From Leeuwenhoekiella sp. MAR_2009_132 (GTDB lineage: Bacteria > Bacteroidota > Bacteroidia > Flavobacteriales > Flavobacteriaceae): 64,000 nt of DNA. Every line of letters begins with the position of its first letter. The stretch's first letter is position 1. Under the pieces are notes generated by a model. It made no database searches. It saw nothing but the letters and a program-made list of their open reading frames with translations, and had not been told where the DNA came from. The translations under genes were made by a program, and so were the position numbers. The DNA lies in contig NZ_JHZY01000002.1 in the NCBI RefSeq assembly GCF_000687915.1, forward strand, positions 310,001 through 374,000, in the 5' to 3' direction. Positions 1 to 64,000 of the stretch are shown here, piece by piece.

Positions 1-1800
1 CTTCTCATCTGCAGTATGCTGTTGCTCAGTAGCTCCTGTAAAAAAGAAACCACTACTGAAGCATTAAAACGACGTATTGACTGGTCTGCAGCCCACAACT
101 TTTATTTAGAGAATATAACCCTATCCCTAAGCTATCTTGATAGTTTACAGACTGTGCAATCATCAGATATAAAAGCTAAAACCTATTTTATTAAGGCTCG
201 GGAAGCCTTTAAACAGGCAGAGCCTTTTGCGTCGTATTTAAGTCCCGAAGTGGGGCACCAGGCAAACGGTCCTGCATTACCCAGACTTACCGATGATACC
301 CAGAAAGTATTGCAGCCCATAGGCTTTCAAAAGTTAGAAGAATCTATTTACGAAGGTGGCGTAAGTGAAGCGCAATACACAGAAGAAGTGCAGCTTACAA
401 AAGGATTACTTTCGGTTTTAAAAGCGAGTATAGAAAAGCGCGATTTAAATGCGCAGCGGTTTTTTATTGCGACACACCAGCAGTTGATGCGAATTTTAAG
501 TTTTGGGATTACCGGTTTTGATACGCCTGTAAGCGAACTGGGATTAAATGAAACGCAGATTTCTTTAAACAGTCTTGTACAGGTGTATGAATTGAGTTTG
601 CAAAACACTGTACAGACCGTAGATGCTGAGCTCGATAAGAAGTTTAAAAACGAAGTAACGAGTGCCGTTGCTTTTATAGAAAAGAATAAAGATTTTGCAA
701 GCTTTGACCGCTATACGTTTTTACGGGATTACTTTAATCCCATTACCCGCAGTTGGGTTAGTATACGCCAGGTTTCTGATATCTGGGAACCTGTAAAAAA
801 TAAACCCTTCAATTTTGATGCGCCCACTTTTTTTGAAAGCGACGCGTTTAATGTAGATTTTTTTAGACAGGCAACAAATAATAATCCTACGCAGCAACAG
901 ATCGCTTTAGGAGCACGTTTATTTTTTGATAAAAAGGTTTCTAAAGGGGAGACTATGGCTTGTGCAACCTGCCACATACCCGAGAACGCGTATGCAGATG
1001 GTTTAAAACTCAACTTTTCTAATGCAGGTGCACTTTTAAAAAGAAATACCCCCACACTTATAAATTCAATTTTTCAGCAGGGGTTTTTCTGGGATGGTCG
1101 CGCCCCAGATATGATGTCTCAAATTTCGGGAGTGTTTACTAATGATGCCGAGTTTGATAGTGCGGTGCACGAGTTTTCAGAAGCTATTTTGAAAGATTCG
1201 TCTTATGTAGACGCTTTTAAGGAAGTTTTTGGCGATCGTAAATGGACGAATGATGAAGTAATTAAATCCCTTTCAGCATACATCTCTACCTTAAATTCTT
1301 TTGATTCTAAATTTGATAAAAATATGCGTGGGGAAGAAGACACATTCACTTCCGCAGAAAAACAGGGGATGAATTTGTTTATGGGAAAAGCGCTCTGTGC
1401 TACCTGCCACTTTATGCCGCTTACCGGCGGTACCGTACCGCCCTTTTTTACAGAAACCGAAAAAGAGGTTATAGGAGTTCCTAAAACTGCAGCAAATAAA
1501 ACTGTAGACTCAGATACCGGTTTTTATTTTATGTACGAAGAGCCTATACAATTTGGGATGTTTAAAACACCTACCGTGCGTAATGCGGCAGTAACGGCAC
1601 CTTATATGCATAACGGAGTATATGAAACGCTCGCACAGGTTATGGATTTTTACAATAAAGGAGGGGGAGCCGGTCTTGGGTTTGACCTACCACACCAGAC
1701 TTTACCTTTTGATAATTTACAGTTAACCGAAGACGAAATGCAATCGCTGGTTGCTTTTGTAGAAACATTAACCGCAATACCTATTCTTCAAAAAGAGTAG
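1..1800 (+). CDS. Di-haem cytochrome c peroxidase lipoprotein (5' end outside window)
   Basis: Periplasmic di-haem peroxidase of the CcpA/MauG type, which reduces hydrogen peroxide with electrons from small redox carriers. Two CxxCH haem sites are visible: CATCH near residues 316-320 and CATCH near 461-465, counted from the ATG at base 16. A PYMHNG motif near residue 531 supplies the usual distal methionine. The frame is open from base 1 through the ATG at 16, and a lipobox-like LLLSSSC follows at once. The true start and most of the signal peptide therefore probably lie upstream of the window. About 280 residues before the first haem have no recognisable motif, making the protein nearly twice the length of classical CcpA. 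Family call is firm; substrate and N-terminal function are not. Confidence 0.9.
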   Translation, partial: LLICSMLLLSSSCKKETTTEALKRRIDWSAAHNFYLENITLSLSYLDSLQTVQSSDIKAKTYFIKAREAFKQAEPFASYLSPEVGHQANGPALPRLTDDTQKVLQPIGFQKLEESIYEGGVSEAQYTEEVQLTKGLLSVLKASIEKRDLNAQRFFIATHQQLMRILSFGITGFDTPVSELGLNETQISLNSLVQVYELSLQNTVQTVDAELDKKFKNEVTSAVAFIEKNKDFASFDRYTFLRDYFNPITRSWVSIRQVSDIWEPVKNKPFNFDAPTFFESDAFNVDFFRQATNNNPTQQQIALGARLFFDKKVSKGETMACATCHIPENAYADGLKLNFSNAGALLKRNTPTLINSIFQQGFFWDGRAPDMMSQISGVFTNDAEFDSAVHEFSEAILKDSSYVDAFKEVFGDRKWTNDEVIKSLSAYISTLNSFDSKFDKNMRGEEDTFTSAEKQGMNLFMGKALCATCHFMPLTGGTVPPFFTETEKEVIGVPKTAANKTVDSDTGFYFMYEEPIQFGMFKTPTVRNAAVTAPYMHNGVYETLAQVMDFYNKGGGAGLGFDLPHQTLPFDNLQLTEDEMQSLVAFVETLTAIPILQKE

Positions 1801-1855
1801 TCTAAACCCATTTAAAAATTCGTAAAATTTAGCAGCAACTTAACAGGTTGCTGTT

Positions 1856-1863
1856 TAACTTTG
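1856..1863 (+). promoter_or_regulatory. Bacteroidota -7 box
   Basis: TAACTTTG matches the flavobacterial -7 consensus TAnnTTTG and ends 8 bases before the ATG at 1872, implying a very short leader. No good TTG was found at the expected spacing, so the call rests on the -7 box alone. Confidence 0.4.
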
Positions 1864-1871
1864 TACCCATA

Positions 1872-2240
1872 ATGAAAACATTTTTGAAAACCATTTTTAT
1901 CACCATGTTGCTGTTTTGTACAGCACAGGCGAGTTATGGGTTTTCAGTAGATGATGATTCTACCATTACGGTACCGGCAGACAAACACCGTGCTCAGCTT
2001 ACAAATAACAATGATCAGGCGCTGGTTATTGAGCATATTGTTTTAGGTATTCCTGAAATTGCTTCCCGCACTCAGGAAGAGTCTTTAACCGAAAATTTTC
2101 CCTTACCCGGGTTAACTCTAGAGGTTGCAAATACAGCTTCAGAAAATGACGTTGATCGCGATTACTTAAACTACGCTATCACCATTTGTCCTGCGTTGAG
2201 CGGACTGGTGATGATATTTCCTTTTCATCTTTTTCCCTAG
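1872..2240 (+). CDS. Small exported protein of unknown function
   Basis: A 122-residue protein not assigned to any family. Residues 1-24 form a clear signal peptide (MKTFLKTIFITMLLFCTAQA, then SYGF), so the mature product of about 98 residues is periplasmic or secreted. The C-terminus is hydrophobic (GLVMIFPFHLFP). A TTG at 1848 would add eight residues ahead of the signal peptide; the ATG at 1872 fits both the signal peptide and the nearby TAACTTTG box. It follows the cytochrome peroxidase by about 70 bases on the same strand but seems to have its own promoter. No function can be inferred. Confidence 0.7.
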   Translation: MKTFLKTIFITMLLFCTAQASYGFSVDDDSTITVPADKHRAQLTNNNDQALVIEHIVLGIPEIASRTQEESLTENFPLPGLTLEVANTASENDVDRDYLNYAITICPALSGLVMIFPFHLFP

Positions 2241-2345
2241 TATTTAACTGCTTATTAGAATTTGTGAGTGTCCCTAATGGGTATGACTCCAACACCTGAT
2301 GCTTTGCATCAAAAAATTCCTATAAAAACAGTTTAAATAGTAAGT

Positions 2346-2852
2346 ATGAAAGTAGATATGATTTTAGTTTTTGCCATTGTAGTTGGCCTGGTAGCAGTTC
2401 CTTATGCATTGTTTATAATTTTTGGGTCAGGAAATTCAAAGAAAGTTGCCAATCAAATTAAAGAGGAATCTAAACAACACAACCTAAATATTAACCAGCA
2501 GGAAAAATGGTCGTCTCGCCATATTGCTTTAGACAGTGTAGCTAACAAGTTGCTTTTTGCAAGAACCGAAAACAAAGAGTTAATTTTTAAGTACGTAGAT
2601 TTAAATAGCATTAGTCGGGTTGCGATACTTGAGCACGTAGAGTCTAAACGTATAGACGGAAAAACCCACAGTACATTAGAAAAGCTTTCTTTAGAATTTA
2701 TTTCTGCAGAACACGCGCAGCCGGTTGTTTTAAATTTTTACAATTCTGAAACAGACGCAACTCAAAATTATGAGGTTGCTCGTGCTACAAAATGGAAAAC
2801 CTTAATTGAAAACCAATTAAATCTGGGCTTAAAAAAAGCCAAAGCAGCCTAA
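2346..2852 (+). CDS. Single-pass membrane-anchored protein, unknown function
   Basis: A 168-residue protein with one N-terminal transmembrane helix (about residues 5-27, VFAIVVGLVAVPYALFIIF) and a soluble domain that starts with a lysine-rich stretch. The soluble part looks mixed alpha/beta and has no cysteines or catalytic motif that I recognise. It sits about 100 bases behind the small exported protein and is closed by a strong terminator at 2877-2912. Conserved in type with many flavobacterial hypothetical membrane proteins, but no name is justified. Confidence 0.7.
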   Translation: MKVDMILVFAIVVGLVAVPYALFIIFGSGNSKKVANQIKEESKQHNLNINQQEKWSSRHIALDSVANKLLFARTENKELIFKYVDLNSISRVAILEHVESKRIDGKTHSTLEKLSLEFISAEHAQPVVLNFYNSETDATQNYEVARATKWKTLIENQLNLGLKKAKAA

Positions 2853-2876
2853 TACAAAATAAGTTTGGTTAGTGAG

Positions 2877-2912
2877 AAAAGCCCTGAGCGTTTGAATGCT
2901 CAGGGCTTTTTT
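2877..2912. terminator. Rho-independent terminator (probably bidirectional)
   Basis: A nine-base perfect stem, GCCCTGAGC (2881-2889) with GCTCAGGGC (2898-2906), is flanked by an A-run on the left and a T-run on the right. It lies between the convergent genes ending at 2852 and 2933 and can serve both. Confidence 0.9.
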
Positions 2913-2932
2913 AATGGTTTTATGTAGAACTT

Positions 2933-3322
2933 TTATTTATCGAGTCTGTTTTTGACGTATTCGATCTCAGTTTTGCCGTGAGGTTTAGCATTACCGTCTT
3001 CATCAAGACCTACCATAACAATTTTGTCAATTGTGATTATAGTTTCACGGGTCATTTTATTACGCACTTCGCATTTAAGCGTAATGGATGCAGTACCAAA
3101 TTTTAACGGTTCGAGACCTATCTCAATGATATCTCCCTCGCGGGCACTCGCTTTGAAATCTATTTCACTAATATACTTCGTTACCGTACGCGGATTCTCT
3201 AATTGAATGATGGCATACAAAGCAGCTTCTTCATCAATCCATTCTAAAAGTCTGCCTCCAAAAAGGGAGCGATTGGGGTTTAAATCCTGAGGTTTGATCC
3301 ATTTACGGGTGTGGAAATTCAT
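2933..3322 (-). CDS. Acyl-CoA thioesterase, hotdog fold (YciA-like)
   Basis: A 129-residue single hotdog domain of the acyl-CoA thioesterase family, which hydrolyses acyl-CoA to free acid and CoA in the cytoplasm. The N-terminal signature NPNRSLFGGRLLEWIDEEAALYA corresponds to the family block of a GG turn followed by the central hotdog helix with its acidic catalytic residue. A second conserved strand reads ASAREGDIIEIGLEPLKFGTASITL. Length is typical of single-domain members. Monocistronic: convergent with the upstream pair and separated from sbcC by about 125 bases. Chain-length preference cannot be read from the sequence. Confidence 0.82.
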   Translation of the reverse strand: MNFHTRKWIKPQDLNPNRSLFGGRLLEWIDEEAALYAIIQLENPRTVTKYISEIDFKASAREGDIIEIGLEPLKFGTASITLKCEVRNKMTRETIITIDKIVMVGLDEDGNAKPHGKTEIEYVKNRLDK

Positions 3323-3447
3323 ATTTAATAATTTTCAGATTCACCAATAAAACTAAGGAAAATCAAGCTTTTAAAGCGAAATTGAGGCTTGTAATCACTT
3401 ATAGTATCATAATCAATTTAGATGCATTTCTAAACGCAAGTCAGATT

Positions 3448-6400
3448 TTAAACCACCGTCAACGAACTGTATCCCTGTCCGTTTTGAGTGAGTTGTATTT
3501 GTGTAGCGATGCGTTCTTTTAAACTGTCTACGTGACTGATGACACCAATCATCTTAGACGATTCGGCCTGTAACACATCAAGCGTATCTAAAGTCTGATC
3601 TAAAGTTTCGGGATCGAGCGTTCCAAACCCTTCATCAATAAACAAACTATTGATTTCTATATTCCGCGAAGCGAGATCAGATAAGGCTAAAGCCAGTGCC
3701 AAACTTAAAATAAACGTTTCTCCACCGCTCAATGTTTTAATTGAACGGCGTTGACCGCCCATATGCTCGTCTATCGCCACCAGACTATCGTCTTCATCGC
3801 CTGTGGGTTGATCTATGCGGTAACGGTCTGTTAATTGAACCAGGCGCTTGTTTGCCAACTGTAATAGCTGTGCCAGCGTTAGGTCCTGTGCAAAATCATT
3901 GAACTTATTCCCGGTAGCATCCCCGATGAGGTCAAACAGTACCTGCCAATGTTTTGATTGTTCCAGCTCGATTTCTATCTGATTGCGCAATTGGGCGATG
4001 AACTCCAGGTTTTGTTTTTGATTTTTAAGAATTCGGGAGAGTTCATTCCCGGTATTTTCATTGATCGTTAGGGCTTCGTTTTTTTGAGCTTGCTCCTCCT
4101 GAAGTTTTTCTAAAGAAACGGTACCAGTAGTTTCTTTTAAAATCTTGATTTCATCGGAGAGTTTTCGTTGCAAGGTTTTAAGACGCACCAAACTACTTTG
4201 CAACTGTTGCAATTCGCTCGTCCAGGTTTGTGCTACCGAAGCGTTCAAACGTTGCTCCAGGGCTTTTTCTATGGAAACATAGCCTTTCTCCTGCAAGTTG
4301 CCGAGTAAGGAAGTGGTAAGAGTTTTTAGACGCTCTGTGATTTCTGCAGAAGTTTGTTGCGCAATTTTCAAGAGCTGCTGCTGCTGGCTTATGCTTTGTT
4401 CATTACGATTCCAGGTGGTTTCAATAATACTGATTTGACTTTCGAAATTCGGGATTTCACCAGAATAGAGCCGTTGTATTGCAGCCGTATTCTTTTTACC
4501 CTGATCAATAAGTGTATTCAGAGTTTCAATTTGTTCTTTTAAAGTTTGAAGCAGGGTAAACTCATCTTGTAGTTTTTTGGCAAGAGCTAAATCGTTTACC
4601 TGCTTTTCTAAACGCGTCTCCTGGGCTGAAAACGAATAGTTTTCTTCCACATCGTACATTCCTTTAAAACGAGCATCAAATTCACGTTGAGCGGTTTCCA
4701 ATTGGGTGTTTAATTCTTCGATTTGCCGATTCAAAACCGAAGTTTGCTGGGTAAACTGTTTTAGTTCTGCTTGTTTTTCAATGTGTTCTTTTTGCAAGAT
4801 TTTAAGCTCCTGCTCAAGATGTTCTACAGCAGATTTCAGTCCGTTTTCCTGCTCCGGAAGGTGTGTAGCAAATGGATGTTCTAAAGAGCCACACAAGGGA
4901 CATGGAACATCCGGCTTGAGTTCGTTACGGTAATCGTCGAGCTGTTTTTGAAGGTTTTCAACTTCCAGCGTTTTTTGCCTGGCAACCAGTTGAGCATCCT
5001 TGAGCTCTAGTTGCTGTGTAATTTTTTCAATCGTTTCCGGTAATCCTTTTTGTTGGCTAGTGATAGTTTCTAGTTCTGCCGTTTTTTTAGTGCATTCGGT
5101 TTTTAGATTGCTAAGCTGAATGTTTGCTTTTTCTGCAAGTCGCAGTTGGCGTAGTTGTTCCTGAGTAGCCGTTTGCAGGGTTTCTATGGAATGCTTTTGA
5201 AAATCAAATTGCTCGGCTATGTTTTTGTAGTGTGTATTTTTAAGCGCTTGCTTCTCGTTGAGTTCGCTCTGAAAGGCTTCTGTTTTAGAAGCTTTTGCAA
5301 TAAAATTTAAAGGGACCGCGACGCTGTCGATGTGCTTTACACTGTTAGTATATGTAGCACCAATGGTACTGCGTTCTGCGATGAGTTGACGCACTTCACG
5401 TTTATAATTTTCCAGCTTTTCAGCGAAATTGGCTGGTGAAACTTCTAACCTAAAACTTGTAGCAATTTCTTGCTTTAGTGTTTCGCGTTCGGTAGTTGCA
5501 TGCTGTATGGCTTCAGTCGCAGCAGTGATTTCTTTAGCTTTTTCTGCTGCTTTTTCGCGAAGCGTTAACCAGCGGTTCAATTCTTCAGCAAACAGTTGTA
5601 GTTCCAGATGGCGTCTAAGCCTACCGCCTTTTTCCTCTTCAAATTTCTGATGCTGTTTTTCCGCTTCGCGTAATTGTTTTTGAGTTTTAAAGTGTTCGTT
5701 TTCCTGTTTTTCCAGTTCGGTTTTTAACTTGATTTCGTTGCTTAGGGCATCAAGCTCTTTCTTTAATTTTGTCCGTTCTGACGCTATTTTTTCAGCTTCC
5801 TGTTGCTTTTCAGCATAAACAGTTTCCTCAATTAATTGCTCTTTGAAGGTTTCTATTTTGGCCCGTTTCAAGTCTAATTCTTTGGCCCGCTCTTTATGTT
5901 TTAGATACACTTCCATACCTATTCTTCGGTAGATTTCGGTACCAGTTATTTTTTCTAAAAGAGCGCCACGTTCTTTTTTCGGCACCTGTAAAAATTTGGC
6001 AAATTCGCCCTGTGCCAATACCACACTTTTGATAAACTGATCGTAATTCAAACCGATTAATTCTTCATTTTTTGCCGGAACATCAGACTTTTTCAGATCG
6101 AGAATAGCTTCGGTTTCCACATTAGAAATTTCCATATGGTAGTCTCGTAAATTGCCGTTACGGTTGGTAGATATAGACCAGGTAGAAGCAAACACTCCTT
6201 CTTTACACCGGTAGGTAATTTGTGCATAAGCTTCGGTTTGGTTGCGGGTTAAAATCGCTCCTTTTTTAAGAATTTCGCCCGTACTCATCTTGCCCAGTCT
6301 TGGCACATGATTAAATAACGCCAGAGAAATCACATCAAGAATCGTTGTTTTTCCGCTACCGGTAGGGCCGGTAATCGCAAATAAACTGTTCTGCAAAAAA

Positions 6401-6480
6401 GGTTCTTTAGTGAAATCGATATGATGCTCACCGCGAAGAGAGTTGATATTTTGAAAGTCTATTTTTAATATTTTCATCAA
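3448..6480 (-). CDS. sbcC: SbcC/Rad50-type exonuclease ATPase subunit
   Basis: The ATPase arm of the SbcCD (Rad50/Mre11-like) nuclease, which opens hairpins and processes double-strand breaks. Walker A GPTGSGKTT is at residues 38-46. Long coiled coils occupy about 190-500 and 560-860. A zinc-hook CPLC lies near residue 526. The ABC signature LSGGE is near 915, followed by Walker B with FIDEGFGTLD. At 1010 residues it is the usual length. The start could be either of two adjacent ATG codons. It is 58 bases downstream of sbcD on the same strand, the classical order, so the two almost surely form an operon. Confidence 0.95.
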   Translation of the reverse strand: MMKILKIDFQNINSLRGEHHIDFTKEPFLQNSLFAITGPTGSGKTTILDVISLALFNHVPRLGKMSTGEILKKGAILTRNQTEAYAQITYRCKEGVFASTWSISTNRNGNLRDYHMEISNVETEAILDLKKSDVPAKNEELIGLNYDQFIKSVVLAQGEFAKFLQVPKKERGALLEKITGTEIYRRIGMEVYLKHKERAKELDLKRAKIETFKEQLIEETVYAEKQQEAEKIASERTKLKKELDALSNEIKLKTELEKQENEHFKTQKQLREAEKQHQKFEEEKGGRLRRHLELQLFAEELNRWLTLREKAAEKAKEITAATEAIQHATTERETLKQEIATSFRLEVSPANFAEKLENYKREVRQLIAERSTIGATYTNSVKHIDSVAVPLNFIAKASKTEAFQSELNEKQALKNTHYKNIAEQFDFQKHSIETLQTATQEQLRQLRLAEKANIQLSNLKTECTKKTAELETITSQQKGLPETIEKITQQLELKDAQLVARQKTLEVENLQKQLDDYRNELKPDVPCPLCGSLEHPFATHLPEQENGLKSAVEHLEQELKILQKEHIEKQAELKQFTQQTSVLNRQIEELNTQLETAQREFDARFKGMYDVEENYSFSAQETRLEKQVNDLALAKKLQDEFTLLQTLKEQIETLNTLIDQGKKNTAAIQRLYSGEIPNFESQISIIETTWNRNEQSISQQQQLLKIAQQTSAEITERLKTLTTSLLGNLQEKGYVSIEKALEQRLNASVAQTWTSELQQLQSSLVRLKTLQRKLSDEIKILKETTGTVSLEKLQEEQAQKNEALTINENTGNELSRILKNQKQNLEFIAQLRNQIEIELEQSKHWQVLFDLIGDATGNKFNDFAQDLTLAQLLQLANKRLVQLTDRYRIDQPTGDEDDSLVAIDEHMGGQRRSIKTLSGGETFILSLALALALSDLASRNIEINSLFIDEGFGTLDPETLDQTLDTLDVLQAESSKMIGVISHVDSLKERIATQIQLTQNGQGYSSLTVV

Positions 6481-6538
6481 TTAAAAATTGAAAGTGACCT
6501 GAGGTCTGTAGTGTTTTTGTTTGAATGGCAAAGTGCCC

Positions 6539-7756
6539 TTATGCGTGATCTAACGTATGTATTTGCTCAACAATCTCCTGAAAGGCCTGCGTTACCTGTG
6601 CTTTAGTTTCGGCATCATAACTGTGTTGCTCCAGCATTTTTTCAAAAACCTCCTGAGGTTTTAAATCTTCGAGATGTTGATGCGTGGCAAAAAGTTGCCC
6701 CGTTTCTTTTAGTCGGTTTTTAAAGGTAGCACGGTGTTTTACAATCTCGAGTTGAGGTTCTTCAAACGAAGTCACCAGGTCATCCAGTTGGTTGATGAGG
6801 TTGGCATCAAAATTTTCTTCCAGAAGTTCGACTTCGATGAGATTAATTAAGTCGCCCTCAGCGGTTAAGTTGCTGAGTTTGGCTTTGATTTCGTCTAAAG
6901 ATCCGCTTACTTTATTCAATTTCCGAAACGCAGGAATGCCAATACTTGTGGGTCCAAAACCGGTTGCAGTATCTAAAACCAGCACGCGTTTTTCATCTTT
7001 GCGCTCGCTAAACGAAAGCGGAAGTGGAGACCCGCTGTAAAAAGTAGGAATCGCTGCCGTTACACGCTGTGGTTTGTGAATGTGACCCAAGGCTACGTAA
7101 CTGAAATAATCCCCAAACTGACTCGCCTGAAAGGCCGCCTGATTGCCAATTTGTATATCGCGCTCGCTGTCTGAACTCTCAATACCTGCTGCATACAAAT
7201 GTCCCATTGCTACCGCGGGTAGACCGGGAAAATTTTGTTTACAAAGTACTTCTGCCTGTGTAAATGTAGCTTCAATACCTTTACGAATAGCCTCAATACG
7301 GTTGTCATACACAACACCTTCTTCAGCAGAACGAATGTCACTGTCTCGTAAAAATGGAATTGCCGCCACCACGAGTTCGAGTTCACCTTGCTTATTATTA
7401 ACCGGAATCAAACAATCTGATAGTTCCTGAGGCATCCCGCCGATAATATGCACATTAAGCGCTTCCAGAATTTCACGAGGTGCATCGAGCATACTGGGCG
7501 AATCGTGATTGCCGCCGGTGATGATGATCTTGCAGTTAAGCTGACTTAGTTTTTTAAGCGCCAGATAATACTGCCGGCGCGCCTCTGCAGACGGATTTGC
7601 CAAATCAAACACATCGCCTGAAATCAACAACAGTTCTATTTTTTCATCACGCATAATACCTGTGAGCCAGTTTATAAACAGCTCAAAATCTGCGTGTAAA
7701 TAGTGCTTGTGTAGTTTTTTACCGATATGCCAATCGGCAGTATGCAAAATTTTCAT
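6539..7756 (-). CDS. sbcD: SbcD/Mre11-type exonuclease nuclease subunit
   Basis: The metallophosphoesterase nuclease partner of SbcC. All phosphoesterase motifs are visible: HTADWHIG at the N-terminus, SGDVFD near residue 46, GGNHDS near 82, a mid-protein GHLYAAG and GHIHKP near 225. These residues bind two manganese ions. The remaining C-terminal part is the capping and SbcC-binding region. At 405 residues it matches family length. It is first of the two-gene sbcDC unit read on the minus strand. Confidence 0.95.
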   Translation of the reverse strand: MKILHTADWHIGKKLHKHYLHADFELFINWLTGIMRDEKIELLLISGDVFDLANPSAEARRQYYLALKKLSQLNCKIIITGGNHDSPSMLDAPREILEALNVHIIGGMPQELSDCLIPVNNKQGELELVVAAIPFLRDSDIRSAEEGVVYDNRIEAIRKGIEATFTQAEVLCKQNFPGLPAVAMGHLYAAGIESSDSERDIQIGNQAAFQASQFGDYFSYVALGHIHKPQRVTAAIPTFYSGSPLPLSFSERKDEKRVLVLDTATGFGPTSIGIPAFRKLNKVSGSLDEIKAKLSNLTAEGDLINLIEVELLEENFDANLINQLDDLVTSFEEPQLEIVKHRATFKNRLKETGQLFATHQHLEDLKPQEVFEKMLEQHSYDAETKAQVTQAFQEIVEQIHTLDHA

Positions 7757-7989
7757 GATTCTGACTTTTGTAACGTAGGAGGAAAGTCGAAGTTACGAAA
7801 ATTAGAAAGTTGCAACGGCTATAAACAAACTAAAGAAGGGAAATCTTAATCCTCAAATTTAGTATTTGAAGGGTAGAGCTTTATGAAACCAAAAAAATTA
7901 CTTTAGAAATAGGAGGCCGAAGTAAATAAAATCTAACAAGATAAGAAGGTACATTAAATCTCATCTTATTAGATTTTTAAAGAGGAGCA

Positions 7990-8580
7990 TTAATTGAAAT
8001 GCTGTAGTAAAAACGCATTATAATTTTCTAATTCTTTAGGAACGTCTGCATTTTTCTCCATATCGTGAAAGTGATGTGTGTCTAACAATTGCATACCGGT
8101 AAATGCATTCATTTTATGAAAACCAAATAAGGCACCATCATCTACACTACGTTGATTAAAAAACTCATTCTCTAGTGTAAACGCAGCTTTAGGAGCATTC
8201 CAGCTAGTGGTTAAAATATAGCGTTTTCCGTGTAGTAAGCCTCCAGTTCCATAATTAATATCCGGGTTTTTGCGGCTCCTTCCATCACTGTTGTAGATAC
8301 CATTTTGATGCCCCTCTGTAAAAACAATGTCAATGTATTCTTTAAAGCCAAAGGGAATCTGGAACCACCAGATTGGAGTATGATAGATTATAATATCTGC
8401 CCATTTGTATTTCTCAACTTCTTCTTTAGGATCATAATTAGATCCTACCTGAGTAGTTTTTAGGGCAAAATCTTCGCGATCCTGAAAGAATGATTTTGTA
8501 TTGTCAAAGAGCGTTTGATTAAACTTTCCGCCAGAATGAGCGAAAGGATGACTCCCGTTAATAATAAATATGTTTTTCAT
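7990..8580 (-). CDS. NAD(P)H-dependent quinone oxidoreductase, MdaB-like flavodoxin fold
   Basis: A 196-residue flavodoxin-fold protein of the MdaB/NQO family, which uses FAD to reduce quinones by two electrons. The N-terminus KNIFIINGSHPFAHSGGKFNQTL is the flavin phosphate-binding loop. WADIIIYHTPIWWFQIPFGFKEYID is the second conserved block, and YILTTSWNAP follows. The longer frame to 8640 would add 20 residues running into the regulator promoter; the ATG at 8578-8580 gives the conserved N-terminus and is preferred. It is divergently transcribed from a LysR regulator across 90 bases holding a 22-bp palindrome, the standard layout for a LysR-controlled quinone stress gene. The inducer is unknown. 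Confidence 0.88.
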   Translation of the reverse strand: MKNIFIINGSHPFAHSGGKFNQTLFDNTKSFFQDREDFALKTTQVGSNYDPKEEVEKYKWADIIIYHTPIWWFQIPFGFKEYIDIVFTEGHQNGIYNSDGRSRKNPDINYGTGGLLHGKRYILTTSWNAPKAAFTLENEFFNQRSVDDGALFGFHKMNAFTGMQLLDTHHFHDMEKNADVPKELENYNAFLLQHFN

Positions 8581-8600
8581 TACTTGTATTTTATTTATGC

Positions 8601-8652
8601 CAAAATTAGGAAGCGTTCTTGTATTTATAAAATAATACAAATCATACCTTTG
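8601..8652. promoter_or_regulatory. Divergent promoter and LysR operator
   Basis: For the LysR gene: TTG at 8619-8621 and TACCTTTG at 8645-8652, spaced 23 bases, form a Bacteroidota promoter. For the oxidoreductase: TAATTTTG on the minus strand at 8601-8608, without a convincing -33. TTGTATT (8619-8625) and AATACAA (8634-8640) form an inverted repeat with an 8-base spacer that overlaps the regulator -33 element. A further TTGTATT lies at 8584-8590. Together they fit a LysR binding region (TTGTATT-N8-AATACAA), with negative autoregulation likely. Confidence 0.65.
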
Positions 8653-8670
8653 TATTATAATATTAATAGT

Positions 8671-9582
8671 ATGGTAAATTTAGAATGGTATAGAACATTT
8701 AAAGCGATTTATGATCACGGCACCCTTACAAAGGCTTCTGTGGCCCTATATTCATCGCAACCTGGAGTAAGTGTTCATTTAAATGCACTAGAATCTTATG
8801 TAGGAAGAAAGTTGTTTGAGCGTACTTCTCGTAAAATGATTCCTACGGAAGAAGGGAAGTTTCTATACGAGTTTATACAAGAATCTCTTAGTAAACTTGA
8901 AACGGCAGAGCAGCATTTTAAAAAAACAACACAAGAGAAAAATCCTTCATTAAACATAGGGATGTGTTCAGAAACCTTTCAGCTTATAATTGAGCCAGAA
9001 CTAGCTACACTCGATTTTGATCTGGTAGCGAGATTTGGTGCCCATAAAGACCTTATTAAAGATCTAAATAATGGTATTCTTGACCTCGTTATAACTCCTA
9101 ATGAGCAAACTGATAAAAAATCACCAGTAACCTACACAGCGTTTTCAAAAGAAAAAATCATTCTTGTCGCAGGAAGTAAAACTGATATTAGACCCATTGA
9201 AAATCTTTTAAGAAGTCAGGATTTAAAAGGGCTTGAAGAGGTTCTTCAAAATTATAGTTGGTACAGCTCTTCTAATGAAATGGAACATTTTAGAAGATTT
9301 TGGTATGATAATTTTAAACAGAATGCCTCCTTTAAGCCAAACTATATATTGCCAAGTATCACTTCAATCATACGAAGCATCAGCAATAAAGACGGTCTCG
9401 CCATTGTGCCTGACTTTCTATGTGAAGAAGCTATAACCAATGAGGAAATTAAAGTGGTATGGGAAGGAACCAAAAAAACAGAAAACACCTTATACTTTGC
9501 TTCAAGAACCGATTTAAAATTTAAAAAAGAATTAGCGGTTATTCAAGACATTTTTAAATCTAAAATGAAAAAGATTTCCTAA
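8671..9582 (+). CDS. LysR-family transcriptional regulator
   Basis: A 303-residue LysR protein. The N-terminal helix-turn-helix reads YRTFKAIYDHGTLTKASVALYSSQPGVSVHLNALESYVGRKLFERTSRKM, matching the family block in which an HTH is followed by L-x-RxLF. Residues from about 90 form the two-lobed effector domain. The frame extends further upstream, but the ATG at 8671 begins exactly at the conserved motif and follows a TACCTTTG box by 18 bases. Its likely target is the divergent oxidoreductase. The stop codon is directly followed by the remnant of an unrelated esterase gene, which suggests that the pair arrived by insertion. Confidence 0.9.
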   Translation: MVNLEWYRTFKAIYDHGTLTKASVALYSSQPGVSVHLNALESYVGRKLFERTSRKMIPTEEGKFLYEFIQESLSKLETAEQHFKKTTQEKNPSLNIGMCSETFQLIIEPELATLDFDLVARFGAHKDLIKDLNNGILDLVITPNEQTDKKSPVTYTAFSKEKIILVAGSKTDIRPIENLLRSQDLKGLEEVLQNYSWYSSSNEMEHFRRFWYDNFKQNASFKPNYILPSITSIIRSISNKDGLAIVPDFLCEEAITNEEIKVVWEGTKKTENTLYFASRTDLKFKKELAVIQDIFKSKMKKIS

Positions 9583-9868
9583 AAATCTCGAAGATCATTT
9601 TGGCTACGCCGAACCTCCACTGCCGGAATTTCTGTTGAATATGAGCGGCTATATGAGTATGGACATGGACCAACCCGAAAAAACTAAATTTTACTTTGAG
9701 CAGGGTATTAAGTACTATCCCAACAGTGCCAATACCTACGATTCTCTTGCTGATTATTACGAGCGCACCGGTGATAAAGCCAGTGCGCTACAAGCAGTCA
9801 CTAAAGCTTACGAACTCAATCCTGACCCGTATTACAAAGAACGGATGGAGTCATTAAAAGGGAATTAA
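9583..9868 (+). pseudogene. C-terminal remnant of a TPR-containing esterase
   Basis: Only the last 90-95 residues of a larger protein remain. The in-frame reading runs LEDHFGYAEPPLPEF, then LLNMSGYMSMDMDQPEKTKFYFEQGIKYYPNS, and a TPR helix pair ending PYYKERMESLKGN. This layout (a GY motif, then one or two TPR units) is typical of the tail of Bacteroidota alpha/beta-hydrolase esterases. No start codon with context and no hydrolase domain precede it: the upstream frame runs straight into the LysR gene. A TTG at 9635 could nominally open a 77-residue frame, but truncation is the simpler reading. Whether the fragment is expressed is unknown. Confidence 0.65.
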
Positions 9869-9955
9869 ATACTTTGGAAACAGGTTTTACATACAGAAAG
9901 GTTTTTTGTATTTTGCATAGAATGAACAAATTATAAACGATCAACTATAAAGTTT

Positions 9956-10117
9956 ATGAATAAATCACAAATTAAAGGAATTGCAATACTGTGTCTTGCA
10001 CTAATAGCCAGTTTTTTAATAGACAACAATTTTATTCAAACCCTTACAGGCGCGCTTTGTGCCATTGGTTTAGGGTTTATTTTCAAATGGATTCCGTTTA
10101 AAAAACGTATTAATTAA
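9956..10117 (+). CDS. Small two-helix membrane protein
   Basis: A 53-residue open frame read directly from the sequence: MNKSQIKGIAILCLALIASF, a short loop with ID, then LTGALCAIGLGFIFKWIPF and a basic tail KKRIN. Two hydrophobic helices (about residues 8-22 and 28-45) and a positive C-terminus suggest an inner-membrane miniprotein. A TATTTTG sequence about 50 bases upstream resembles a -7 box with one base missing. Small proteins of this design are common in flavobacteria, but I know no function. Confidence 0.55.
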   Translation: MNKSQIKGIAILCLALIASFLIDNNFIQTLTGALCAIGLGFIFKWIPFKKRIN

Positions 10118-10310
10118 TAATTTAAGATCTGAACAGTTTGTAAGTGTAAATAGGTATATACGTATTGCTAAATATTCAGTTTAAAAAAATAGAGTATCGT
10201 TTGATTCTGAACTCGTTTAAAGCGTTTTACCTAATAAATTTTGAGTTTTAATTTTTAAAATACTTTGTACTCAAGTTTAGGTATAGATCGATTTCGTTTA
10301 ATTCAATCAT

Positions 10311-10343
10311 AAAAAAAAGCGAACGTAACCCGTTGGCTTTTTT
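10311..10343 (-). terminator. Terminator of the large glycoside hydrolase gene
   Basis: On the minus strand AAAAAAGC, a one-base mismatch and AACG pair across a five-base loop with CGTT and GCTTTTTT. The run of eight T lies downstream of the gene ending at 10364. The 190 bases to the left (10118-10310) show nothing further. Confidence 0.75.
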
Positions 10344-10363
10344 CTAAAATTAAAAAATAAGGC

Positions 10364-13300
10364 TTACCTCACAATCACTTTAACTGCCTGTGTTTCGGTA
10401 TCACTTTCTATGTGTACTACATACACGCCTGTTTTGTAAAAACCCAGATTTGTAGTAGCAGTATTTGAGAAATTACCAGAAGTTAGAAATTGACCATTTA
10501 TTGTAAATACGCTATAGGCTGTGTTTTTTGTGCCTGTATAATCGCAATATAAGGTGTGTTCCCGGGTGTAAAACAAATGATCTGCCGGATTGTTTTTCTT
10601 GGGACCTATTGCACTTAAAAAGCCGGTGTCTATAAGGTTTTTGATAGCATCTTCGGTTAACCCATAGTTGAAGATGGTAAACTCATCTACTAAAGCTTCA
10701 GTCACAGGGTCGCTGTACTGAGATTTACCCAGATAATTAGCTGTAGTTATTCCTAAATTTGAGGGATTCAGAGTAAAGCTGCTGCTGCCTACTTCGTTTC
10801 CGTTTACATAGAGTTTTACAGCATCAGCCGCTTGTACTACTGCAACGTGTACCCATTCATTTACAGGTAAAACATATTCTGTTGTCACGCGGTTACGAGT
10901 GCCGCCGTGTTCCATTTCATATTGAAACTTCCCACTTCCGTTTGCAGCTTCCAGCGCCATCCAGTTTGTGGTGCCACTTCCAAAGTCAAAAATACGGTTC
11001 CAGTTTGCGAGGTTGTCAAGCTTAATCCATGTCGTAATACTAAAATCAGATAATGTACTCATAAGTCCGTCTTTAAGTTGCACAAACGAGTTGCCACTAC
11101 CCAAATGAATTCCCATTCCCCGATGACCGGCTTCCCGCACGTATGCACCACTGGCAACACCGTCTAGCAAACTCCAATGATCCAATATAGCATCGCCTTC
11201 AGCTTCTTCAAAACCATAATAAGCGTGCCGCCCGTCTTTAGGAGCACCCATTAAAGATGCTGAAGGATTGCTTTCACCGGCATCATTTGCGGCAAGTATT
11301 TGATAGTAGCGTTTGGTGTTATTTTTAGTTTCCGTATCAATATAAGGTGCGCTAGTAACCGTAGCAATAGTCTCAAAATTTCCGTTTTCTGAAGCAGCTC
11401 GCTTTATAAGATATTGCTCATCAAGCCGTACATCCCAATTTAAAAAGACCTGATCATCTGAAGAGCCTACGCGCATACCTGTAACCGCTTCGGGTACGGT
11501 AAGTGCGGGCGTTGTAATGGTTACAAGATCTGTATATGCACTGGTGCCTCCTGTATTTGTCGCAGCAAGACGGTAATAGTAAACAGTCTGCGGAGTTAAG
11601 TCGGTATCCTGAAATGTGAGTTCTGTATAATTTGTAGCTATATCGGTAAACGTTCCGGTAGGTGTGCCGGCTCTTTGTAAGGTATAGGAGTTGGCATCTG
11701 TAGAAGCGTCCCAACTCAAATTAATACGTAACGCCGAGAGTGCTTCTCCCTGTAATCCCTGCGGAACTTCCGGTACTTCTTCCTGCTCAAAAAGAACTAT
11801 GTTAGACCAGGGTGAGGCGGTACCGTCTTTACCAATTACCCGAATGCGATACGCTGCTGTGCTGTGAATATCGTCGTTTTTAGTGAGTACTGTATAATCG
11901 TCGCTTTCATAAAATGCTGAAAATTTGGTTTCTCCTTCAAGTTTGCGTTCAACCACATATTTTGTGATCAAATCAAAATTTGTGTTAGTCCAGTTGAGAT
12001 CAATAGAAGTATAATCTTCAGCAACTTTATAACTCAATTCTGGTGCCAGTGGTTTCCAGCTTCTTAAAAACTCAAAATCTGCATCATAAGCTTTATTTGA
12101 AGTATTTGTAGCATAGTATGCTCCTGCAGGCGTAAGAACCACATTAGAAAACCCTGTATCACCTTCAACAGTGCGCACGATGGTAGCTGTTTTCAACCAT
12201 TCATAAGATTCCCAGTTAGGGTTGCGGGTTTTAAAGTTATCATCTATAGTTACAAACATCGCTCGCGCATCCTGCACCCAGTTGTAAATCGAATAGCGTT
12301 CTACATAATCTGCGTTGTCCAAAACATTTAAAACCGCGATAAGATCGTTTTTATGTTTGGTTGCATTCGCATCTGTTAGGAGTGTAGGACCATCGGGAAA
12401 GGAGTGACCCGTCCAGTTGGCTCCTATATTCCATTCGGTTATCCAGATAGGTCTTTTATACTTGTCATAGATGTATTTGAGATCATTTGCCCATTGTGTG
12501 GCAGATTTATACCAGTAACAATGTAGGGCCATATAATCTACGCGGTAATTACGCGCTTCTGCTTTAGTCATAAAGTCAGCCATCCACGGGTTAAAGGGAT
12601 CTGAAGTTGCAGGTGAACCCAGTCGTAATCCAGACTGCATCAATTGTGGCCAGGCGCCTATAGCAGCATCTACAGACATATTTGCCTGGTCAGGACGGTC
12701 TGGTTCATTATAGCCTAAAAGATGTGTGTACCCTGCCTTAGTGTTTGCGGCATCAAGAGACGGCCAATATTGAGTTTGGCGTATGGGAACGTATTCAATG
12801 TCTGGCGTACTCTCACGACCGGTGTTCCAGTTGTAATACCAAGTAATATCCAGAGAAACATGCTCTGCATTAGTTCCTGATGCAAGCCCTTTTTTAGTAA
12901 CCTCGTGCCACGGCATTGTACGTATAAAAGAAACCGTCTGGTTGAGATAAGGTTCTAAAACAGCAATCTCAAGATCTTCATCTTCCGCAATAAAAACCTT
13001 ACTGTAACCCGTACCGTCTGCATTTGATGCCAGGGTTGCCATATAGCCTTTTTTCAGCTTAATAGACCGGATCGCATTGTCAAAATCTCCCAAATCTTTA
13101 TAGGGAATCACCGTCTGCATTTGTTGCGAATTACCGCTAAAGTTTTCTTCGGAATATACCGTTAGGGGCCTATAATCTGCGGAATGCGCTAAAATGACAC
13201 TACCAGTCCCCGAACTGCTTACTACGATATTGCTGCCATTAATTGCAGGACTTCCTGAAACGTTAATGTATTGCAATTGAGAAGCGATTACGGCTGAAGG

Positions 13301-15082
13301 GCGCATCCCGTCAAAAAATAATTGCGCATCAGCACTTGTGAGGTTAATTGTGGTATTGATTAAGGGGTGTATAGGATTGCTTAAATGCAAAACCGCATCG
13401 GTATCTAATGTTAGCAAGGTTTTAGAATAGGTCAGTGTAGAAATCGTCTGTGCTGATAAAGTCTGTGACTGAGTTGCTGCTGCAGGAAGTGGAGTAGGGG
13501 CAAACAACCCTTCGTCAAATTTCACTGAAGTAACCTCGACATCAATAGCACCATCTTCATAATCTTTACCAATTACCAGTTGTGCCTGTTCTTTTTTGAG
13601 TACTGAAAGATTGGCCAATCCAATTGTGCCGCTGGCTGCAGTAAATTTTAAATAATAGGTAGCATCAGCTTCTGGTGTAACTAAAAGTGAGGCTTGTTGT
13701 AAAGTATTTGAAGTCGTAATTGTTTGAGAAACCAGTGTTGTACTACCCTCTGGGGTGGTTGCCAGTGCAAGCTGCAAATCAGCAGTACCACCGTCAACCT
13801 GATCAATTAAGCCTGAAAATTGGTAAGAAACACCTGCTTTTAAAGTTACAGGAAGTGAAAAAACACGATTTGTACCTGAATTGAAATCGAGATTAAGCAG
13901 GCGCCCGTTAAATGTGCTGTTGTCTTCCGCGAGTGTATGACCGGTGGTCACATCTTGATAAGCTACACCCGCTGCTGTATTCGCTGGCGCCCAATTTACC
14001 GTATTGTCTGAACTTGCCCAGCCGTATTGATTAGGTGCGCCGTTATTGTCTGCATAAAGGCCATCCCAGTTATTGATAAGATTAGATGATTTTAATTGAA
14101 GATTTCCAATACCAAAAAGACCCCAATCTCCGGTAATGCTGAGGTAATACGTTCCGGTATATTGTGATAAAAATGAAAAATTTCCTGTGCGCAAGCGAAA
14201 TGCATTGCCTGAAGTAAAGGTTTTAGAAACCAAATTGTTTGTGCCCTCACGGTCTGTAGAAACCGCAACGGTTATTTTTGAACCCGGGCCGGCATTAGCA
14301 ATCAACTCATATAACCACGAGAAGGTATAATGCGTACCTGTATGTAATTGTATCGGATAACTGTAAACCGAGCTGTTGTAACTATTGCCATCCCAGCGTA
14401 TATACATAAGTCTACCGTTAAATGTAGAGCCGTCTGACTCGATGAGGTGTCCCGAAGATAAATCCATATAACGAACGCCAGAACCCCCATTTGCGGTATT
14501 GAAAATAGTACTGATCTTATTATTTTCCCAACCATAATCTGTAGGTTTCCCGGCATTATTGTTGGGTAAGCCTGCCCAGGCTCCAAGAAGGTTATCAGAA
14601 CCGTAGGTAAGATCATCATCATTTGAAGTTGCATCAGCTATTTGTTCTAAAGGTAGTGACGTGAGAAAATAACCATCAAGATATACATATACCTCGCTGC
14701 CGGTTACGATATACCTGTAGGTTTGTTCCTGAGCATTATTTACAGAAGTACTTAAGTTTTTAGGAGTTGTAAGCAACGTGGTTGCATTGAAGGTTGTTTG
14801 GTCTAAACTCGTACGAAAACCTGTACCCAATTTATTTTTGTAAAAAACATCTAAACCGCGATTTGAAGCTGCATTTACTTTCGCTTTCAACTCAAGACTA
14901 AACGTTTCTGCACTGCGAAGTGGTATATGTAGGGTATCTACGGCTGTAGGGTTTGTAAACTGTAAGCCTGTGTGAAGGGTCTGGTCTAAAGTGGTTTTTT
15001 CAGGGAGTTGCGGCACTTGTGCAAAGAGCGAGCAGTAAAATAACTGAAAAAGTATGCATACAATAAGATAGTTCTGCTTCAT
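10364..15082 (-). CDS. Secreted multidomain glycoside hydrolase (GH128-like core) with Fn3, LamG and T9SS tail
   Basis: A 1572-residue exported enzyme. Domain order: signal peptide 1-22; a LamG-like or jelly-roll region; two related modules at about 160-335 and 335-495 (each with a YGW motif and a DxSTFNGRL motif), probably carbohydrate binding; a beta-rich linker; a glycosyl-hydrolase catalytic core at about 740-1010 with GYNEPD near 794 (acid/base) and WITEWNIG near 882 (nucleophile); three fibronectin-III domains at about 1015-1290; a LamG domain at about 1310-1490; a type IX secretion sorting domain at the C-terminus (FYKTGVYVVHI, then AVKVIVR). The catalytic motifs fit the family that includes GH128 beta-1,3-glucanases, so laminarin-like glucan is a plausible substrate, by inference only. 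It is monocistronic. Confidence 0.85.
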   Translation of the reverse strand: MKQNYLIVCILFQLFYCSLFAQVPQLPEKTTLDQTLHTGLQFTNPTAVDTLHIPLRSAETFSLELKAKVNAASNRGLDVFYKNKLGTGFRTSLDQTTFNATTLLTTPKNLSTSVNNAQEQTYRYIVTGSEVYVYLDGYFLTSLPLEQIADATSNDDDLTYGSDNLLGAWAGLPNNNAGKPTDYGWENNKISTIFNTANGGSGVRYMDLSSGHLIESDGSTFNGRLMYIRWDGNSYNSSVYSYPIQLHTGTHYTFSWLYELIANAGPGSKITVAVSTDREGTNNLVSKTFTSGNAFRLRTGNFSFLSQYTGTYYLSITGDWGLFGIGNLQLKSSNLINNWDGLYADNNGAPNQYGWASSDNTVNWAPANTAAGVAYQDVTTGHTLAEDNSTFNGRLLNLDFNSGTNRVFSLPVTLKAGVSYQFSGLIDQVDGGTADLQLALATTPEGSTTLVSQTITTSNTLQQASLLVTPEADATYYLKFTAASGTIGLANLSVLKKEQAQLVIGKDYEDGAIDVEVTSVKFDEGLFAPTPLPAAATQSQTLSAQTISTLTYSKTLLTLDTDAVLHLSNPIHPLINTTINLTSADAQLFFDGMRPSAVIASQLQYINVSGSPAINGSNIVVSSSGTGSVILAHSADYRPLTVYSEENFSGNSQQMQTVIPYKDLGDFDNAIRSIKLKKGYMATLASNADGTGYSKVFIAEDEDLEIAVLEPYLNQTVSFIRTMPWHEVTKKGLASGTNAEHVSLDITWYYNWNTGRESTPDIEYVPIRQTQYWPSLDAANTKAGYTHLLGYNEPDRPDQANMSVDAAIGAWPQLMQSGLRLGSPATSDPFNPWMADFMTKAEARNYRVDYMALHCYWYKSATQWANDLKYIYDKYKRPIWITEWNIGANWTGHSFPDGPTLLTDANATKHKNDLIAVLNVLDNADYVERYSIYNWVQDARAMFVTIDDNFKTRNPNWESYEWLKTATIVRTVEGDTGFSNVVLTPAGAYYATNTSNKAYDADFEFLRSWKPLAPELSYKVAEDYTSIDLNWTNTNFDLITKYVVERKLEGETKFSAFYESDDYTVLTKNDDIHSTAAYRIRVIGKDGTASPWSNIVLFEQEEVPEVPQGLQGEALSALRINLSWDASTDANSYTLQRAGTPTGTFTDIATNYTELTFQDTDLTPQTVYYYRLAATNTGGTSAYTDLVTITTPALTVPEAVTGMRVGSSDDQVFLNWDVRLDEQYLIKRAASENGNFETIATVTSAPYIDTETKNNTKRYYQILAANDAGESNPSASLMGAPKDGRHAYYGFEEAEGDAILDHWSLLDGVASGAYVREAGHRGMGIHLGSGNSFVQLKDGLMSTLSDFSITTWIKLDNLANWNRIFDFGSGTTNWMALEAANGSGKFQYEMEHGGTRNRVTTEYVLPVNEWVHVAVVQAADAVKLYVNGNEVGSSSFTLNPSNLGITTANYLGKSQYSDPVTEALVDEFTIFNYGLTEDAIKNLIDTGFLSAIGPKKNNPADHLFYTREHTLYCDYTGTKNTAYSVFTINGQFLTSGNFSNTATTNLGFYKTGVYVVHIESDTETQAVKVIVR

Positions 15083-15475
15083 AAGAAATGGTTTGAATTA
15101 CGAAATCGATATAGTTAAAGGAACGTGCCTATATAAATAAATTAATGTATTTAATACATTTATAATAGACATTACAATATTCCTAAAACTGAAGCCAATA
15201 GTTAGGGGGTATAGTGGTAAAAATAGGGGTGTAAATCGTTCAGTTCGGGTTAAATGACTGAATATGAATAGTTGGCGGCTGTATTCTAGTTTAGTAGAAA
15301 TTGATTCAATTGAAGTATAACAGAACACCAGGCTTTGTAGTGAAAGAACTTTGTATAATCAACTTTTAGATCAAAGTCAGATTTTGCCATTTCGTTTTAG
15401 GAGCTGTATCACAAGAAACAGAAGTCAAAAGTAGAATTAATACCGTTAATGTTCTTTTTAGTTCTTAAATGTGAT
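15083..15475. other. Intergenic region upstream of the glycoside hydrolase
   Basis: About 390 bases without a credible gene. A 17-bp palindrome at 15144-15160, AATGTATT-T-AATACATT, sits 62 bases before the hydrolase start and is a candidate operator. Nothing else is recognisable before the first cassette-type site begins at 15476. Confidence 0.5.
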
Positions 15476-15610
15476 ATAACGTGTTTGGCTATGAGTAGTT
15501 GCGTGGGTTAGCCCTTAATTTAGCAAGTACACACCAAACTGAAAATCCGTGAGGATTTTGAGAAGTATGCCACGACAAGCAATTAGCTATATCCATAAAG
15601 GACGTGTCGT
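15476..15610 (-). repeat. attC-like cassette site 7 (array 1, distal end)
   Basis: An imperfect long palindrome. The left arm GGCTATGAGTAGTTGCGTGG pairs with a right arm whose complement reads GGATATAGCTAATTGC. A central hairpin AAAATCC-GTGA-GGATTTT lies at 15542-15559. It has the same architecture and length (about 130 bp) as the sites at 16444, 17219, 25966 and 26770. It lies just after the DUF1801 gene and closes the first array. The outer GTTGT/ACAAC core is degenerate here. Confidence 0.65.
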
Positions 15611-15614
15611 TTTT

Positions 15615-15986
15615 TTATTCAGTCAATAGTTTTTTTCTGTATTCTATCATTCGGATGATCAATTCAATCGGTAATGGTCTGTCTAATGGAAATTGAACCG
15701 AGCCTTTCCCGCGCTTGTATTCAGTTAATTCAGGTTCAAACTTTTCTATAGTTGTAGGGCTTGGATAAAGTCCAATGTGTTTTTTATATCCTGCAATCAT
15801 TATTTGTTGATCCCTTTTTCCGTTTTCGACTAAAGCATAAGCTGGTATGTTATAGTTCAGAAGTTCAGTTGCATTAGGCTCAACTTTCAAAATACATTCT
15901 CTAAGTTCCAAAAGTGCCTTTTTGGTTGGTTCGGGTTGAGCATTGATGTAGTGGGCTACAGAATTGTATTGGGTTGTCTCGCTCAT
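15615..15986 (-). CDS. DUF1801 / YdhG-like (frataxin-fold) protein
   Basis: A 123-residue cytoplasmic protein of the DUF1801/YdhG family, a fold related to bacterial iron chaperones such as Fra. Recognisable features are the N-terminal SVAHYINAQPEPTKKALLELRECI, the conserved ELLNYNIPAYAL and KHIGLYPSPTTIEKF blocks, and RGKGSVQFPLDRPLP near the C-terminus. It is 13 bases downstream of an AHSA1-like gene with no site between them, so both appear to belong to one cassette. The role is uncertain; family members have been linked to iron handling and stress. Confidence 0.85.
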   Translation of the reverse strand: MSETTQYNSVAHYINAQPEPTKKALLELRECILKVEPNATELLNYNIPAYALVENGKRDQQIMIAGYKKHIGLYPSPTTIEKFEPELTEYKRGKGSVQFPLDRPLPIELIIRMIEYRKKLLTE

Positions 15987-15999
15987 TTCTGATGTTTTA

Positions 16000-16407
16000 C
16001 TATGTTTCTACGTACTTCTTGAAATTCTCAAGAATCGCTTGCCAACCTGCACGTTGTTGTTCATCTGTATTTGTTCCCTCTGCATCAAAAGTTTCGCTCA
16101 CATTTACATGATCTCCATCTTGCGAAAATTCAATATCTACTTTCCGTCCGTCTGACATTTTATACGAAATTAATTCTTTGTCAATTATTGTGTCATAGGT
16201 GCCCGTAAAGTCAAATCCCATACTTCCGTCTTTTGCTTCCATTCGCCAGGAGAAATTTCCATTTGGTTTAAGGTCATTTTTAGCGTTTGGGCAGCACCAC
16301 TCGTCAGTCGCAAAATTCCAATTTGTGATATGTTCAGGTTTAACCCAATAGTCCCAAACTTTTTCAATGTTAGATTTGATTGAAGTTTGAACTGTTATTC
16401 TTTGCAT
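16000..16407 (-). CDS. SRPBCC/AHSA1-like START-domain protein
   Basis: A 135-residue single-domain protein of the AHSA1 (activator of Hsp90 ATPase C-terminal) branch of the START/SRPBCC superfamily, a ligand-binding helix-grip fold. The N-terminal TVQTSIKSNIEKVWDYWVKPEHITNWNFATDEWCCPNA and the C-terminal GWQAILENFKKYVE are the typical ends of this family. No ligand can be named. It is the first gene of a two-gene cassette and is preceded by a site at 16444-16571. Proteins of this class occur often in mobile cassettes. Confidence 0.85.
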   Translation of the reverse strand: MQRITVQTSIKSNIEKVWDYWVKPEHITNWNFATDEWCCPNAKNDLKPNGNFSWRMEAKDGSMGFDFTGTYDTIIDKELISYKMSDGRKVDIEFSQDGDHVNVSETFDAEGTNTDEQQRAGWQAILENFKKYVET

Positions 16408-16443
16408 TTCTATTAATTATTTTAAGTTCTACTTAAATAAACT

Positions 16444-16571
16444 CCAATGTTTATGTGTATGAGCTGTGGCGTGTCTCGGTACGAACCATTAAAAGTACAA
16501 AACTGCGCTGGAAAATCCGCAGGATTTTCCAAGTGATGACTGACCAAGCCATAGCTTTTATACTGTGTTGT
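16444..16571 (-). repeat. attC-like cassette site 6
   Basis: A 128-bp imperfect palindrome. The left arm GTGTATGAGCTGTGGCGTG and right arm (complement CAGTATAAAAGCTATGGC) pair, with a perfect central hairpin GGAAAATCC-GCA-GGATTTTCC at 16510-16530. The right end carries GTTGT at 16567-16571. It separates the cassette with the 209-residue lipoprotein from that with the AHSA1/DUF1801 pair. Confidence 0.75.
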
Positions 16572-16581
16572 AACACGTTTT

Positions 16582-17211
16582 TTATTTATTCATAAGTTGA
16601 GTGGCTTCCCAGACATATTCTTTTCCAAATTCGCCGAAATAACTAATGTAGTTTCCGTCTTTTGATATCACTACAAAACTGTCACAAGGATAATGATATT
16701 CAAAAAACAACCTTTCAACTGTTCCTTCTGGGTCTTTATGCCAAGTCAAAACTCCATCGTATTTTTCCAAACCATCATTATCTTTATAAATATAAATCGG
16801 TTTAGTTTGAGCAACTTGATTGATTCCGTCTTCTAATTGTCCGAACCAAATTTTGCTTGATTCTTTTGTAGCTGAACCACTTGAATTACAACCGTCTTTT
16901 CCTGGATAGTAAATTATAACTATTGGTTTAGTGGAATCTAATTCTTGATTTGTTTCTTTCTCAAGTAGTGATTCTAATAAAGCTCTGTTTGTTATTTTTC
17001 CACGTTTTTCTCTTAAAGTTAATTTTTTATGATTAGCGGAATCTCCGGGAATATCTAATAATTTATTTGTAGAACGAATTCGGTCGAACTTTGATTTACT
17101 TATTTCTACATTGTTCTCGTCGAAGTATTTAATTCTGTCATTTCCAACCTTCGAGGAAGAACAAGAATAAATTAAAATTCCAAAAGTTAATGTTAGCAGG
17201 ATTTTTCTCAT
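16582..17211 (-). CDS. Lipoprotein of unknown function (cassette gene)
   Basis: A 209-residue lipoprotein. The signal MRKILLTLTFGILIYSC ends in a lipobox (IYSC), with the lipidated cysteine at residue 17. The mature part includes KPIVIIYYPGKDGCNSSGS and a C-terminal beta-rich region (YFGEFGKEYVWEATQLM). The YYPGKDGCNSSG stretch recalls thioredoxin-like folds, but there is no CxxC, so no activity is claimed. It starts three bases inside the start-side end of its cassette, whose first 12 bases are nearly the reverse complement of its last ones. Confidence 0.7.
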   Translation of the reverse strand: MRKILLTLTFGILIYSCSSSKVGNDRIKYFDENNVEISKSKFDRIRSTNKLLDIPGDSANHKKLTLREKRGKITNRALLESLLEKETNQELDSTKPIVIIYYPGKDGCNSSGSATKESSKIWFGQLEDGINQVAQTKPIYIYKDNDGLEKYDGVLTWHKDPEGTVERLFFEYHYPCDSFVVISKDGNYISYFGEFGKEYVWEATQLMNK

Positions 17212-17218
17212 ATGTTTT

Positions 17219-17349
17219 ACAACGGTTTTGTGTATGGTTAGTTGCGTGTTTAAGCAACTAATTTAGTAAACAAAAACGAACGCGAGAAAATTCCGTAGGA
17301 ATTTTCCAAATAAGCAACGACCAAAGCAATTAATTATACACGTTGTTGG
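17219..17349 (-). repeat. attC-like cassette site 5
   Basis: About 131 bp. ACAACG at 17219 and GTTG at 17345 mark the ends. The left arm TGTATGGTTAGTTGCGTG pairs with the right arm (complement TGTATAATTAATTGC). A central hairpin GAAAATTCC-GTA-GGAATTTTC lies at 17286-17306. It separates the DUF4844-like cassette (upstream on the minus strand) from the 209-residue lipoprotein cassette. Confidence 0.8.
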
Positions 17350-17359
17350 CAACAGTTTT

Positions 17360-17806
17360 TTAATTCTTTTTATTCACAGTATTTGGGTCAAATCCATAAT
17401 AAAAGTCATTCAACTTTCCATTCGAACTTTGAAGTCCAACTATGTCCATTATTTCCTGAAAATAAAGTAAAATCCTTTCTCTATCTTCAGAATCATATCT
17501 TAATTCCATTTCCGGGAATTTTAAAAGTCCGATTCTAATTGCTTCTTGGTATTTCTCGTCAGTTGGTTTTTCAGATTCCGCAATTTGTTTAAAATCAGTT
17601 GCGACTTCGTTGATTTTTTCGGTCAATATTGGTCTCAATTTTTCATCCGATATATTTGGTGAATGATTTTCCGCATAGAATTTTTTCTTTGCAATAAATT
17701 CTACAAACTTTTCATTCGCATTTTCAGGTGTTTTCATTTCGGTTGCATTTTGTCCGCAAGCAGATAAAGTTAAAAACAGAACTAATATTTTGATGTATTT
17801 CGTCAT
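17360..17806 (-). CDS. DUF4844-like lipoprotein (first gene of array 1)
   Basis: A 148-residue lipoprotein with signal MTKYIKILVLFLTLSAC and a lipobox at LSAC. The C-terminal block RYDSEDRERILLYFQEIMDIVGLQSSNGKLNDFYYGFDP resembles the DUF4844 family; that assignment is from memory of the motif and should be checked. It directly follows the platform repeat at 17822-17998, so it is the first cassette of array 1, in the position where an integron-like array would be most strongly transcribed. Confidence 0.7.
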   Translation of the reverse strand: MTKYIKILVLFLTLSACGQNATEMKTPENANEKFVEFIAKKKFYAENHSPNISDEKLRPILTEKINEVATDFKQIAESEKPTDEKYQEAIRIGLLKFPEMELRYDSEDRERILLYFQEIMDIVGLQSSNGKLNDFYYGFDPNTVNKKN

Positions 17807-17821
17807 TTCTCAAATTGTTGC

Positions 17822-17998
17822 CAACTAGTTATATCAATCCTAAATATACTGTTATTACGCAATATTTCTTAAAATAATAGTATTTTAAACTGTGCGCAAA
17901 TTGCCGTTGCGATCTCAAATTATTTATAGAATTCTGTATTCAGCGAAAAATAAACACATATAAAAAGCGAACTTTTTTAGGTTCGCTTTCGTGTAATA
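17822..17998 (-). repeat. Array platform, copy 1 (attI-like plus terminator)
   Basis: About 170 bp shared with 27431-27600 at roughly 80-85% identity by eye. Read on the minus strand it contains a terminator hairpin (AAAGCGAAC/GTTCGCTTT, 17964-17989), a segment with the AGAATTCT palindrome, and TTATTTTAAGAAATATTGCG. TATATTTA at 17841-17848, one base off a -7 box, precedes the junction TAGTTGG, where the first cassette begins. It lies downstream of the exported-protein gene at 18075. Confidence 0.7.
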
Positions 17999-18074
17999 TT
18001 AGTTTTTAATCTCTTTTTCAAGGAAATAAATTAGTGTATTCGTATTAGTTTGTTCGCGTAAACCGAGGGTTTAT

Positions 18075-18476
18075 CTAGTCTAAAACTATCATGTCTGATT
18101 TAGTATCTCCCAGGTTAAAGGATATAGCTTTAACTTTTATTTTATTAGTGCCATTTAACGAATAATGTGCAGAAAATCTAAATGTTTGAGAGTAGTTATT
18201 TAATTCACCAAAATTTATTGCTGTTGTTAAATTACTAAATACCGCTATTCCATCATTATCAGATGCAGCTTGAAAATCGGCAAATTGAGGATCATCTCCA
18301 ATTACACTCCAGGTTGTTTCGTTATAAGCATAGATAACAATTCCTGAAACAGCTTCCCCATTAGAATCTGTTAAGGTTATTGCTGCAGTAGTGATTTTGT
18401 TCTCTGAAGCATTATCATCAGATGAACAGCTTGATAGTAAACTGATTGTGACTAATACAAGTAATAGTTTTTTCAT
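18075..18476 (-). CDS. Lipoprotein of unknown function
   Basis: A 133-residue lipoprotein with signal MKKLLLVLVTISLLSSC and lipobox LSSC, followed by an acidic SSDDNASENK linker. The rest looks like a small beta-sandwich: ITLTDSNGEAVSGIVIYAYNETTW resembles carboxypeptidase-regulatory or Ig-like repeats. It lies 11 bases downstream of a similar small lipoprotein and probably forms a two-gene unit with it, bracketed by platform copies 2 and 1. Confidence 0.7.
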   Translation of the reverse strand: MKKLLLVLVTISLLSSCSSDDNASENKITTAAITLTDSNGEAVSGIVIYAYNETTWSVIGDDPQFADFQAASDNDGIAVFSNLTTAINFGELNNYSQTFRFSAHYSLNGTNKIKVKAISFNLGDTKSDMIVLD

Positions 18477-18487
18477 TTTTACACTAT

Positions 18488-18904
18488 TTACTTTACAATT
18501 ATTGAAGTAGTACGACTTTGTCCAGACTTAACCAAGAAGGTGGGATGCGTTATGCTTTCTAAACTAAAGCCATTAGAGGTTTTTAGAAATGCCTCAAAAA
18601 AATAGGGGCCATTACCATTTTTTGCAATATAATCTTCTAAATCAAAACTTACATTACCCTCAGAATTGCTTGTTTTTTGAAATAGAATTTCCGGTAATGG
18701 TTGGTTTTCTTTTACTTCCCGATTAAACATCATAACGATATATCCACTTTGTGAAGCACTCGAGCTGTTAATTACATTGAGATTTACGGTGGCTGTTGTG
18801 CTACCAGAGGTAGATTCGTTAGTTGTAATTTCTGTTTCAGAGTCTTCTGTAGTACATGAGATTAATGTTCCTGTGAATAGGAAAAGCATAAGCATTTTTT
18901 TCAT
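18488..18904 (-). CDS. Lipoprotein of unknown function, paired with the preceding type
   Basis: A 138-residue lipoprotein with signal MKKMLMLFLFTGTLISC and a Ser/Thr-rich linker (TTEDSETEITTNESTSGSTT). The body, VNLNVINSSSASQSGYIVMMFNREVKENQPLPEILF through GNVSFDLEDYI, suggests an Ig-like beta-sandwich similar in plan to its downstream neighbour. The two could be distant paralogues. No family name is offered. Confidence 0.7.
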   Translation of the reverse strand: MKKMLMLFLFTGTLISCTTEDSETEITTNESTSGSTTATVNLNVINSSSASQSGYIVMMFNREVKENQPLPEILFQKTSNSEGNVSFDLEDYIAKNGNGPYFFEAFLKTSNGFSLESITHPTFLVKSGQSRTTSIIVK

Positions 18905-18954
18905 TGTCTAAATTTTAGCTTCAGTTTATAGTTACGGATTTTTCAAAAATTTTT

Positions 18955-19060
18955 AATCCGTGCGCAAAATACCGTTACGATCTCACACTATTTTACAGAA
19001 TTCTGTATTCGGCGAAAAATAAACACAAAAAAAAAGCGACCCTTTTTTAAAGATCGCTTT
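18955..19060 (-). repeat. Array platform, partial copy 2
   Basis: About 105 bp matching the terminator-proximal part of the platforms at 17822 and 27431: GTGCGCAAAATACCGTTACG, a segment with ACAGAATTCTGT, AAAAATAAACACA and a terminator hairpin (AAAGCGA/TCGCTTT, 19034-19060). The cassette-proximal segment is missing. It lies 80 bases downstream of map and acts as its terminator. Confidence 0.75.
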
Positions 19061-19140
19061 TGGCGTGAAATTAATTTTATGTCTTGTGCCGGGCTTTATA
19101 GCTTATTGATTGATAGTAATACGTTTTTTAAGCCAATAAC

Positions 19141-19905
19141 TTAATTCCAGATTTCATTAGATTCGGTTAAAATTATAGGCAGATTATCTGTAACAAGAAT
19201 GGTATGCTCGTGTTGCGTTACATAGCCACCTTTATTTCCTACAAGAGTCCAACCGTCATTTAGCTCGACAGCAACAGTAGATTTTGTCGAAATAAACGTT
19301 TCTATGGCTACTGTGGTATTTTTTTTAAAGCGCTCACGGTTACTTTTAACCCTGTAATTTAAAATGTTCTCAGGGGCTTCGTGTAAACTTCTACCCACAC
19401 CGTGACCGGCGAGATTTTTAATTACTTTAAATCCAGATTTCTTGGCTTCTGTTTCTATTAAATAACCAATTTCCGAAATTTTAACTCCGCCTTTAATGCT
19501 GCTTATTGCTTTACTTAAAATAGTTTTAGAAGCATCTACAAGCGGTTGGTGCTTATGAATGTCTTTTCCGAGTATAAATGAACCTCCATTGTCAGACCAG
19601 AAGCCATCAAGTTCTGCAGAGACATCAATATTAATTAAATCTCCTTCTTTCAGTATTTTTTTCTCAGATGGGATTCCGTGTGCTGCTTCTTTATTTACGC
19701 TAATACAGGTATAACCCGGAAATCCATAGGTTTCAAAGGGTGCAGATTTTGCACCATAACTTTGTAAAATACCACCTCCGTAGTCATCTAATTCTTTTGT
19801 AGACATACCTACTTTAGCGTATGCTCTCATTAGTTTTAGTGTAGAACCCACAACTTCACTAATTTTTTGCATTCCCCGTAATTCTGATTCTGTTGTTATT
19901 GACAT
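19141..19905 (-). CDS. map: Type I methionine aminopeptidase
   Basis: Removes the initiator methionine from nascent proteins in the cytoplasm. The metal ligands are visible: AAHGIPSE (conserved His), INIDVSAELDGFWSDNGGSF (two Asp), GHGVGRSLHE (His), AIETF (Glu) and QHEHTILV (Glu). At 254 residues it is the usual bacterial length without an N-terminal zinc domain. Many flavobacteria carry a second map in the ribosomal operon, so this could be an accessory copy; it sits between two cassette-type regions and beside platform copy 2. A GG insertion in DDYGGGILQSYGAKSAPF is normal for the fold. Confidence 0.92.
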   Translation of the reverse strand: MSITTESELRGMQKISEVVGSTLKLMRAYAKVGMSTKELDDYGGGILQSYGAKSAPFETYGFPGYTCISVNKEAAHGIPSEKKILKEGDLINIDVSAELDGFWSDNGGSFILGKDIHKHQPLVDASKTILSKAISSIKGGVKISEIGYLIETEAKKSGFKVIKNLAGHGVGRSLHEAPENILNYRVKSNRERFKKNTTVAIETFISTKSTVAVELNDGWTLVGNKGGYVTQHEHTILVTDNLPIILTESNEIWN

Positions 19906-20043
19906 AGGGTTTGTTTATTTAGGATCAATACTAGCGCTAATAAATGAAATATTTTAATTTTTTAGGAAGCTGTTGCGAATTATTTGAGTTTTAAGTAAAG
20001 TAAAACTTGAAAAGTGAGGATTGTAAAATATTGAGAATGAGCG

Positions 20044-20955
20044 TTAATTAAACGAATTACGGTATTCTAAAGGCGATAAATCTGTTTTATTTTTGAAAAG
20101 TCTATTAAACGATTGTGAGTGTTCAAAACCAAGCTGAAAAGCAATTTCGCTAATAGATTTAGATGTGGTCGCCAACTCTTCTTTTGCAGTTGAGATTAAT
20201 TTAGAGTGAATATGCTGTTGTGTATTCTGTCCGGTGATGGTTCTCAACATATCACTCAAATAATTTGAAGAAACGTTTAACTCAAGTGCGATACTTTTAA
20301 CTGTAGGTAGTTTTCTTTGTGTTTTCGTATCAAAATAGCTAGCTAGTTTAGTTTCAAAATTGGCAAGCAAATCATTACTCGCCATTTTTCGAGTTATAAA
20401 CTGTCTACTGTAAAAACGATTGCAGTAATTAAGTAGTAGCTCAATATTTGAAATTATAACATCCTGACTATACAAATCAATTGTGGAGCTATACTCATCT
20501 CTAATATTCTGTACTAAATTTTCAATTATGCCTTCTTCTTTTTCAGATAGGTGTAAAGCCTCATTAACACTGTAAGAAAAGAAGCCATAACTTTTAATAG
20601 ACTTTGATAAAGACGTGTTTGCTAATAAATCTGGATGAAACAGTAAAGACCAGCCGTTAGTATTTTGATCGCCTTTTTCATCAATTGTTAATACCTGGTT
20701 AGGCGCAAGAAATGATAGTGTTCCCTCATCAAAATCATAGTTACTTTTACCATATTTTAGTTGCCCTTGAAAACTTCGTTTAATCGTAATATTGTAGAAG
20801 TTCAATACCATTTTCTGGTTATCTACATCGTTTTGTTCTCGTTCTTGAGAATGATCAATTAGTGTAATTAAGGTATTGGTGGGTTTAGGTAGACCTAAAA
20901 CCCGATGCAGTTCGGTAATTGAATTTATGGTTTTAGGACTATTCTTTTGTTCCAT
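20044..20955 (-). CDS. AraC-family transcriptional regulator
   Basis: A 303-residue regulator. The C-terminal 100 residues carry the double HTH: TVKSIALELNVSSNYLSDMLRTITGQNTQQHI, then KSISEIAFQLGFEHSQSFNRLFKNKTDLSPLEYR. The N-terminal part (YNITIKRSFQGQLKYGKSNYDFDEGTLSFLAPNQ) is cupin-like and probably senses a ligand. The frame extends nine codons upstream, but the ATG at 20953-20955 is preferred. It starts 10 bases after an aldo/keto reductase and is co-transcribed with it, so it probably controls its own operon. Confidence 0.88.
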   Translation of the reverse strand: MEQKNSPKTINSITELHRVLGLPKPTNTLITLIDHSQEREQNDVDNQKMVLNFYNITIKRSFQGQLKYGKSNYDFDEGTLSFLAPNQVLTIDEKGDQNTNGWSLLFHPDLLANTSLSKSIKSYGFFSYSVNEALHLSEKEEGIIENLVQNIRDEYSSTIDLYSQDVIISNIELLLNYCNRFYSRQFITRKMASNDLLANFETKLASYFDTKTQRKLPTVKSIALELNVSSNYLSDMLRTITGQNTQQHIHSKLISTAKEELATTSKSISEIAFQLGFEHSQSFNRLFKNKTDLSPLEYRNSFN

Positions 20956-20965
20956 AGCTATTAAA

Positions 20966-22000
20966 TTACGACAAAAAATCACGACCGTTACTTCTGTCTG
21001 CGGTCATCACTTCAACCACATTTTTAGGATATTCAATGGGTAACGCACTTACTTCATCTAACATATTTAATTCATCTGTAGTAAATTCTACGGTTATCGC
21101 TTTTAGATTGTCTTGAAGTTGTGACATTTTTGTCGCACCTATAATACTACTTGTAACTACCGGTTGCTGTAGTAACCAGCCTAAAGCTAATTGAGCAACT
21201 GTAAAACCTTTTTGTTTTGCCATAGGAATAAGTACATCTATAACGTCAAATGCTCTTTCTTTATGAAAAGGTTCAAATGGGAAGTCGTTTAATCTACCTT
21301 TTTCATTGATGCCATCTCTCTTGTATTTTCCTGTGAGAAGGCCGCCACTCAAAGGACTCCACACTAACAATCCAACTTTTTGATCCTGCAATAAAGGTAT
21401 CATTTCGCGTTCTAAATCTCTGTTATCTAGCGAATAATTGGCTTGTAAAGAAGCAAATTTCTCTAAATTATTATGAGTAGAATGCCCTAAGGCTTTCATT
21501 AAATGCCAGGCCATAAAATTACTAGCACCTATATAACGCACCTTACCGCTACGTACTAAATCATCTAAGGCTCTTAAGGTTTCTTCAATGGGCGTTAATG
21601 GGTCTGATGTATGCAACTGATATAAATCTATATAATCTGTATTTAGTCTTTTGAGACTTTCATCTACCTGCTGAATAATATGTTTTCTAGATAAGCCTCT
21701 GTCGTTTTCTCCTATTCCCATACTACCTCTAACTTTGGTTGCAATAACAAAATCGTCCCGTTTGATAGAAAGATTTTTTATTGCTTTTCCAATCATTAGT
21801 TCTGAAAGTCCTTCAGAATAAATATTAGCAGTATCTATAAAATTTACTCCCGCATTAATTACAGTTTTTATCTGCTCATCTACTTCTTGCTGTCCTAAAT
21901 CTCCCATATAGTTAAAAAAACCCTTTCCGCCATAATTCATTGTTCCTAGACAAAGCGTTGAGACTTTTAATCCTGTATTTCCTAAAATTTTGTAATTCAT
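20966..22000 (-). CDS. Aldo/keto reductase
   Basis: A 344-residue NADPH-dependent aldo/keto reductase (TIM barrel, YajO/potassium-channel-beta-like branch). Key residues: FIDTANIYSEGLSE with the catalytic Asp and Tyr, VIATKVRG with the Lys, and LYQLHTSDP with the His. The GASNF block and the NADP-binding IIGATKMSQLQDN block follow. The frame runs upstream to 22042, but the ATG at 21998-22000 begins at MNYKILGNTGLKVSTLCLGTMNYGG, the family N-terminus. It is first gene of a two-gene operon with AraC. The substrate is unknown. Confidence 0.92.
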   Translation of the reverse strand: MNYKILGNTGLKVSTLCLGTMNYGGKGFFNYMGDLGQQEVDEQIKTVINAGVNFIDTANIYSEGLSELMIGKAIKNLSIKRDDFVIATKVRGSMGIGENDRGLSRKHIIQQVDESLKRLNTDYIDLYQLHTSDPLTPIEETLRALDDLVRSGKVRYIGASNFMAWHLMKALGHSTHNNLEKFASLQANYSLDNRDLEREMIPLLQDQKVGLLVWSPLSGGLLTGKYKRDGINEKGRLNDFPFEPFHKERAFDVIDVLIPMAKQKGFTVAQLALGWLLQQPVVTSSIIGATKMSQLQDNLKAITVEFTTDELNMLDEVSALPIEYPKNVVEVMTADRSNGRDFLS

Positions 22001-22125
22001 TAGTTCTAATTTTTGTTCTAGGCAAAGTTGACTAACGATCACAATTCTAATGTAACCAGATTGGGGTTTGTTGTAACCAAAATGAAGAGTAGCGTTTAAG
22101 CTTTATGATGCGGAGGTGAGTTACT

Positions 22126-22161
22126 CACATTCCTGTTAAAATATCTTATAGTAGGAATGTG
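22126..22161. repeat. Inverted repeat, possible weak terminator
   Basis: CACATTCCT (22126-22134) and AGGAATGTG (22153-22161) form a perfect 9-bp stem with an 18-base loop. It lies between the small membrane protein gene and the reductase gene, both on the minus strand. There is no clean T-run. Confidence 0.4.
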
Positions 22162-22210
22162 ATTTCTATACAATACAGGTAATGTTTTAATAACCGTGCT
22201 TTGAGTAGCA

Positions 22211-22396
22211 TTATCTATTTTCTTTTTTCTTTAGATCTCGCATCGTAACTAACATAGCCATAATTAAGAAGAAATTTGAAAGTATACCGGCAAAAGATCT
22301 AAAATCACTATTTTCAAAATCAAGCTCATAAATATTGTAGATTATAAAAATGATATTTACTGCGATTATTAGGTATATAAAATAAAGTTTTTTCAT
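22211..22396 (-). CDS. Small two-helix membrane protein
   Basis: 61 residues with two hydrophobic helices (LYFIYLIIAVNIIFIIYNIY and FAGILSNFFLIMAMLVTM) and a basic tail RDLKKKENR. A plausible inner-membrane miniprotein on the same strand as, and 77 bases behind, the epoxide hydrolase. Its coding status rests on composition and a well-placed ATG. Confidence 0.5.
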   Translation of the reverse strand: MKKLYFIYLIIAVNIIFIIYNIYELDFENSDFRSFAGILSNFFLIMAMLVTMRDLKKKENR

Positions 22397-22473
22397 TTTT
22401 AGTTTTGAATTTGGGATGTTTTTTACCTCATTTTCTAGTTAACAACCTATTTCTCTTATTTCAATATTTTTTT

Positions 22474-23604
22474 CTAGATAGCTAGTTCTTGAAAAAAATC
22501 CTTTATGTCTTTTGCCAACAAGTTTGGCTGTTCCATTCCAGCAAAATGGCCACCAACCGGCATTTCGGTCCAATGCGTGATATTGAAACCTTTTTCGATA
22601 TAGGAGCGTGGTGGTGTAGGCAATTCTTTGGGGAATTTTGCGAATCCAACAGGAACATTTATAAAATCGTTTTCGCCAAATTTTAAGGGATGCTTACTGT
22701 TTTCATTATACATTCTAATTGATGAATGAATAGTTTGAGTAATCCAATATAGGGTTACGTTTGCGAGTAATTCATCTTTCGTAAACACAGAATAGATTTC
22801 TCCATTATTATCGCTCCACGAATTAAATTTTTCAATAATCCAGGCGCATAAACCTATGGGAGAATCATTTAATGCAAAAGCTAATGTTATAGGTTTTGTA
22901 CTTTGTATGTAAGAATATGCAGCTTCTTTAGAAGCCCAATCTGATGCGTATTTTTGGAAGGCTACCACTTCATCTGTCAATTGCTCACCGTCTTTTAAAA
23001 ATGGCGTATAAGAGCCAGAAATGTAATTCAGGTGCAAACCAATTAGGTTTAGAGGATATTTTAAAGCGAGCCAGGAGCTAACTCCAGAACCAATATCTCC
23101 ACCTTGTGCCCCATAGCGGTCATATCCTAATTCTAGCATTAACTTGTGCCATAAATGAGCAACGAATTCTGAATTACAACCTTCAACCTGACTTTTCCCG
23201 GAATATCCAAATCCAATAATGGAAGGAATCACTAAATCAAAAGAAATTTCAGCATCATTTGTCAGCAAAGGTATAAGCTTAAGCATTTCGATAAAGGAAC
23301 CGGGCCAACCGTGAGTTATGATTAAGGGTATGTTTTTTTTTCCTTTTCCTTTAACGTGTATAAAGTGGATATCATAACCATCTATGGTTGCAATTAAATT
23401 TGTGAAAGAATTTATTTCAGCCTCTACTTTTCTCCAGTCGAATTTGTACAACCAATAATTGGATAATTCTTTCATAAAAGAAAGGTTAGTTCCGTACATC
23501 CAGTTTGAGTCAGATATTTCGTCTGGCCAACGTGTATTCTTAATTCTATTCTTTAAATCGTCAAGAATTTCTTCGGAAATATTTGCTGAAAATGGTTTTA
23601 TCAT
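22474..23604 (-). CDS. Epoxide hydrolase, EHN-type alpha/beta hydrolase
   Basis: A 376-residue soluble epoxide hydrolase. The N-terminal EHN domain (PFSANISEEILDDLKNRIKNTRWPDE) is followed by the alpha/beta-hydrolase core. It contains HGWPGSFIEM (oxyanion HGWP), GAQGGDIGSGVSSWLALKYP (nucleophile Asp in GGDIG), and a C-terminal GGHFAGMEQP with the catalytic His. These mark it as a hydrolase converting epoxides to diols. The frame opens with TTG at 23622, inside the adjacent cassette site; the ATG at 23604 matches the family start and is chosen. It may be the last cassette of array 2, although no site was found on its 3' side. Confidence 0.88.
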   Translation of the reverse strand: MIKPFSANISEEILDDLKNRIKNTRWPDEISDSNWMYGTNLSFMKELSNYWLYKFDWRKVEAEINSFTNLIATIDGYDIHFIHVKGKGKKNIPLIITHGWPGSFIEMLKLIPLLTNDAEISFDLVIPSIIGFGYSGKSQVEGCNSEFVAHLWHKLMLELGYDRYGAQGGDIGSGVSSWLALKYPLNLIGLHLNYISGSYTPFLKDGEQLTDEVVAFQKYASDWASKEAAYSYIQSTKPITLAFALNDSPIGLCAWIIEKFNSWSDNNGEIYSVFTKDELLANVTLYWITQTIHSSIRMYNENSKHPLKFGENDFINVPVGFAKFPKELPTPPRSYIEKGFNITHWTEMPVGGHFAGMEQPNLLAKDIKDFFQELAI

Positions 23605-23618
23605 TATAATTTTTTTGG

Positions 23619-23767
23619 CCAATTGAAATGAAAGTTAGCTGCGGTGTCGGCTACGCGTATTGGCGTGATTTAATAACCTAAATTAGCAAATAAATCATAG
23701 ATAAAAAGTCCACAAGGACTTTCGTAAATTGGCGAAACCCGCAATTAATTTAAAACGGTTTTTACAA
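23619..23767 (-). repeat. attC-like cassette site 4
   Basis: Arms GAAAGTTAGCTGCGG (near 23629-23643) and, by complement, TTTTAAATTAATTGCGG (near 23739-23755) pair. A central hairpin AAAGTCC-ACAA-GGACTTT lies at 23705-23722. The outer core is degenerate. It separates the 168-residue exported protein from the epoxide hydrolase. Confidence 0.65.
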
Positions 23768-23774
23768 AACCTTA

Positions 23775-24281
23775 TTAATTTAGGTTCTGTCTTTGACAAC
23801 CAGTACTCCTTTGTTCTTGAGTTAGCGTCCAAACATTTATTGCTTTTCTATCAAGTTTGTTCTCAGAATCAGGTTCTACTAATTCAATTTCAATAATACT
23901 TTCAGAGGCAATTTTGTAATCAGAATGTTCTATTAAATAACCATTTACAAAAATTCCATTATTTTTTTCAATTCCGAAAAATTTGTTCAATTCAGATTGT
24001 GTTTTAAAAGCAGTTTTTTTCTTTAAGCTCACAAAATAAATCCCATTTGCAGTCAGGTTGAAAAACTTATGCTCTTTCCGATTTGGTTTGTCTTTCAAAA
24101 AGCTTATTTCTGCAATCAATTCTTTTGCTAGTTCTATAACACGTTCGTTCGCAATAATGTCTTTTTCAATAATTACTGTAGGACAATTTCTTCCACTCAC
24201 TGGTAATTTTACATAGCTATCTTGAGCATAGCTATTCGATAAAAAGAAACTGAAAATTATAGTTGTAATTATTCTTTTCAT
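23775..24281 (-). CDS. Exported protein of unknown function (cassette gene)
   Basis: 168 residues with signal peptide MKRIITTIIFSFFLSNSYAQ, cleaved near residue 20. The mature part has two cysteines (RNCPTVI and TGCQRQ), which could form a disulfide. KNNGIFVNGYLIEHSDYKIASESIIEIELV resembles the carboxy-terminal fold of plug-type or secretin-type small domains, but this is only a shape impression. It is flanked by cassette sites on both sides. Confidence 0.65.
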   Translation of the reverse strand: MKRIITTIIFSFFLSNSYAQDSYVKLPVSGRNCPTVIIEKDIIANERVIELAKELIAEISFLKDKPNRKEHKFFNLTANGIYFVSLKKKTAFKTQSELNKFFGIEKNNGIFVNGYLIEHSDYKIASESIIEIELVEPDSENKLDRKAINVWTLTQEQRSTGCQRQNLN

Positions 24282-24301
24282 ATGTGTCTTGTTAATGTTT
24301 A

Positions 24302-24560
24302 CTAACGGTTCTGTATAAAAAAAAAGTAGGCGTGCGAAGCAAGAAACTTACAGTTAAGTATGAAGTTTAAAACAAGCATTTGCCATTGATAAATGTGGTT
24401 TGCCCTATGATGAAAACTACGTCTCTCTTCTTACTAAAGCCTAGGTCAAAAAAACAATAAATTAAACAGCTAGAATCTGTAGCTACAGATTTTAGCAAAG
24501 TATATGAAGGTTTACAATTTATTGCAACAAGGAGTTGTTTTCACCTTAGTACTTTATTGT
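24302..24560 (-). repeat. attC-like cassette site 3, enlarged
   Basis: Ends resemble the other sites: CTAACGGTTCTGTATAA at 24302-24318 and, at the right, ATTGT at 24556-24560. The interior is about 130 bp longer. It holds an 18-bp perfect palindrome AATCTGTAGCTACAGATT (24474-24491) and unrelated filler, including a short stop-bounded reading (AIDKCGLPYDENYVSLLTKA) that looks like a protein C-terminus. Confidence 0.5.
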
Positions 24561-24566
24561 GCGTAG

Positions 24567-25946
24567 TTATTTTTTCAATTCTATATTTTTCTTTTTAGTG
24601 GGATTTTTTTTAATAGGAACTTTTTTAGAAGGTGTTTTTTTTGCTGGAACTTTCTTTTTCGTTATTATTTTTTCTTTTTTTTCTTCTATTATTTTAGGGT
24701 TCTTTTCAAACAGTTCTTCAATTAACTCTTGAATCGGTTTTTTAGGAATTTCTAGAACTTTATAATCTTCCTCAAAAATTTCTTTAAACAAGTCTATGAA
24801 TTCTTTTTCTCTTCTTAATTTATAAAATAATGGCCAAGTTTTATAACTTTCTTTATCTATATCTCCGTCTTTTCCTATTTTTTTCATTAAAACGTATACA
24901 TCCTCAACTTTTTCAGATAGTATTAAATGAGCCATTTTAAAATCATCACTACTAGCACTCCAATCTTTACTATTAATTATTTCTAAAGCGTTTTCATTAT
25001 TATTTTGTAAAAATTGAGAGAGAGACTTATTTACGATATATAAATTTTTTGTTGCATCGTTGAAGTGTTTTGTTTGTTTACAGGCAAAATCTAAAAGAAT
25101 ATCTGCTAACTTATATTGACCATCAGTTAATAATTGATAACAGATTTCATTCAGTTCCTCATCTGCTAATTTAATATCTTCATTAATTAATTTTCTCCAA
25201 ATTGTGTGAGTTAATTTTGTTGTAATTTCATAAAGGCACTCATAAGCTAATTGGAAATAATCTAACTTAACCGTTAGACGTTCATTTAGTTCTATATCTT
25301 TTTGGAAACATTTATTTTCCTTACAAACTTTTATATATTGACTTGAAACAATTCCATCACAGTGTACAAATAAATTTCGCCTTTCAGTTATTTCTATGAA
25401 TGTTTTCCATATCGGCAAATCCTTTTTTAAAGGCATTCCTATTTTGTTTTCTAAATATGTGAAATGTTCACTGTGACTTTTTCGTAATACACTTTCAACC
25501 TCTTTCTCAATGATAAATTCTCTAGCTTCTTCTATAGATTTAAAACTGTTTAAATCAGCAAAAGTCAATTCTCTTTCCGACTTGTTGATGTATTCTGGTC
25601 TTATATTGAATAAAATTTTCAATAATTGATTTAAATAAGAGTCGTATTGAGAAATTAGAGAAACAAATAGACTTTCAGGTATTATTTTTGAGCCTAGAGA
25701 AGATGTTTGAGCATTTTTAGATAACTGTTCAAAAGTTCTCGATTGCTCATATGGTACTGAAACAGATTTTCTTCCATCTTCATCCTCTATTTCTTCAAGA
25801 TTTTCCTTTATAAAATTTTCAAATTTAAGATTAGCCTTCTTTTGATATGGACGCAATAACAATAATGTCATTGGTAAAGTATCTTTAATTGAATCTAAAT
25901 GTTGTAAAAAATTATGTAAATTATTATTTAATTCTTTTCCGTTCAT
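24567..25946 (-). CDS. HEPN-like protein with lysine-rich tail (cassette gene)
   Basis: A 459-residue, mostly helical, cytoplasmic protein. In the first half, FVSLISQYDSYLNQLLKILF and WKTFIEITERRNLFVHCDG (near residues 195-215) resemble HEPN-type helical bundles. The RRNLFVH segment fits the R-x4-6-H RNase motif seen in RiboL-PSP/HEPN proteins. The middle is helical and repeat-like (TPR-like at about 270-340). The last 40 residues are an almost pure Lys/Pro/Thr tail (TKKKVPAKKTPSKKVPIKK), which could bind nucleic acid. The gene is noticeably AT-rich. HEPN RNases are common in toxin and anti-phage systems; the motif is seen, the role is inferred. Confidence 0.6.
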   Translation of the reverse strand: MNGKELNNNLHNFLQHLDSIKDTLPMTLLLLRPYQKKANLKFENFIKENLEEIEDEDGRKSVSVPYEQSRTFEQLSKNAQTSSLGSKIIPESLFVSLISQYDSYLNQLLKILFNIRPEYINKSERELTFADLNSFKSIEEAREFIIEKEVESVLRKSHSEHFTYLENKIGMPLKKDLPIWKTFIEITERRNLFVHCDGIVSSQYIKVCKENKCFQKDIELNERLTVKLDYFQLAYECLYEITTKLTHTIWRKLINEDIKLADEELNEICYQLLTDGQYKLADILLDFACKQTKHFNDATKNLYIVNKSLSQFLQNNNENALEIINSKDWSASSDDFKMAHLILSEKVEDVYVLMKKIGKDGDIDKESYKTWPLFYKLRREKEFIDLFKEIFEEDYKVLEIPKKPIQELIEELFEKNPKIIEEKKEKIITKKKVPAKKTPSKKVPIKKNPTKKKNIELKK

Positions 25947-25965
25947 AGTTTGGGTTTAATTACGC

Positions 25966-26094
25966 ACAACGGTCTCGTATAACCGTCAGTTACGGGTTAA
26001 TATGCGTCAATATTCGGTTTGGCACAAACGTTAGCAATTCCGAGTGGATTCGGACGCAGTCGAATGCGCCTTAATTGCGGTTATGCATTGTTGT
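25966..26094 (-). repeat. attC-like cassette site 2
   Basis: Exactly 129 bp from ACAAC (25966-25970) to GTTGT (26090-26094). The left arm ACAACGGTCTCGTATAACCG and the complement of the right arm ACAACAATGCATAACCGC pair. Internal stems include ATTCCGAGTGGATTCGGA. Very similar to site 1. The left end (GTTGTAAACAG on the complementary reading) falls inside the last codons of the 160-residue gene. Confidence 0.85.
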
Positions 26095-26563
26095 AAACAG
26101 TTATTTTTTTAGCGATGTATTTTTCAATCAGTTCTTTGTCCGTTTTATTTTTTAAAATCAATAATTCATTGTTTTTATGAGTCCGATAATTCATAAAGAA
26201 TTTCGTTTTTCCACTCCGATTTAATTCCGAATATTCAAACCGGTTTGGGTCAAATTTATTAGTAATTAATTCCGTTTTTTGAGTTCGGTCAAGTATTTTT
26301 TTGAGTCGAGTTATTTTCCCAGTTTGTTCATCAATTTTTAATTCCGTGTAGTAAATCCACGAAGCAAATCGGTAAAATGTATATCCGATTAAAGTTAGAA
26401 TTGCGACAAAAAATCCGACTCCAATTCCGAGAAACCAAATCAGGAAAATGAATGAAGTAGAAGTCCAAATCATCAGTTCTTTCCAGTTAAATGGAATTCT
26501 GTCACTCAACGTATGAATATTTCCATTTTTAGATATCCTAAAATAATCTTCGTTTTCGTTCAT
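26081..26563 (-). CDS. Two-helix membrane protein, PH-like (cassette gene)
   Basis: 160 residues. Two adjacent hydrophobic helices (about 30-70, ELMIWTSTSFIFLIWFLGIGVGFFVAILTLIGYTFYRF) are followed by a beta-rich soluble domain (YYTELKIDEQTGKITRLKKIL). This layout is common in small PH-domain-like membrane proteins. Its ATG directly abuts the stop of the 65-residue gene (TAAATG), so the two are translationally coupled in one cassette. Its final residues TVYNNA and stop codon are encoded inside the attC-like site. Confidence 0.7.
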   Translation of the reverse strand: MNENEDYFRISKNGNIHTLSDRIPFNWKELMIWTSTSFIFLIWFLGIGVGFFVAILTLIGYTFYRFASWIYYTELKIDEQTGKITRLKKILDRTQKTELITNKFDPNRFEYSELNRSGKTKFFMNYRTHKNNELLILKNKTDKELIEKYIAKKITVYNNA

Positions 26564-26761
26564 TTAAAATGAGTCGTAAATTAGTCTTATACCAATTGCT
26601 AAAAGGATAAATGCACCTAAAATGAATTCAATCGTAAACGACATTCGCATATAATCTTCATTTTTTCTTTGAGCAACGAATTTCTTTCTTTCGTAATTGT
26701 ACCATATAATTCCAAGTGCTATTAACAAAGCTCCAAGTAAAAATGTTAGTACGTTTTCCAT
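26564..26761 (-). CDS. Small two-helix membrane protein (cassette gene)
   Basis: 65 residues: helix MENVLTFLLGALLIALGIIWYNY, a basic loop ERKKFVAQRKNEDYMRM, then a second helix FTIEFILGAFILLAIGIRLIY. It is the first gene of a two-gene cassette that begins with GTTGTAAACAATT. It overlaps nothing and is followed without a gap by the PH-like gene. A role with its partner in the membrane is plausible. Confidence 0.65.
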   Translation of the reverse strand: MENVLTFLLGALLIALGIIWYNYERKKFVAQRKNEDYMRMSFTIEFILGAFILLAIGIRLIYDSF

Positions 26762-26769
26762 AATTGTTT

Positions 26770-26898
26770 ACAACGGTCTCGTATAAATTTCAGTTACGGT
26801 TTATTATGCGTTAATTTTCGTTTTAGCACTGACCTTAGCAATTCCGAGTGGATTCGGATGTAGTCGAATCCGCCGTAATTGCGGTTATACATTGTTGT
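26770..26898 (-). repeat. attC-like cassette site 1
   Basis: 129 bp from ACAAC (26770-26774) to GTTGT (26894-26898). The left arm ACAACGGTCTCGTATAA pairs with a right arm whose complement is ACAACAATGTATAACCGC. The CAATTACGG/CAGTTACGG pair extends the stem, and an internal stem GGATTCG/CGAATCC lies at 26850-26871. It follows the DUF4279 gene, the first cassette of array 2. Confidence 0.85.
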
Positions 26899-26908
26899 GG
26901 GTAGTAGT

Positions 26909-27406
26909 TTATTCATCGTGATAAATATCGAATACTATTTCCAGATTTCTTTCCGCAATTAACTTCATAGTTTCAGGTTTTAGAGTAAATCCTCTATTCC
27001 AATTATCCATATATCCAGCAACATCAATCCAGCTTTCATATTTGTTAGTCAAAATTTTCCATTTGTTCAAATCATTGGTGAAATTGCTCAATAATTCTTC
27101 CAGTTTGATGTTCAAATCAGTTTTATCTCGTTTAGATGTAAAATACCATTTTCCCCAATCTGTTATTCTGGATTTTTTGGCATTTCCGATTGGATGTTTT
27201 TCATAAGCATTCCACGCTTTGGTTGGTTCCGCTCCTAAAAGTTTTGTAATTTCTTTTCTGTCAAGAGATTTAGAATAGAAATTTAGTCCGACGCTAAATT
27301 CCTCAAAACCACCACCAATTTCCGCAATATGTTCCATTTCATCAGAGCTAGTATTTTCTCTAATAATTTCATTGTCGTTTTCATCAAACCACCTTGTTGA
27401 ATTCAT
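26909..27406 (-). CDS. DUF4279 protein (first gene of array 2)
   Basis: A 165-residue soluble protein of the DUF4279 family. Recognisable parts: FSVGLNFYSKSLDRKEITKLLGAEPTKAWNAYEKHP, then SRITDWGKWYFTSKRDKTDLNIKLEELLSNF and DVAGYMDNWNRGFTLKPETMKLIAERNLEIVFDIY. The family is common in scattered accessory loci and has been noted as a possible immunity or SUKH-like partner, but no function is established here. It follows platform copy 3 by 25 bases, in the first cassette position. Confidence 0.8.
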   Translation of the reverse strand: MNSTRWFDENDNEIIRENTSSDEMEHIAEIGGGFEEFSVGLNFYSKSLDRKEITKLLGAEPTKAWNAYEKHPIGNAKKSRITDWGKWYFTSKRDKTDLNIKLEELLSNFTNDLNKWKILTNKYESWIDVAGYMDNWNRGFTLKPETMKLIAERNLEIVFDIYHDE

Positions 27407-27430
27407 TTGCGATGTTTTTTTCTATTACCC

Positions 27431-27600
27431 ACAACTACTTATATCAATCCTAAATATACTGTTATTACACAATATTTCTTAAAATAATATTTTTATTCCG
27501 TGTTCAAGATACCGTTACGATCTTAGAATGTTTTACAGAATTCTGTATTCGGGGAAAAATAAACACATAAAAAAAGCGACCCTTTTTAAGGATCGCTTTT
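27431..27600 (-). repeat. Array platform, copy 3 (downstream of clpB)
   Basis: Aligns with copy 1 (17822-17998). Read on the minus strand: a terminator (AAAGCGATCC/GGGTCGCTTT, 27571-27600) closing clpB, a segment with ACAGAATTCTGT, AACGGTATC, TTATTTTAAGAAATATTGTG, TATATTTA (27451-27458) resembling a -7 box, and the cassette junction AGTTGTGGG. This is the likely entry site of array 2. Confidence 0.75.
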
Positions 27601-27624
27601 GAGGTTTTAGACAACCAGTGCTCT

Positions 27625-30228
27625 TCAGTTGTTTTCCACAAGATCATTTTGATTGCGAAAAACAAGTTCGTCATCAAAGGCATCCAGTAAAATAATACTG
27701 TCTGTGGTAATTTTACCACTCAAGATCTCTTTAGATAGTTTGTTAAGCACCTCTTTTTGTATCGTACGTTTAACCGGTCGCGCACCAAACTCGGGCTGAA
27801 AACCTTTAGTTGCCAGGTGTGCGATTGCTTCAGTGGTAGCATCTAAAGTAATACCCTGTTTGTTGAGCATTTTAGTGACTCCTTTAAGCTGTAAACTCAC
27901 AACTTTCTCGATATCTTTTCGCGTAAGCGGGGCAAACATCACAATGTCGTCTATACGGTTTATAAACTCGGGGCGTATGGTTTGTTTGAGTAAGCCCAGC
28001 ACTTCAACTTTTGCACCTTCCATCGCGGTCTCGGCATCTTTTATGGCTTCAAATTTTTCCTGTATAATATGACTTCCCATATTTGAGGTCATAATGATAA
28101 TGGTATTTTTAAAGTCTGCAAGACGGCCTTTGTTATCGGTTAAGCGCCCTTCATCAAGCACCTGTAATAAAATATTAAAGGTATCTGGGTGTGCTTTTTC
28201 AATCTCGTCTAGTAAAATCACACTGTAGGGTTTGCGACGTACGGCTTCGGTTAACTGTCCGCCTTCATCATAACCCACATATCCCGGAGGTGCACCCACA
28301 AGCCGACTCACACTGTGACGCTCCTGGTATTCACTCATATCTATACGCGTAAGGTTATTCTCATCATCAAACAGATACTCAGCCAGTGCTTTTGCAAGTT
28401 CGGTTTTACCTACACCGGTAGTCCCCAGAAATAAGAACGAACCTATAGGGCGTTTTTGATCTTGCAGGCCTGCGCGGCTTCTGCGTACCGCATCACTTAC
28501 CGCAATAATCGCTTCCTGTTGACCCACCACACGTTTGTGCAGTTCGCCTTCAAGATGCAGCAATTTCTCACGCTCACTTTGCAGCATTTTAGTCACGGGT
28601 ATACCGGTCCATTTTGCAACCACCTCGGCGATATCTTCGCTGGTAACCTCTTCTTTAATCAGTGTATTTTCTCCCTGGTTTGCCAGTGCTACCTGTAATT
28701 TTTCAAGCTCTTCCTGAGCTTCTTTGATCTTTCCGTAGCGCAGTTCTGCTACCAGACCATAATTACCTTCCCGTTCTGCTCGTTCCGCTTCAAGCTTAAA
28801 GTTTTCAATATCCTGTTTTGCATTCTGAATATTGTCAACCACTTCTTTTTCGCTTTTCCACTTGGCATTAACCTCGTTGCGCTCTTCTTTAATATTCGCT
28901 AAATCTGCGTGCAGCGCTTTTAATTTGCTCTCGTCTTTCTCGCGTTTAATCGCCTCAATTTCAATCTCGAGTTGCATTATTTTACGATCTAAAACATCAA
29001 GCTCTTCGGGTTTAGAGTTGATTTCCATACGCATTTTTGAAGCCGCTTCATCCATAAGGTCAATCGCCTTATCGGGTAAAAAACGGTTTGTGATATAGCG
29101 TTGCGAAAGCTCTACCGCCGCGATGATGGCGTTGTCTTTAATACGCACTTTGTGGTGCGTCTCATACTTCTCTTTAATTCCGCGTAAGATGGAAATTGCA
29201 GATTCGGTATCGGGTTCAAATACATTCACCTTCTGAAAACGTCGCTCTAAAGCTTTATCTTTTTCAAAATACTTCTGATACTCATCTAAAGTTGTTGCAC
29301 CTATAGCACGCAGTTCGCCACGTGCAAGAGCAGGCTTTAAAATATTTGCAGCATCCATCGCTCCCTGACCGCCACCGGCGCCCACGAGGGTGTGAATCTC
29401 ATCTATAAAGAGGACAATATCGCCAGCACTTTCGGTTACTTCTTTAATAACAGCTTTAAGGCGTTCTTCAAACTCACCTTTGTATTTTGCACCGGCAATT
29501 AAAGCCCCCATATCTAGCGCCCAGATTTGCTTTTCCTGAAGATTTTCGGGAACGTCACCGTCTATAATACGATGGGCAAGACCTTCTGCAATTGCGGTTT
29601 TACCGGTACCGGGTTCACCTACCAGAATCGGGTTATTCTTCGTTCTACGCGATAGAATTTGTAAAATTCTACGTATTTCTTCATCACGACCTATCACGGG
29701 ATCGAGCTTGCCATCACGTGCAAGTTGGTTTAAGTTCTTGGCGTATTTGCTCAAAGAGTTATAGGTTTCTTCTGCGCTTTGTGAAGTAACACGCTCTCCT
29801 TTGCGCAACTCTTCAATAGCGGCTTTAAGATGTTTTTCGGTAACGCCCTGGTCTTTTAAAATCTGACCTATTTTACTGCTCGATTTAAAAATGGCGAGTA
29901 TAAGATGTTCTAGAGAGACATACTCATCGGTCATTTTTTTAGCGATGTTTCCAGCTTCAGTTACTGTTTTAGCAGCCTCACGTGAAAGCATAAGCTCGCC
30001 GCCACTTACTTTAGGAAAACTGTTAAGCGTACTTTCTAAAATCTGTTTAAGCAGATTAATATTTACATCCAATTTTTGAAGTAAAAAGGGAGTAACATTC
30101 TCATCAACTTCAAGAATCGCTTTAAAAATATGCTCGTTCTCAATTTGCTGATGCCCATAGCCTTGAGCAAGCGCCTGGGCTTGCTGTACAGCCTCCTGAG
30201 ATTTTGTTGTAAAATTATTAAAGTTCAT
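27625..30228 (-). CDS. clpB: ATP-dependent disaggregase ClpB
   Basis: An 867-residue Hsp100 disaggregase that extracts polypeptides from aggregates together with DnaK. The N-terminal substrate domain ([22 protein letters not shown]) is followed by AAA module 1, with Walker [14 protein letters not shown] near 205-217 and the DEIH box. The coiled-coil M-domain lies at about 400-530. AAA module 2 carries Walker [13 protein letters not shown] near 607 and the DEIEKAH box. Length and order are normal. Monocistronic, with the terminator at 27571-27600. Its promoter lies in the 290 bases to 30518; no heat-shock motif is obvious there. Confidence 0.97.
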
Positions 30229-30518
30229 TTCTTCTATTTTTTAGGCCCATTAAATGGGATTTGATGTTTGTTTCAATGCACCTTATAGATTTTAAGATTT
30301 GATCAGATTCTTAAAATTTCAGTGCTTTTGTAGATGCTATGGCAATTTATATACCAGTCGCAAAACCAGTCATAATGGCGGTTAGGCTTTGTTTTTACGC
30401 TGTCTTTTTGTCGGTATAGGTGTTTGGTTTTTCTTAATAGAAAATACCGGTATCTTTCCTTAAATTTACGCCACGCTTTTGACAACAGGCGTTAATTAAA
30501 ATTAAAAGATAAACGACG

Positions 30519-30911
30519 ATGGGTTTTTTTGATAAGTTTAAAAGTGCGAGCGATATCGCAAAAGAAGAAATAAAGGAAGTGAAGTGGATACAACTGGAGC
30601 GTCTGGAGCAACTTGACGAAATTGTAGAGATTTCTAATGCGGTGCCGGTTTTAATTTTTAAACACAGTACTACTTGTGGTATTAGCCGTATGGCATTACG
30701 CGGTTTTGAGAAGAACTACGATTACGATAAAAAAGAGATCGAACCTTATTTTTTAGATCTTAAGCAATACCGCGATATCAGCGCAGCAATTGCTACAAAA
30801 TTCAACGTGCGTCATGAGAGTCCGCAAGTGTTATTGATTAAAAATGGAGCAGCCGTTTATAATACCTCACACAGCGATATAGATGCTTCAGTATTGAAGC
30901 AAAAGATTTAA
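30519..30911 (+). CDS. ytxJ: Monothiol bacilliredoxin (BrxC/YtxJ, DUF2847)
   Basis: A 130-residue thioredoxin-fold protein. FKHSTTCGISRMALRGFE holds the single active cysteine of the TCGIS motif, which marks the monothiol bacilliredoxin YtxJ rather than dithiol thioredoxin. DLKQYRDISAAIATKFNVRHESPQVLLIKNG gives the cis-Pro strand. It removes bacillithiol from mixed disulfides, implying that this species makes bacillithiol. It is closed by the terminator at 30931-30961. Confidence 0.9.
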   Translation: MGFFDKFKSASDIAKEEIKEVKWIQLERLEQLDEIVEISNAVPVLIFKHSTTCGISRMALRGFEKNYDYDKKEIEPYFLDLKQYRDISAAIATKFNVRHESPQVLLIKNGAAVYNTSHSDIDASVLKQKI

Positions 30912-30930
30912 TAGGACCTTAATTACAAGC

Positions 30931-30961
30931 AAAAACCCGGAGCAGCGCTCCGGGTTTTTTT
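30931..30961 (+). terminator. Terminator of the bacilliredoxin gene
   Basis: CCCGGAGC (30936-30943), loop AGC and GCTCCGGG (30947-30954), with an A-run to the left and seven T to the right. Confidence 0.9.
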
Positions 30962-31078
30962 ATACCTATGAATTTTTTAAATTCGGTTGTAGTGCTATGA
31001 GAAGGCTAATTCAAATTAACAAAAAACAGATTATTTCGTTCAATAGGTAAATAGTATTAAAGTAAGTACACGTATTAT

Positions 31079-33526
31079 TTAGAACATTCCGCCACCTTCA
31101 ACTTCATTATCTTCTCTGTTTTTTCGGCGTTTAGCGCGGTATTTACTATCGCCAAAACGGTAGTTGAAGCCTGCGTAAACGGTATTGCTTTCCCAGTTAA
31201 ATTGTCCTTGTATGAGGTAGGGGTTGGTTCCGTTAAATCGCGCTTTCATCGTATTAAATACGTCATTGTAGTTTAAACTAATCGTGCCTTTACCATCAAA
31301 AACCGAATAGCGCGCGCCAACATTAGTCATAAACATCGATTTGTTTTCAAACTGAATTCCTTTATTAGGGCCTCTAAACATCGCAAAAGCTGTGAACGTT
31401 AGTTTTTTTGTCGCTGTAAAGTTGTTGATTACTCGTGCGTTGTACACCGTATTTTCAACTTCAATACGGGTTTGGGTAATATCAGATGCCGTAGGATTTT
31501 CAATAGCCGGGTCTAGTGACTCAGTAATACCGGTTTGTGTTTGATTAAATAAATCGAAACTCGCATTAATGCTCCACCAGTCTAGCGGTTTGTAGTTGCT
31601 GCTCAATTCAAAACCATAGGCAGTAGTGGAGTCAAAATTATCGTTAGTCAACACGATACGATCCAGGTTAAAGCGATCTACAAATACAGCTTGATTGATC
31701 TCATCTTCGATAATGCGGTAAAACACTCCGGCTGTAATACTTCCTTTCTCCAGAGTTCGTGTGTAGTTGGTTTCTAACGAATTTGTAAACTGCGGTCTCA
31801 GATCTACATTTCCAAATTGCGTGATTAAGGGCGAACTCCATTCGCGTATGGGATTAACCTGGCCTACGCCCGGGCGATCTATACGACGGCTGTAACTTAC
31901 CTGATACTGGTTTTTTTCTGAAGGATTAAAGGTCACGTAAGCTGAAGGGTATAATTCAAAATAATCGTTTGTAAACGCACGTACCGCATTAGTATCTGCA
32001 GCTACATGCACCTGCTCAGCTCGTAAACCGGCCTGATACGACCATTTCTCATAGTTTTTTCCGTAAGTCACATAAGCTGAATAAATATCCCGACTGTAAT
32101 CAAATTGCGTGTCTGGTGTGGGAATCAAATTTCCAGATGCATTAAACGACTGCCCGGTACTGCTGTAGGCAATATCTGTATTGAATAAAATGGCTTGAAC
32201 ACCCAACTCTAGCTTTTCACTTTCAGAAAGCGGATTCACATAATCTAAATTAAACGTGGTACGGTCTCTTTTTGTAGCTACAAAATCTTCATAGTCGGCA
32301 AGGGGAGTAGATCCTGTAAAGTCAAAAAACGTATCCTCATCTGCATCAAAGGTGTTGTAATCAGCTTCAAACTCAATATTATGACCTTCTTTTTCAAAAT
32401 CAAGTTTATAATCGAGGTTGTATTGCTGCGAGTAGTTGCTCATATCTGCGCCAAAATCCTGCATCAGATTGCGGGTCGTATCATCTGCGTAGATTATATC
32501 TATGTTACCGCCGGGCATTCCGTTAAAGCTGTTTTGAGAGGTAAAAACAGAGAGGGTATTTTTGTCATTTAAATACACATCTAAGCCCAATTTTAGCAGG
32601 TATGATTTTTGGTCATTAAGCATATCAAAATACTGGGTAGAGTTATCGCCTTCGCGAAAAATCGTCCCATAATTAGCATTCTTAGAAATGTTATTACTGT
32701 AGTTGGAGTACAGATTGAATTTGCCGTTGCGGTAATTGAGATTTAAACCGCTATTAAATTGGGCGTTTTTTTCATAGGAAAGTCCGGCACTTACATCCCC
32801 GTTAAATCCTATGTTTACATTTTTATGCAGTACGATATTGATGATTCCGCTCATTCCGTCAGGATTGTATTTTGCTGAAGGATTTGTGATTAATTCAATC
32901 TTCTTAATAGAGCTCGACGGAAGCTGTTTAAGCAACTGATCTGCCGGAATGTTAGAAAGCTTACCATCTACCATTACCTGTACGTTGCTGTTTCCGCGTA
33001 GCGTAAGTGCACCAGATTGCTGATCAAGATTTACAGAAGGAATATTATTCATTATATCTGCCGCGCTTGCTCCTGCAGTAGTCAAATCTTTACCCACGTT
33101 GATGACTTTTCGGTCTATTTGCTGCTCTATTGTGGTGCGCTCAGCAACGATGTTTACCGCATCAAGTTCTGCTGGGACAGCACTCAGTTTTATAGTGCCA
33201 AAATCACTCTGGCGATGCTCACGGTCTATTACCAGATCGCGCTGGGTGCTTTCATACCCTATAAACTGAATTTTAAGCGTGTAGATACCTTCAGGGATTT
33301 TTGAAATTTCAAAGGCACCGTCGTCATTTGTAATTCCGCCGGTAACCACATCACCCGCATTTTTACTAATTACAATGGTTGCGTAGGGTATAGGTTGATT
33401 GAGGTCTGCGTCTAGTACCACCCCACGTACGCTACCGGTAATTACCTCAGGAGGTTTAGGTTGCGCAAAAGAGAAAGTGGTAAAACTTGATAATAATAGG
33501 CATAGTAGCCAATAGCTAGGTTTCAT
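31079..33526 (-). CDS. TonB-dependent outer membrane receptor
   Basis: An 815-residue outer membrane beta-barrel with signal peptide MKPSYWLLCLLLSSFTTFSFA, then a carboxypeptidase-regulatory-like domain (GSVRGVVLDADLNQPIPYATIVISKN). A plug domain follows (ERTTIEQQIDRKVINVGKDLTTAGASAADIMNNIPSVNLDQQSGALTLRGN) and a long barrel from about 230 to the C-terminus. It has no SusC signature and no SusD neighbour, so it resembles the outer-membrane beta-barrel family proteins that bind unknown ligands. The C-terminus is basic and Gly-rich (RRKNREDNEVEGGGMF). A structured leader lies upstream at 33661-33772. Confidence 0.9.
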   Translation of the reverse strand: MKPSYWLLCLLLSSFTTFSFAQPKPPEVITGSVRGVVLDADLNQPIPYATIVISKNAGDVVTGGITNDDGAFEISKIPEGIYTLKIQFIGYESTQRDLVIDREHRQSDFGTIKLSAVPAELDAVNIVAERTTIEQQIDRKVINVGKDLTTAGASAADIMNNIPSVNLDQQSGALTLRGNSNVQVMVDGKLSNIPADQLLKQLPSSSIKKIELITNPSAKYNPDGMSGIINIVLHKNVNIGFNGDVSAGLSYEKNAQFNSGLNLNYRNGKFNLYSNYSNNISKNANYGTIFREGDNSTQYFDMLNDQKSYLLKLGLDVYLNDKNTLSVFTSQNSFNGMPGGNIDIIYADDTTRNLMQDFGADMSNYSQQYNLDYKLDFEKEGHNIEFEADYNTFDADEDTFFDFTGSTPLADYEDFVATKRDRTTFNLDYVNPLSESEKLELGVQAILFNTDIAYSSTGQSFNASGNLIPTPDTQFDYSRDIYSAYVTYGKNYEKWSYQAGLRAEQVHVAADTNAVRAFTNDYFELYPSAYVTFNPSEKNQYQVSYSRRIDRPGVGQVNPIREWSSPLITQFGNVDLRPQFTNSLETNYTRTLEKGSITAGVFYRIIEDEINQAVFVDRFNLDRIVLTNDNFDSTTAYGFELSSNYKPLDWWSINASFDLFNQTQTGITESLDPAIENPTASDITQTRIEVENTVYNARVINNFTATKKLTFTAFAMFRGPNKGIQFENKSMFMTNVGARYSVFDGKGTISLNYNDVFNTMKARFNGTNPYLIQGQFNWESNTVYAGFNYRFGDSKYRAKRRKNREDNEVEGGGMF

Positions 33527-33660
33527 AGTGTTCGATTTTGATTGATGTTTTAAATAATACTTTGCATAACATACTAGTTAAAACAAAGTACTCCGTGATT
33601 AGCGGATATAGAATAGACGAACGTGTTTGAAATCTGTTACACTTAAAATCAATTTATTTT

Positions 33661-33772
33661 AAAAAAGAAAACCCGGGATCGCTAAATCCCGGGTTTTCAA
33701 GTTTGAATGTTAGAAACTAACACTAACCATCAAAATAATTAATAAGCATTCAAACTTAGAAGTCGACTTCTA
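33661..33772 (-). ncRNA. Structured leader or small RNA with intrinsic terminator
   Basis: On the minus strand, in order: a perfect palindrome TAGAAGTCGACTTCTA (33757-33772); a stem AAGTTTGAATG/CATTCAAACTT (33699-33709 with 33747-33757); and a strong hairpin GAAAACCCGGGAT/ATCCCGGGTTTTC (33667-33698) followed by TTTTTT. It lies 135 bases upstream of the receptor gene. It could be an attenuator of that gene or a separate sRNA; sequence alone does not decide. Confidence 0.5.
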
Positions 33773-33798
33773 TACCTATAGACCGCTTGAGATAGGTA

Positions 33799-33829
33799 TT
33801 GTTACACAAGAAGTAATCATTTAACTTTG
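33799..33829 (+). promoter_or_regulatory. Bacteroidota promoter of the CoA-binding gene
   Basis: TTG (33799-33801), a 20-base spacer and TAACTTTG (33822-33829) match TTG-N17-23-TAnnTTTG. The ATG follows after four bases, so the transcript is leaderless or nearly so. Confidence 0.75.
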
Positions 33830-33833
33830 ATTT

Positions 33834-34199
33834 ATGATAACAAAGAAAACACTGGTCCTGGGCGCATCACTTAAACCCATACGATATTCATATATGGCAA
33901 TTAACCGCCTGGTGCAGAAAAAGCACCCTGTTGTAGCTCTGGGTTTGCGTGCAGGTGAAGTTGCCGGTGTATCTGTAGATACGGGTTTTCCTGATTACGA
34001 GGCTGTAGATACGGTGACCTTATACCTTAATGCTATAAATCAAAATCCGTATTATGAGTACCTCATAGGTTTAAACCCCAGGCGTATCATTTTTAACCCC
34101 GGTACCGAAAACCCGGAATTTTACAGGCTTTTAGAAGAGGCAAATATTGAGATCGACAATGCGTGTACCTTAGTTCTTTTGAGTACGAATACTTACTAA
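33834..34199 (+). CDS. CoA-binding domain protein (YccU-like)
   Basis: A 121-residue cytoplasmic protein of the CoA-binding (YccU/CoA_binding_2) family, a Rossmann fold. TLVLGASLKPIRYSYMAINRLVQKKHPVVALGLRAGEVAGV is the family N-terminus, and RRIIFNPGTENPEFYRLLEEANIEIDNACTLVLL the C-terminus. Preceded by a clear TTG/TAACTTTG promoter and a four-base leader. The last 30 bases overlap the convergent symporter gene. Function beyond CoA binding is unknown. Confidence 0.85.
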   Translation: MITKKTLVLGASLKPIRYSYMAINRLVQKKHPVVALGLRAGEVAGVSVDTGFPDYEAVDTVTLYLNAINQNPYYEYLIGLNPRRIIFNPGTENPEFYRLLEEANIEIDNACTLVLLSTNTY

Positions 34200-35615
34200 A
34201 CCTAAAAAGGTTAATAGGCCGTTGAGAATGAGAATAAAGAAGCCAAATTCAAAATCAAGATACTTCAGCGTTAGTTCGCTTATTGTATAAGCCAGAATAG
34301 GAGCGGCGACACAAACTAAGGGTACAATTTTGTCTTTTACATTCCATTTTGTAAATAAACCGAACGCATACAAGCCTAATAAAGGACCATAGGTATACCC
34401 CGCAAAAACAAAAAGTTTAGCAATCACGCTCTCATCTGCAATAATATATTTAAAACCTATAATCACCAGAATTATTAATAGGGAAGCAGCAATATGTATT
34501 CTTTTACGAATGACGATTTGCTTTGCGGCTGTGTATTTTTTTTCAATCTCTAGAATATCTATACTAAAGGAAGTCGTAAGTGCTGTAAGGGCACTGTCTG
34601 CACTAGAATAAGCAGCAGCGATAAGTCCTAAAATAAAACAAATCGCGATACCAAAACCTAATCCAGACTGGGTTGCAATAAACGGAAATAAATCATCTTT
34701 AGAAGCTTCAATCCCGTTATTGCGGGCGTAAACGGTAAGTAAAACACCTAAAGCCAAAAAGATGAGATTTACAATAGTAAGTACAATGGTAAACCAAAAC
34801 ATATTTTTCTGAGCATCTTTTAGGGTTCTGCAGGTGAGGTTTTTTTGCATCATATCCTGATCAAGACCGGTCATTACAATAGCGATAAACGCACCACTTA
34901 TAAATTGTTTAAAGAAAAAGTCTTTACTCTTCCAATCCTCAAAAAAGAACATTTGAGACATATCACTTTCTGCAATAAAATTGAAAAAAGATCCCGGAGT
35001 CAACCCTAAATCTGATGATAAGAAATATATGGCAACACCCAATGCGGTTAGCATAAATAGGGTCTGCAGCGTATCTGTCCACACAATAGTTTTTATCCCA
35101 CTTTTAAAGGTGTACAGCCAGATTAGTAAAATAGTGATGGTAACGGTCACCCAAAAAGGTACGTTCATACTGTCAAAAACCAGCAGTTGTAACACATTTG
35201 CTACCAGATATAATCTAAAACTGGCGCCTACAACGCGGCTTAACAGAAAGAAAGAAGCACCTGTTTTATAGGAGTTGATACCAAATCGACCCCCTAAATA
35301 GGCATAAATGGAGGTTAGGTTGAGTTTATAATAAAGCGGCAGCAATACTAGACCTATCACAGCATAACCTAAGGTGTAGCCTAAAACTACCTGAAAGTAG
35401 CTAAACTGTGAGGCTTCTACCCAGCCCGGAACAGATATAAACGTAACGCCAGACAGGGAGGCGCCTATCATCCCAAAGGCGACTAAATACCATGGCGATT
35501 GCTTACTGGCTTTAAAAAAATCATCGTTAGAACCTCCTTTTCCTGTAAAATAGGAAACCAGCATTAGCGTAATAAAATAGCCGGCAATGAGTAGGAGTAT
35601 GGTGGTGGGTTGCAT
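34170..35615 (-). CDS. Sodium:solute symporter (SSS family)
   Basis: A 481-residue inner membrane transporter with about 13 hydrophobic helices, starting PTTILLLIAGYFITLMLVSYF. The GGSNDDFFKASKQSPWYLVAFGMIGASLSGVTFISVPG block and the mid-protein TGLDQDMMQKNLTCRTLKDAQKN and AAYSSADSALTALTTSFSIDI blocks are typical of SSS/SLC5 proteins, the last holding sodium-site serines. The solute cannot be named. It overlaps the convergent gene by 30 bases. Confidence 0.9.
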   Translation of the reverse strand: MQPTTILLLIAGYFITLMLVSYFTGKGGSNDDFFKASKQSPWYLVAFGMIGASLSGVTFISVPGWVEASQFSYFQVVLGYTLGYAVIGLVLLPLYYKLNLTSIYAYLGGRFGINSYKTGASFFLLSRVVGASFRLYLVANVLQLLVFDSMNVPFWVTVTITILLIWLYTFKSGIKTIVWTDTLQTLFMLTALGVAIYFLSSDLGLTPGSFFNFIAESDMSQMFFFEDWKSKDFFFKQFISGAFIAIVMTGLDQDMMQKNLTCRTLKDAQKNMFWFTIVLTIVNLIFLALGVLLTVYARNNGIEASKDDLFPFIATQSGLGFGIAICFILGLIAAAYSSADSALTALTTSFSIDILEIEKKYTAAKQIVIRKRIHIAASLLIILVIIGFKYIIADESVIAKLFVFAGYTYGPLLGLYAFGLFTKWNVKDKIVPLVCVAAPILAYTISELTLKYLDFEFGFFILILNGLLTFLGLVSIRTQKN

Positions 35616-35710
35616 AAATTAGATGTAAAAATTGGAGCTGTAAAATTGCAAAACGAATATAAGGTATAAAACTTCAATTGGCATAATCTGAAAAATTTAC
35701 AAAGTAAACT

Positions 35711-35806
35711 TACCTTTGCGCAAAATCAGGACGTTCCTGAGCCTGAATTTTTGGTATTAATACAAATTCAGGAATTTAAATTCGCTGCTTTGAATGCGAA
35801 TTTTTT
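35711..35806 (+). ncRNA. Structured leader upstream of the PAP2/epimerase operon
   Basis: A TACCTTTG box (35711-35718) starts a leader of about 110 bases. It contains CCTGAATTT/AAATTCAGG (35742-35750 with 35764-35772) and AAATTCGC/GCGAATTT (35778-35785 with 35796-35803), the second followed by TTT, so it resembles a terminator 20 bases before the ATG at 35828. The -33 TTG is 30 bases away, longer than usual. Attenuation is possible but unproven. Confidence 0.4.
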
Positions 35807-35827
35807 GAAAAATAATACATTGAATTT

Positions 35828-36058
35828 ATGGAACTTCCCAAGTTTATATTAGGTGATAACACAGATTATCCCGAATCAATATTTGTCATTCATACCGACT
35901 TCCCTCGTTTTGTTATAGACTTAAAAACAGACGATGTAGAATGGTTTGAAGATTTTGATGAGAATGATGAAGATGAACTTTCTACAGAAGCCGAAGGCTT
36001 AATTCTTAAAGCAACCGAGTTTTACGACAGAGAGGTAGCGCGTTACGAAGAAGATTAA
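35828..36058 (+). CDS. Small acidic conserved protein
   Basis: 76 residues, very acidic (DVEWFEDFDENDEDELSTEAEG). It begins ELPKFILGDNTDYPESIFVIHTDFPRFVIDL and ends EFYDREVARYEED. No family is recognised. Its TAA abuts the ATG of the PAP2 gene, so the two are likely translationally coupled. Small acidic proteins of this type often precede PAP2 genes in flavobacteria. Confidence 0.75.
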   Translation: MELPKFILGDNTDYPESIFVIHTDFPRFVIDLKTDDVEWFEDFDENDEDELSTEAEGLILKATEFYDREVARYEED

Positions 36059-36628
36059 ATGAACGAATTACAGCAACTGGATCACGAGGTTTATCTTTTT
36101 CTCAACAACCTGGGAACAGAGACGTGGGATCCTTTCTGGCTTTTTATTACCAATAAATGGTGCAGCATACCGCTCTACGTTTTTTTACTGATTTTAATTT
36201 ATAAGAAATTTGGTGTTAAAGGGACGCTGTATACCCTGGTTACCGTAGCACTTTTGATAACCGCTACAGATCAGCTGGCAAATGTTTTTAAACACGGTTT
36301 TGAGCGTTTGCGACCTTGCCGACAGGAAGGAGTAATGGAGCAGGCGCGTTTTATCGCAGTTAGATGTGGGAGTTTTGGGTATTTTTCTGCACACGCAGCA
36401 AGCTCAATGGGTCTGGCCGTATTTGTAGGACTTTTATTAAAAGCACGTTACAAATGGATATTTCCCGTGTTGTTTGTTTGGGCCGTATTTATAGGGTATA
36501 GTCGTATATATGTAGGTGTTCATTATCCCGGTGATGTTTTAACCGGTATGTTAATAGGTGGCTTGATAGGTTTAGTTATGTTCTATCTGCACCGTTTTGG
36601 CTTTGCCAGAATTTTTAAAGATAATTAG
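36059..36628 (+). CDS. PAP2-family phosphatase
   Basis: A 189-residue membrane phosphatase (PAP2/type 2 phosphatidic acid phosphatase). The three active-site motifs are visible: KHGFERLRP (KX6RP), FFSAHAAS (xSxH) and SRIYVGVHYPGD (SRX5HX3D). About five hydrophobic helices surround them, placing the site at the periplasmic face. It could act on undecaprenyl pyrophosphate or lipid phosphates. It sits between the acidic protein and an epimerase in a four-gene operon. Confidence 0.9.
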   Translation: MNELQQLDHEVYLFLNNLGTETWDPFWLFITNKWCSIPLYVFLLILIYKKFGVKGTLYTLVTVALLITATDQLANVFKHGFERLRPCRQEGVMEQARFIAVRCGSFGYFSAHAASSMGLAVFVGLLLKARYKWIFPVLFVWAVFIGYSRIYVGVHYPGDVLTGMLIGGLIGLVMFYLHRFGFARIFKDN

Positions 36629-36629
36629 T

Positions 36630-37574
36630 ATGAAAGCATTAGTAACCGGTGCAGCCGGTTTTATAGGTTCACATTGTGCAGAGCGTTTAAAAGCGATGGA
36701 TTTTGACGTGGTAGGAATAGATAATTTCTCGCCTTATTACAGTCCCGATCTTAAAAATAGAAATGCAAAAACTCTTAAGAATGCAGGTATTCCTATTGAA
36801 ATAGTTGATTTAAGAAAGCCTGAAGATTTTAAAAAATTAAAGGCAGATTTTAATTATATCTTTCATTTTGCTGCTCAACCCGGTATTGCTGCGACTTCAA
36901 CCTTTGAAGATTATTTGATGAACAATCTGGTGGCGACAAAAAATCTAATGGATTTTGCTCTTACCTGCAAAGACTTAAAACTTTTTACTAATATTTCTAC
37001 GTCTTCAATTTATGGTCTAAGAGCAACCTTAACCGAAGATGCAGCGCCAGAACCGGCCTCGCTTTACGGTGTTACAAAACTAGCGGCAGAACAACTGGTA
37101 TTGTCAAAGGCCAGAGAAAATCAAATTAAGTCTTGTTCTTTACGATTGTTTTCAGTTTATGGGCCTCGCGAGCGTCCTGAGAAATTGTACACAAAACTAA
37201 TAGGTTGTGGTTTCTTTCATCAGGAATTTCCACTTTTTGAAGGTAGCGAGACTCACGTACGCAGTTTTACTTTTGTAGATGATATTATTGACGGCGTGGT
37301 AAGCGTTATAGGTAAAGAAGCGGTCGTAGATGGCGAAGTGATTAATCTGGGAACCGAGCAGGAGCACACCACTGGCGAGGGAATGGCAATCGTAGAAGAA
37401 TTATTAGATACGCAGATACGTAAAGATATTGTAGGCAAACGGGGCGGAGATCAAATGTTTACTAAAGCAAATATTGATAAAGCCAGACGCTTGTTAAATT
37501 ATAATCCTACTACGACTTTAAAAGATGGTTTAGCTAAGCAAATAGACTGGTATCGAAAAGAATTTGTAGAGTAA
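36630..37574 (+). CDS. NAD-dependent epimerase/dehydratase
   Basis: A 314-residue SDR-extended nucleotide-sugar epimerase. The Rossmann motif is GAAGFIGSH near 7-15, with YGVTK (catalytic Tyr-Lys) near 148-152. RSFTFVDDIIDGV is the family substrate-binding block. It resembles UDP-glucuronate epimerase-type proteins, but the substrate cannot be fixed. The ATG at 36630 is one base after the PAP2 stop; the longer frame start at 36597 lies inside that gene and is rejected. Confidence 0.9.
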   Translation: MKALVTGAAGFIGSHCAERLKAMDFDVVGIDNFSPYYSPDLKNRNAKTLKNAGIPIEIVDLRKPEDFKKLKADFNYIFHFAAQPGIAATSTFEDYLMNNLVATKNLMDFALTCKDLKLFTNISTSSIYGLRATLTEDAAPEPASLYGVTKLAAEQLVLSKARENQIKSCSLRLFSVYGPRERPEKLYTKLIGCGFFHQEFPLFEGSETHVRSFTFVDDIIDGVVSVIGKEAVVDGEVINLGTEQEHTTGEGMAIVEELLDTQIRKDIVGKRGGDQMFTKANIDKARRLLNYNPTTTLKDGLAKQIDWYRKEFVE

Positions 37575-37579
37575 GAACT

Positions 37580-37849
37580 ATGATGCTAACCGAAAAAGAC
37601 AAAGCCTTTATCAAAATGTGGCGCGAAAAAAGAACTGCAAAATTTCAATTTTTTAGTGGAATTGTGCTGCAGATTGTTCTAATTGCCGTCACGTATAAGT
37701 TGGTTGTTAATTATTTTTCCGGCGGAATATTTGATATTGAAGTATTTCTCAAATACGGTCTTTTTGGGTTGATACTGGGAATTGTCGTGGCGTTCTTAAA
37801 ATTCAGAACTAATGAAAAGCGCTATAAAAAGCTGAAGCCTGGAAGTTAA
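37580..37849 (+). CDS. Small two-helix membrane protein
   Basis: 89 residues: a basic N-terminus (LTEKDKAFIKMWREKRTAKFQFF), a helix (SGIVLQIVLIAVTYKLVVNYF), a second helix (LKYGLFGLILGIVVAFLKF) and a basic tail (NEKRYKKLKPGS). It begins five bases behind the epimerase and ends the operon at the terminator 37871-37926. Function unknown. Confidence 0.75.
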   Translation: MMLTEKDKAFIKMWREKRTAKFQFFSGIVLQIVLIAVTYKLVVNYFSGGIFDIEVFLKYGLFGLILGIVVAFLKFRTNEKRYKKLKPGS

Positions 37850-37870
37850 ATTCGTAAAAAAGGTAAAATT

Positions 37871-37926
37871 AAAACCACTGACTAAACGTGTACTCGAGTT
37901 ACTACGTTGAGTCAGTGGTTTTTTTA
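37871..37926. terminator. Long bidirectional terminator
   Basis: AAAACCACTGACT pairs with AGTCAGTGGTTTT across an interrupted inner stem (AACGT/ACGTT). It ends in seven T and closes convergent genes on both strands. Confidence 0.9.
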
Positions 37927-37927
37927 T

Positions 37928-39073
37928 TTATTCTAGCATAGAAAAGTCTGCGATACCGCGTATTTCGGTGGATAGTTCACCTAAGGCACCTGCATTAACC
38001 TGAGCTCCCGTGTAAATACGTATAAAGTCAATACCTCTTAGATTAACAGAATTTCCGTCTGCATCAATGGCCTGATCTATATCGAGAAGGTTTCCTTTAT
38101 AAGTGGCATAATCTGCATCGTAATTATCTACATAACCCCATTCTAGCGAAGCAATATTTGTAAATCCGCTGTTAGATACTACAGGAAAGACACGAGTTCC
38201 TGTGTACGATACTTCTTCAAGTTCGGTGATAAAAAGGGGATAAAAGTTCTGGGGGTGATATGAGTTTACCACAACACTTCCTGCAGTATTGGAGCTGTCT
38301 AACCACGGTACGTCTGCGTGCATTCCCGGGTTAGTATACGTTGTCGTGTAATTTTTAAGTGTTGCTGCATCGGCGTGAGCACTTCCGCGTAACTCATAAA
38401 AGGTATCGTCTGCGAGTCCGTTTCCATTAGCATCAAAAGAAACCTGTACAATACCGGGTTCAGAAAGGCCATTAAATGCGTTACCATAAACCAGAAAATC
38501 TTTAGCGTCTGTTACATTTTCTATAGTATGATCAAAACCTACTAAAATAGAGCCTCCCCAGGCACCTAGTGAAATTGTATTTGTAGTGCTACCGATTAGT
38601 TTTTGGGCATCCTCGGGAGTACCAAAAGAACTATTAATAAATTGACCTGGAGCTGGGTTATATGCCAGTACTTGAGAAATTAACGAGCTACTTTCAGAAG
38701 ATTTAGGTCTGTAATATACATCATAGGGGTCATTTACTTTAACCTGATAGGTGCGCGATATCGAATCAAGATTGGTCGTGGCTTTAAACGTGAGTGCAAA
38801 TGTTTTGGCCTGCTTAGGAATATATTCTAAGTTTTGTAATGTGCTTAGGACAGTATCTTCAGTAGTCCATTTAAATTGCACGTTTTCCGGAAGATTTAAA
38901 ATTTCCTGATTCAGTTTAAGCGTGTCTCCTAAAAGGAGTTCAAGGTTGGTTTCATAGGTTGGTGTTGTAAATTCCATAGGGGTGAAAGCCGTGTCATCAT
39001 CATTAGCACAGGATGCTAATAGCATAGTGATTCCTGCCAGAAAAAGTAGTTTGATTGTGTTTTTGTGTTGCAT
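37928..39073 (-). CDS. Cobalamin-controlled surface lipoprotein
   Basis: A 381-residue lipoprotein with signal MQHKNTIKLLFLAGITMLLASC, lipobox LASC and an acidic ANDDD linker that favours surface export in Bacteroidota. Residues about 35-110 look like a PKD/Ig domain (DTLKLNQEILNLPENVQFKWTTEDTVLSTLQ). The larger C-terminal region (GAWGGSILVGFDHTIENV, then RGIDFIRIYTGAQVNAGALGELS) is a beta-rich binding domain. A cobalamin riboswitch lies 150 bases upstream. It is therefore probably a B12-capture lipoprotein in the sense of the BtuG/BtuH proteins of Bacteroides, although no such family can be assigned by eye. Confidence 0.78.
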   Translation of the reverse strand: MQHKNTIKLLFLAGITMLLASCANDDDTAFTPMEFTTPTYETNLELLLGDTLKLNQEILNLPENVQFKWTTEDTVLSTLQNLEYIPKQAKTFALTFKATTNLDSISRTYQVKVNDPYDVYYRPKSSESSSLISQVLAYNPAPGQFINSSFGTPEDAQKLIGSTTNTISLGAWGGSILVGFDHTIENVTDAKDFLVYGNAFNGLSEPGIVQVSFDANGNGLADDTFYELRGSAHADAATLKNYTTTYTNPGMHADVPWLDSSNTAGSVVVNSYHPQNFYPLFITELEEVSYTGTRVFPVVSNSGFTNIASLEWGYVDNYDADYATYKGNLLDIDQAIDADGNSVNLRGIDFIRIYTGAQVNAGALGELSTEIRGIADFSMLE

Positions 39074-39221
39074 AATACTAGATATACTAATTAATAAAAG
39101 GTTACTTTTTTAGTAAATCGTACAACGGGAAATAGATATAGATAGAAGAAGCACACCTTAAAATTTAGACGCACAGAACAATCTACCCAAAGCAATAACT
39201 CCCGAAAGCTTTGATTTATAA

Positions 39222-39392
39222 TAGATTGTGGCAGGTCTTCTGACTCATCCCTCGTTTTAACCCTTCCCATCATTGCGACAGTGGTTTTGTTAAACGATTA
39301 TCCTGTAATACAGAATAGGATTTACAGCAGCGGGAACTGTTCAGGATTTACACCTGATTCCCTTTTAATACAGCATAAGAATGCTATAACCA
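39222..39392 (-). promoter_or_regulatory. Cobalamin riboswitch
   Basis: On the minus strand it shows all landmarks of the adenosylcobalamin aptamer in order: GGGAATCAGGTGTAAATCC, then GAACAGTTCCCGCTGCTG, CCACTG, TGGGAAGG, and GAGTCAGAAGACCTGCC at the 3' end (39230-39246). It controls the lipoprotein starting at 39073, about 150 bases downstream. The outer boundaries are estimated. Confidence 0.93.
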
Positions 39393-39464
39393 AAAATCTG
39401 TACAACGTTAGTATATTTTAATAAGCTAACTCAATGTTTCTAGAATAAAAACGAATTATTTTAT

Positions 39465-39489
39465 CTTAAATGTATATATTACATTTAAG
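39465..39489. promoter_or_regulatory. Palindromic operator candidate upstream of GH43
   Basis: CTTAAATGTA-TATAT-TACATTTAAG, perfect 10-bp arms, 23 bases before the GH43 start. It could bind a dimeric regulator. No regulator gene adjoins. Confidence 0.45.
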
Positions 39490-39512
39490 TAAGTAGGTAT
39501 AGGTTCGTTATT

Positions 39513-40535
39513 ATGAAAAAAAGGCTATTGTTAAGTTCTGCTATGTTATTAGCGGTTTTGAGCAGCTGTAAGCAGACAGATAAAGCAAAACAAACCAGTA
39601 ATCAGGAAAAATCTGAAGATTTAATAACTAACCCTATTGCTGAGGGTTATTACGCAGATCCTTCTATTGTTCAGGAAGAGGGTACATTTTATATTTATGC
39701 AACCAAAGACCCGTGGGGTAAAGAAGACCTTGCCGTTTTAGAGTCGACCGATTTTAAAAACTGGGAACAGAAAACTTTAAACTGGCCTACAAAAGAGGCG
39801 TGCACGAGCCCCACTTCAAACGGAAGTATGGTTTGGGCACCTTCCGTAATTAAAGCTAAAAACGGTAAGTTTTATATGTATGTGTCTGTAGGAAGCGAGG
39901 TCTGGGCAGGTGTTGCTGAATCTCCTTTAGGACCGTGGAAAAACGCCAAAGAAGATGAAAGTCCTTTAATAAAAGGAAATCTATTCCCCGAATATCATAT
40001 GATAGACGCGGAAGTTTTTATAGATGATGACGGGCAGGCCTATTTGTATTGGGGTTCTGGTTTGAACTGGGTTAACGGGCATTGTTTTATTGTAAAACTG
40101 GGTGCAGATATGATCACCTTTGAAGGCGAAATTAAGGATGTTACGCCAGCCAATTATTTTGAAGCTCCTGTAATGGTTAAAAGAGATGGTGTGTATTACC
40201 TGATGTATTCAGATGGAAAGGTAATAGAAGACACCTACAAGGTGCGATATGCTACAGGAAATAATCCTTATGGGCCGTTTACTGAAGCAGAAAACAGTCC
40301 TATACTTTCTACAGAAACCGATTCTACAACCTATAGCCCCGGACATCATACTGTTTTTAATAGAAGCGGACAGGATTATATTTTGTATCACAGACATTCT
40401 GCAAACTCGCCAAACTCTGAAGACTTACTTCGGGAGTTGTGTGTAGACAGTTTAAACTTTACAAAAGATGGTTTAATAGAAAAAGTTAGACCTTCCGGGA
40501 TTGCAGCTTTTAAAAGTAAAGCCCTAGAAAATTAG
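39513..40535 (+). CDS. GH43-type glycoside hydrolase, lipoprotein
   Basis: A 340-residue lipoprotein (signal MKKRLLLSSAMLLAVLSSC) with a five-bladed propeller of the GH43 family. Catalytic-type residues: Asp in GYYADPSIV near 48, Asp in HMIDAEVFIDDDG near 160-165 and Glu in NYFEAPVMVKRDG near 208. The family includes arabinosidases, xylosidases and galactosidases; the substrate cannot be set by eye. Monocistronic, with a perfect palindrome in the promoter. Convergent with meaB. Confidence 0.88.
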   Translation: MKKRLLLSSAMLLAVLSSCKQTDKAKQTSNQEKSEDLITNPIAEGYYADPSIVQEEGTFYIYATKDPWGKEDLAVLESTDFKNWEQKTLNWPTKEACTSPTSNGSMVWAPSVIKAKNGKFYMYVSVGSEVWAGVAESPLGPWKNAKEDESPLIKGNLFPEYHMIDAEVFIDDDGQAYLYWGSGLNWVNGHCFIVKLGADMITFEGEIKDVTPANYFEAPVMVKRDGVYYLMYSDGKVIEDTYKVRYATGNNPYGPFTEAENSPILSTETDSTTYSPGHHTVFNRSGQDYILYHRHSANSPNSEDLLRELCVDSLNFTKDGLIEKVRPSGIAAFKSKALEN

Positions 40536-40582
40536 AAATTAGAAAAGGGGTTTATTTTTGTATTTGATTCAGAAAGCAGAAA

Positions 40583-41617
40583 TCAGACCTTTTTCAATAA
40601 CTCCTGTGCAGCCTGAAACGGAGTAGTTTTTCCTTCGTTTAAAGCTTCAAGAAGTAGCGGTAGTTTTGCTTTTATTTTAGGGTCTGAGTAAAAATTATCT
40701 TTAAGGGTATTTTCTATAGTGTTTTTTAACCAGTAGGTGTTTTGCTTTTTACGGTTGGTTTCAAAATAACCGTTTTCATTTACAAGTTTTATATAATTAG
40801 AAATTGTTTCCCAGATTTCTTCTATACCTTCATTTTGTAAGGCACTGCAACGTTTCACTTTTGGAGACCATTCACTTTCTTTAGCGGGATAAAGGTGTAG
40901 AGCTTTTGCAAATGCACTGGCAGCAAGTTTGGCTGCATTTTTATTGTCGCCGTCTGCTTTATTAATAACCAGAAGATCTGCCATTTCCATTATTCCGCGT
41001 TTAATGCCTTGCAGTTCGTCACCGGCTCCTGCTAATTTTAGTAACAGGAAAAAATCGGTCATCGCGTGAACAGCGGTTTCACTTTGTCCCACGCCCACTG
41101 TCTCAATAAGAATAACCTCATATCTGGCAGCTTCACAAAGTATTATAGCTTCGCGGGTTTTGCGGGCAACTCCTCCCAGAGAATCTCCTGCAGCAGATGG
41201 TCTTATAAATGCACGTTCATTTACAGATAAGGTTTCCATTCGGGTTTTGTCACCCAGAATACTTCCGTGGCTAATGCTGCTACTAGGGTCAATTGCCAGA
41301 ACGGCAATCTTTTTACCCTGTTGCGTTAGATGGTGACCTAAGGCTTCTATAAACGTACTTTTTCCTACGCCGGGAACTCCGGTTATTCCTATACGTATAG
41401 ATTTATTGGCGTGTGGCAGGCATCCGGTTAATATTTCTTGAGCGATTGCTTGATGACGTGCCGCGGTACTTTCAACCAGGGTAATACTTCGGCTAAGTGC
41501 GGTTGTATTTCCTGAGCAAATTTGCGTGATAAGTTGCTGCGCATCGGGTAAATTTCGGCGTTTAGCAATTATAGTATTTGCTGAGGTAGAATCGATATGA
41601 TTCGTTTTTTTAGACAT
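40583..41617 (-). CDS. meaB: Methylmalonyl-CoA mutase-associated GTPase MeaB
   Basis: A 344-residue G3E-type GTPase that loads and protects adenosylcobalamin in methylmalonyl-CoA mutase. The Walker A/G1 motif is RIGITGVPGVGKSTFIEAL near 80. IDPSSSISHGSILGDKTRM follows, then VGVGQSETAVHAMTDFFLLL and LLVINKADGDN (NKxD). Length is typical. It lies about 1.5 kb from the cobalamin riboswitch, but the mutase genes are not in the window. Confidence 0.93.
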   Translation of the reverse strand: MSKKTNHIDSTSANTIIAKRRNLPDAQQLITQICSGNTTALSRSITLVESTAARHQAIAQEILTGCLPHANKSIRIGITGVPGVGKSTFIEALGHHLTQQGKKIAVLAIDPSSSISHGSILGDKTRMETLSVNERAFIRPSAAGDSLGGVARKTREAIILCEAARYEVILIETVGVGQSETAVHAMTDFFLLLKLAGAGDELQGIKRGIMEMADLLVINKADGDNKNAAKLAASAFAKALHLYPAKESEWSPKVKRCSALQNEGIEEIWETISNYIKLVNENGYFETNRKKQNTYWLKNTIENTLKDNFYSDPKIKAKLPLLLEALNEGKTTPFQAAQELLKKV

Positions 41618-41670
41618 TCTTTAGGCAATTTTCAAAATGGAATAAAGGTAAGGGAAATGATTAAAGTAGA

Positions 41671-41698
41671 AATACGAAATACGAAATACGAAATACGA
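41671..41698. repeat. Short tandem repeat
   Basis: Four perfect copies of AATACGA in the leader between meaB and the OsmC gene. Too short for a functional claim; it could vary between strains. Confidence 0.8.
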
Positions 41699-41876
41699 TT
41701 TTTAAATGATACTAATAAATACGGAGTGTTTAATCTGATCTCCTATGACAAGTGTTTTTCAAATACAATTGGAAATTAGACTCAACTTATTTTTTGTGAA
41801 ATCTTTAGTAAGTTGAAGTTGATTTCTGTTTATGGTATTGGTATCTTGAACCCTTAATCATTGAAAAATTCTAGAT

Positions 41877-42302
41877 ATGAAAGCTTTATATAAAGCAAAA
41901 GCGACTGCAAACGGTGGTCGTGACGGCAGTGTTTCATCAGATGACGGAACTTTAGATTTTAAATTGTCTGTACCTAAAGGTCTTGGTGGTGCAGGAGGAG
42001 AAGGTACAAACCCAGAGCAACTTTTTGCTGCAGGATATTCTGCTTGTTTTGGTAGTGCTTTAGCTCACGTAGCACGTAGTAAAAAAGTAGATCTTGGGGA
42101 TTATACGGTTACTGCAACGGTGAAAATTGGCAAAAATGAAGAAGACATGTTTCAGCTGGCAGTAGTGCTTGACTGCTACCTACCAACCGTAGATGTAGAA
42201 CAGGGTGAAGAGCTGGTAAACGAAGCTCACGAAGTATGCCCGTATTCTCGTGCTACGATGGATAATATAGATGTGACTTTAAATTTACTTTTAGATGAGT
42301 AA
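41877..42302 (+). CDS. OsmC/Ohr-family organic hydroperoxide reductase
   Basis: A 141-residue peroxidase that reduces organic hydroperoxides with a pair of cysteines. The first lies in FAAGYSACFGSALAHVA near residue 60 and the second in EAHEVCPYSRATMDN near 124. ANGGRDGSVSSDDGTLDFKLSVP is the conserved N-terminus of the Ohr branch. Cytoplasmic, monocistronic, with the terminator at 42323-42350. Confidence 0.92.
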   Translation: MKALYKAKATANGGRDGSVSSDDGTLDFKLSVPKGLGGAGGEGTNPEQLFAAGYSACFGSALAHVARSKKVDLGDYTVTATVKIGKNEEDMFQLAVVLDCYLPTVDVEQGEELVNEAHEVCPYSRATMDNIDVTLNLLLDE

Positions 42303-42322
42303 TTTGAAGTTTATATAAAAAT

Positions 42323-42350
42323 AAAAAACCCGCGACTGGCGGGTTTTTTT
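42323..42350. terminator. Bidirectional terminator
   Basis: CCCGC (42329-42333), loop GACTG and GCGGG (42339-42343), with A- and T-runs on each side, between convergent genes. Confidence 0.88.
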
Positions 42351-42357
42351 ATGCTTT

Positions 42358-43014
42358 TTAGTTTTTTGAGAAAGGAGGTGGGGGCGGTGGAGGAATATGA
42401 GTCGTGTCAATTTCTAAATAATAAGAAATTTCTAAATCATACTTTTCCTGAATTTCGGTCATCGTTTTTGTAATAAAAAGTAAGGTGTTTTTTAAATTTT
42501 CAACAGACGTATTTCGTCTCTCGTGAGCGTAATGAACACTAATTAAGATCCTTCTTAATTTCTCTTTATTAAAATAGGGTGATCTGAGTTGCTCATCTAA
42601 AGAGACTTGAACTTCTTCATTAAAGAATTTTGGTGAGATTTTAGTATTATAATTCTTCAGTAGAGAATCGTTTTGAAAATCAAAAAAATCAACCCTTCTA
42701 TAACAGGCACCACCTCTACTTTTAGAGCAGTCCTTAAAAACTGCAATTTTAAAATGGATATTGTTATGCTTAAAACTTAAAACATTTGTTTTATCGTCGC
42801 AGGAATTTTTATCCATTACTGTGACTAGTTCTTCATACGTTTTATAATCATCGAGATTGATGTTACTATTCTCTAGATCAATTGCATTAAATCGTTCTTT
42901 ATTCGGAAAATAAAAAGTTTCAACATCTTGAAATTCTTCTGCAATTTCTGGCGGATTTTCACAGGAATACAGCCCTAAAAAAAATACCATAATCAAAAAA
43001 TAGAGGTGTTTCAT
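42358..43014 (-). CDS. Lipoprotein of unknown function with polyproline tail
   Basis: 218 residues, signal MKHLYFLIMVFFLGLYSC with lipobox LYSC. The body is mixed alpha/beta with two later cysteine-containing segments (NSCDDKTNVLSF and KDCSKSRGGACYRRVDFF). The C-terminus is IDTTHIPPPPPPPFSKN. No domain is recognised. Divergent from the ECF sigma gene. Confidence 0.7.
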   Translation of the reverse strand: MKHLYFLIMVFFLGLYSCENPPEIAEEFQDVETFYFPNKERFNAIDLENSNINLDDYKTYEELVTVMDKNSCDDKTNVLSFKHNNIHFKIAVFKDCSKSRGGACYRRVDFFDFQNDSLLKNYNTKISPKFFNEEVQVSLDEQLRSPYFNKEKLRRILISVHYAHERRNTSVENLKNTLLFITKTMTEIQEKYDLEISYYLEIDTTHIPPPPPPPFSKN

Positions 43015-43150
43015 AGAAGCCTGTTTACAGTTTTAAAATCAAATAACATGCCATTATTCCTAGTTCTAAATTAATTAATCACAATTTTGCAACGCAGGCG
43101 AAATAGATTCGTCTTTAGAAAAGGAATTAGCAACTAACCAAACCATCATT

Positions 43151-43696
43151 TTGCAAATTACCGAAATACTTGAACGATGTAAACAGAACGACAGGCGGGC
43201 GCAGATGCAACTGTATAATAAATACAGCCAGGGTATGTACTACGTAGCGTTTCGGTTTTTAAAAAACTCTTTTGAAGCTGAAGAAGCGATGCAGGAGGGT
43301 TTTGTAAAAGCGTTTACAAAAATGCATCAATACAATGGAGAGGTGACGTTTGGTGCATGGCTTAAGCGTATTGTGATTAATAAGAGCATAGATATGCTTA
43401 AGGCAAAAAAGCTTGAGCTGGTAGCGATAAATGAGCAGGTTTTAGGTACCGTAGATGATGACAATGACTGGGCGGTAGAAGATGGTATCACAGTAGATCA
43501 GATTAAGGAAGCTATAGAAGAACTTCCAGAACGGTACCGGTATGCTGTTATGCTCTTCTTAATTGAAGGTTATGACCACCAGGAAATATCTGAAATATTA
43601 GAAATCACCGAAGTCGCATCGCGCACACTGGTGCACAGAGGTAAAAAGAAATTACAAGAAAAATTAAAAACAAAATATCATGGCACAGGATATTAG
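43151..43696 (+). CDS. ECF RNA polymerase sigma factor
   Basis: A 181-residue ECF sigma factor. Region 2 reads DRRAQMQLYNKYSQGMYYVAFRFLKNSFEAEEAMQEGFVKAF and region 4 YRYAVMLFLIEGYDHQEISEILEITEVASRTLVHRGKKKL. There is no ATG at the right place; the TTG at 43151 is the best start, since the next ATG would delete half of region 2. It overlaps the following membrane protein by 17 bases, the usual sigma/anti-sigma coupling. Confidence 0.88.
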   Translation: MQITEILERCKQNDRRAQMQLYNKYSQGMYYVAFRFLKNSFEAEEAMQEGFVKAFTKMHQYNGEVTFGAWLKRIVINKSIDMLKAKKLELVAINEQVLGTVDDDNDWAVEDGITVDQIKEAIEELPERYRYAVMLFLIEGYDHQEISEILEITEVASRTLVHRGKKKLQEKLKTKYHGTGY

Positions 43697-44279
43697 AGAG
43701 CTTCTTAAAAATGATTTGAGCGTCCCGTCAGAAGGCTTAAAGCCTAATCATGAAGCTCGATTTAACGCTCGACTTGACGCTAATTTTGGAGCGCAGGCTA
43801 AGGCAAAAGCAGAAGGATATCTCTGGATGAAAATTGCTGCAGTATTGGTTGTACTTATTGCCGTTACCGGTTTGCTTTTAAACAATCCGTTTAGTGCTTC
43901 CATTCAGCAACAACAACCTACAGAGGCTAATTCTGTAGCGAGTGCAGAAACCACAAAGGTTCAATTAAGTGATTTCTCACCAGAGTATAAGCAAATAGAA
44001 GATCGCTATCTGGCAAGCATTCATATGGAGCTGGCGCAGCTAAATGTAAATGATGATAATAAAGCAGTTGTAGATGCTTTTATGGGACAGCTAGAAGAGC
44101 TGAATCAGGAGTATGATCGTCTTAATCGTGATCTGGTAGAAACCGGGGTTAACGATCAAAACATACAATCTCTTATAGATAATTTACAGTTTAGGCTAGA
44201 CCTTTTATTAAAGCTAAAAGAAAAATTGAATGAATTACAAGAATCTCAATTTGATGAGATTAAAACCAACACCGTATAA
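43680..44279 (+). CDS. Membrane protein, probable anti-sigma factor
   Basis: 199 residues. A cytoplasmic N-terminus (about 1-45) is followed by one transmembrane helix (about 48-66, LWMKIAAVLVVLIAVTGLLL) and a periplasmic helical part with heptad-like Leu/Glu repeats (MGQLEELNQEYDRLNRDLV, then LDLLLKLKEKLNEL). Overlapping coupling with an ECF sigma gene and this topology point to an anti-sigma role, by inference; there is no ZAS-type HxxxCxxC motif. Four bases separate it from the next gene. Confidence 0.7.
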   Translation: MAQDIRELLKNDLSVPSEGLKPNHEARFNARLDANFGAQAKAKAEGYLWMKIAAVLVVLIAVTGLLLNNPFSASIQQQQPTEANSVASAETTKVQLSDFSPEYKQIEDRYLASIHMELAQLNVNDDNKAVVDAFMGQLEELNQEYDRLNRDLVETGVNDQNIQSLIDNLQFRLDLLLKLKEKLNELQESQFDEIKTNTV

Positions 44280-44283
44280 TACA

Positions 44284-45999
44284 ATGAGACTATTTGTTCA
44301 TTTTTGCGTGCTTACCCTTGTAGTGAATCTTGCTTCACAAGCACAGGCACAAACAACAAACACTAAGTTTAATGAGCGCTTTTCAACGCGTGCAGATGTT
44401 ACAATTAATGCAGATACACAATATGCAGATGTTGTTTTTGAAAACTGGAATAAAAATGAAGTTGCGGTAGAAGCTGTTATAGAATCTGAAGATCTTTCTA
44501 AAGAAGAAATTAATGAGTTATTAAAAGGCTGGCAGGTACAAGTACAGGGCAACAGCAACGCCGTGCAAATACTAAGTAGAGGTGCACCTGCTGCAGTAAA
44601 TATCGCTTTAAGTGATGTACAAATGCGGGGAGCTAATGATTTAATAGCATCATCTATGCAAATGATGCAGCCTATGATGAAGAATATGTTGAGCCCTATG
44701 CTTGAGCAGTTTTCAGGAATGAAATTACCTGTGGAATATTATAAGGGAATGAAAAATATTTCATTTGATTACAATGCATACAAGCGGGATGGGGAGAAGT
44801 ATTTAGAGCAATATAAAAAGAAGATCGAAGCTAATTTTGGTGAAGACTTTGATGCGGTGATGAAAAAATGGGAACGCAACAATCAAAAGAAAGTTGCTGC
44901 AGGACAAGGACTAGCCGGAAGTAGTCTATTAGGAATGCCAAAATCGCCATTCTCAAAGCAAATGAATTTTGATGCGGATGCCTATAAAAGAGATAAGAAA
45001 GGCTATGTATCTGCGATGAATAAAAAATATGGTACGAGTGTAAGTGTGTCACAGACCGATAAGTGGCGCGCAGATATGGAAGCCTGGGGAGCAGATTTTA
45101 ATAAAGATATGAAAGCCTGGGGTGAGCGTTTTGGGAAACAGTTTGGTGGTTCTACCGAAGCTTTAGGGGCTAATTTCAGTAGAGCTTTAGAAAGCGATAT
45201 GGCGGCTTTAGGACAAAATATAGGTAAAGCTATGGAAGGCTGGAGCGATAGTTTTGCAAAAAAACTTGAGCAAATGGCAGAGCAACAGGGAGGTAATCTT
45301 CAGAAAACGGTTACCCGTGATGCTAATGGTAATGTGAGCACGCAAATGACGTATAGTTTTACGGGATCTAATGTTCCTAATGTTGCTAAACCTAAAGGAT
45401 CATACAAACGTAAGATTGTGGTGCGTATGCCTAATGACGCTAAATTAGATCTTAATGTACGTCACGGTAATATAAAAATTGCTGAGGCTACTAATGCTAA
45501 GGTTAATTTGTCGCACGGTGATTTTATTGCCAATACCATTTCTGGAGATAAAACATTTATAAACGTAGCTTATAGCCCTGTTGATGTGGCAACCTGGGAT
45601 TATGGTACACTGCAGGCGAGTTACACAAAATCCTGTGTGATAGATAAGGCAAAAAGCATCAATATAAATTCAAGAGCAAGCAGTATTGTTATAAATGAAT
45701 TACAAGATGCAGCGGTTATTACCGGTAGTTTTGGTGAGTTGTCTATACCTAAGTTGGGTAAAAATTTCAAGACTTTAAATATAAGTGTAGAGAATAGTGA
45801 TGTGGTACTTAATCTGCCAGATACACCTTTCCATTTTAATTTTAACGGTGTACGTAGTCGTTTAAATTATCCAAAAAGTTTAGACGCAAAAGTGATGGAA
45901 GGTTATAACAGCAGTATGGTAAATGGTTTTTATAAATCGAGAAATACAGATAGTATAATCGCCATCTCTTCAAAGTTTAGTGATATAGTTTTAAATTAG
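44284..45999 (+). CDS. Exported protein with DUF4097-like beta-helix C-terminus
   Basis: 571 residues, signal peptide MRLFVHFCVLTLVVNLASQAQA. The first domain (about 25-115) looks like a beta-sandwich (ADVTINADTQYADVVFENWNKNEVAVEAVI). Residues 115-360 are an unusual Met-, Trp- and Gly-rich helical stretch (SSMQMMQPMMKNMLSPM; AWGADFNKDMKAWGERFG). The C-terminal 180 residues resemble the DUF4097 adhesin-type beta-helix (LNVRHGNIKIAEATNAKVNLSHGDF). An upstream start at 44230 would overlap the membrane gene; the ATG at 44284 is used. Probably the target of the sigma system. Confidence 0.72.
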   Translation: MRLFVHFCVLTLVVNLASQAQAQTTNTKFNERFSTRADVTINADTQYADVVFENWNKNEVAVEAVIESEDLSKEEINELLKGWQVQVQGNSNAVQILSRGAPAAVNIALSDVQMRGANDLIASSMQMMQPMMKNMLSPMLEQFSGMKLPVEYYKGMKNISFDYNAYKRDGEKYLEQYKKKIEANFGEDFDAVMKKWERNNQKKVAAGQGLAGSSLLGMPKSPFSKQMNFDADAYKRDKKGYVSAMNKKYGTSVSVSQTDKWRADMEAWGADFNKDMKAWGERFGKQFGGSTEALGANFSRALESDMAALGQNIGKAMEGWSDSFAKKLEQMAEQQGGNLQKTVTRDANGNVSTQMTYSFTGSNVPNVAKPKGSYKRKIVVRMPNDAKLDLNVRHGNIKIAEATNAKVNLSHGDFIANTISGDKTFINVAYSPVDVATWDYGTLQASYTKSCVIDKAKSININSRASSIVINELQDAAVITGSFGELSIPKLGKNFKTLNISVENSDVVLNLPDTPFHFNFNGVRSRLNYPKSLDAKVMEGYNSSMVNGFYKSRNTDSIIAISSKFSDIVLN

Positions 46000-46015
46000 T
46001 TTTAAGTTAATTAGT

Positions 46016-46049
46016 AAAAAGTCCGTTCCTGCCAGAACGGACTTTTTTT
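46016..46049 (+). terminator. Terminator of the sigma-factor operon
   Basis: GTCCGTTC (46021-46028) and GAACGGAC (46035-46042) with an A-run before and seven T after. Confidence 0.9.
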
Positions 46050-46074
46050 GTGCTTAATAATTTCAATAGAATTG

Positions 46075-46082
46075 TATTTTTG
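46075..46082 (+). promoter_or_regulatory. Bacteroidota -7 box
   Basis: TATTTTTG fits TAnnTTTG and ends six bases before the ATG at 46088. The nearest TTG (46048-46050) is 24 bases upstream, slightly long. Confidence 0.5.
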
Positions 46083-46087
46083 AGCGT

Positions 46088-46786
46088 ATGCAAACACGAG
46101 ATTTTTCAGCAGAATTAAGCAAATTAACTTCCGGTTTTACGCCGATAATTGACACCACTTATAAAGCGGAAGATTATAAATTTCTTGATCTTTCGGTAAC
46201 CAACCCGGTTTTAGAGGAAGTAGATACAAGCTCTGCGGAAGCAATACAGGTTTATATAAATACTTATTTGTCTAAAGTAGGCGGTACTATCGCCTATGGC
46301 GGGTATTTAGAAAAACGTAGTATTTACGACCGAAGCCTTTATTTTAGTAATACAGATGAGGTGCTAAAGCGTAATATACATTTGGGGCTTGACATCTGGT
46401 GTCCTCAAGGTACAGCGGTTTTAGTACCTGTAAAAGGTATCGTGCATAGCTTTAAAGATAACCGCAATCACGGCGATTATGGCCCGTGTATCGTTTTAGA
46501 ACATCGTTTTGAAAATCTCACATTTTACACACTTTACGGCCATTTAACTCGATCTTCTTTATCTAATTTAAGCATAGGACAAATGTTTGAGGCAGGTGAA
46601 ATCCTGGCCCATCTTGGCGTACCCGAAGAAAATGGCGATTACGCTCCGCATTTACACTTTCAGATTATTCGAGATATACAAGGTAATAGGGGTGATTATC
46701 CGGGAGTGTCTACGCTTCAGAATCTAGATTTCTACAAGAAAAATTGTCCCGATCCACAATTACTTCTTAAAATCAATACGCTGTAG
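46088..46786 (+). CDS. M23-family peptidase (LytM-like)
   Basis: 232 residues. The LytM zinc site is visible: HLGLDIW (HxxxD) near 101-107, the YTLYGHLTRSS strand, and PHLHFQI (HxH) near 195-201. The fold cleaves peptidoglycan cross-bridges. There is no signal peptide, so export or a cytoplasmic role is unclear; the N-terminal 90 residues are not a known domain. Monocistronic with a leader of only a few bases. Confidence 0.85.
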   Translation: MQTRDFSAELSKLTSGFTPIIDTTYKAEDYKFLDLSVTNPVLEEVDTSSAEAIQVYINTYLSKVGGTIAYGGYLEKRSIYDRSLYFSNTDEVLKRNIHLGLDIWCPQGTAVLVPVKGIVHSFKDNRNHGDYGPCIVLEHRFENLTFYTLYGHLTRSSLSNLSIGQMFEAGEILAHLGVPEENGDYAPHLHFQIIRDIQGNRGDYPGVSTLQNLDFYKKNCPDPQLLLKINTL

Positions 46787-46841
46787 ATTTAGATAAAATC
46801 AATTTCAGTTTCCGCAACTTCTTCAATATAAAATGACATAA

Positions 46842-46857
46842 TAGTTTTTAAAAACTA
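46842..46857. promoter_or_regulatory. Palindrome upstream of susC
   Basis: TAGTTTTTAAAAACTA, a perfect 16-bp palindrome about 210 bases before the SusC start. It could be an operator of the locus regulator. The rest of 46787-47064 shows no other motif. Confidence 0.35.
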
Positions 46858-47064
46858 CTATTCCTATTGTTAAAAAATTAAGATGAAAGTAGGTAACTAA
46901 CCGTAAATGATGTTATTTAAGTGAAATACTGTTAAGATAGTATTAGGTTAAGCTAAGATAAAGTTAAAAAAGGATTTCGATCCCTGCTAATTTTATTCCG
47001 CAGTTAATGATTCCCTAAGGGGTTATTAATTCTCACGAAGCAACTAACCTAAACTGTCTAACAA

Positions 47065-50061
47065 ATGAGTCAAAAATTAAATCAATTAGTAGTAGCTAAG
47101 CGTAAGGCTTATAAAAACAAAGGACATCTTCTCTTTGGTCTATTTCTACTGTGTTCTTTTATTACCCATTCACAACGTATACTTACAGGAACTGTAAAAG
47201 ATGACAAAGGAGTTTTACTTCCCGGTGTAAACGTAAAGGAGAAAGGTGTTTCAAACGGTTTTATCACAGATTTTGATGGTAATTTTCAGTTAACTACCCA
47301 AAATGAGGCTGCAGTTTTAATATTCTCGTATGTAGGATTTGAAACTTTAGAAGTATCAACACAGGGTAAAATAGAATTCAATATCACCTTAAAAGAAAAC
47401 CTAGAGGCTCTTTCTGAAGTCGTGGTCATAGGTTACGGTACACAAAAGCGGGCAGATGTAACCAGTGCAGTAGCTAGTGTAAAGTCTGAAGACTTTATAG
47501 AAGGTAACGTGCGTGACGCAGCCCAACTTGTACAGGGTAAAGTAGCCGGTCTTTCGGTTTCTGCACCTTCTGGAGATCCTACAGCGGGCACGCAAATACA
47601 ACTAAGAGGGATTGCATCACTTAATGGCAGCAGCGCTCCCTTAATCCTTGTAGATGGTGTTCCCGGAAGTTTACAAACTGTTGCTCCCGAAGATATTGCT
47701 TCTATAGACGTTCTTAAAGATGGGTCTGCGACTGCTATTTATGGTACTCGGGGTACAAACGGTGTGATCATTATTACTACCAAAGGGGCAAATAATGATA
47801 TGCAAAATACAATCGAATATACAGGTAATGTGTCCTTTCAATCTATTAGTAACAATCTCGACTTCTTAAATGCTTCAGAACTTAGAGAGAAGTATGCTGA
47901 GGGGTATACGTTTACCGGAGCTAATTTTGAAGATTTTGGTTCAGATACAGACTGGTTAGATGAGATTACTCAAAATGCTGTAAGTACCGTGCACAATGTA
48001 CTTTTTAGAGGCGGAAACAAAACAACAAACCTGAGTGCTTCGGTTAATTACAGAAACCTGGAAGGAATTTTTATAAATACCAATAACAAACGCTATACCG
48101 GTCGTATAGATGTCAACCACGCGATGTTTGACAATAAATTGAAAGCCAATTTTAATGTCGTTCTCAGTGAACAGGAATTTTATACCGGTGGCGATGGTTA
48201 CAGTTTTAACCCGTATGTGTATCGCCAGGCGCTAATACATAATCCTACTGAGCCCGTGCGTAACGAAGATGGGAGCTGGTTTGAAAGAGATGTGTATTTA
48301 TACGACAACCCGGTCGCCTATCTAAAAGAGACAGACGGTCAAAACCGTTACCGCAATACGCGATTTACAGGAAGTTTAGCTTATTCTCCCATAGAAGATT
48401 TAACCATTCAAGGTTTATATACGCGTAAAGGAAATTCAAATATACGAGGCTATTACGAGAGTAAGAATCACGTTTCTACTACAAAAAATGGTGTTGAAGG
48501 CTATGCTTCAAGAGGTACCGATGATTATGTGGGAGATTATGGGCAGATTACCTTAGACTACAAGAAAAATATTGGTCTTCATAAAATCACAGCGCTTGCG
48601 GGTTATAACTATGAGAAAAATGTAAATGAAGGTTTTTACGCAAATAACCGCAACTTCCCATCAGATGCATATACTTACAACAATCTTGGTATTGGACAGG
48701 GGCTTCCGTTAGGTGAAGCAGGTATGGGTAGTTATAAAAACTCAGACAAGCTTATTGCATTTTTTGGTCGATTAACTTACAACTACGATGATAAATATCT
48801 GTTTATGGCAAGTTTGCGTCATGAAGGTTCGTCGCGTTTTGGCGCAGATAACAAATGGGGAAGTTTTCCGGGAGTTTCTGCAGGATGGCGTATTAATGAG
48901 GAAGAATTTATGAAAGATGCCAAGTGGGTAAACAACCTTAAATTAAGAGGAGGTTTTGGTATCACAGGTATAAATGCAGGAAGTTCGTATCAATCTTTAA
49001 GTAGCTTAAATTATAGTAATTACTTCTATTATAACGGCAGGTGGTTACGCGAATTAATTCCGTCAAGAAATCCAAACCCGGATCTTAAATGGGAGAAAAA
49101 AGAAGAATTTAATATAGGTCTTGATTTTGACCTATTTGATGGTCGCTTAGGTGGTGCATTAGATTATTACAACCGTCACACTAAAGATGCACTCTATAAT
49201 TACGATGTGCCCACACCTCCCTATTTGTACAGCAGCATTACGGCTAACGTTGCTGAGGTGAGCAATGTAGGTTTTGAAGCGTTGTTAACCGTTTTACCGG
49301 TACAGACCGAAAACTTCAACTGGAATTCAACGTTTACCTATTCTACAAATAAAAATGAGTTAGTGTCTTTATCTAATGATCAGTTTCAGACAACAAATGA
49401 TTTTTTCTACACTGGTTACACGGGTGAGCCCATTCAACTTTCTACGCACATCGTACAGGTAGGAGAGAGCATCGGTAATTTCTACGGATTAAAAAGTGTA
49501 GATATTTCAGATGAGGGAATCTGGTTAGTAGAGAATGCTGATGGGGAGATTATACCTGCTACAGAATCTTCTACTGCAGACCGCCAGGTTTTAGGAAACG
49601 GGTTACCTAAACATTATTTAAGCTGGAATAATACCTTCAATTATAAAAACTGGGATTTAAATGTGAATATGCGCGGAGCTTTTGGGTTTCAGATATTAAA
49701 CTTTTCAAGAATGTTTTATGAGAATCCTACCATAGGTTACAATGTTCTTGATACTGCTTTTGATGAGGTATATGGTAAAGCTGTGCTCTCTGATGTACAG
49801 CGATTTGTGAGTTACTATGTTGAAGATGGTGATTACTGGAAAATAGATAACGTGACTTTGGGATATACCGTTAATACAGATAAAAGCGACATCATTAAGC
49901 GCTTGCGGGTATTTGCATCTGGTTTAAATCTTGTAACACTTACTGGCTACAAAGGTATAGACCCTGAGGTTAACAGATCTGGCTTATCTCCGGGTAATGA
50001 TGAGCGGGATAAATATCCTACCACACGCACATTTAGTTTAGGAGTGAACGTAACGTTTTAA
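47065..50061 (+). CDS. SusC/RagA TonB-linked outer membrane protein
   Basis: A 998-residue nutrient transporter of the SusC type. A signal peptide lies within residues 18-38. A carboxypeptidase-like domain (GTVKDDKGVLLPGVNVKEKG) and the SusC signature plug (EVVVIGYGTQKRADVTSAVASV) follow, then a long barrel ending SLGVNVTF. It works with SusD to import oligosaccharides through the outer membrane with TonB energy. SusD follows after 10 bases in one operon. Confidence 0.95.
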   Translation: MSQKLNQLVVAKRKAYKNKGHLLFGLFLLCSFITHSQRILTGTVKDDKGVLLPGVNVKEKGVSNGFITDFDGNFQLTTQNEAAVLIFSYVGFETLEVSTQGKIEFNITLKENLEALSEVVVIGYGTQKRADVTSAVASVKSEDFIEGNVRDAAQLVQGKVAGLSVSAPSGDPTAGTQIQLRGIASLNGSSAPLILVDGVPGSLQTVAPEDIASIDVLKDGSATAIYGTRGTNGVIIITTKGANNDMQNTIEYTGNVSFQSISNNLDFLNASELREKYAEGYTFTGANFEDFGSDTDWLDEITQNAVSTVHNVLFRGGNKTTNLSASVNYRNLEGIFINTNNKRYTGRIDVNHAMFDNKLKANFNVVLSEQEFYTGGDGYSFNPYVYRQALIHNPTEPVRNEDGSWFERDVYLYDNPVAYLKETDGQNRYRNTRFTGSLAYSPIEDLTIQGLYTRKGNSNIRGYYESKNHVSTTKNGVEGYASRGTDDYVGDYGQITLDYKKNIGLHKITALAGYNYEKNVNEGFYANNRNFPSDAYTYNNLGIGQGLPLGEAGMGSYKNSDKLIAFFGRLTYNYDDKYLFMASLRHEGSSRFGADNKWGSFPGVSAGWRINEEEFMKDAKWVNNLKLRGGFGITGINAGSSYQSLSSLNYSNYFYYNGRWLRELIPSRNPNPDLKWEKKEEFNIGLDFDLFDGRLGGALDYYNRHTKDALYNYDVPTPPYLYSSITANVAEVSNVGFEALLTVLPVQTENFNWNSTFTYSTNKNELVSLSNDQFQTTNDFFYTGYTGEPIQLSTHIVQVGESIGNFYGLKSVDISDEGIWLVENADGEIIPATESSTADRQVLGNGLPKHYLSWNNTFNYKNWDLNVNMRGAFGFQILNFSRMFYENPTIGYNVLDTAFDEVYGKAVLSDVQRFVSYYVEDGDYWKIDNVTLGYTVNTDKSDIIKRLRVFASGLNLVTLTGYKGIDPEVNRSGLSPGNDERDKYPTTRTFSLGVNVTF

Positions 50062-50071
50062 TAAAAAGACT

Positions 50072-51673
50072 ATGAAAACTATATTTAAGCATATCGTATT
50101 AAAAAGATCATTTACAATGCCGGTTTTGGGGTTGTTCGTTTCCCTATCATTTTTAGCCTGTACAAATCTTGAAGAAGAGGTATTTTCAGAAATTACCGAA
50201 GATTCATTTGTGCCTGCAGATGAGGATATTGTAGCATTAACAGCTTCTGCCTATACACCCTTACGCTATATTATGAGCTGGCAGGGGTTGTTTGATGTGC
50301 AGGAAGAGTCTGGTGATACCTTTATAACCCCTACGCGACCTAACGGTTGGGATGACGGTGGTACGTACAAAAGAATGCATTTTCACACGTGGGATGAGAC
50401 GCAATATCAACCTAGAAATACATGGCTCACTTGCTTTAGAGGTGTAAATAATATCAACAGGGTGATTTCACAGCTAGAGTCGGGCTCCCTTCCTGTAACC
50501 CCAGAACAGGCCGCAACAGTAATTTCAGAATTGAGAGCGTTACGAGGATTGTATTATTCAATATTATTAGATACCCACGGAAATGTGCCAATACTCAAAG
50601 ATTTTAGTGATGAAATTCCACAACAAAGCACGCGGCAGGAAGTGTATGATTTTGTAGTTTCAGAACTTACTGAAGTTATTCCTGATCTTTCTGAAACCGT
50701 AGATGCTACTACCTATGGCAGATTAACGAAGTTTGCCGCTATGCAAATTTTAGCTCGGGTATATTTAAATGCCGAGGTGTACACAGGTACTGCAAAATGG
50801 GCAGAATGTTTAGCGCTTTGTAATCAAATTATAGATTCTGGAGCTTATGAACTCGATACAGATTATGGTGCAATTTTTACTACTGAAAATCAAAACTCTC
50901 CTGAAATTGTTTTTGCTATTCCTTACGATCAAATCTATGCAGGAGAGTGGAATCAACATATGAAAATGTTACTGCCCAGTCACCGCGATGTTTTTAAAAT
51001 GCAATCACAGCCCTGGGGAGGGAGTAGTGCAAATCCACAAATTATAAATAGTTATGAAAGTGGTGATAAACGCCTTGAAGAAACCTGGTTAGTAGGTGAT
51101 CAAAAAAATGCCGATACCGGTGAGACCTTATTTACGCTGGTAAATTTTATGCCCAGTATTTATTTCTGTGAATTTGAAGAAGGTTTACGTTGCCATAAAT
51201 ACGACATTGCCCCGGGATCTAATAGTAGATTAAGTAACGACTTCCCTCTGTTTAGATATACAGATGTTTTAATGATGAAGGCTGAAACATTATTACGTAC
51301 AAACCGGGCAGATGAGGCAGCTCTAATTGTAAGTAATGTACGAAGCAGAGCTTTTGATAATGCTGCAGATGCTATAGTTACGGGAGCAGAATTAATGGGC
51401 GATACAACGGTAGAATATGGTGTTTTAGGTGAGGACGGTAGTGTTACAGATGCCGGAGACACGACACCGGTTGTCTACGGCAGGTTTTTAGATGAACTAG
51501 CCTGGGAGTTTACGGCCGAAGCACGACGTAGAACAGATATGATTCGTTTTGGAGTATACCAGACAAAAAGCTGGTATAACCACACTCCTAAGGGTAATCA
51601 TACCACGCTTTTTCCCATAGGATTAGAAGAGTTAAATACAAATCCTAATCTTAAACAAAATACAGGATATTAA
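50072..51673 (+). CDS. SusD/RagB nutrient-binding lipoprotein
   Basis: 533 residues, lipoprotein signal ending in LSFLAC (lipidated Cys near 30). SusD-type helices include WLTCFRGVNNINRVISQLE and ELRALRGLYYSILLDTHGNVPIL. The C-terminal block is DELAWEFTAEARRRTDMIRFGVY. It caps the SusC barrel and binds glycan. It ends at the terminator 51698-51731. Confidence 0.95.
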   Translation: MKTIFKHIVLKRSFTMPVLGLFVSLSFLACTNLEEEVFSEITEDSFVPADEDIVALTASAYTPLRYIMSWQGLFDVQEESGDTFITPTRPNGWDDGGTYKRMHFHTWDETQYQPRNTWLTCFRGVNNINRVISQLESGSLPVTPEQAATVISELRALRGLYYSILLDTHGNVPILKDFSDEIPQQSTRQEVYDFVVSELTEVIPDLSETVDATTYGRLTKFAAMQILARVYLNAEVYTGTAKWAECLALCNQIIDSGAYELDTDYGAIFTTENQNSPEIVFAIPYDQIYAGEWNQHMKMLLPSHRDVFKMQSQPWGGSSANPQIINSYESGDKRLEETWLVGDQKNADTGETLFTLVNFMPSIYFCEFEEGLRCHKYDIAPGSNSRLSNDFPLFRYTDVLMMKAETLLRTNRADEAALIVSNVRSRAFDNAADAIVTGAELMGDTTVEYGVLGEDGSVTDAGDTTPVVYGRFLDELAWEFTAEARRRTDMIRFGVYQTKSWYNHTPKGNHTTLFPIGLEELNTNPNLKQNTGY

Positions 51674-51697
51674 TTGGTTTATTTATCTGAATTGCTG

Positions 51698-51731
51698 AAG
51701 CGGACAATTTTAAAAAATTGTCCGCTTTTTT
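51698..51731 (+). terminator. Terminator of the susCD operon
   Basis: AAGCGGACAATTTT and AAAATTGTCCGCTT form a perfect 14-bp stem with a two-base loop and a following T-run. Confidence 0.9.
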
Positions 51732-51758
51732 ATGATCTAAATAGAAATGTTATTTGGG

Positions 51759-52601
51759 TTACATACTTAATCGAAACTGCGTAGGTGTCATTGCTTTGAT
51801 CTCTTTAAATTTTCTATTGAAATTAGCTATATTCTGAAAACCACAACGCTCAGAAACTTCTGCAACCGGAAGTTCTTTTTCCTTATAAAGCAGTTTACAG
51901 GCATATTCTATGCGCAACTCAATTAAAAACTGAAGAAAGGTTTTATTGGTACGTTTTTTAAAATATCTGCAAAAAGCATTCTTACTCATATTGGCTTTTT
52001 CAGCAATTGTTTCAAGTGTGATATTTTCTTTAAAATGATCTAATGTGTATTGAAAAACATCACTCATACGTTTACCTTCAACTTCTGTGTATTTTTTATG
52101 ATAAACAAATGATGAAAGGGGTTTCTTTTCTGCACGTAAAATAATTTCAAGAATTTGAAGCAGATTTGCAATACGTTCAATACGGTTTTGATGTTTTAGT
52201 TTATTAAACTTTTTAAGGAGTTTGTTTTTATAGGAAGTTACTTTAATTCCGTATTCAGACTGATCGAAAAAACTGTCGATTTCAGATAAATCGGTGAGTT
52301 TAAAGAACTCGTTACCAAAAGAATTTTTAGTAAAAAAAAGTGTGTACATAATTGATAGATCATCGGTATTGCGATCACTTCTAAACACGTGCGGAATATG
52401 CTCTCCTATTATGAGTATGTCATTTTCCTGGTATTCATTTATTGTATCTCCCAAGATTAAACTTCCAGATCCTTTAACAATATAACTTATCTGTATTTCT
52501 TCATGCTCATGAAGTTTATCATAAAAAAAATGCTCCCGATCTTCTTGATATACAAGAGCTTCTTTACCGGGTTTTGGGATTTTAAAGGGAAGAACTTTCA
52601 T
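51759..52601 (-). CDS. AraC-family regulator of the polysaccharide locus
   Basis: 280 residues: an N-terminal cupin ligand domain (HEHEEIQISYIVKGSGSLILGDTINEYQENDILIIGEHIPHVF) and a C-terminal double HTH (LETIAEKANMSKNAFCRYFKKRTNKTFLQFLIELRI; VAEVSERCGFQNIANFNRKFKEIKAMTPTQF). It lies between susCD and the 898-residue protein, so it likely controls this locus. A perfect inverted repeat stands 10 bases before its start. Confidence 0.92.
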   Translation of the reverse strand: MKVLPFKIPKPGKEALVYQEDREHFFYDKLHEHEEIQISYIVKGSGSLILGDTINEYQENDILIIGEHIPHVFRSDRNTDDLSIMYTLFFTKNSFGNEFFKLTDLSEIDSFFDQSEYGIKVTSYKNKLLKKFNKLKHQNRIERIANLLQILEIILRAEKKPLSSFVYHKKYTEVEGKRMSDVFQYTLDHFKENITLETIAEKANMSKNAFCRYFKKRTNKTFLQFLIELRIEYACKLLYKEKELPVAEVSERCGFQNIANFNRKFKEIKAMTPTQFRLSM

Positions 52602-52611
52602 ATGAAGGGGA

Positions 52612-52653
52612 ATTATAAATAAGTATATTGTAGAAATTACACTTATTTATAAT
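52612..52653. promoter_or_regulatory. Inverted repeat upstream of the AraC gene
   Basis: ATTATAAATAAGT (52612-52624) and ACTTATTTATAAT (52641-52653), perfect 13-bp arms with a 16-base spacer. It is probably an operator for the adjacent regulator, or a leader hairpin. Confidence 0.5.
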
Positions 52654-52966
52654 GCAAGTCAATACATGAGATAATATAGTATCAATATCGGTTACTTATG
52701 GCGCTATTTTTAGGTTTTTTAAGACTCGATTCTAAAAATCACTAGAGGCATAATTTTAAATGTTTTCAATACATTGATATCACATTGGCGATTTTAGTAG
52801 AAGAGATCTTAATTTCAGGGTAATATACTATGTGCATCAGCTAACATCAGCACAAATAAAATCTGCAGGAATCTTTTATTTTAGGGGTGTGTTTAGAATT
52901 AATTGACATCTTATTTAAAGCATTTTCTAGTTACACAACCGTAAAGCTCAAAAAATCAATTTAAGA
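52654..52966. other. Intergenic region before the 898-residue gene
   Basis: About 310 bases of AT-rich sequence. No strong TAnnTTTG promoter, hairpin or reading frame stands out. Confidence 0.5.
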
Positions 52967-55663
52967 ATGACGTATAAAAAAATACTACTCTCTGTTCTAC
53001 TAATTACAAGTACAACCTTACATAATGTTCAGGCTCAGAAATATTGGGATAAGATCAAAGAAAAAGAATCTACTCTAGGTTTAGAAAAAGGTTTTGAAAG
53101 CTATGAGACCGCACATTTTATTTTAAAACTGGTTAAAGCTTCTCAAACAGTAGCATCTTTAGCGCCAAAATCAAATCCCGATTTTGATTTTACACCCGGC
53201 GAGCGTTTAGAATTGCGCTCTAAAGATGGTTTGTATCAATTAGGTGATATTAATTTTAGATTACGCAATACAGATTCTCTAACGTGGCGCTCGTATTCTA
53301 CAGCAGTCAAACGTAAAGCAGTAACGCCTGTTAATAAAGAAGGTACATTGGCAGCAGCCAATCTTTCTGCAACGCTGGCAGACGATTTACCACTTGATGT
53401 CATACGTTATTATGCTCTTGATAAAGAAGATTTAATTCTGGGATTTGAATTTAAAAATACAACCAATTTTAATGTTGAACTGGGCGCATTAGGTATACCT
53501 ATGGTATTCAACAATATTCTTGAAGGGCATTCTCTTGATGAAGCACACGCAAAAAATGTATTTTTTGATCCTTATATAGGTGAAGATGCCGGGTATCTTG
53601 AGGTTAAAAAATTAGATGGCAATGATGAGGTGCTCTTAGTATTACCTGAAGAGAATATGCCTTTTGAAGCGTACAGACCTTTACTAGACGACGAGACACC
53701 GCGCAGTATAGTTTTTGAAGGCTTTCACGAGTGGATGCCGTTAAGCAAGGCGTATGCAGATAAAGAATGGCTTGGTGTTTCACAATGGAATACCCCTACT
53801 TCCGTTGTGATTAAACCGGGCGAGACTAGAACTTTTTCTTTAAAGTTTACACTTGCACCTTCAGTTAAAGAGGTTCAGCAAACGCTTATATCAAATAAAG
53901 TACCGGTTGCAGTAGGCATCCCGGGCTATGTGATTCCGCAGAATGTAAATGCTACATTGTTTTTAAATTATACTGCTGCAGTAACTGCTTTTGATGTTTT
54001 TCCTAAAGGATCACTTTCAATAGAAAAGAAGGAATCCACAGCTAACGGTTATGCCACGTATGCCGTTAAAGGAGAACAGTGGGGAAGGAGTAGACTTACC
54101 ATTACTTATGCAGATGGTAAACAGCAAACCGTAAATTATAAGATTATAAAAGCGGAAGATGAGCTGGTAACTGATTTTGGTAATTTTTTATTTGATAAAC
54201 AGTGGTACACAAATAAAGAAGACCTGTTCAAAAGGGCTCCTTCTCTAATTTCTTACGATTATGAAACAAAGCGACAGGTTACTGAAGATTCCCGTGCATG
54301 GATTGCCGGTTTAAGTGATGAAGGTGGTGCTGGCAGTTGGTTGGGAGGGATTATGAAGCAGCTTATAAAACCAGATCAGCAACAAGTAGCAAAGCTTGAA
54401 GATTTTATACATCAAACCATCTGGGGCAAACTGCAATACGATACGGGTGAAAATAAATATGGCGTGCGTAAAAGTTTATATTATTATGAGCCCGAGCAAA
54501 TGCCGGCGGGAACGTATAGCGATACCATTAATTACAAAACCTGGGCGGCATGGAGTAAGGAAGGTGCAGATGATCCCGGAAGATCCTACAACTATCCGCA
54601 TGTGGTGGCTGCTTACTGGACGATGTACCGTCTGGCACGATACCACGATGGGCTGGTAATACAACAAAACTGGGAGTGGTATTTAGACCAGGCATATAAA
54701 ACTATTTTGGCAATGAGTCGTCTTGCACCGTATTATGCGCAATTTGGACAAATGGAAGGTTCGGTTTTTGTTAAAGTTTTAGACGATTTAAAACGCGAGA
54801 AACTCACAGAAAAGGCAAATACGCTGGAGCTGGAAATGAGAAAAAGAGCTGAGCATTGGGAAACCCTTTCATACCCTTTTGGTAGTGAGATGCCGTGGGA
54901 TTCTACCGGTCAGGAAGAGGTGTATATGTGGTCAGATTATTTTGGTTTTGATGCAAAAGCAGCAGTAACATTAAATGCAATTTTAGCCTATATGCCAGTA
55001 ATGCCACACTGGGCATACAATGGTAATGCACGCAGATATTGGGATTTTCTGTACGGTGGCAAATTAACACGGGTAGAACGCCAAATTCATCACTATGGTT
55101 CAGGAATGAATGCCATACCTGTATTAGATGCCTATCGTAAAAATCCCACAGATTTACACTTACTCAAAGTAGGTTATGGAGGCTTGCTGGGTTCTGTTTC
55201 TAATATTACTGAAGATGGTTTTGGGCCTGCAGCATTTCACAGTTATCCTTCAACGTTAGAAATTGATTATTTATCTGGTGATTACGGCTCCAACTTTTTT
55301 GGATATGCTATAAATACTTCCTCTTATTTAGTTAAAGATCCCGGTTTTGGGTGGCTAGCCTTTGGCGGAAACATTACCGAAACAGATGATACACTATATC
55401 TAGAGCTAACTACGGCGGCTAAAAATGCCGTATTTATTGAGCCTTTAGGTTTGTGGATAACGCTTGATGCAGGACAGATAGAAGCAGTTACTTACACGAA
55501 AAATACACAGACTGTAGAACTGCAATTAGCAGCAAAAGATGATTTTACTCCTCAAGCATATATTCATCTTTCTGAAGGTTTTACCTTAAACTATCCTAAA
55601 GAACGGGAGGCTTATGTGATTCCTTTAAAAAATAAATCAACGTCTATTTCTATCAAAAAATAG
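52967..55663 (+). CDS. Large exported DUF5695-like protein, probable glycan-active enzyme
   Basis: 898 residues with signal peptide MTYKKILLSVLLITSTTLHNVQA. The first half is beta-sandwich (FTPGERLELRSKDGLYQLGDINFRLRN); the second half is helical and Trp/Tyr-rich (VVAAYWTMYRLARYHDGLVIQQNWEWYLDQAYKTI; EEVYMWSDYFGFDAKAAVTLNAILAYMPVMPHWAYNGNARRYWDF). The helical part resembles an alpha/alpha toroid as in many glycoside hydrolases and lyases. The DUF5695 name is from memory of similar proteins and needs checking. It lies in a SusC/SusD locus, which supports a role in glycan breakdown. Confidence 0.65.
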   Translation: MTYKKILLSVLLITSTTLHNVQAQKYWDKIKEKESTLGLEKGFESYETAHFILKLVKASQTVASLAPKSNPDFDFTPGERLELRSKDGLYQLGDINFRLRNTDSLTWRSYSTAVKRKAVTPVNKEGTLAAANLSATLADDLPLDVIRYYALDKEDLILGFEFKNTTNFNVELGALGIPMVFNNILEGHSLDEAHAKNVFFDPYIGEDAGYLEVKKLDGNDEVLLVLPEENMPFEAYRPLLDDETPRSIVFEGFHEWMPLSKAYADKEWLGVSQWNTPTSVVIKPGETRTFSLKFTLAPSVKEVQQTLISNKVPVAVGIPGYVIPQNVNATLFLNYTAAVTAFDVFPKGSLSIEKKESTANGYATYAVKGEQWGRSRLTITYADGKQQTVNYKIIKAEDELVTDFGNFLFDKQWYTNKEDLFKRAPSLISYDYETKRQVTEDSRAWIAGLSDEGGAGSWLGGIMKQLIKPDQQQVAKLEDFIHQTIWGKLQYDTGENKYGVRKSLYYYEPEQMPAGTYSDTINYKTWAAWSKEGADDPGRSYNYPHVVAAYWTMYRLARYHDGLVIQQNWEWYLDQAYKTILAMSRLAPYYAQFGQMEGSVFVKVLDDLKREKLTEKANTLELEMRKRAEHWETLSYPFGSEMPWDSTGQEEVYMWSDYFGFDAKAAVTLNAILAYMPVMPHWAYNGNARRYWDFLYGGKLTRVERQIHHYGSGMNAIPVLDAYRKNPTDLHLLKVGYGGLLGSVSNITEDGFGPAAFHSYPSTLEIDYLSGDYGSNFFGYAINTSSYLVKDPGFGWLAFGGNITETDDTLYLELTTAAKNAVFIEPLGLWITLDAGQIEAVTYTKNTQTVELQLAAKDDFTPQAYIHLSEGFTLNYPKEREAYVIPLKNKSTSISIKK

Positions 55664-55691
55664 GAATTCGTTTGAGTAAAGAAAACTAGTA

Positions 55692-56303
55692 TTATTTGTG
55701 ACCTACAGGGCTCATTACACCGGCTTTAATTTCAATTTTTAAATCGTTGTTTTCAGGTGGTATGGGACAGGAATAGTTGGGACTGTAGGCACAAAACGGA
55801 TTGTAGGCTTTATTAAAATCGATGATGATGGTATCTCCCTCAGGAATTCTCAAATCGATATATCTGCCGGCACCATAGGTTTCTAAACCGCTGGTATAAT
55901 CGGTGATGGGCAAGAAGAGATAATCTTTATATTCAGGAATTTCGCGTAAAGACTGTGATTGATAAACTGTTAATTGGTAAGGTTTTCCAAATAATTCGAA
56001 TTTTGCAAGCGCATAGGTGTCGTATTTTTTTACCACGCCAGAAGAGGTTTGAAAATCTATAGTTATAGGATTTGCAATACGCTCAAATGAGGCCTTTACA
56101 CGATAGTTTTCATCAATAGGATAAAAAGTGTGCGTGGTGAATTGCTCAATTTCTTCTGCGGTAAGTGGCGATTCTTCGGGGTTTTTATATTCAGCATTTA
56201 AATCGCTTTGAAAGGTCAAAATTTCTTTTTCATAATCGGTTTGTGCGTTTAAATTTCCGCAGTAAATAATTAAGAGTGAAATATAAAGTGCTGTTTTAAT
56301 CAT
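55692..56303 (-). CDS. DUF1684 exported protein
   Basis: 203 residues with signal peptide MIKTALYISLLIIYCGNLNAQ. The family block is YALAKFELFGKPYQLTVYQSQ, then LFLPITDYTSGLETYGAGRYIDLRIPEGDTIIIDFNKAYNPFCAYSPNYSCPIPP, characteristic of DUF1684. Upstream ATG options at 56324 and beyond would put residues before the signal peptide; 56303 is chosen. It starts 10 bases behind an AraC gene. Confidence 0.85.
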   Translation of the reverse strand: MIKTALYISLLIIYCGNLNAQTDYEKEILTFQSDLNAEYKNPEESPLTAEEIEQFTTHTFYPIDENYRVKASFERIANPITIDFQTSSGVVKKYDTYALAKFELFGKPYQLTVYQSQSLREIPEYKDYLFLPITDYTSGLETYGAGRYIDLRIPEGDTIIIDFNKAYNPFCAYSPNYSCPIPPENNDLKIEIKAGVMSPVGHK

Positions 56304-56313
56304 TGTAAATGTT

Positions 56314-57195
56314 TTAATGCGCATATAGGTTTTTAAACGATAAGGGGGTTTGATTTGTTTTCGCTTTAAAAATACGCGAGAAATAGGCATAATCTTCAAA
56401 GCCCAGAAGTTCAGAGATTTCATTTAGTGAATTTGAAGTATGCACCATAAGTCGCTTCGCTTCTAGTAAGGTACGTTCACTTATTAAATCTGTTGTGGTT
56501 TTGTCAAGAATAGTTTTGATAATGCGATTGAGATGTTTTGTGGTGATATTGAGTTTCTCAGCATAAAATGAAGCTGACTTTTCTTGTCTAAAGTGAATGT
56601 GTAATAATTTTTCAAATTCTTTCAAAATATGCACGTAATGAGCAGAAACTGTAGTGTTTTCTTCAGGTTCTCCGGTAATATAAAGCCGTGCCAGATCTAT
56701 ATAGGTAAGATTTATAAGGCTTAGTATTTTTTCAGTTTTATAAATGGCTGTTTCCAGATACGCTGTATAAATCTCTTTAAAGCGATTAATCAGTTGCGGA
56801 AGTTGCTTATGACTAAGAGTGATGGCGGGTGTATTATTTATAGAATAATAAAACGGAAAATGCTCAAGCCGCTGCTGCGGAAAGGCCATCTCAAAAGCAG
56901 CTAGTGTATGAAAAAAAATATAGCCTTGTGGTTGCGAAGTAAATTTCCAGAAATGAGTTTGCCCGGGATTAAGAAAAAACACAGAACCCGGTACTATGGC
57001 ATATTGTGTAAAATCTATTTCGTGCGTGCCCGTACCTTCGGTAAAAATAACGCACAAGTAAAAATTATGCGTATGCGGTTTGTGTACCAGTTTTTCATTG
57101 TCTCGTATATGCTTTGCAAAATCGTTAGCATATAATTCTGAAGCATTAAAATTGTGGTCAAATGCTTCAATTTGTAAAACCGGAATTCGTTTCAT
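56314..57195 (-). CDS. AraC-family transcriptional regulator
   Basis: 293 residues with cupin N-terminus (LVHKPHTHNFYLCVIFTEGTGTHEIDFTQYAIVPGSVFFLNPGQTH) and a double HTH C-terminus (SASFYAEKLNITTKHLNRIIKTILDKTTTDLI; LNEISELLGFEDYAYFSRIFKAKTNQTPLSF). Co-transcribed with DUF1684 downstream. It probably belongs to a separate small regulatory unit next to the polysaccharide locus. Confidence 0.9.
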   Translation of the reverse strand: MKRIPVLQIEAFDHNFNASELYANDFAKHIRDNEKLVHKPHTHNFYLCVIFTEGTGTHEIDFTQYAIVPGSVFFLNPGQTHFWKFTSQPQGYIFFHTLAAFEMAFPQQRLEHFPFYYSINNTPAITLSHKQLPQLINRFKEIYTAYLETAIYKTEKILSLINLTYIDLARLYITGEPEENTTVSAHYVHILKEFEKLLHIHFRQEKSASFYAEKLNITTKHLNRIIKTILDKTTTDLISERTLLEAKRLMVHTSNSLNEISELLGFEDYAYFSRIFKAKTNQTPLSFKNLYAH

Positions 57196-57297
57196 AGAAT
57201 TAGTTATGTCCTAAAAGTACAAAAAAGGAGGACATCGGTATAAGTCCTGTTGTGGTTTGTAAGTCTAATTTTGCTTTACAAATTAACCACTTCTGTT

Positions 57298-57645
57298 ATG
57301 AGTTTACTAGATATCCTAAAGTTTAAATGTCCTAATTGTAAAGAGGGAGCTATTTTTGAATCTAACCAACAGTTGTTTGCACTGCATATTCCTAAAATGC
57401 ATACACGTTGTAAGAAATGTAACCGCAAATTTGAAATTGAATCAGGCTTTTTTATAGGTGCGATGTATGTGAGTTATGGGTTAACAGTAGCAGAATTTCT
57501 AGCTGTTTTTATTCTTTGTTATTTTGTATTTCAGACTTCATTAATAACCGCTTTTCTTTTTGTTGTGGGTGTTATTTTACTTACCAGTACGCTAAATTTT
57601 AAACTTGCACGTACGCTGTGGATTTATATGTTTTACTCCAAATAG
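57298..57645 (+). CDS. DUF983 zinc-ribbon membrane protein
   Basis: 115 residues. CPNCKEGAIF and CKKCNRKFEIESGFFIGAMYVSYG give two CxxC pairs, a zinc-ribbon-like head of the DUF983 family. Two hydrophobic helices follow (GLTVAEFLAVFILCYFVF; LITAFLFVVGVILLTSTL). The ATG at 57298 is used; the frame starts 48 bases earlier without a reason. A TAATTTTG -7-like box lies at 57266-57273. Confidence 0.82.
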   Translation: MSLLDILKFKCPNCKEGAIFESNQQLFALHIPKMHTRCKKCNRKFEIESGFFIGAMYVSYGLTVAEFLAVFILCYFVFQTSLITAFLFVVGVILLTSTLNFKLARTLWIYMFYSK

Positions 57646-57679
57646 GGAATACATTTAGTATCACAGGCAGTGCTACATA

Positions 57680-57709
57680 AAAAAATCCTGATCGTTAGAT
57701 CAGGATTTT
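57680..57709. terminator. Terminator between DUF983 and tricorn genes
   Basis: AATCCTGATC-GTTA-GATCAGGATT (57684-57707) with flanking A and T runs, serving convergent genes. Confidence 0.85.
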
Positions 57710-57730
57710 AAAGCTAAAAGTGGGTATTAT

Positions 57731-60700
57731 TTAGTTTTTTGTTTTTATAGGATAGGATGGAGTAGTCAATCCTTTTGGGGGATTCTCTTTCAGCTGTTTT
57801 AAGATGATTTCAATCGCTTTTTCAAGCTGGGGGTCTTTCCCGGCAATTACTTCTTTTGGCGTTTGCTCTACTTCTACATCTGGTGGCGTACCTACATTTT
57901 CAATACCAAAACCTTCTTCATTATAGAAAGCCACATTAGGAGCTGTTACAATCCCACCATCTATAAATTCAGGATAACCCAAAACTCCTACCAGACCACC
58001 CCAGGTGCGTTTACCTACTAATGTTCCCAGATTGTTTCTACGGAATAAATAGGGTAAATAATCTCCTCCAGAACCCGCGGTTTCATCGATTAGCATCACC
58101 TTAGGGCCTTGTATAGAAGCGCTTGGGGCTTTCATATCACTGCCGTATCTAAAGTTCCAGTAGCTCTGCATCGGTTTGTTAAGCAAATCAATTACATAAT
58201 CTGCTAATTGCCCGCCACCATTAAAACGTTCATCAATAATAATTGCTTTTTTATCTGCCTGCGGGTAAAAATAGCGTTTAAAATACTCGTGACCTCCGGT
58301 TGCTGTATTGGGTACATATACATAAGCAACCTGGCCATTTGTAGCCTCATTTACTTTTTTAATATTGCCTTCTACCCAGTCGCGGTTACGCAGGCTCATT
58401 TCTGAATCTATAGCGGTTACCTGCTCTTCGTGTGCGTTATTTCCGTTAGGATTTGCAGAAAGGGTAAGTGTTACAATTTGGCCGGCTTTGTTTTCAAAAA
58501 AGCTATAGAAATTATCTGAAGAAGTAACTTCTTGACCATCTACTTTAATTACATACTCGCCAGTTTTAGCAGAAATCCCGGGTTCGGTAAGAGGAGCGCG
58601 CAAATCTGGATTCCAGTTGAGGCCGCCATATATTTTTGAAATTTGATATCTTCCGTTCTTCACAACATAATCTGCTCCCAGAAGGCCACCGCTAATTTCT
58701 TCTTTTTCAATACGGTTATCGCCGCGGTAATCAAAACGGTGATGTCCTACCGAAAGCTCTGCGAACATCCAGCCCATCATGCGATACAAATCGCTTTTTG
58801 TAGTTACATCTGGTAAAAAGATTTCGTATTGTTTTTTCATCGCTTCCCAGTCAACACCATGCATAGCAGGATCGTAAAAATAATCGCGGTTTACACGCCA
58901 GGCCTCGTTAAAGATATTTGCCCATTCTTGTTTAGGATTTATTTTAATCTGTATGGCTTCTAAATCTAGCGGTGGGTTATCAGCTTTTTTACCAGTCTCT
59001 GAAACAAACCAGCTACCGCCATTATAGTACATCATTTTTTTACCGTCTGAGCTAATCTCATAGGAGTTGGTTTCTACGATCTCCTCATCCTCCTGTTCTG
59101 CTAAATCATATTTGTGTAGCATCACGGCGTCATCGTGAGCGGGATAGGACAGGTAAAATAAAACACCTTCTTCTGGTACCGAAAGTGAGCCGTAATAACC
59201 ACTGCCTACAGGAATGGCAACCATTCTGTTTAAAATACCATCCCAGTCAATTTTTAAGGTAGGAACAGCCTTTTCTTTTTTATCATCTTCGGAAGCTTTT
59301 TCTTCTTTTTCGGCTTCTGCTTTAGCAATTACTTCAACATCATTTTCTTTTGCAAAAGGTGATTTTACATCATTCTGAAGTGTTATTAAATACAAAGAGT
59401 TTGAAGCTTCCATATCCTGATTAGACTGGTCAAACCAGTTCACCACCGGCCCAGCATCTGTAGAGGCGGTTAGGTATAAATACTTACCGCTAGGGTCAAA
59501 TGTAGGATTTGCAACATTTGAGAGTCCGTCTGAAATAGGATACGATTTATTTTCGCTTTGCGAAAAAAGATAGGCCTGTTCAAAATTAGTATTGGTAATT
59601 AAAGTATAGGCGAGCCAATTAGAATCTGCAGACCAGCTCCCAAATAAATCCCGGTAAACTCCCGGCTGATACAAGATATCCTGGGCTACTTTTTGTGTTT
59701 TTCCGGTAGCAACAGTGGTGATGTATAAATTTCTGCCATTATCTACATAAGCTACTTTTTTACTATCTGGCGACCAGTGAATGTATGCATAAAAACCGGT
59801 ACCCTCTAGCTGAATGCTTTTTGCAGCTGCGGTGCTATTTTGATCTTTAACGTGCAAAGCATACTCACCGCTTGCGTCAGAAAAATAAGCGATAGACTTG
59901 CCATCTGGCGACCATTTGGGGTAGTTTTCGTGTACTCCTGGAGTTTGTGTAAGATTTGCCACGTCTCCTTTTTCTGCAGGGACAGTTACTATTTCTCCTC
60001 TAAAATCTACTACAACTCGTGCCCCTGAAGGAGAAATACCACCGCTACGTACATAATCACTTCCGCTTACAAAACGCTCGCGAAGCTCTAGCAAATCTGT
60101 TGCGATGCCTATAGTGAGTTTATTTAATGATTTTGTAGATGTGTTATAACTGTGTAAGTATCCTGCCTGCTCGAGTATAAGAATTCCTGCGCTGTTTACA
60201 TCAAGATCTTGCAAGCCAAAATTTATGAAATCTGTGTGGCGTGTTATTTTTTGTGAAGCCAGATCGTAGCTATATAAATTAAACTCGCCATCGCGATCAC
60301 TTTTAAAATATACCGAACTCCCAGAGAATACCGGTTGCGCATCATTACTACCATCTGTAGGTTTAGGGATCTCAACAACTTCTTTAGTAGCAGTGTCAAA
60401 AATAAAAATACGCGATTGGGTACCACCACGATAATGTTTCCACTGGTTAAAACGATCTGGAATAGGCGTGTAGGCAATGTATTTGCCATCATCTGAATAA
60501 CTGGCCCAGTAGGCATTAGGTATTTCTAGTTGTGTGGTATGCCCTCCTTCTATAGGAACTGTAAATAGTTGTGCATATCTATTTGTAAATAAAGACCGTT
60601 GAGATGCAAAAAGCACATGTTTACCATCTGGCGTAAAATCGCGCACCCAGTCTGAGTAAGGATGGTAAGTAAGTCGTTTAGGCACACCGCCGGTAGTGGC

Positions 60701-60991
60701 TACAGTAAAAACATCTGTATTGCCATCATATTCTGCACTAAATGCAATCGTCTTGCCGTCTGGTGAGAAAACCGGGTTTGACTCTATTCCTTCGTCAATA
60801 GTTAATCTACGAGGTTGAGAACCATCTTTATTAGCTACCCATAAATCTTCAGCATAAATGAAAGCGATATGATTTATACTTATAGCAGGCTCGTGCATAA
60901 GCCGCGTATCTATGGTGTTAACCTCCTGTGCAAATCCCGCAATACCTAAGGAAATTGCCAGGATACTTAAAATTTGACTTTTAAAATTCAT
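57731..60991 (-). CDS. Tricorn-like S41 protease
   Basis: 1086 residues with signal peptide MNFKSQILSILAISLGIAGFAQ. About 25-560 form WD40/propeller repeats of the tricorn type (PKWSPDGKSIAYFSDASGEYALHV; PVFSPDGKTIAFSAEYDG). A Glu/Lys linker (AEKEEKASEDDKKEKAV) lies near 560-590. The C-terminal half has a PDZ domain (GEYVIKVDGQEVTSSDNFYSFFENK) and the S41 catalytic core, with the nucleophile in DETAGSGGDYLPYLFRR near 960. These periplasmic peptidases digest proteins and peptides. Monocistronic. Confidence 0.92.
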   Translation of the reverse strand: MNFKSQILSILAISLGIAGFAQEVNTIDTRLMHEPAISINHIAFIYAEDLWVANKDGSQPRRLTIDEGIESNPVFSPDGKTIAFSAEYDGNTDVFTVATTGGVPKRLTYHPYSDWVRDFTPDGKHVLFASQRSLFTNRYAQLFTVPIEGGHTTQLEIPNAYWASYSDDGKYIAYTPIPDRFNQWKHYRGGTQSRIFIFDTATKEVVEIPKPTDGSNDAQPVFSGSSVYFKSDRDGEFNLYSYDLASQKITRHTDFINFGLQDLDVNSAGILILEQAGYLHSYNTSTKSLNKLTIGIATDLLELRERFVSGSDYVRSGGISPSGARVVVDFRGEIVTVPAEKGDVANLTQTPGVHENYPKWSPDGKSIAYFSDASGEYALHVKDQNSTAAAKSIQLEGTGFYAYIHWSPDSKKVAYVDNGRNLYITTVATGKTQKVAQDILYQPGVYRDLFGSWSADSNWLAYTLITNTNFEQAYLFSQSENKSYPISDGLSNVANPTFDPSGKYLYLTASTDAGPVVNWFDQSNQDMEASNSLYLITLQNDVKSPFAKENDVEVIAKAEAEKEEKASEDDKKEKAVPTLKIDWDGILNRMVAIPVGSGYYGSLSVPEEGVLFYLSYPAHDDAVMLHKYDLAEQEDEEIVETNSYEISSDGKKMMYYNGGSWFVSETGKKADNPPLDLEAIQIKINPKQEWANIFNEAWRVNRDYFYDPAMHGVDWEAMKKQYEIFLPDVTTKSDLYRMMGWMFAELSVGHHRFDYRGDNRIEKEEISGGLLGADYVVKNGRYQISKIYGGLNWNPDLRAPLTEPGISAKTGEYVIKVDGQEVTSSDNFYSFFENKAGQIVTLTLSANPNGNNAHEEQVTAIDSEMSLRNRDWVEGNIKKVNEATNGQVAYVYVPNTATGGHEYFKRYFYPQADKKAIIIDERFNGGGQLADYVIDLLNKPMQSYWNFRYGSDMKAPSASIQGPKVMLIDETAGSGGDYLPYLFRRNNLGTLVGKRTWGGLVGVLGYPEFIDGGIVTAPNVAFYNEEGFGIENVGTPPDVEVEQTPKEVIAGKDPQLEKAIEIILKQLKENPPKGLTTPSYPIKTKN

Positions 60992-61111
60992 GTGTTGATT
61001 TTGATTGATTTTGAGTTTGTAGTTTAATATCTTAAATGAATGTTTTAGACTTGCTTAAGTTACTAAAAAACCAAATTCTAATTTGAGAGTCCGCAAGACT
61101 GAAGCATAAAT

Positions 61112-61145
61112 AAAAAGTCCGTTGAAGATTTTCAACGGACTTTTT
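61112..61145 (-). terminator. Terminator downstream of the coiled-coil lipoprotein
   Basis: AAAAAGTCCGTTGAA-GATT-TTCAACGGACTTTTT, a perfect 15-bp stem, on the 3' side of the minus-strand gene ending at 61189. Confidence 0.9.
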
Positions 61146-61188
61146 ATTTTAGATGATTGATTTGTAAAGCGAGAATATGCTCAATAAA

Positions 61189-61671
61189 CTAATGTTTTTC
61201 AGTTTTTTTAAGAGATTCTTGTTCTGCTTCAATCATTTTTAATTCAGTTTTGATTTGTGTTAAACGAGCAGCGATATCTGTGTTGTTAGCTTCCATCTCT
61301 ACTAATTGTGCCTCCATTTGCTCTACTGAAATGCTGTCTGACATAAAGTAAGATTTTACGTCTGCATGGCTTTCAATCAGTTTTTTTAATTTAGAAAGCG
61401 AAGTTGCCTGCTCTTTTAATAAAACCTGATGCTTAGCTAAATCTGCAATTGCAATAGAATCTGTTTCCTCTACATCTTTCAATTTTTGTGCAAGTGTACG
61501 GGTGTCAGTTTTAAGTGCATCGTGATGAACCGTCATCGCATCGTGTACCACATCAAGACTATCTGTATGCATAACATACTCTAGATATTGCTCGTGTAAA
61601 ACTTTACGCGTATCATCGCAACTCACAAAAAGGGTAGCAGCAAACGCGCTAAGTATTATAAATTTTCTCAT
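61189..61671 (-). CDS. Coiled-coil lipoprotein
   Basis: 160 residues, signal MRKFIILSAFAATLFVSC (lipobox FVSC). The mature part is helical throughout with heptads (TLAQKLKDVEETDSIAIADLAKHQVLLKEQATSLSKLKKLI; MEANNTDIAARLTQIKTELKMIEAEQESL). It resembles periplasmic coiled-coil lipoproteins that brace the envelope. No family name. Confidence 0.78.
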   Translation of the reverse strand: MRKFIILSAFAATLFVSCDDTRKVLHEQYLEYVMHTDSLDVVHDAMTVHHDALKTDTRTLAQKLKDVEETDSIAIADLAKHQVLLKEQATSLSKLKKLIESHADVKSYFMSDSISVEQMEAQLVEMEANNTDIAARLTQIKTELKMIEAEQESLKKTEKH

Positions 61672-61926
61672 AATAAATCTAATCGTTAATGACGGAATAA
61701 ATATAAAAAAGAAACTGAACCCATAGCTTTACTCTGGCTATAAATGCTGTTAAATTATAGTTAGAAATTTTAAATGTTGCATTACACTGGTATTTGCCTA
61801 CTTTGCGATTTAAAATTGCTGAAATTGCAAATTAAAGAATAACGTTGTTAGTCGCTATTACTGCTTCTGATAATACCAAATAGGACTTAGTGATCAAATT
61901 ATAGCTCTTAAGATAATAAGCAAAAC
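61672..61926. other. Intergenic region between helicase and lipoprotein genes
   Basis: No gene or clear motif beyond the terminator at 61927-61963. A CCTACTTTG sequence near 61798 is one base short of a -7 box. Confidence 0.5.
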
Positions 61927-61963
61927 TAAAAAATCCGCTGTAGTTGCCTACAGCGGATTTTTT
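61927..61963 (-). terminator. Terminator of the DEAD-box helicase gene
   Basis: AAAAATCCGCTGTAG-TTGC-CTACAGCGGATTTTT, a perfect 15-bp stem (61929-61962). Confidence 0.92.
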
Positions 61964-61981
61964 AGTTGTCAAAACCAGTTC

Positions 61982-63316
61982 TTAATTCGATTCTGGTTTG
62001 CTGTTAAAACGTTTTTTAGGGTTTCCCGCTGTACGTTTTACAGGGCCGCTATTTCTGCGATCATCGTTGTTTTTTGAACGACCAGAACTATTACGTGAAC
62101 TGTTGCTGTTGCGTGAGTTATTACGTGTGTTGTTGCGTGGTGGTCGAGCATCAGGTTCATCTGAAGGATCGTCAGGACCGTCAATTAAGAACGGGTGTTC
62201 TGCAATCACATCTATCTTCTGCTTAATTAATTTTTCGATATCTCTAAGATAAGCACGCTCTTCTTTATCACAAAAAGCTAGCGCAACGCCACTGGCTTTT
62301 GCTCTACCCGTACGACCTATACGGTGTACGTAGGTTTCAGAAACGTTAGGTAAATCATACTGAATTACCATTTCTAATTCAGAAACATCGATACCCCTTG
62401 CAGCGATATCAGTGGCTACTAAAACCTGAGTTTGACCATCTTTAAAAGCGCTTAGGGCTTTTTGACGAGCAGCCTGTGATTTGTTACCGTGTATAGCTGC
62501 AGCATTAATTCCTGCTTTATCTAAGATTTTTACAATCTTATTAGCACCGTGCTTAGTACGTGAAAAAACCAAAACGGTAGCGGGATTTTCAGTCTCAATA
62601 AGATGCTTTAATAATTTTGGCTTACTTTTTTTGCTTACAAAGTAAATCCCCTGATCTACACGTTCTGCAGTAGGTTTCTCAGGCTCTATACTTACTTTTT
62701 CAAAATCACCAAGTATAAGTTTAGAAAGATCTACAATCGCCTTTGGCATCGTAGCCGAAAAGAATAATGATTGTCTATCGTGCGGTACTAGTTTTAGTAC
62801 TTTCTTAATATCGTGAATAAAACCCATATCGAGCATCTGGTCTGCTTCATCAAGCACCAGATATTCAATATCTTTTAAACTAATAAACCCTTGTTTAACC
62901 AGGTCTAAAAGACGTCCCGGAGTAGCAGTTAATACATCAACTCCTTTGCGCATTGCAGAAACCTGCGAAGCCTGTTTAACACCACCAAAAATCACAGTAT
63001 TTTTAATACCGGTATATTTGCTGTATTCGGTTACATTATCGTCTATTTGTATAGCAAGTTCTCGCGTAGGGGTAATAATCAAAGCTTTAAGCTTGCGTGT
63101 GCCTTTGCCAGAACCTATGTTGTTATAAATTTGTTGAAGTATCGGGATGGTAAACGCCGCTGTTTTACCAGTTCCTGTTTGTGCAGAACCTAATAAATCT
63201 TGTCCTCTTAATAATACCGGTATTGCTTGCTGTTGAATAGGGGTAGGGTGGGTGTATCCTTTATCAGCTAAAGCTTTAAGGATAGGGTCTATAAGACCTA
63301 ATTCTTTAAATGTCAT
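61982..63316 (-). CDS. rhlE: DEAD-box RNA helicase (RhlE type)
   Basis: 444 residues. Motifs in order: FKELGLIDPILKALADKGYTHPTPIQQQAIP (Q motif), SAQTGTGKTAAF (I), PTRELA (Ia), LVLDEADQMLDMGF (II), FFSATMP (III), VLVFSRTKHGA (IV), VATDIAARGIDV (V) and YVHRIGRTGRA (VI). A basic tail of about 70 residues rich in Arg, Asn and Ser (ARPPRNNTRNNSRNSNSSRN) is typical of RhlE-like helicases that remodel RNA in ribosome assembly and cold growth. Confidence 0.95.
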   Translation of the reverse strand: MTFKELGLIDPILKALADKGYTHPTPIQQQAIPVLLRGQDLLGSAQTGTGKTAAFTIPILQQIYNNIGSGKGTRKLKALIITPTRELAIQIDDNVTEYSKYTGIKNTVIFGGVKQASQVSAMRKGVDVLTATPGRLLDLVKQGFISLKDIEYLVLDEADQMLDMGFIHDIKKVLKLVPHDRQSLFFSATMPKAIVDLSKLILGDFEKVSIEPEKPTAERVDQGIYFVSKKSKPKLLKHLIETENPATVLVFSRTKHGANKIVKILDKAGINAAAIHGNKSQAARQKALSAFKDGQTQVLVATDIAARGIDVSELEMVIQYDLPNVSETYVHRIGRTGRAKASGVALAFCDKEERAYLRDIEKLIKQKIDVIAEHPFLIDGPDDPSDEPDARPPRNNTRNNSRNSNSSRNSSGRSKNNDDRRNSGPVKRTAGNPKKRFNSKPESN

Positions 63317-63474
63317 AAAATATAATAAGCGGCAAAGATAAGCTTATTATTGATGCTTGTAGCTCATTTAACAGAAAACGTTGGTTTGTAAGGTGTTGAG
63401 CGAGATATGCCAATTATTAATACTTAAGGCTTAAAAGTTAATTCCCAATTATTTAGAAAATTAATTTATTTAAA

Positions 63475-63888
63475 TCACTTGATAAAAGGTGTTTTTTCTG
63501 TTGGAAGATTAAGCTCTGAAAGTATTTTAACCAAAGAAGTAAGCGACTGACTTTCAATAAACGAGGTATTGATTTTTAATTTCGTATCATTTGATTTTAA
63601 GGTGTAGTCTCCGGCAAATTTTTCAACCCTATCAATATCTTTAAGATTTATTTTTTTACGAAAACCATAAAGACTATTTTTCTTAATTACACCATCTTCA
63701 ATTTCTAAGTACTGGTGCTTGAGATCGTAAACATAATGAGCCAGGTAGAAAACACCAATACCAAAATAGATGTAATCTGACCAATTTAACCCCTCATCTC
63801 TTAGTAGACTTAATGGTGCAATTATAACCCAAATTATGCCCAATACTAAATTGGCGTATAATCTCTTCTTTTTGAATTTAATTTTCAT
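63475..63888 (-). CDS. PH-like small membrane protein
   Basis: 137 residues: two hydrophobic helices (YANLVLGIIWVIIAPLSLL; YIYFGIGVFYLAHYVYDL) and then a beta-rich domain (YLEIEDGVIKKNSLYGFRKKINLKDIDRVEKFAGDYTLKSN) that resembles a PH-domain core. Similar in plan to the membrane protein at 26081. Function unknown. Confidence 0.72.
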   Translation of the reverse strand: MKIKFKKKRLYANLVLGIIWVIIAPLSLLRDEGLNWSDYIYFGIGVFYLAHYVYDLKHQYLEIEDGVIKKNSLYGFRKKINLKDIDRVEKFAGDYTLKSNDTKLKINTSFIESQSLTSLVKILSELNLPTEKTPFIK

Positions 63889-64000
63889 CTTCTAAATATA
63901 AATAAAGATTACGTAATATTTAATACTACAATTTCATTTGCGTAAGTCAACCTTAGTGTTGTCGCGTATAGCTTTAATCCCTTTAATTTACGTATTTACA

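Follow-up and report, generated by a model that had tools for sequence, protein, structure and literature searches.

Do the small minus-strand genes that alternate with structured sites in a 64-kb stretch of the Leeuwenhoekiella sp. MAR_2009_132 genome (the window, meaning the whole stretch analysed) form integron-like cassettes, and what kind of recombinase would move them? The initial annotation had read them as two arrays of integron-like cassettes whose core departs from the canonical one. Our analysis supports this view, given that co-oriented small genes alternate with structured sites bearing cassette-specific R'/R''-like inverted repeats, that a whole cassette recurs with exact ends in two arrays, and that a recombinase lies directly upstream of many arrays. 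The cassette arrays are real and extend beyond the window. Throughout the genome, 53 matches to the site model reached E<=0.01, most of them within co-oriented arrays. The longest open reading frame lay on the strand of the site in 72 of 77 segments. Very probably, judging from sequence, we are dealing with a cassette system that resembles integrons, has folded sites and is operated by an Xer-type recombinase, and for which we infer the recombination itself. The two tracts in the window would then, in all likelihood, represent integrase-less arrays of this Bacteroidota system. Our search, which covered open-access papers, returned no description of such a system.

Organization of the two window arrays

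Arrays A and B both open with a conserved leader of ~165 bp (27433-27600 and 17823-17989) that had been missed in the initial annotation; leader 1 is located directly downstream of clpB (27625-30228). An intact cassette starts with GTT-N7 and closes with N7'-AAC and a hairpin of ~123 nt; the N7' of a cassette is the reverse complement of its own N7. Array A comprises the following features:

27433..27600, minus strand: leader 1, attI-like junction of array A, with a terminator hairpin, TATATTTAG, GATATAAGTA, then GTT
26897..27435, minus strand: cassette A1, gene 26909-27406 (DUF4279); N7 GTGGGTA, N7' TACCCAC, 7/7
26772..26896, minus strand: site S7, class A; site-profile match
26093..26774, minus strand: cassette A2, genes 26564-26761 and 26081-26563; N7 GTAAACA, N7' TGTTTAC, 7/7
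25968..26092, minus strand: site S6, class A; site-profile match
24559..25970, minus strand: cassette A3, gene 24567-25946 (459 aa); N7 GTGCGTA, N7' TACGCAC, 7/7
24305..24558, minus strand: site S5 (254 nt), either degenerate or belonging to a different class; begins AAT, not AAC
23775..24281, minus strand: gene of cassette A4; no Pfam match
23639..23762, minus strand: site S4, decayed, without GTT end; profile 71 bits, covariance model 48 bits
22474..23622, minus strand: epoxide hydrolase gene (Pfam); no recognisable closing site found

Array B and its surroundings contain:

18946..19061, minus strand: partial third leader copy without junction, preceding two small genes (18488-18904, 18075-18476)
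17823..17989, minus strand: leader 2, attI-like junction of array B; 28/37 identical to the L083 junction
17348..17825, minus strand: cassette B1, gene 17360-17806 (DUF4844); N7 GGCAACA, N7' TGTTGCC, 7/7
17221..17347, minus strand: site S3, class B; profile match, covariance model 115 bits
16570..17223, minus strand: cassette B2, gene 16582-17211; N7 GTAAAAC, N7' GTGTTAC, 6/7
16446..16569, minus strand: site S2, class B; ATT for GTT at its end, covariance model 73 bits
15615..16407, minus strand: genes of cassette B3, AHSA1 (16000-16407) and DUF1801 (15615-15986)
15475..15599, minus strand: site S1, class C; decayed R'' end, covariance model 85 bits

All seven places originally reported as related sites exist. 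Five of them (S1, S2, S3, S6, S7) match site profiles at 74-136 bits, and S4 still reaches 71 bits with its GTT end lost. S5 matches neither the site profiles nor the covariance model, which was built from class B/C sites, and was recognised by its ends only, the preceding cassette beginning GTTGTGCGTA and S5 beginning TACGCACAAT. The site bounds, first described as ACAAC and GTTGT, are more exactly N7'-AAC ... GTT-N7, with an N7 specific to each cassette, and sequence similarity between genomes ends at this boundary. As to gene contents, DUF4279, DUF1801, AHSA1 and epoxide hydrolase were confirmed and DUF4844 is also present; the HEPN-like call did not hold, the cassette A3 gene having no Pfam family over its cut-off. 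A further protein scan covered 76 proteins, 8 from the window and 68 of 71 others. The epoxide hydrolase gene may perhaps not be a cassette. The second gene of cassette A2 extends into the site edge.

The leader end GATATAANNAGTT occurs twice in the window (0.13 occurrences expected), and TATATTTAG is shared by the window leaders and only some other junctions. Searching the genome itself with the window leader returned the three window copies and no others. The last 37 nt of leader 1 are identical at 26 of 37 positions to the junction behind the recombinase in locus L083; BLAST with the window leader missed the recombinase-side junction because this resemblance (26-28 of 37 nt) is too small. 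The leader may carry a Pc-like array promoter.

Cassette ends and predicted folding of the sites

Pairing of the cassette ends was measured across neighbouring sites. N7 and N7' matched at 6-7 of 7 positions in 81 of 116 adjacent pairs (at least one cassette being counted twice, as loci L050 and L083 overlap). Among other pairs this was the case in 31 of 1009, and among same-site pairs in 10 of 154. The remaining 35 adjacent pairs do not pair, some of which may be explained by missed intervening sites. In the window, cassettes A1, A2, A3, B1 and B2 pair at 7, 7, 7, 7 and 6 of 7 positions, and no pairing was seen by eye for cassette A4 or the AHSA1/DUF1801 cassette, where the S1 and S2 ends are decayed. 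The core is indeed distinct from the integron pair, as noted from the outset: GTTRRRY fits 4 and RYYYAAC 5 of 84 sites, with GTT and AAC themselves kept, but the sites had been selected for these. Rfam at gathering scores yielded no match to the sites, only a cobalamin riboswitch.

We selected sites for these comparisons from 182 profile sites, dropping those below 60 bits or without AACA/GTT near their ends, which left 90 (88 distinct). Core counts and strand stabilities refer to 84 sites of 110-140 nt, a set without window sites S1 and S4. Alignments A3 and A4 contain 53 of 61 and 21 of 23 sites of the retained set; one repeat copy common to two arrays and rows of odd length, including window S2, were removed by hand. 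Stem covariation amounted to 0.203, compared to 0.067 in shuffled and <=0.041 in slid controls, and 13 of 25 pairs had changed on both sides. The bottom strand was predicted to be the more stable one in 83 of 84 sites, compared to 29 of 81 in the coding control. This asymmetry lies at A.C mismatches of the top strand, equivalent to T.G on the bottom strand, and not at the canonical extrahelical base; one or two of these mismatches are nearly invariant (53/53 and 52/53 in class B/C, 20/21 in class A). End pairing, predicted fold stability and covariation thus describe, as in integrons, a hairpin with complementary R' and R'' within one cassette.

Junctions, recombinases and their distribution

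Many arrays follow a tyrosine recombinase of ~380-400 aa and an attI-like junction. Behind recombinases we found a conserved junction followed by GTT-N7, which by sequence would correspond to the integron attI. An inverted repeat linking junction and first cassette was present in 17 of 30 recombinase loci and 0 of 600 control windows, the other 13 loci having none in their flank. It was also seen in 11 of 20 loci of a second set (8 of them within the set of 30) and in 16 of 45 named loci compared to 44 of 900 windows, 50 of 80 named loci having been submitted and 5 with <400 nt downstream left uncounted. No such repeat lies behind the L063, L094 and L096 recombinases. Several group-i junctions carry a palindrome resembling a double-stranded binding site.

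The suggested check for whole-cassette gain and loss was carried out between species rather than strains, and different first cassettes were found at one conserved junction in related species. Five of 12 genomes carry this junction after clpB, and five different first N7 occur at it; no matching end was found for the clpB junction of L121, and only a 6-of-7 match for L123. Two arrays separated by ~180 kb share an 803-bp cassette at 99.9% identity, its ends lying 1-2 nt from junctions. Among 144 segments common to the fetched loci, two have all four ends <=13 nt from a listed junction and three have three. Shared segments and differing first N7 point to gain, loss and sharing of whole units, as in integrons. 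In comparisons between species, neither of the two outcomes named beforehand as speaking against cassettes, sites unlinked to gene boundaries or invariant content, was found.

The 64-kb window contains no integrase, as already stated in the initial annotation. The genome holds three recombinase-profile matches at E<=1e-70, two of which we examined (C2:831.6-832.8 kb and C2:1176.4-1177.5 kb). The latter is an intact group-i gene. The window leaders resemble the junction of the former, which carries an in-frame stop codon shortly behind its ATG and, from its sequence, may be dead. All 21 array-labelled rows of our tree lack the IntI insert, with a motif distance of 58-59 residues compared to 100 in IntI1, and the alignment of an array recombinase to 2a3v breaks at the insert region. 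All 10 tested recombinases score below the 265-bit cut-off of TIGR02249, and none of 60 relatives gave a match above it. By sequence, the array recombinases are closest to XerC/XerA-like proteins. For a group-i recombinase (11-row alignment), the predicted fold (mean pLDDT 82, pTM 0.52) has no helix at residues 285-300, the place of the IntI insert; XerA heads the fold comparison, in which VIA-align 2 covers residues ~100-372 only. Nineteen of the array-labelled rows make up two clades, both at 100/100, of which group i holds 12 rows and group ii 7; L181 and L187 share a third branch with the array-less proteins L094 and L185; the branches between clades are weak. Among the labels, L090 and L098 had a junction and no repeat in a short flank, and L181 was labelled from a single repeat. 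The IntI proteins (two rows: L244, annotated IntI1; L243, labelled from its 100-residue motif distance) form their own branch, as do L004 and L006, two other ~300-aa recombinases of the genome that we take to be XerD and XerC.

Within the family, 217 of the 249 genomes sampled matched the site model, compared to 0 of 13 non-Bacteroidota genomes. Sites and recombinase also co-occur: 162 genomes have both, 55 the site only, 10 the recombinase only and 22 neither (Fisher p 2.5e-6, relatedness not corrected, absence of a recombinase meaning below threshold). A phage search with one class C site gave no match. In a cassette-chain run on 17 loci, mostly picked for having a match, the plasmid recombinase of Persicobacter sp. 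JZB09 (L245) had no cassette chain. Of five neighbour pairs that could be measured on the P. psychrovividus plasmid, one matches 7/7; sites of other classes may be missed there, because long gaps separate the detected sites.

Proposed mechanism, rival readings and known systems

We propose that cassettes enter the attI-like junction, in the window the leaders, as circles and leave again by excision at the ~123-nt sites, both steps being carried out by an Xer/XerA-type tyrosine recombinase whose gene lies at another place in the genome or in relatives. The bottom strand would fold into the hairpin that serves as recombining substrate, strand exchange would occur at G|TT of the R'-like end, and replication would resolve the junction. 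On the window arrays, the recombinase would act in trans.

Movement of gene modules by double-stranded, pdif-like Xer recombination, the hairpin being just a large binding region with no single-stranded step, would fit the XerC/XerA-like sequences, the XerA-headed fold comparison, the palindrome in several group-i junctions and the missing insert, which is credited with letting IntI process folded sites (PMC7790495). We consider it unlikely, as it hardly explains the stem covariation, a strand asymmetry that nearly every aligned site shares, or an N7 pairing that forms only in the folded circle. That a canonical integron has drifted, integrase and attC alike, past standard models is quite improbable in view of the TIGR02249 scores, the insert missing from every array-labelled row, the separate IntI branch and the rarity of GTTRRRY and RYYYAAC; we set aside this reading of a canonical integron missed by thresholds. 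The sites are hairpins downstream of genes, and a few lone copies occur outside arrays, as would suit dispersed palindromic repeats or terminators merely lying between genes. Cassette-specific end pairing, exact cassette sharing and recombinase linkage render this explanation extremely improbable, and we set aside terminators and REP-like repeats.

Returning to the integron-like system, we lean towards the view that Bacteroidota harbor one or more separate integron lineages, in which Xer-type recombinases devoid of I2 process folded single-stranded sites and the conserved A.C/T.G positions, not an extrahelical base docked by I2, determine the choice of strand. The I2 helix of IntI has been described as marking the transition from double- to single-strand recombination (PMC7790495); here, recombinases without this insert adjoin folded-site cassette arrays. 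If true, the TIGR02249 cut-off misses a large Bacteroidota gene-shuffling pool, and if the lineages are separate, integrons as a way of life arose more than once, or at a time when IntI had yet to acquire I2. With array recombinases devoid of I2, the question of how integron recombination originated can be tested directly.

Integrons are defined by IntI. Mobile and sedentary chromosomal integrons (IntI, attI, attC) share with the present system a recombinase, a junction, co-oriented cassettes, folded sites, R'/R'' complementarity, a stronger bottom strand (here predicted) and integrase-less, CALIN-like arrays. In contrast to integrons, the recombinase lacks the IntI insert and reads in cassette direction where the junction follows its stop codon, the core is GTT-N7 rather than GTTRRRY, the asymmetry resides in A.C mismatches that are conserved and read T.G on the bottom strand, plus an A bulge in class A, and the sites are long and similar across genera. 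Compared to the simple tyrosine recombinases XerC, XerD and XerA, the array enzymes have an additional N-terminal part of ~95 residues and are linked to cassette arrays. As in the system proposed here, the genes of pdif modules on Acinetobacter plasmids lie between recombination sites and are mobilised by Xer-type recombinases. The pdif sites are ~28-bp, double-stranded and dif-like, whereas our aligned sites are ~120-130-nt hairpins with cassette-specific ends. A complete integron has been reported in Bacteroidetes, in Salinibacter ruber, using integron-integrase and attC models (PMC9024848); the recombinases of the system presented here fall below the TIGR02249 cut-off.

Arrays, leaders and cassette ends in the window

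The window (C2:310001-374000) belongs to a 4.28-Mb genome assembled in 5 contigs. We infer that it comes from Leeuwenhoekiella, since G010, a second genome of this genus, encodes a recombinase that agrees at every residue, over 390 aa, with one assigned to Leeuwenhoekiella palythoae. The window carries two cassette arrays that both read on the minus strand. Each is headed by a conserved leader of ~165 bp, followed by small genes and hairpin sites. The leaders lie as follows.

27433-27600, minus strand: leader 1, conserved, directly downstream of clpB
17823-17989, minus strand: leader 2, conserved
18946-19061: partial third leader, without the junction

Both full leaders end in GATATAANNAGTT, a pattern occurring twice in the window versus 0.13 times expected. 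Seven sites (S1-S7) had been proposed by the initial annotation; S1, S2, S3, S6 and S7 match the site profiles well, whereas S4 is decayed and S5 draws its support from its ends alone. The window also holds a cobalamin riboswitch (39213-39409, minus strand; Rfam RF00174, 101 bits).

The cassettes follow a distinct end rule. When intact, they open with GTT and seven bases (N7); at the far end, these seven recur as their reverse complement (N7'), after which come AAC and the site. For five window cassettes, N7 and N7' pair at 7, 7, 7, 7 and 6 of 7 positions, and in the remaining two no end pairing was seen by eye. Across arrays in the fetched loci, agreement at 6 or 7 of the 7 bases was seen for 81 of 116 adjacent site pairs (at least one cassette being counted twice through overlapping loci), compared to 31 of the 1009 other pairs and 10 of 154 when the two ends of one site were paired, with candidate end positions picked identically for all three sets. 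Similarity between genomes ends at AAC and GTT. The earlier view that the core departs from the integron consensus was borne out, with GTTRRRY fitting 4 and RYYYAAC 5 of 84 sites.

The array-linked recombinase and its attI-like junction

In many genomes, a tyrosine recombinase of ~380-400 aa is located directly upstream of the arrays, with an attI-like junction after its stop codon. In the group-ii clade of these enzymes, the junction is GATATAACNAGTT-like and often preceded by TATATTTAG; group-i junctions frequently consist of a palindrome and GTT. At 11 of 20 recombinase loci, an N7'-AAC further downstream is an exact partner of the first GTT-N7. Among family loci with flanks no longer than ~1.5 kb, such exact pairing occurs at 17 of 30 (8 of the 30 also belong to the set of 20), versus none of 600 control windows; for named loci, the figures are 16 of 45 and, in control windows, 44 of 900. 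Of the named loci, 12 lie outside the Bacteroidota, and their single match, in a Spirochaetota MAG, is allowed by chance. Two consecutive cassettes could be traced at 5 of 17 loci, among them those of Winogradskyella ursingii and Seonamhaeicola aphaedonensis.

The source genome encodes its own recombinases. One, at C2:831.6-832.8 kb (L083:13613-14800), heads a run of ~20 sites, and the window leaders resemble its group-ii junction at 26 and 28 of 37 nt; BLAST with the whole window leader missed this junction. A few codons past its ATG, the gene is interrupted by an in-frame stop, and its product may be inactive. A group-i recombinase at C2:1176.4-1177.5 kb has an open frame; a junction, a cassette and sites of its own come behind it. 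In the mechanism we envisage, the bottom strand would be the one exchanged at the sites, the leader would carry the array promoter and a recombinase would act on the window arrays in trans.

In several group-i attI-like sites (L128-L157), the letters of the palindrome differ between species while palindromy is kept, as if it were co-varying with the recombinase. A diverged tyrosine recombinase, whose C-terminal part is different, is the product of a gene flanked by a site on either side (L102:5493-6773).

Site structure and distribution across genomes

Applied to 53 aligned class B/C sites, a 25-pair structure yielded 95.6% standard cells, with 13 pairs changed on both sides. Its covariation score was 0.203; shuffles gave 0.067 and slid structures no more than 0.041, the shuffle counts not being probabilities because the structure was read from the same, related sequences. 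One A.C mismatch is fixed in 53/53 class B/C and 20/21 class A sites, a second occurs in 52/53 class B/C sites, and an A bulge is present in 21/21 class A sites. On the bottom strand, the A.C positions read T.G. Of 84 sites, 83 have a bottom strand predicted to be more stable than the top when taken as a circular form (built in script), and 81 when the core alone is considered; coding control stretches showed no such bias (29/81).

The site model, scored on up to 14 sites per genome and with E-values rough owing to a short calibration, matches 217 of the 249 genomes sampled from the family; the recombinase profile matches 172 of the same 249 (E<=1e-70). Both occur in 162 genomes, sites alone in 55, the recombinase alone in 10 and neither in 22 (Fisher p 2.5e-6, kinship ignored). 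Of 296 genomes sampled across the phylum, 41 match the site model, 25 of them outside the family; among the 26 genomes behind the named loci, 9/13 Bacteroidota and 0/13 others do.

Sites are also carried by plasmids of Persicobacter psychrovividus and Flagellimonas marinaquae. On the former (pPP2), ~25 co-oriented hypothetical genes lie between transposases (L246:2831-28889), and 16 places on the plasmid match a flavobacterial site, the best at 95% identity; pPP2 would thus carry an array in another bacterial order. The F. marinaquae plasmid is mobilizable. There, one site follows a gene of the dihydrofolate reductase family (L247:4190-6123), and the two have cassette-like boundaries that agree, by eye, at 6 of 7 end bases; nearby are a Tn3-family transposase, a XerA-type recombinase and a gene annotated as erm(F).

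Shared cassettes, gene content and likeness to integrons

Of 144 segments common to fetched loci, two lie no more than 13 nt from a junction at all four ends and three more do so at three of the four, as scored against a list restricted to sites of at least 25 bits. One of the two is an 803-bp cassette whose copies, in source-genome arrays ~180 kb apart, are 99.9% identical; the other, of 585 bp, is present twice within locus L067. Five of 12 genomes of the genus have a recognisable junction downstream of clpB, two identified through the leader match and three by eye, and no two of the five share a first N7. The matching cassette end is exact in three and agrees at 6 of 7 in one; at L121 it was not found. 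The first cassette at clpB in one of these genomes (G010) shares 80.7% identity over 945 nt with the first cassette behind a recombinase of another genus (G026). After several sites in L056, L057 and L058, a GTCAGACTGTCT-like sequence replaces GTT, possibly an array end or the end of an insertion sequence.

The 85 inter-site segments have a median length of 769 bp; 77 contain an ORF, the longest lying on the site's strand in 72. Together, 76 cassette proteins match 60 Pfam families (E 1e-5), and among the 25 families listed, DUF6090 alone has more than one member, TPR families aside. One of the 76 matches PtuA models (E 2.6e-122) and one has an Imm33-like domain (E 8.1e-40; both in alignment A6).

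A search of the open literature by title or abstract start returned no description of this system; because preprints and most subscription papers lay outside it, we claim no priority. In canonical attC sites, 9-11 bases are complementary across R' and R'' (PMC2727003). On this basis, the cassette-specific end pairing in these arrays is integron-like in its behaviour.
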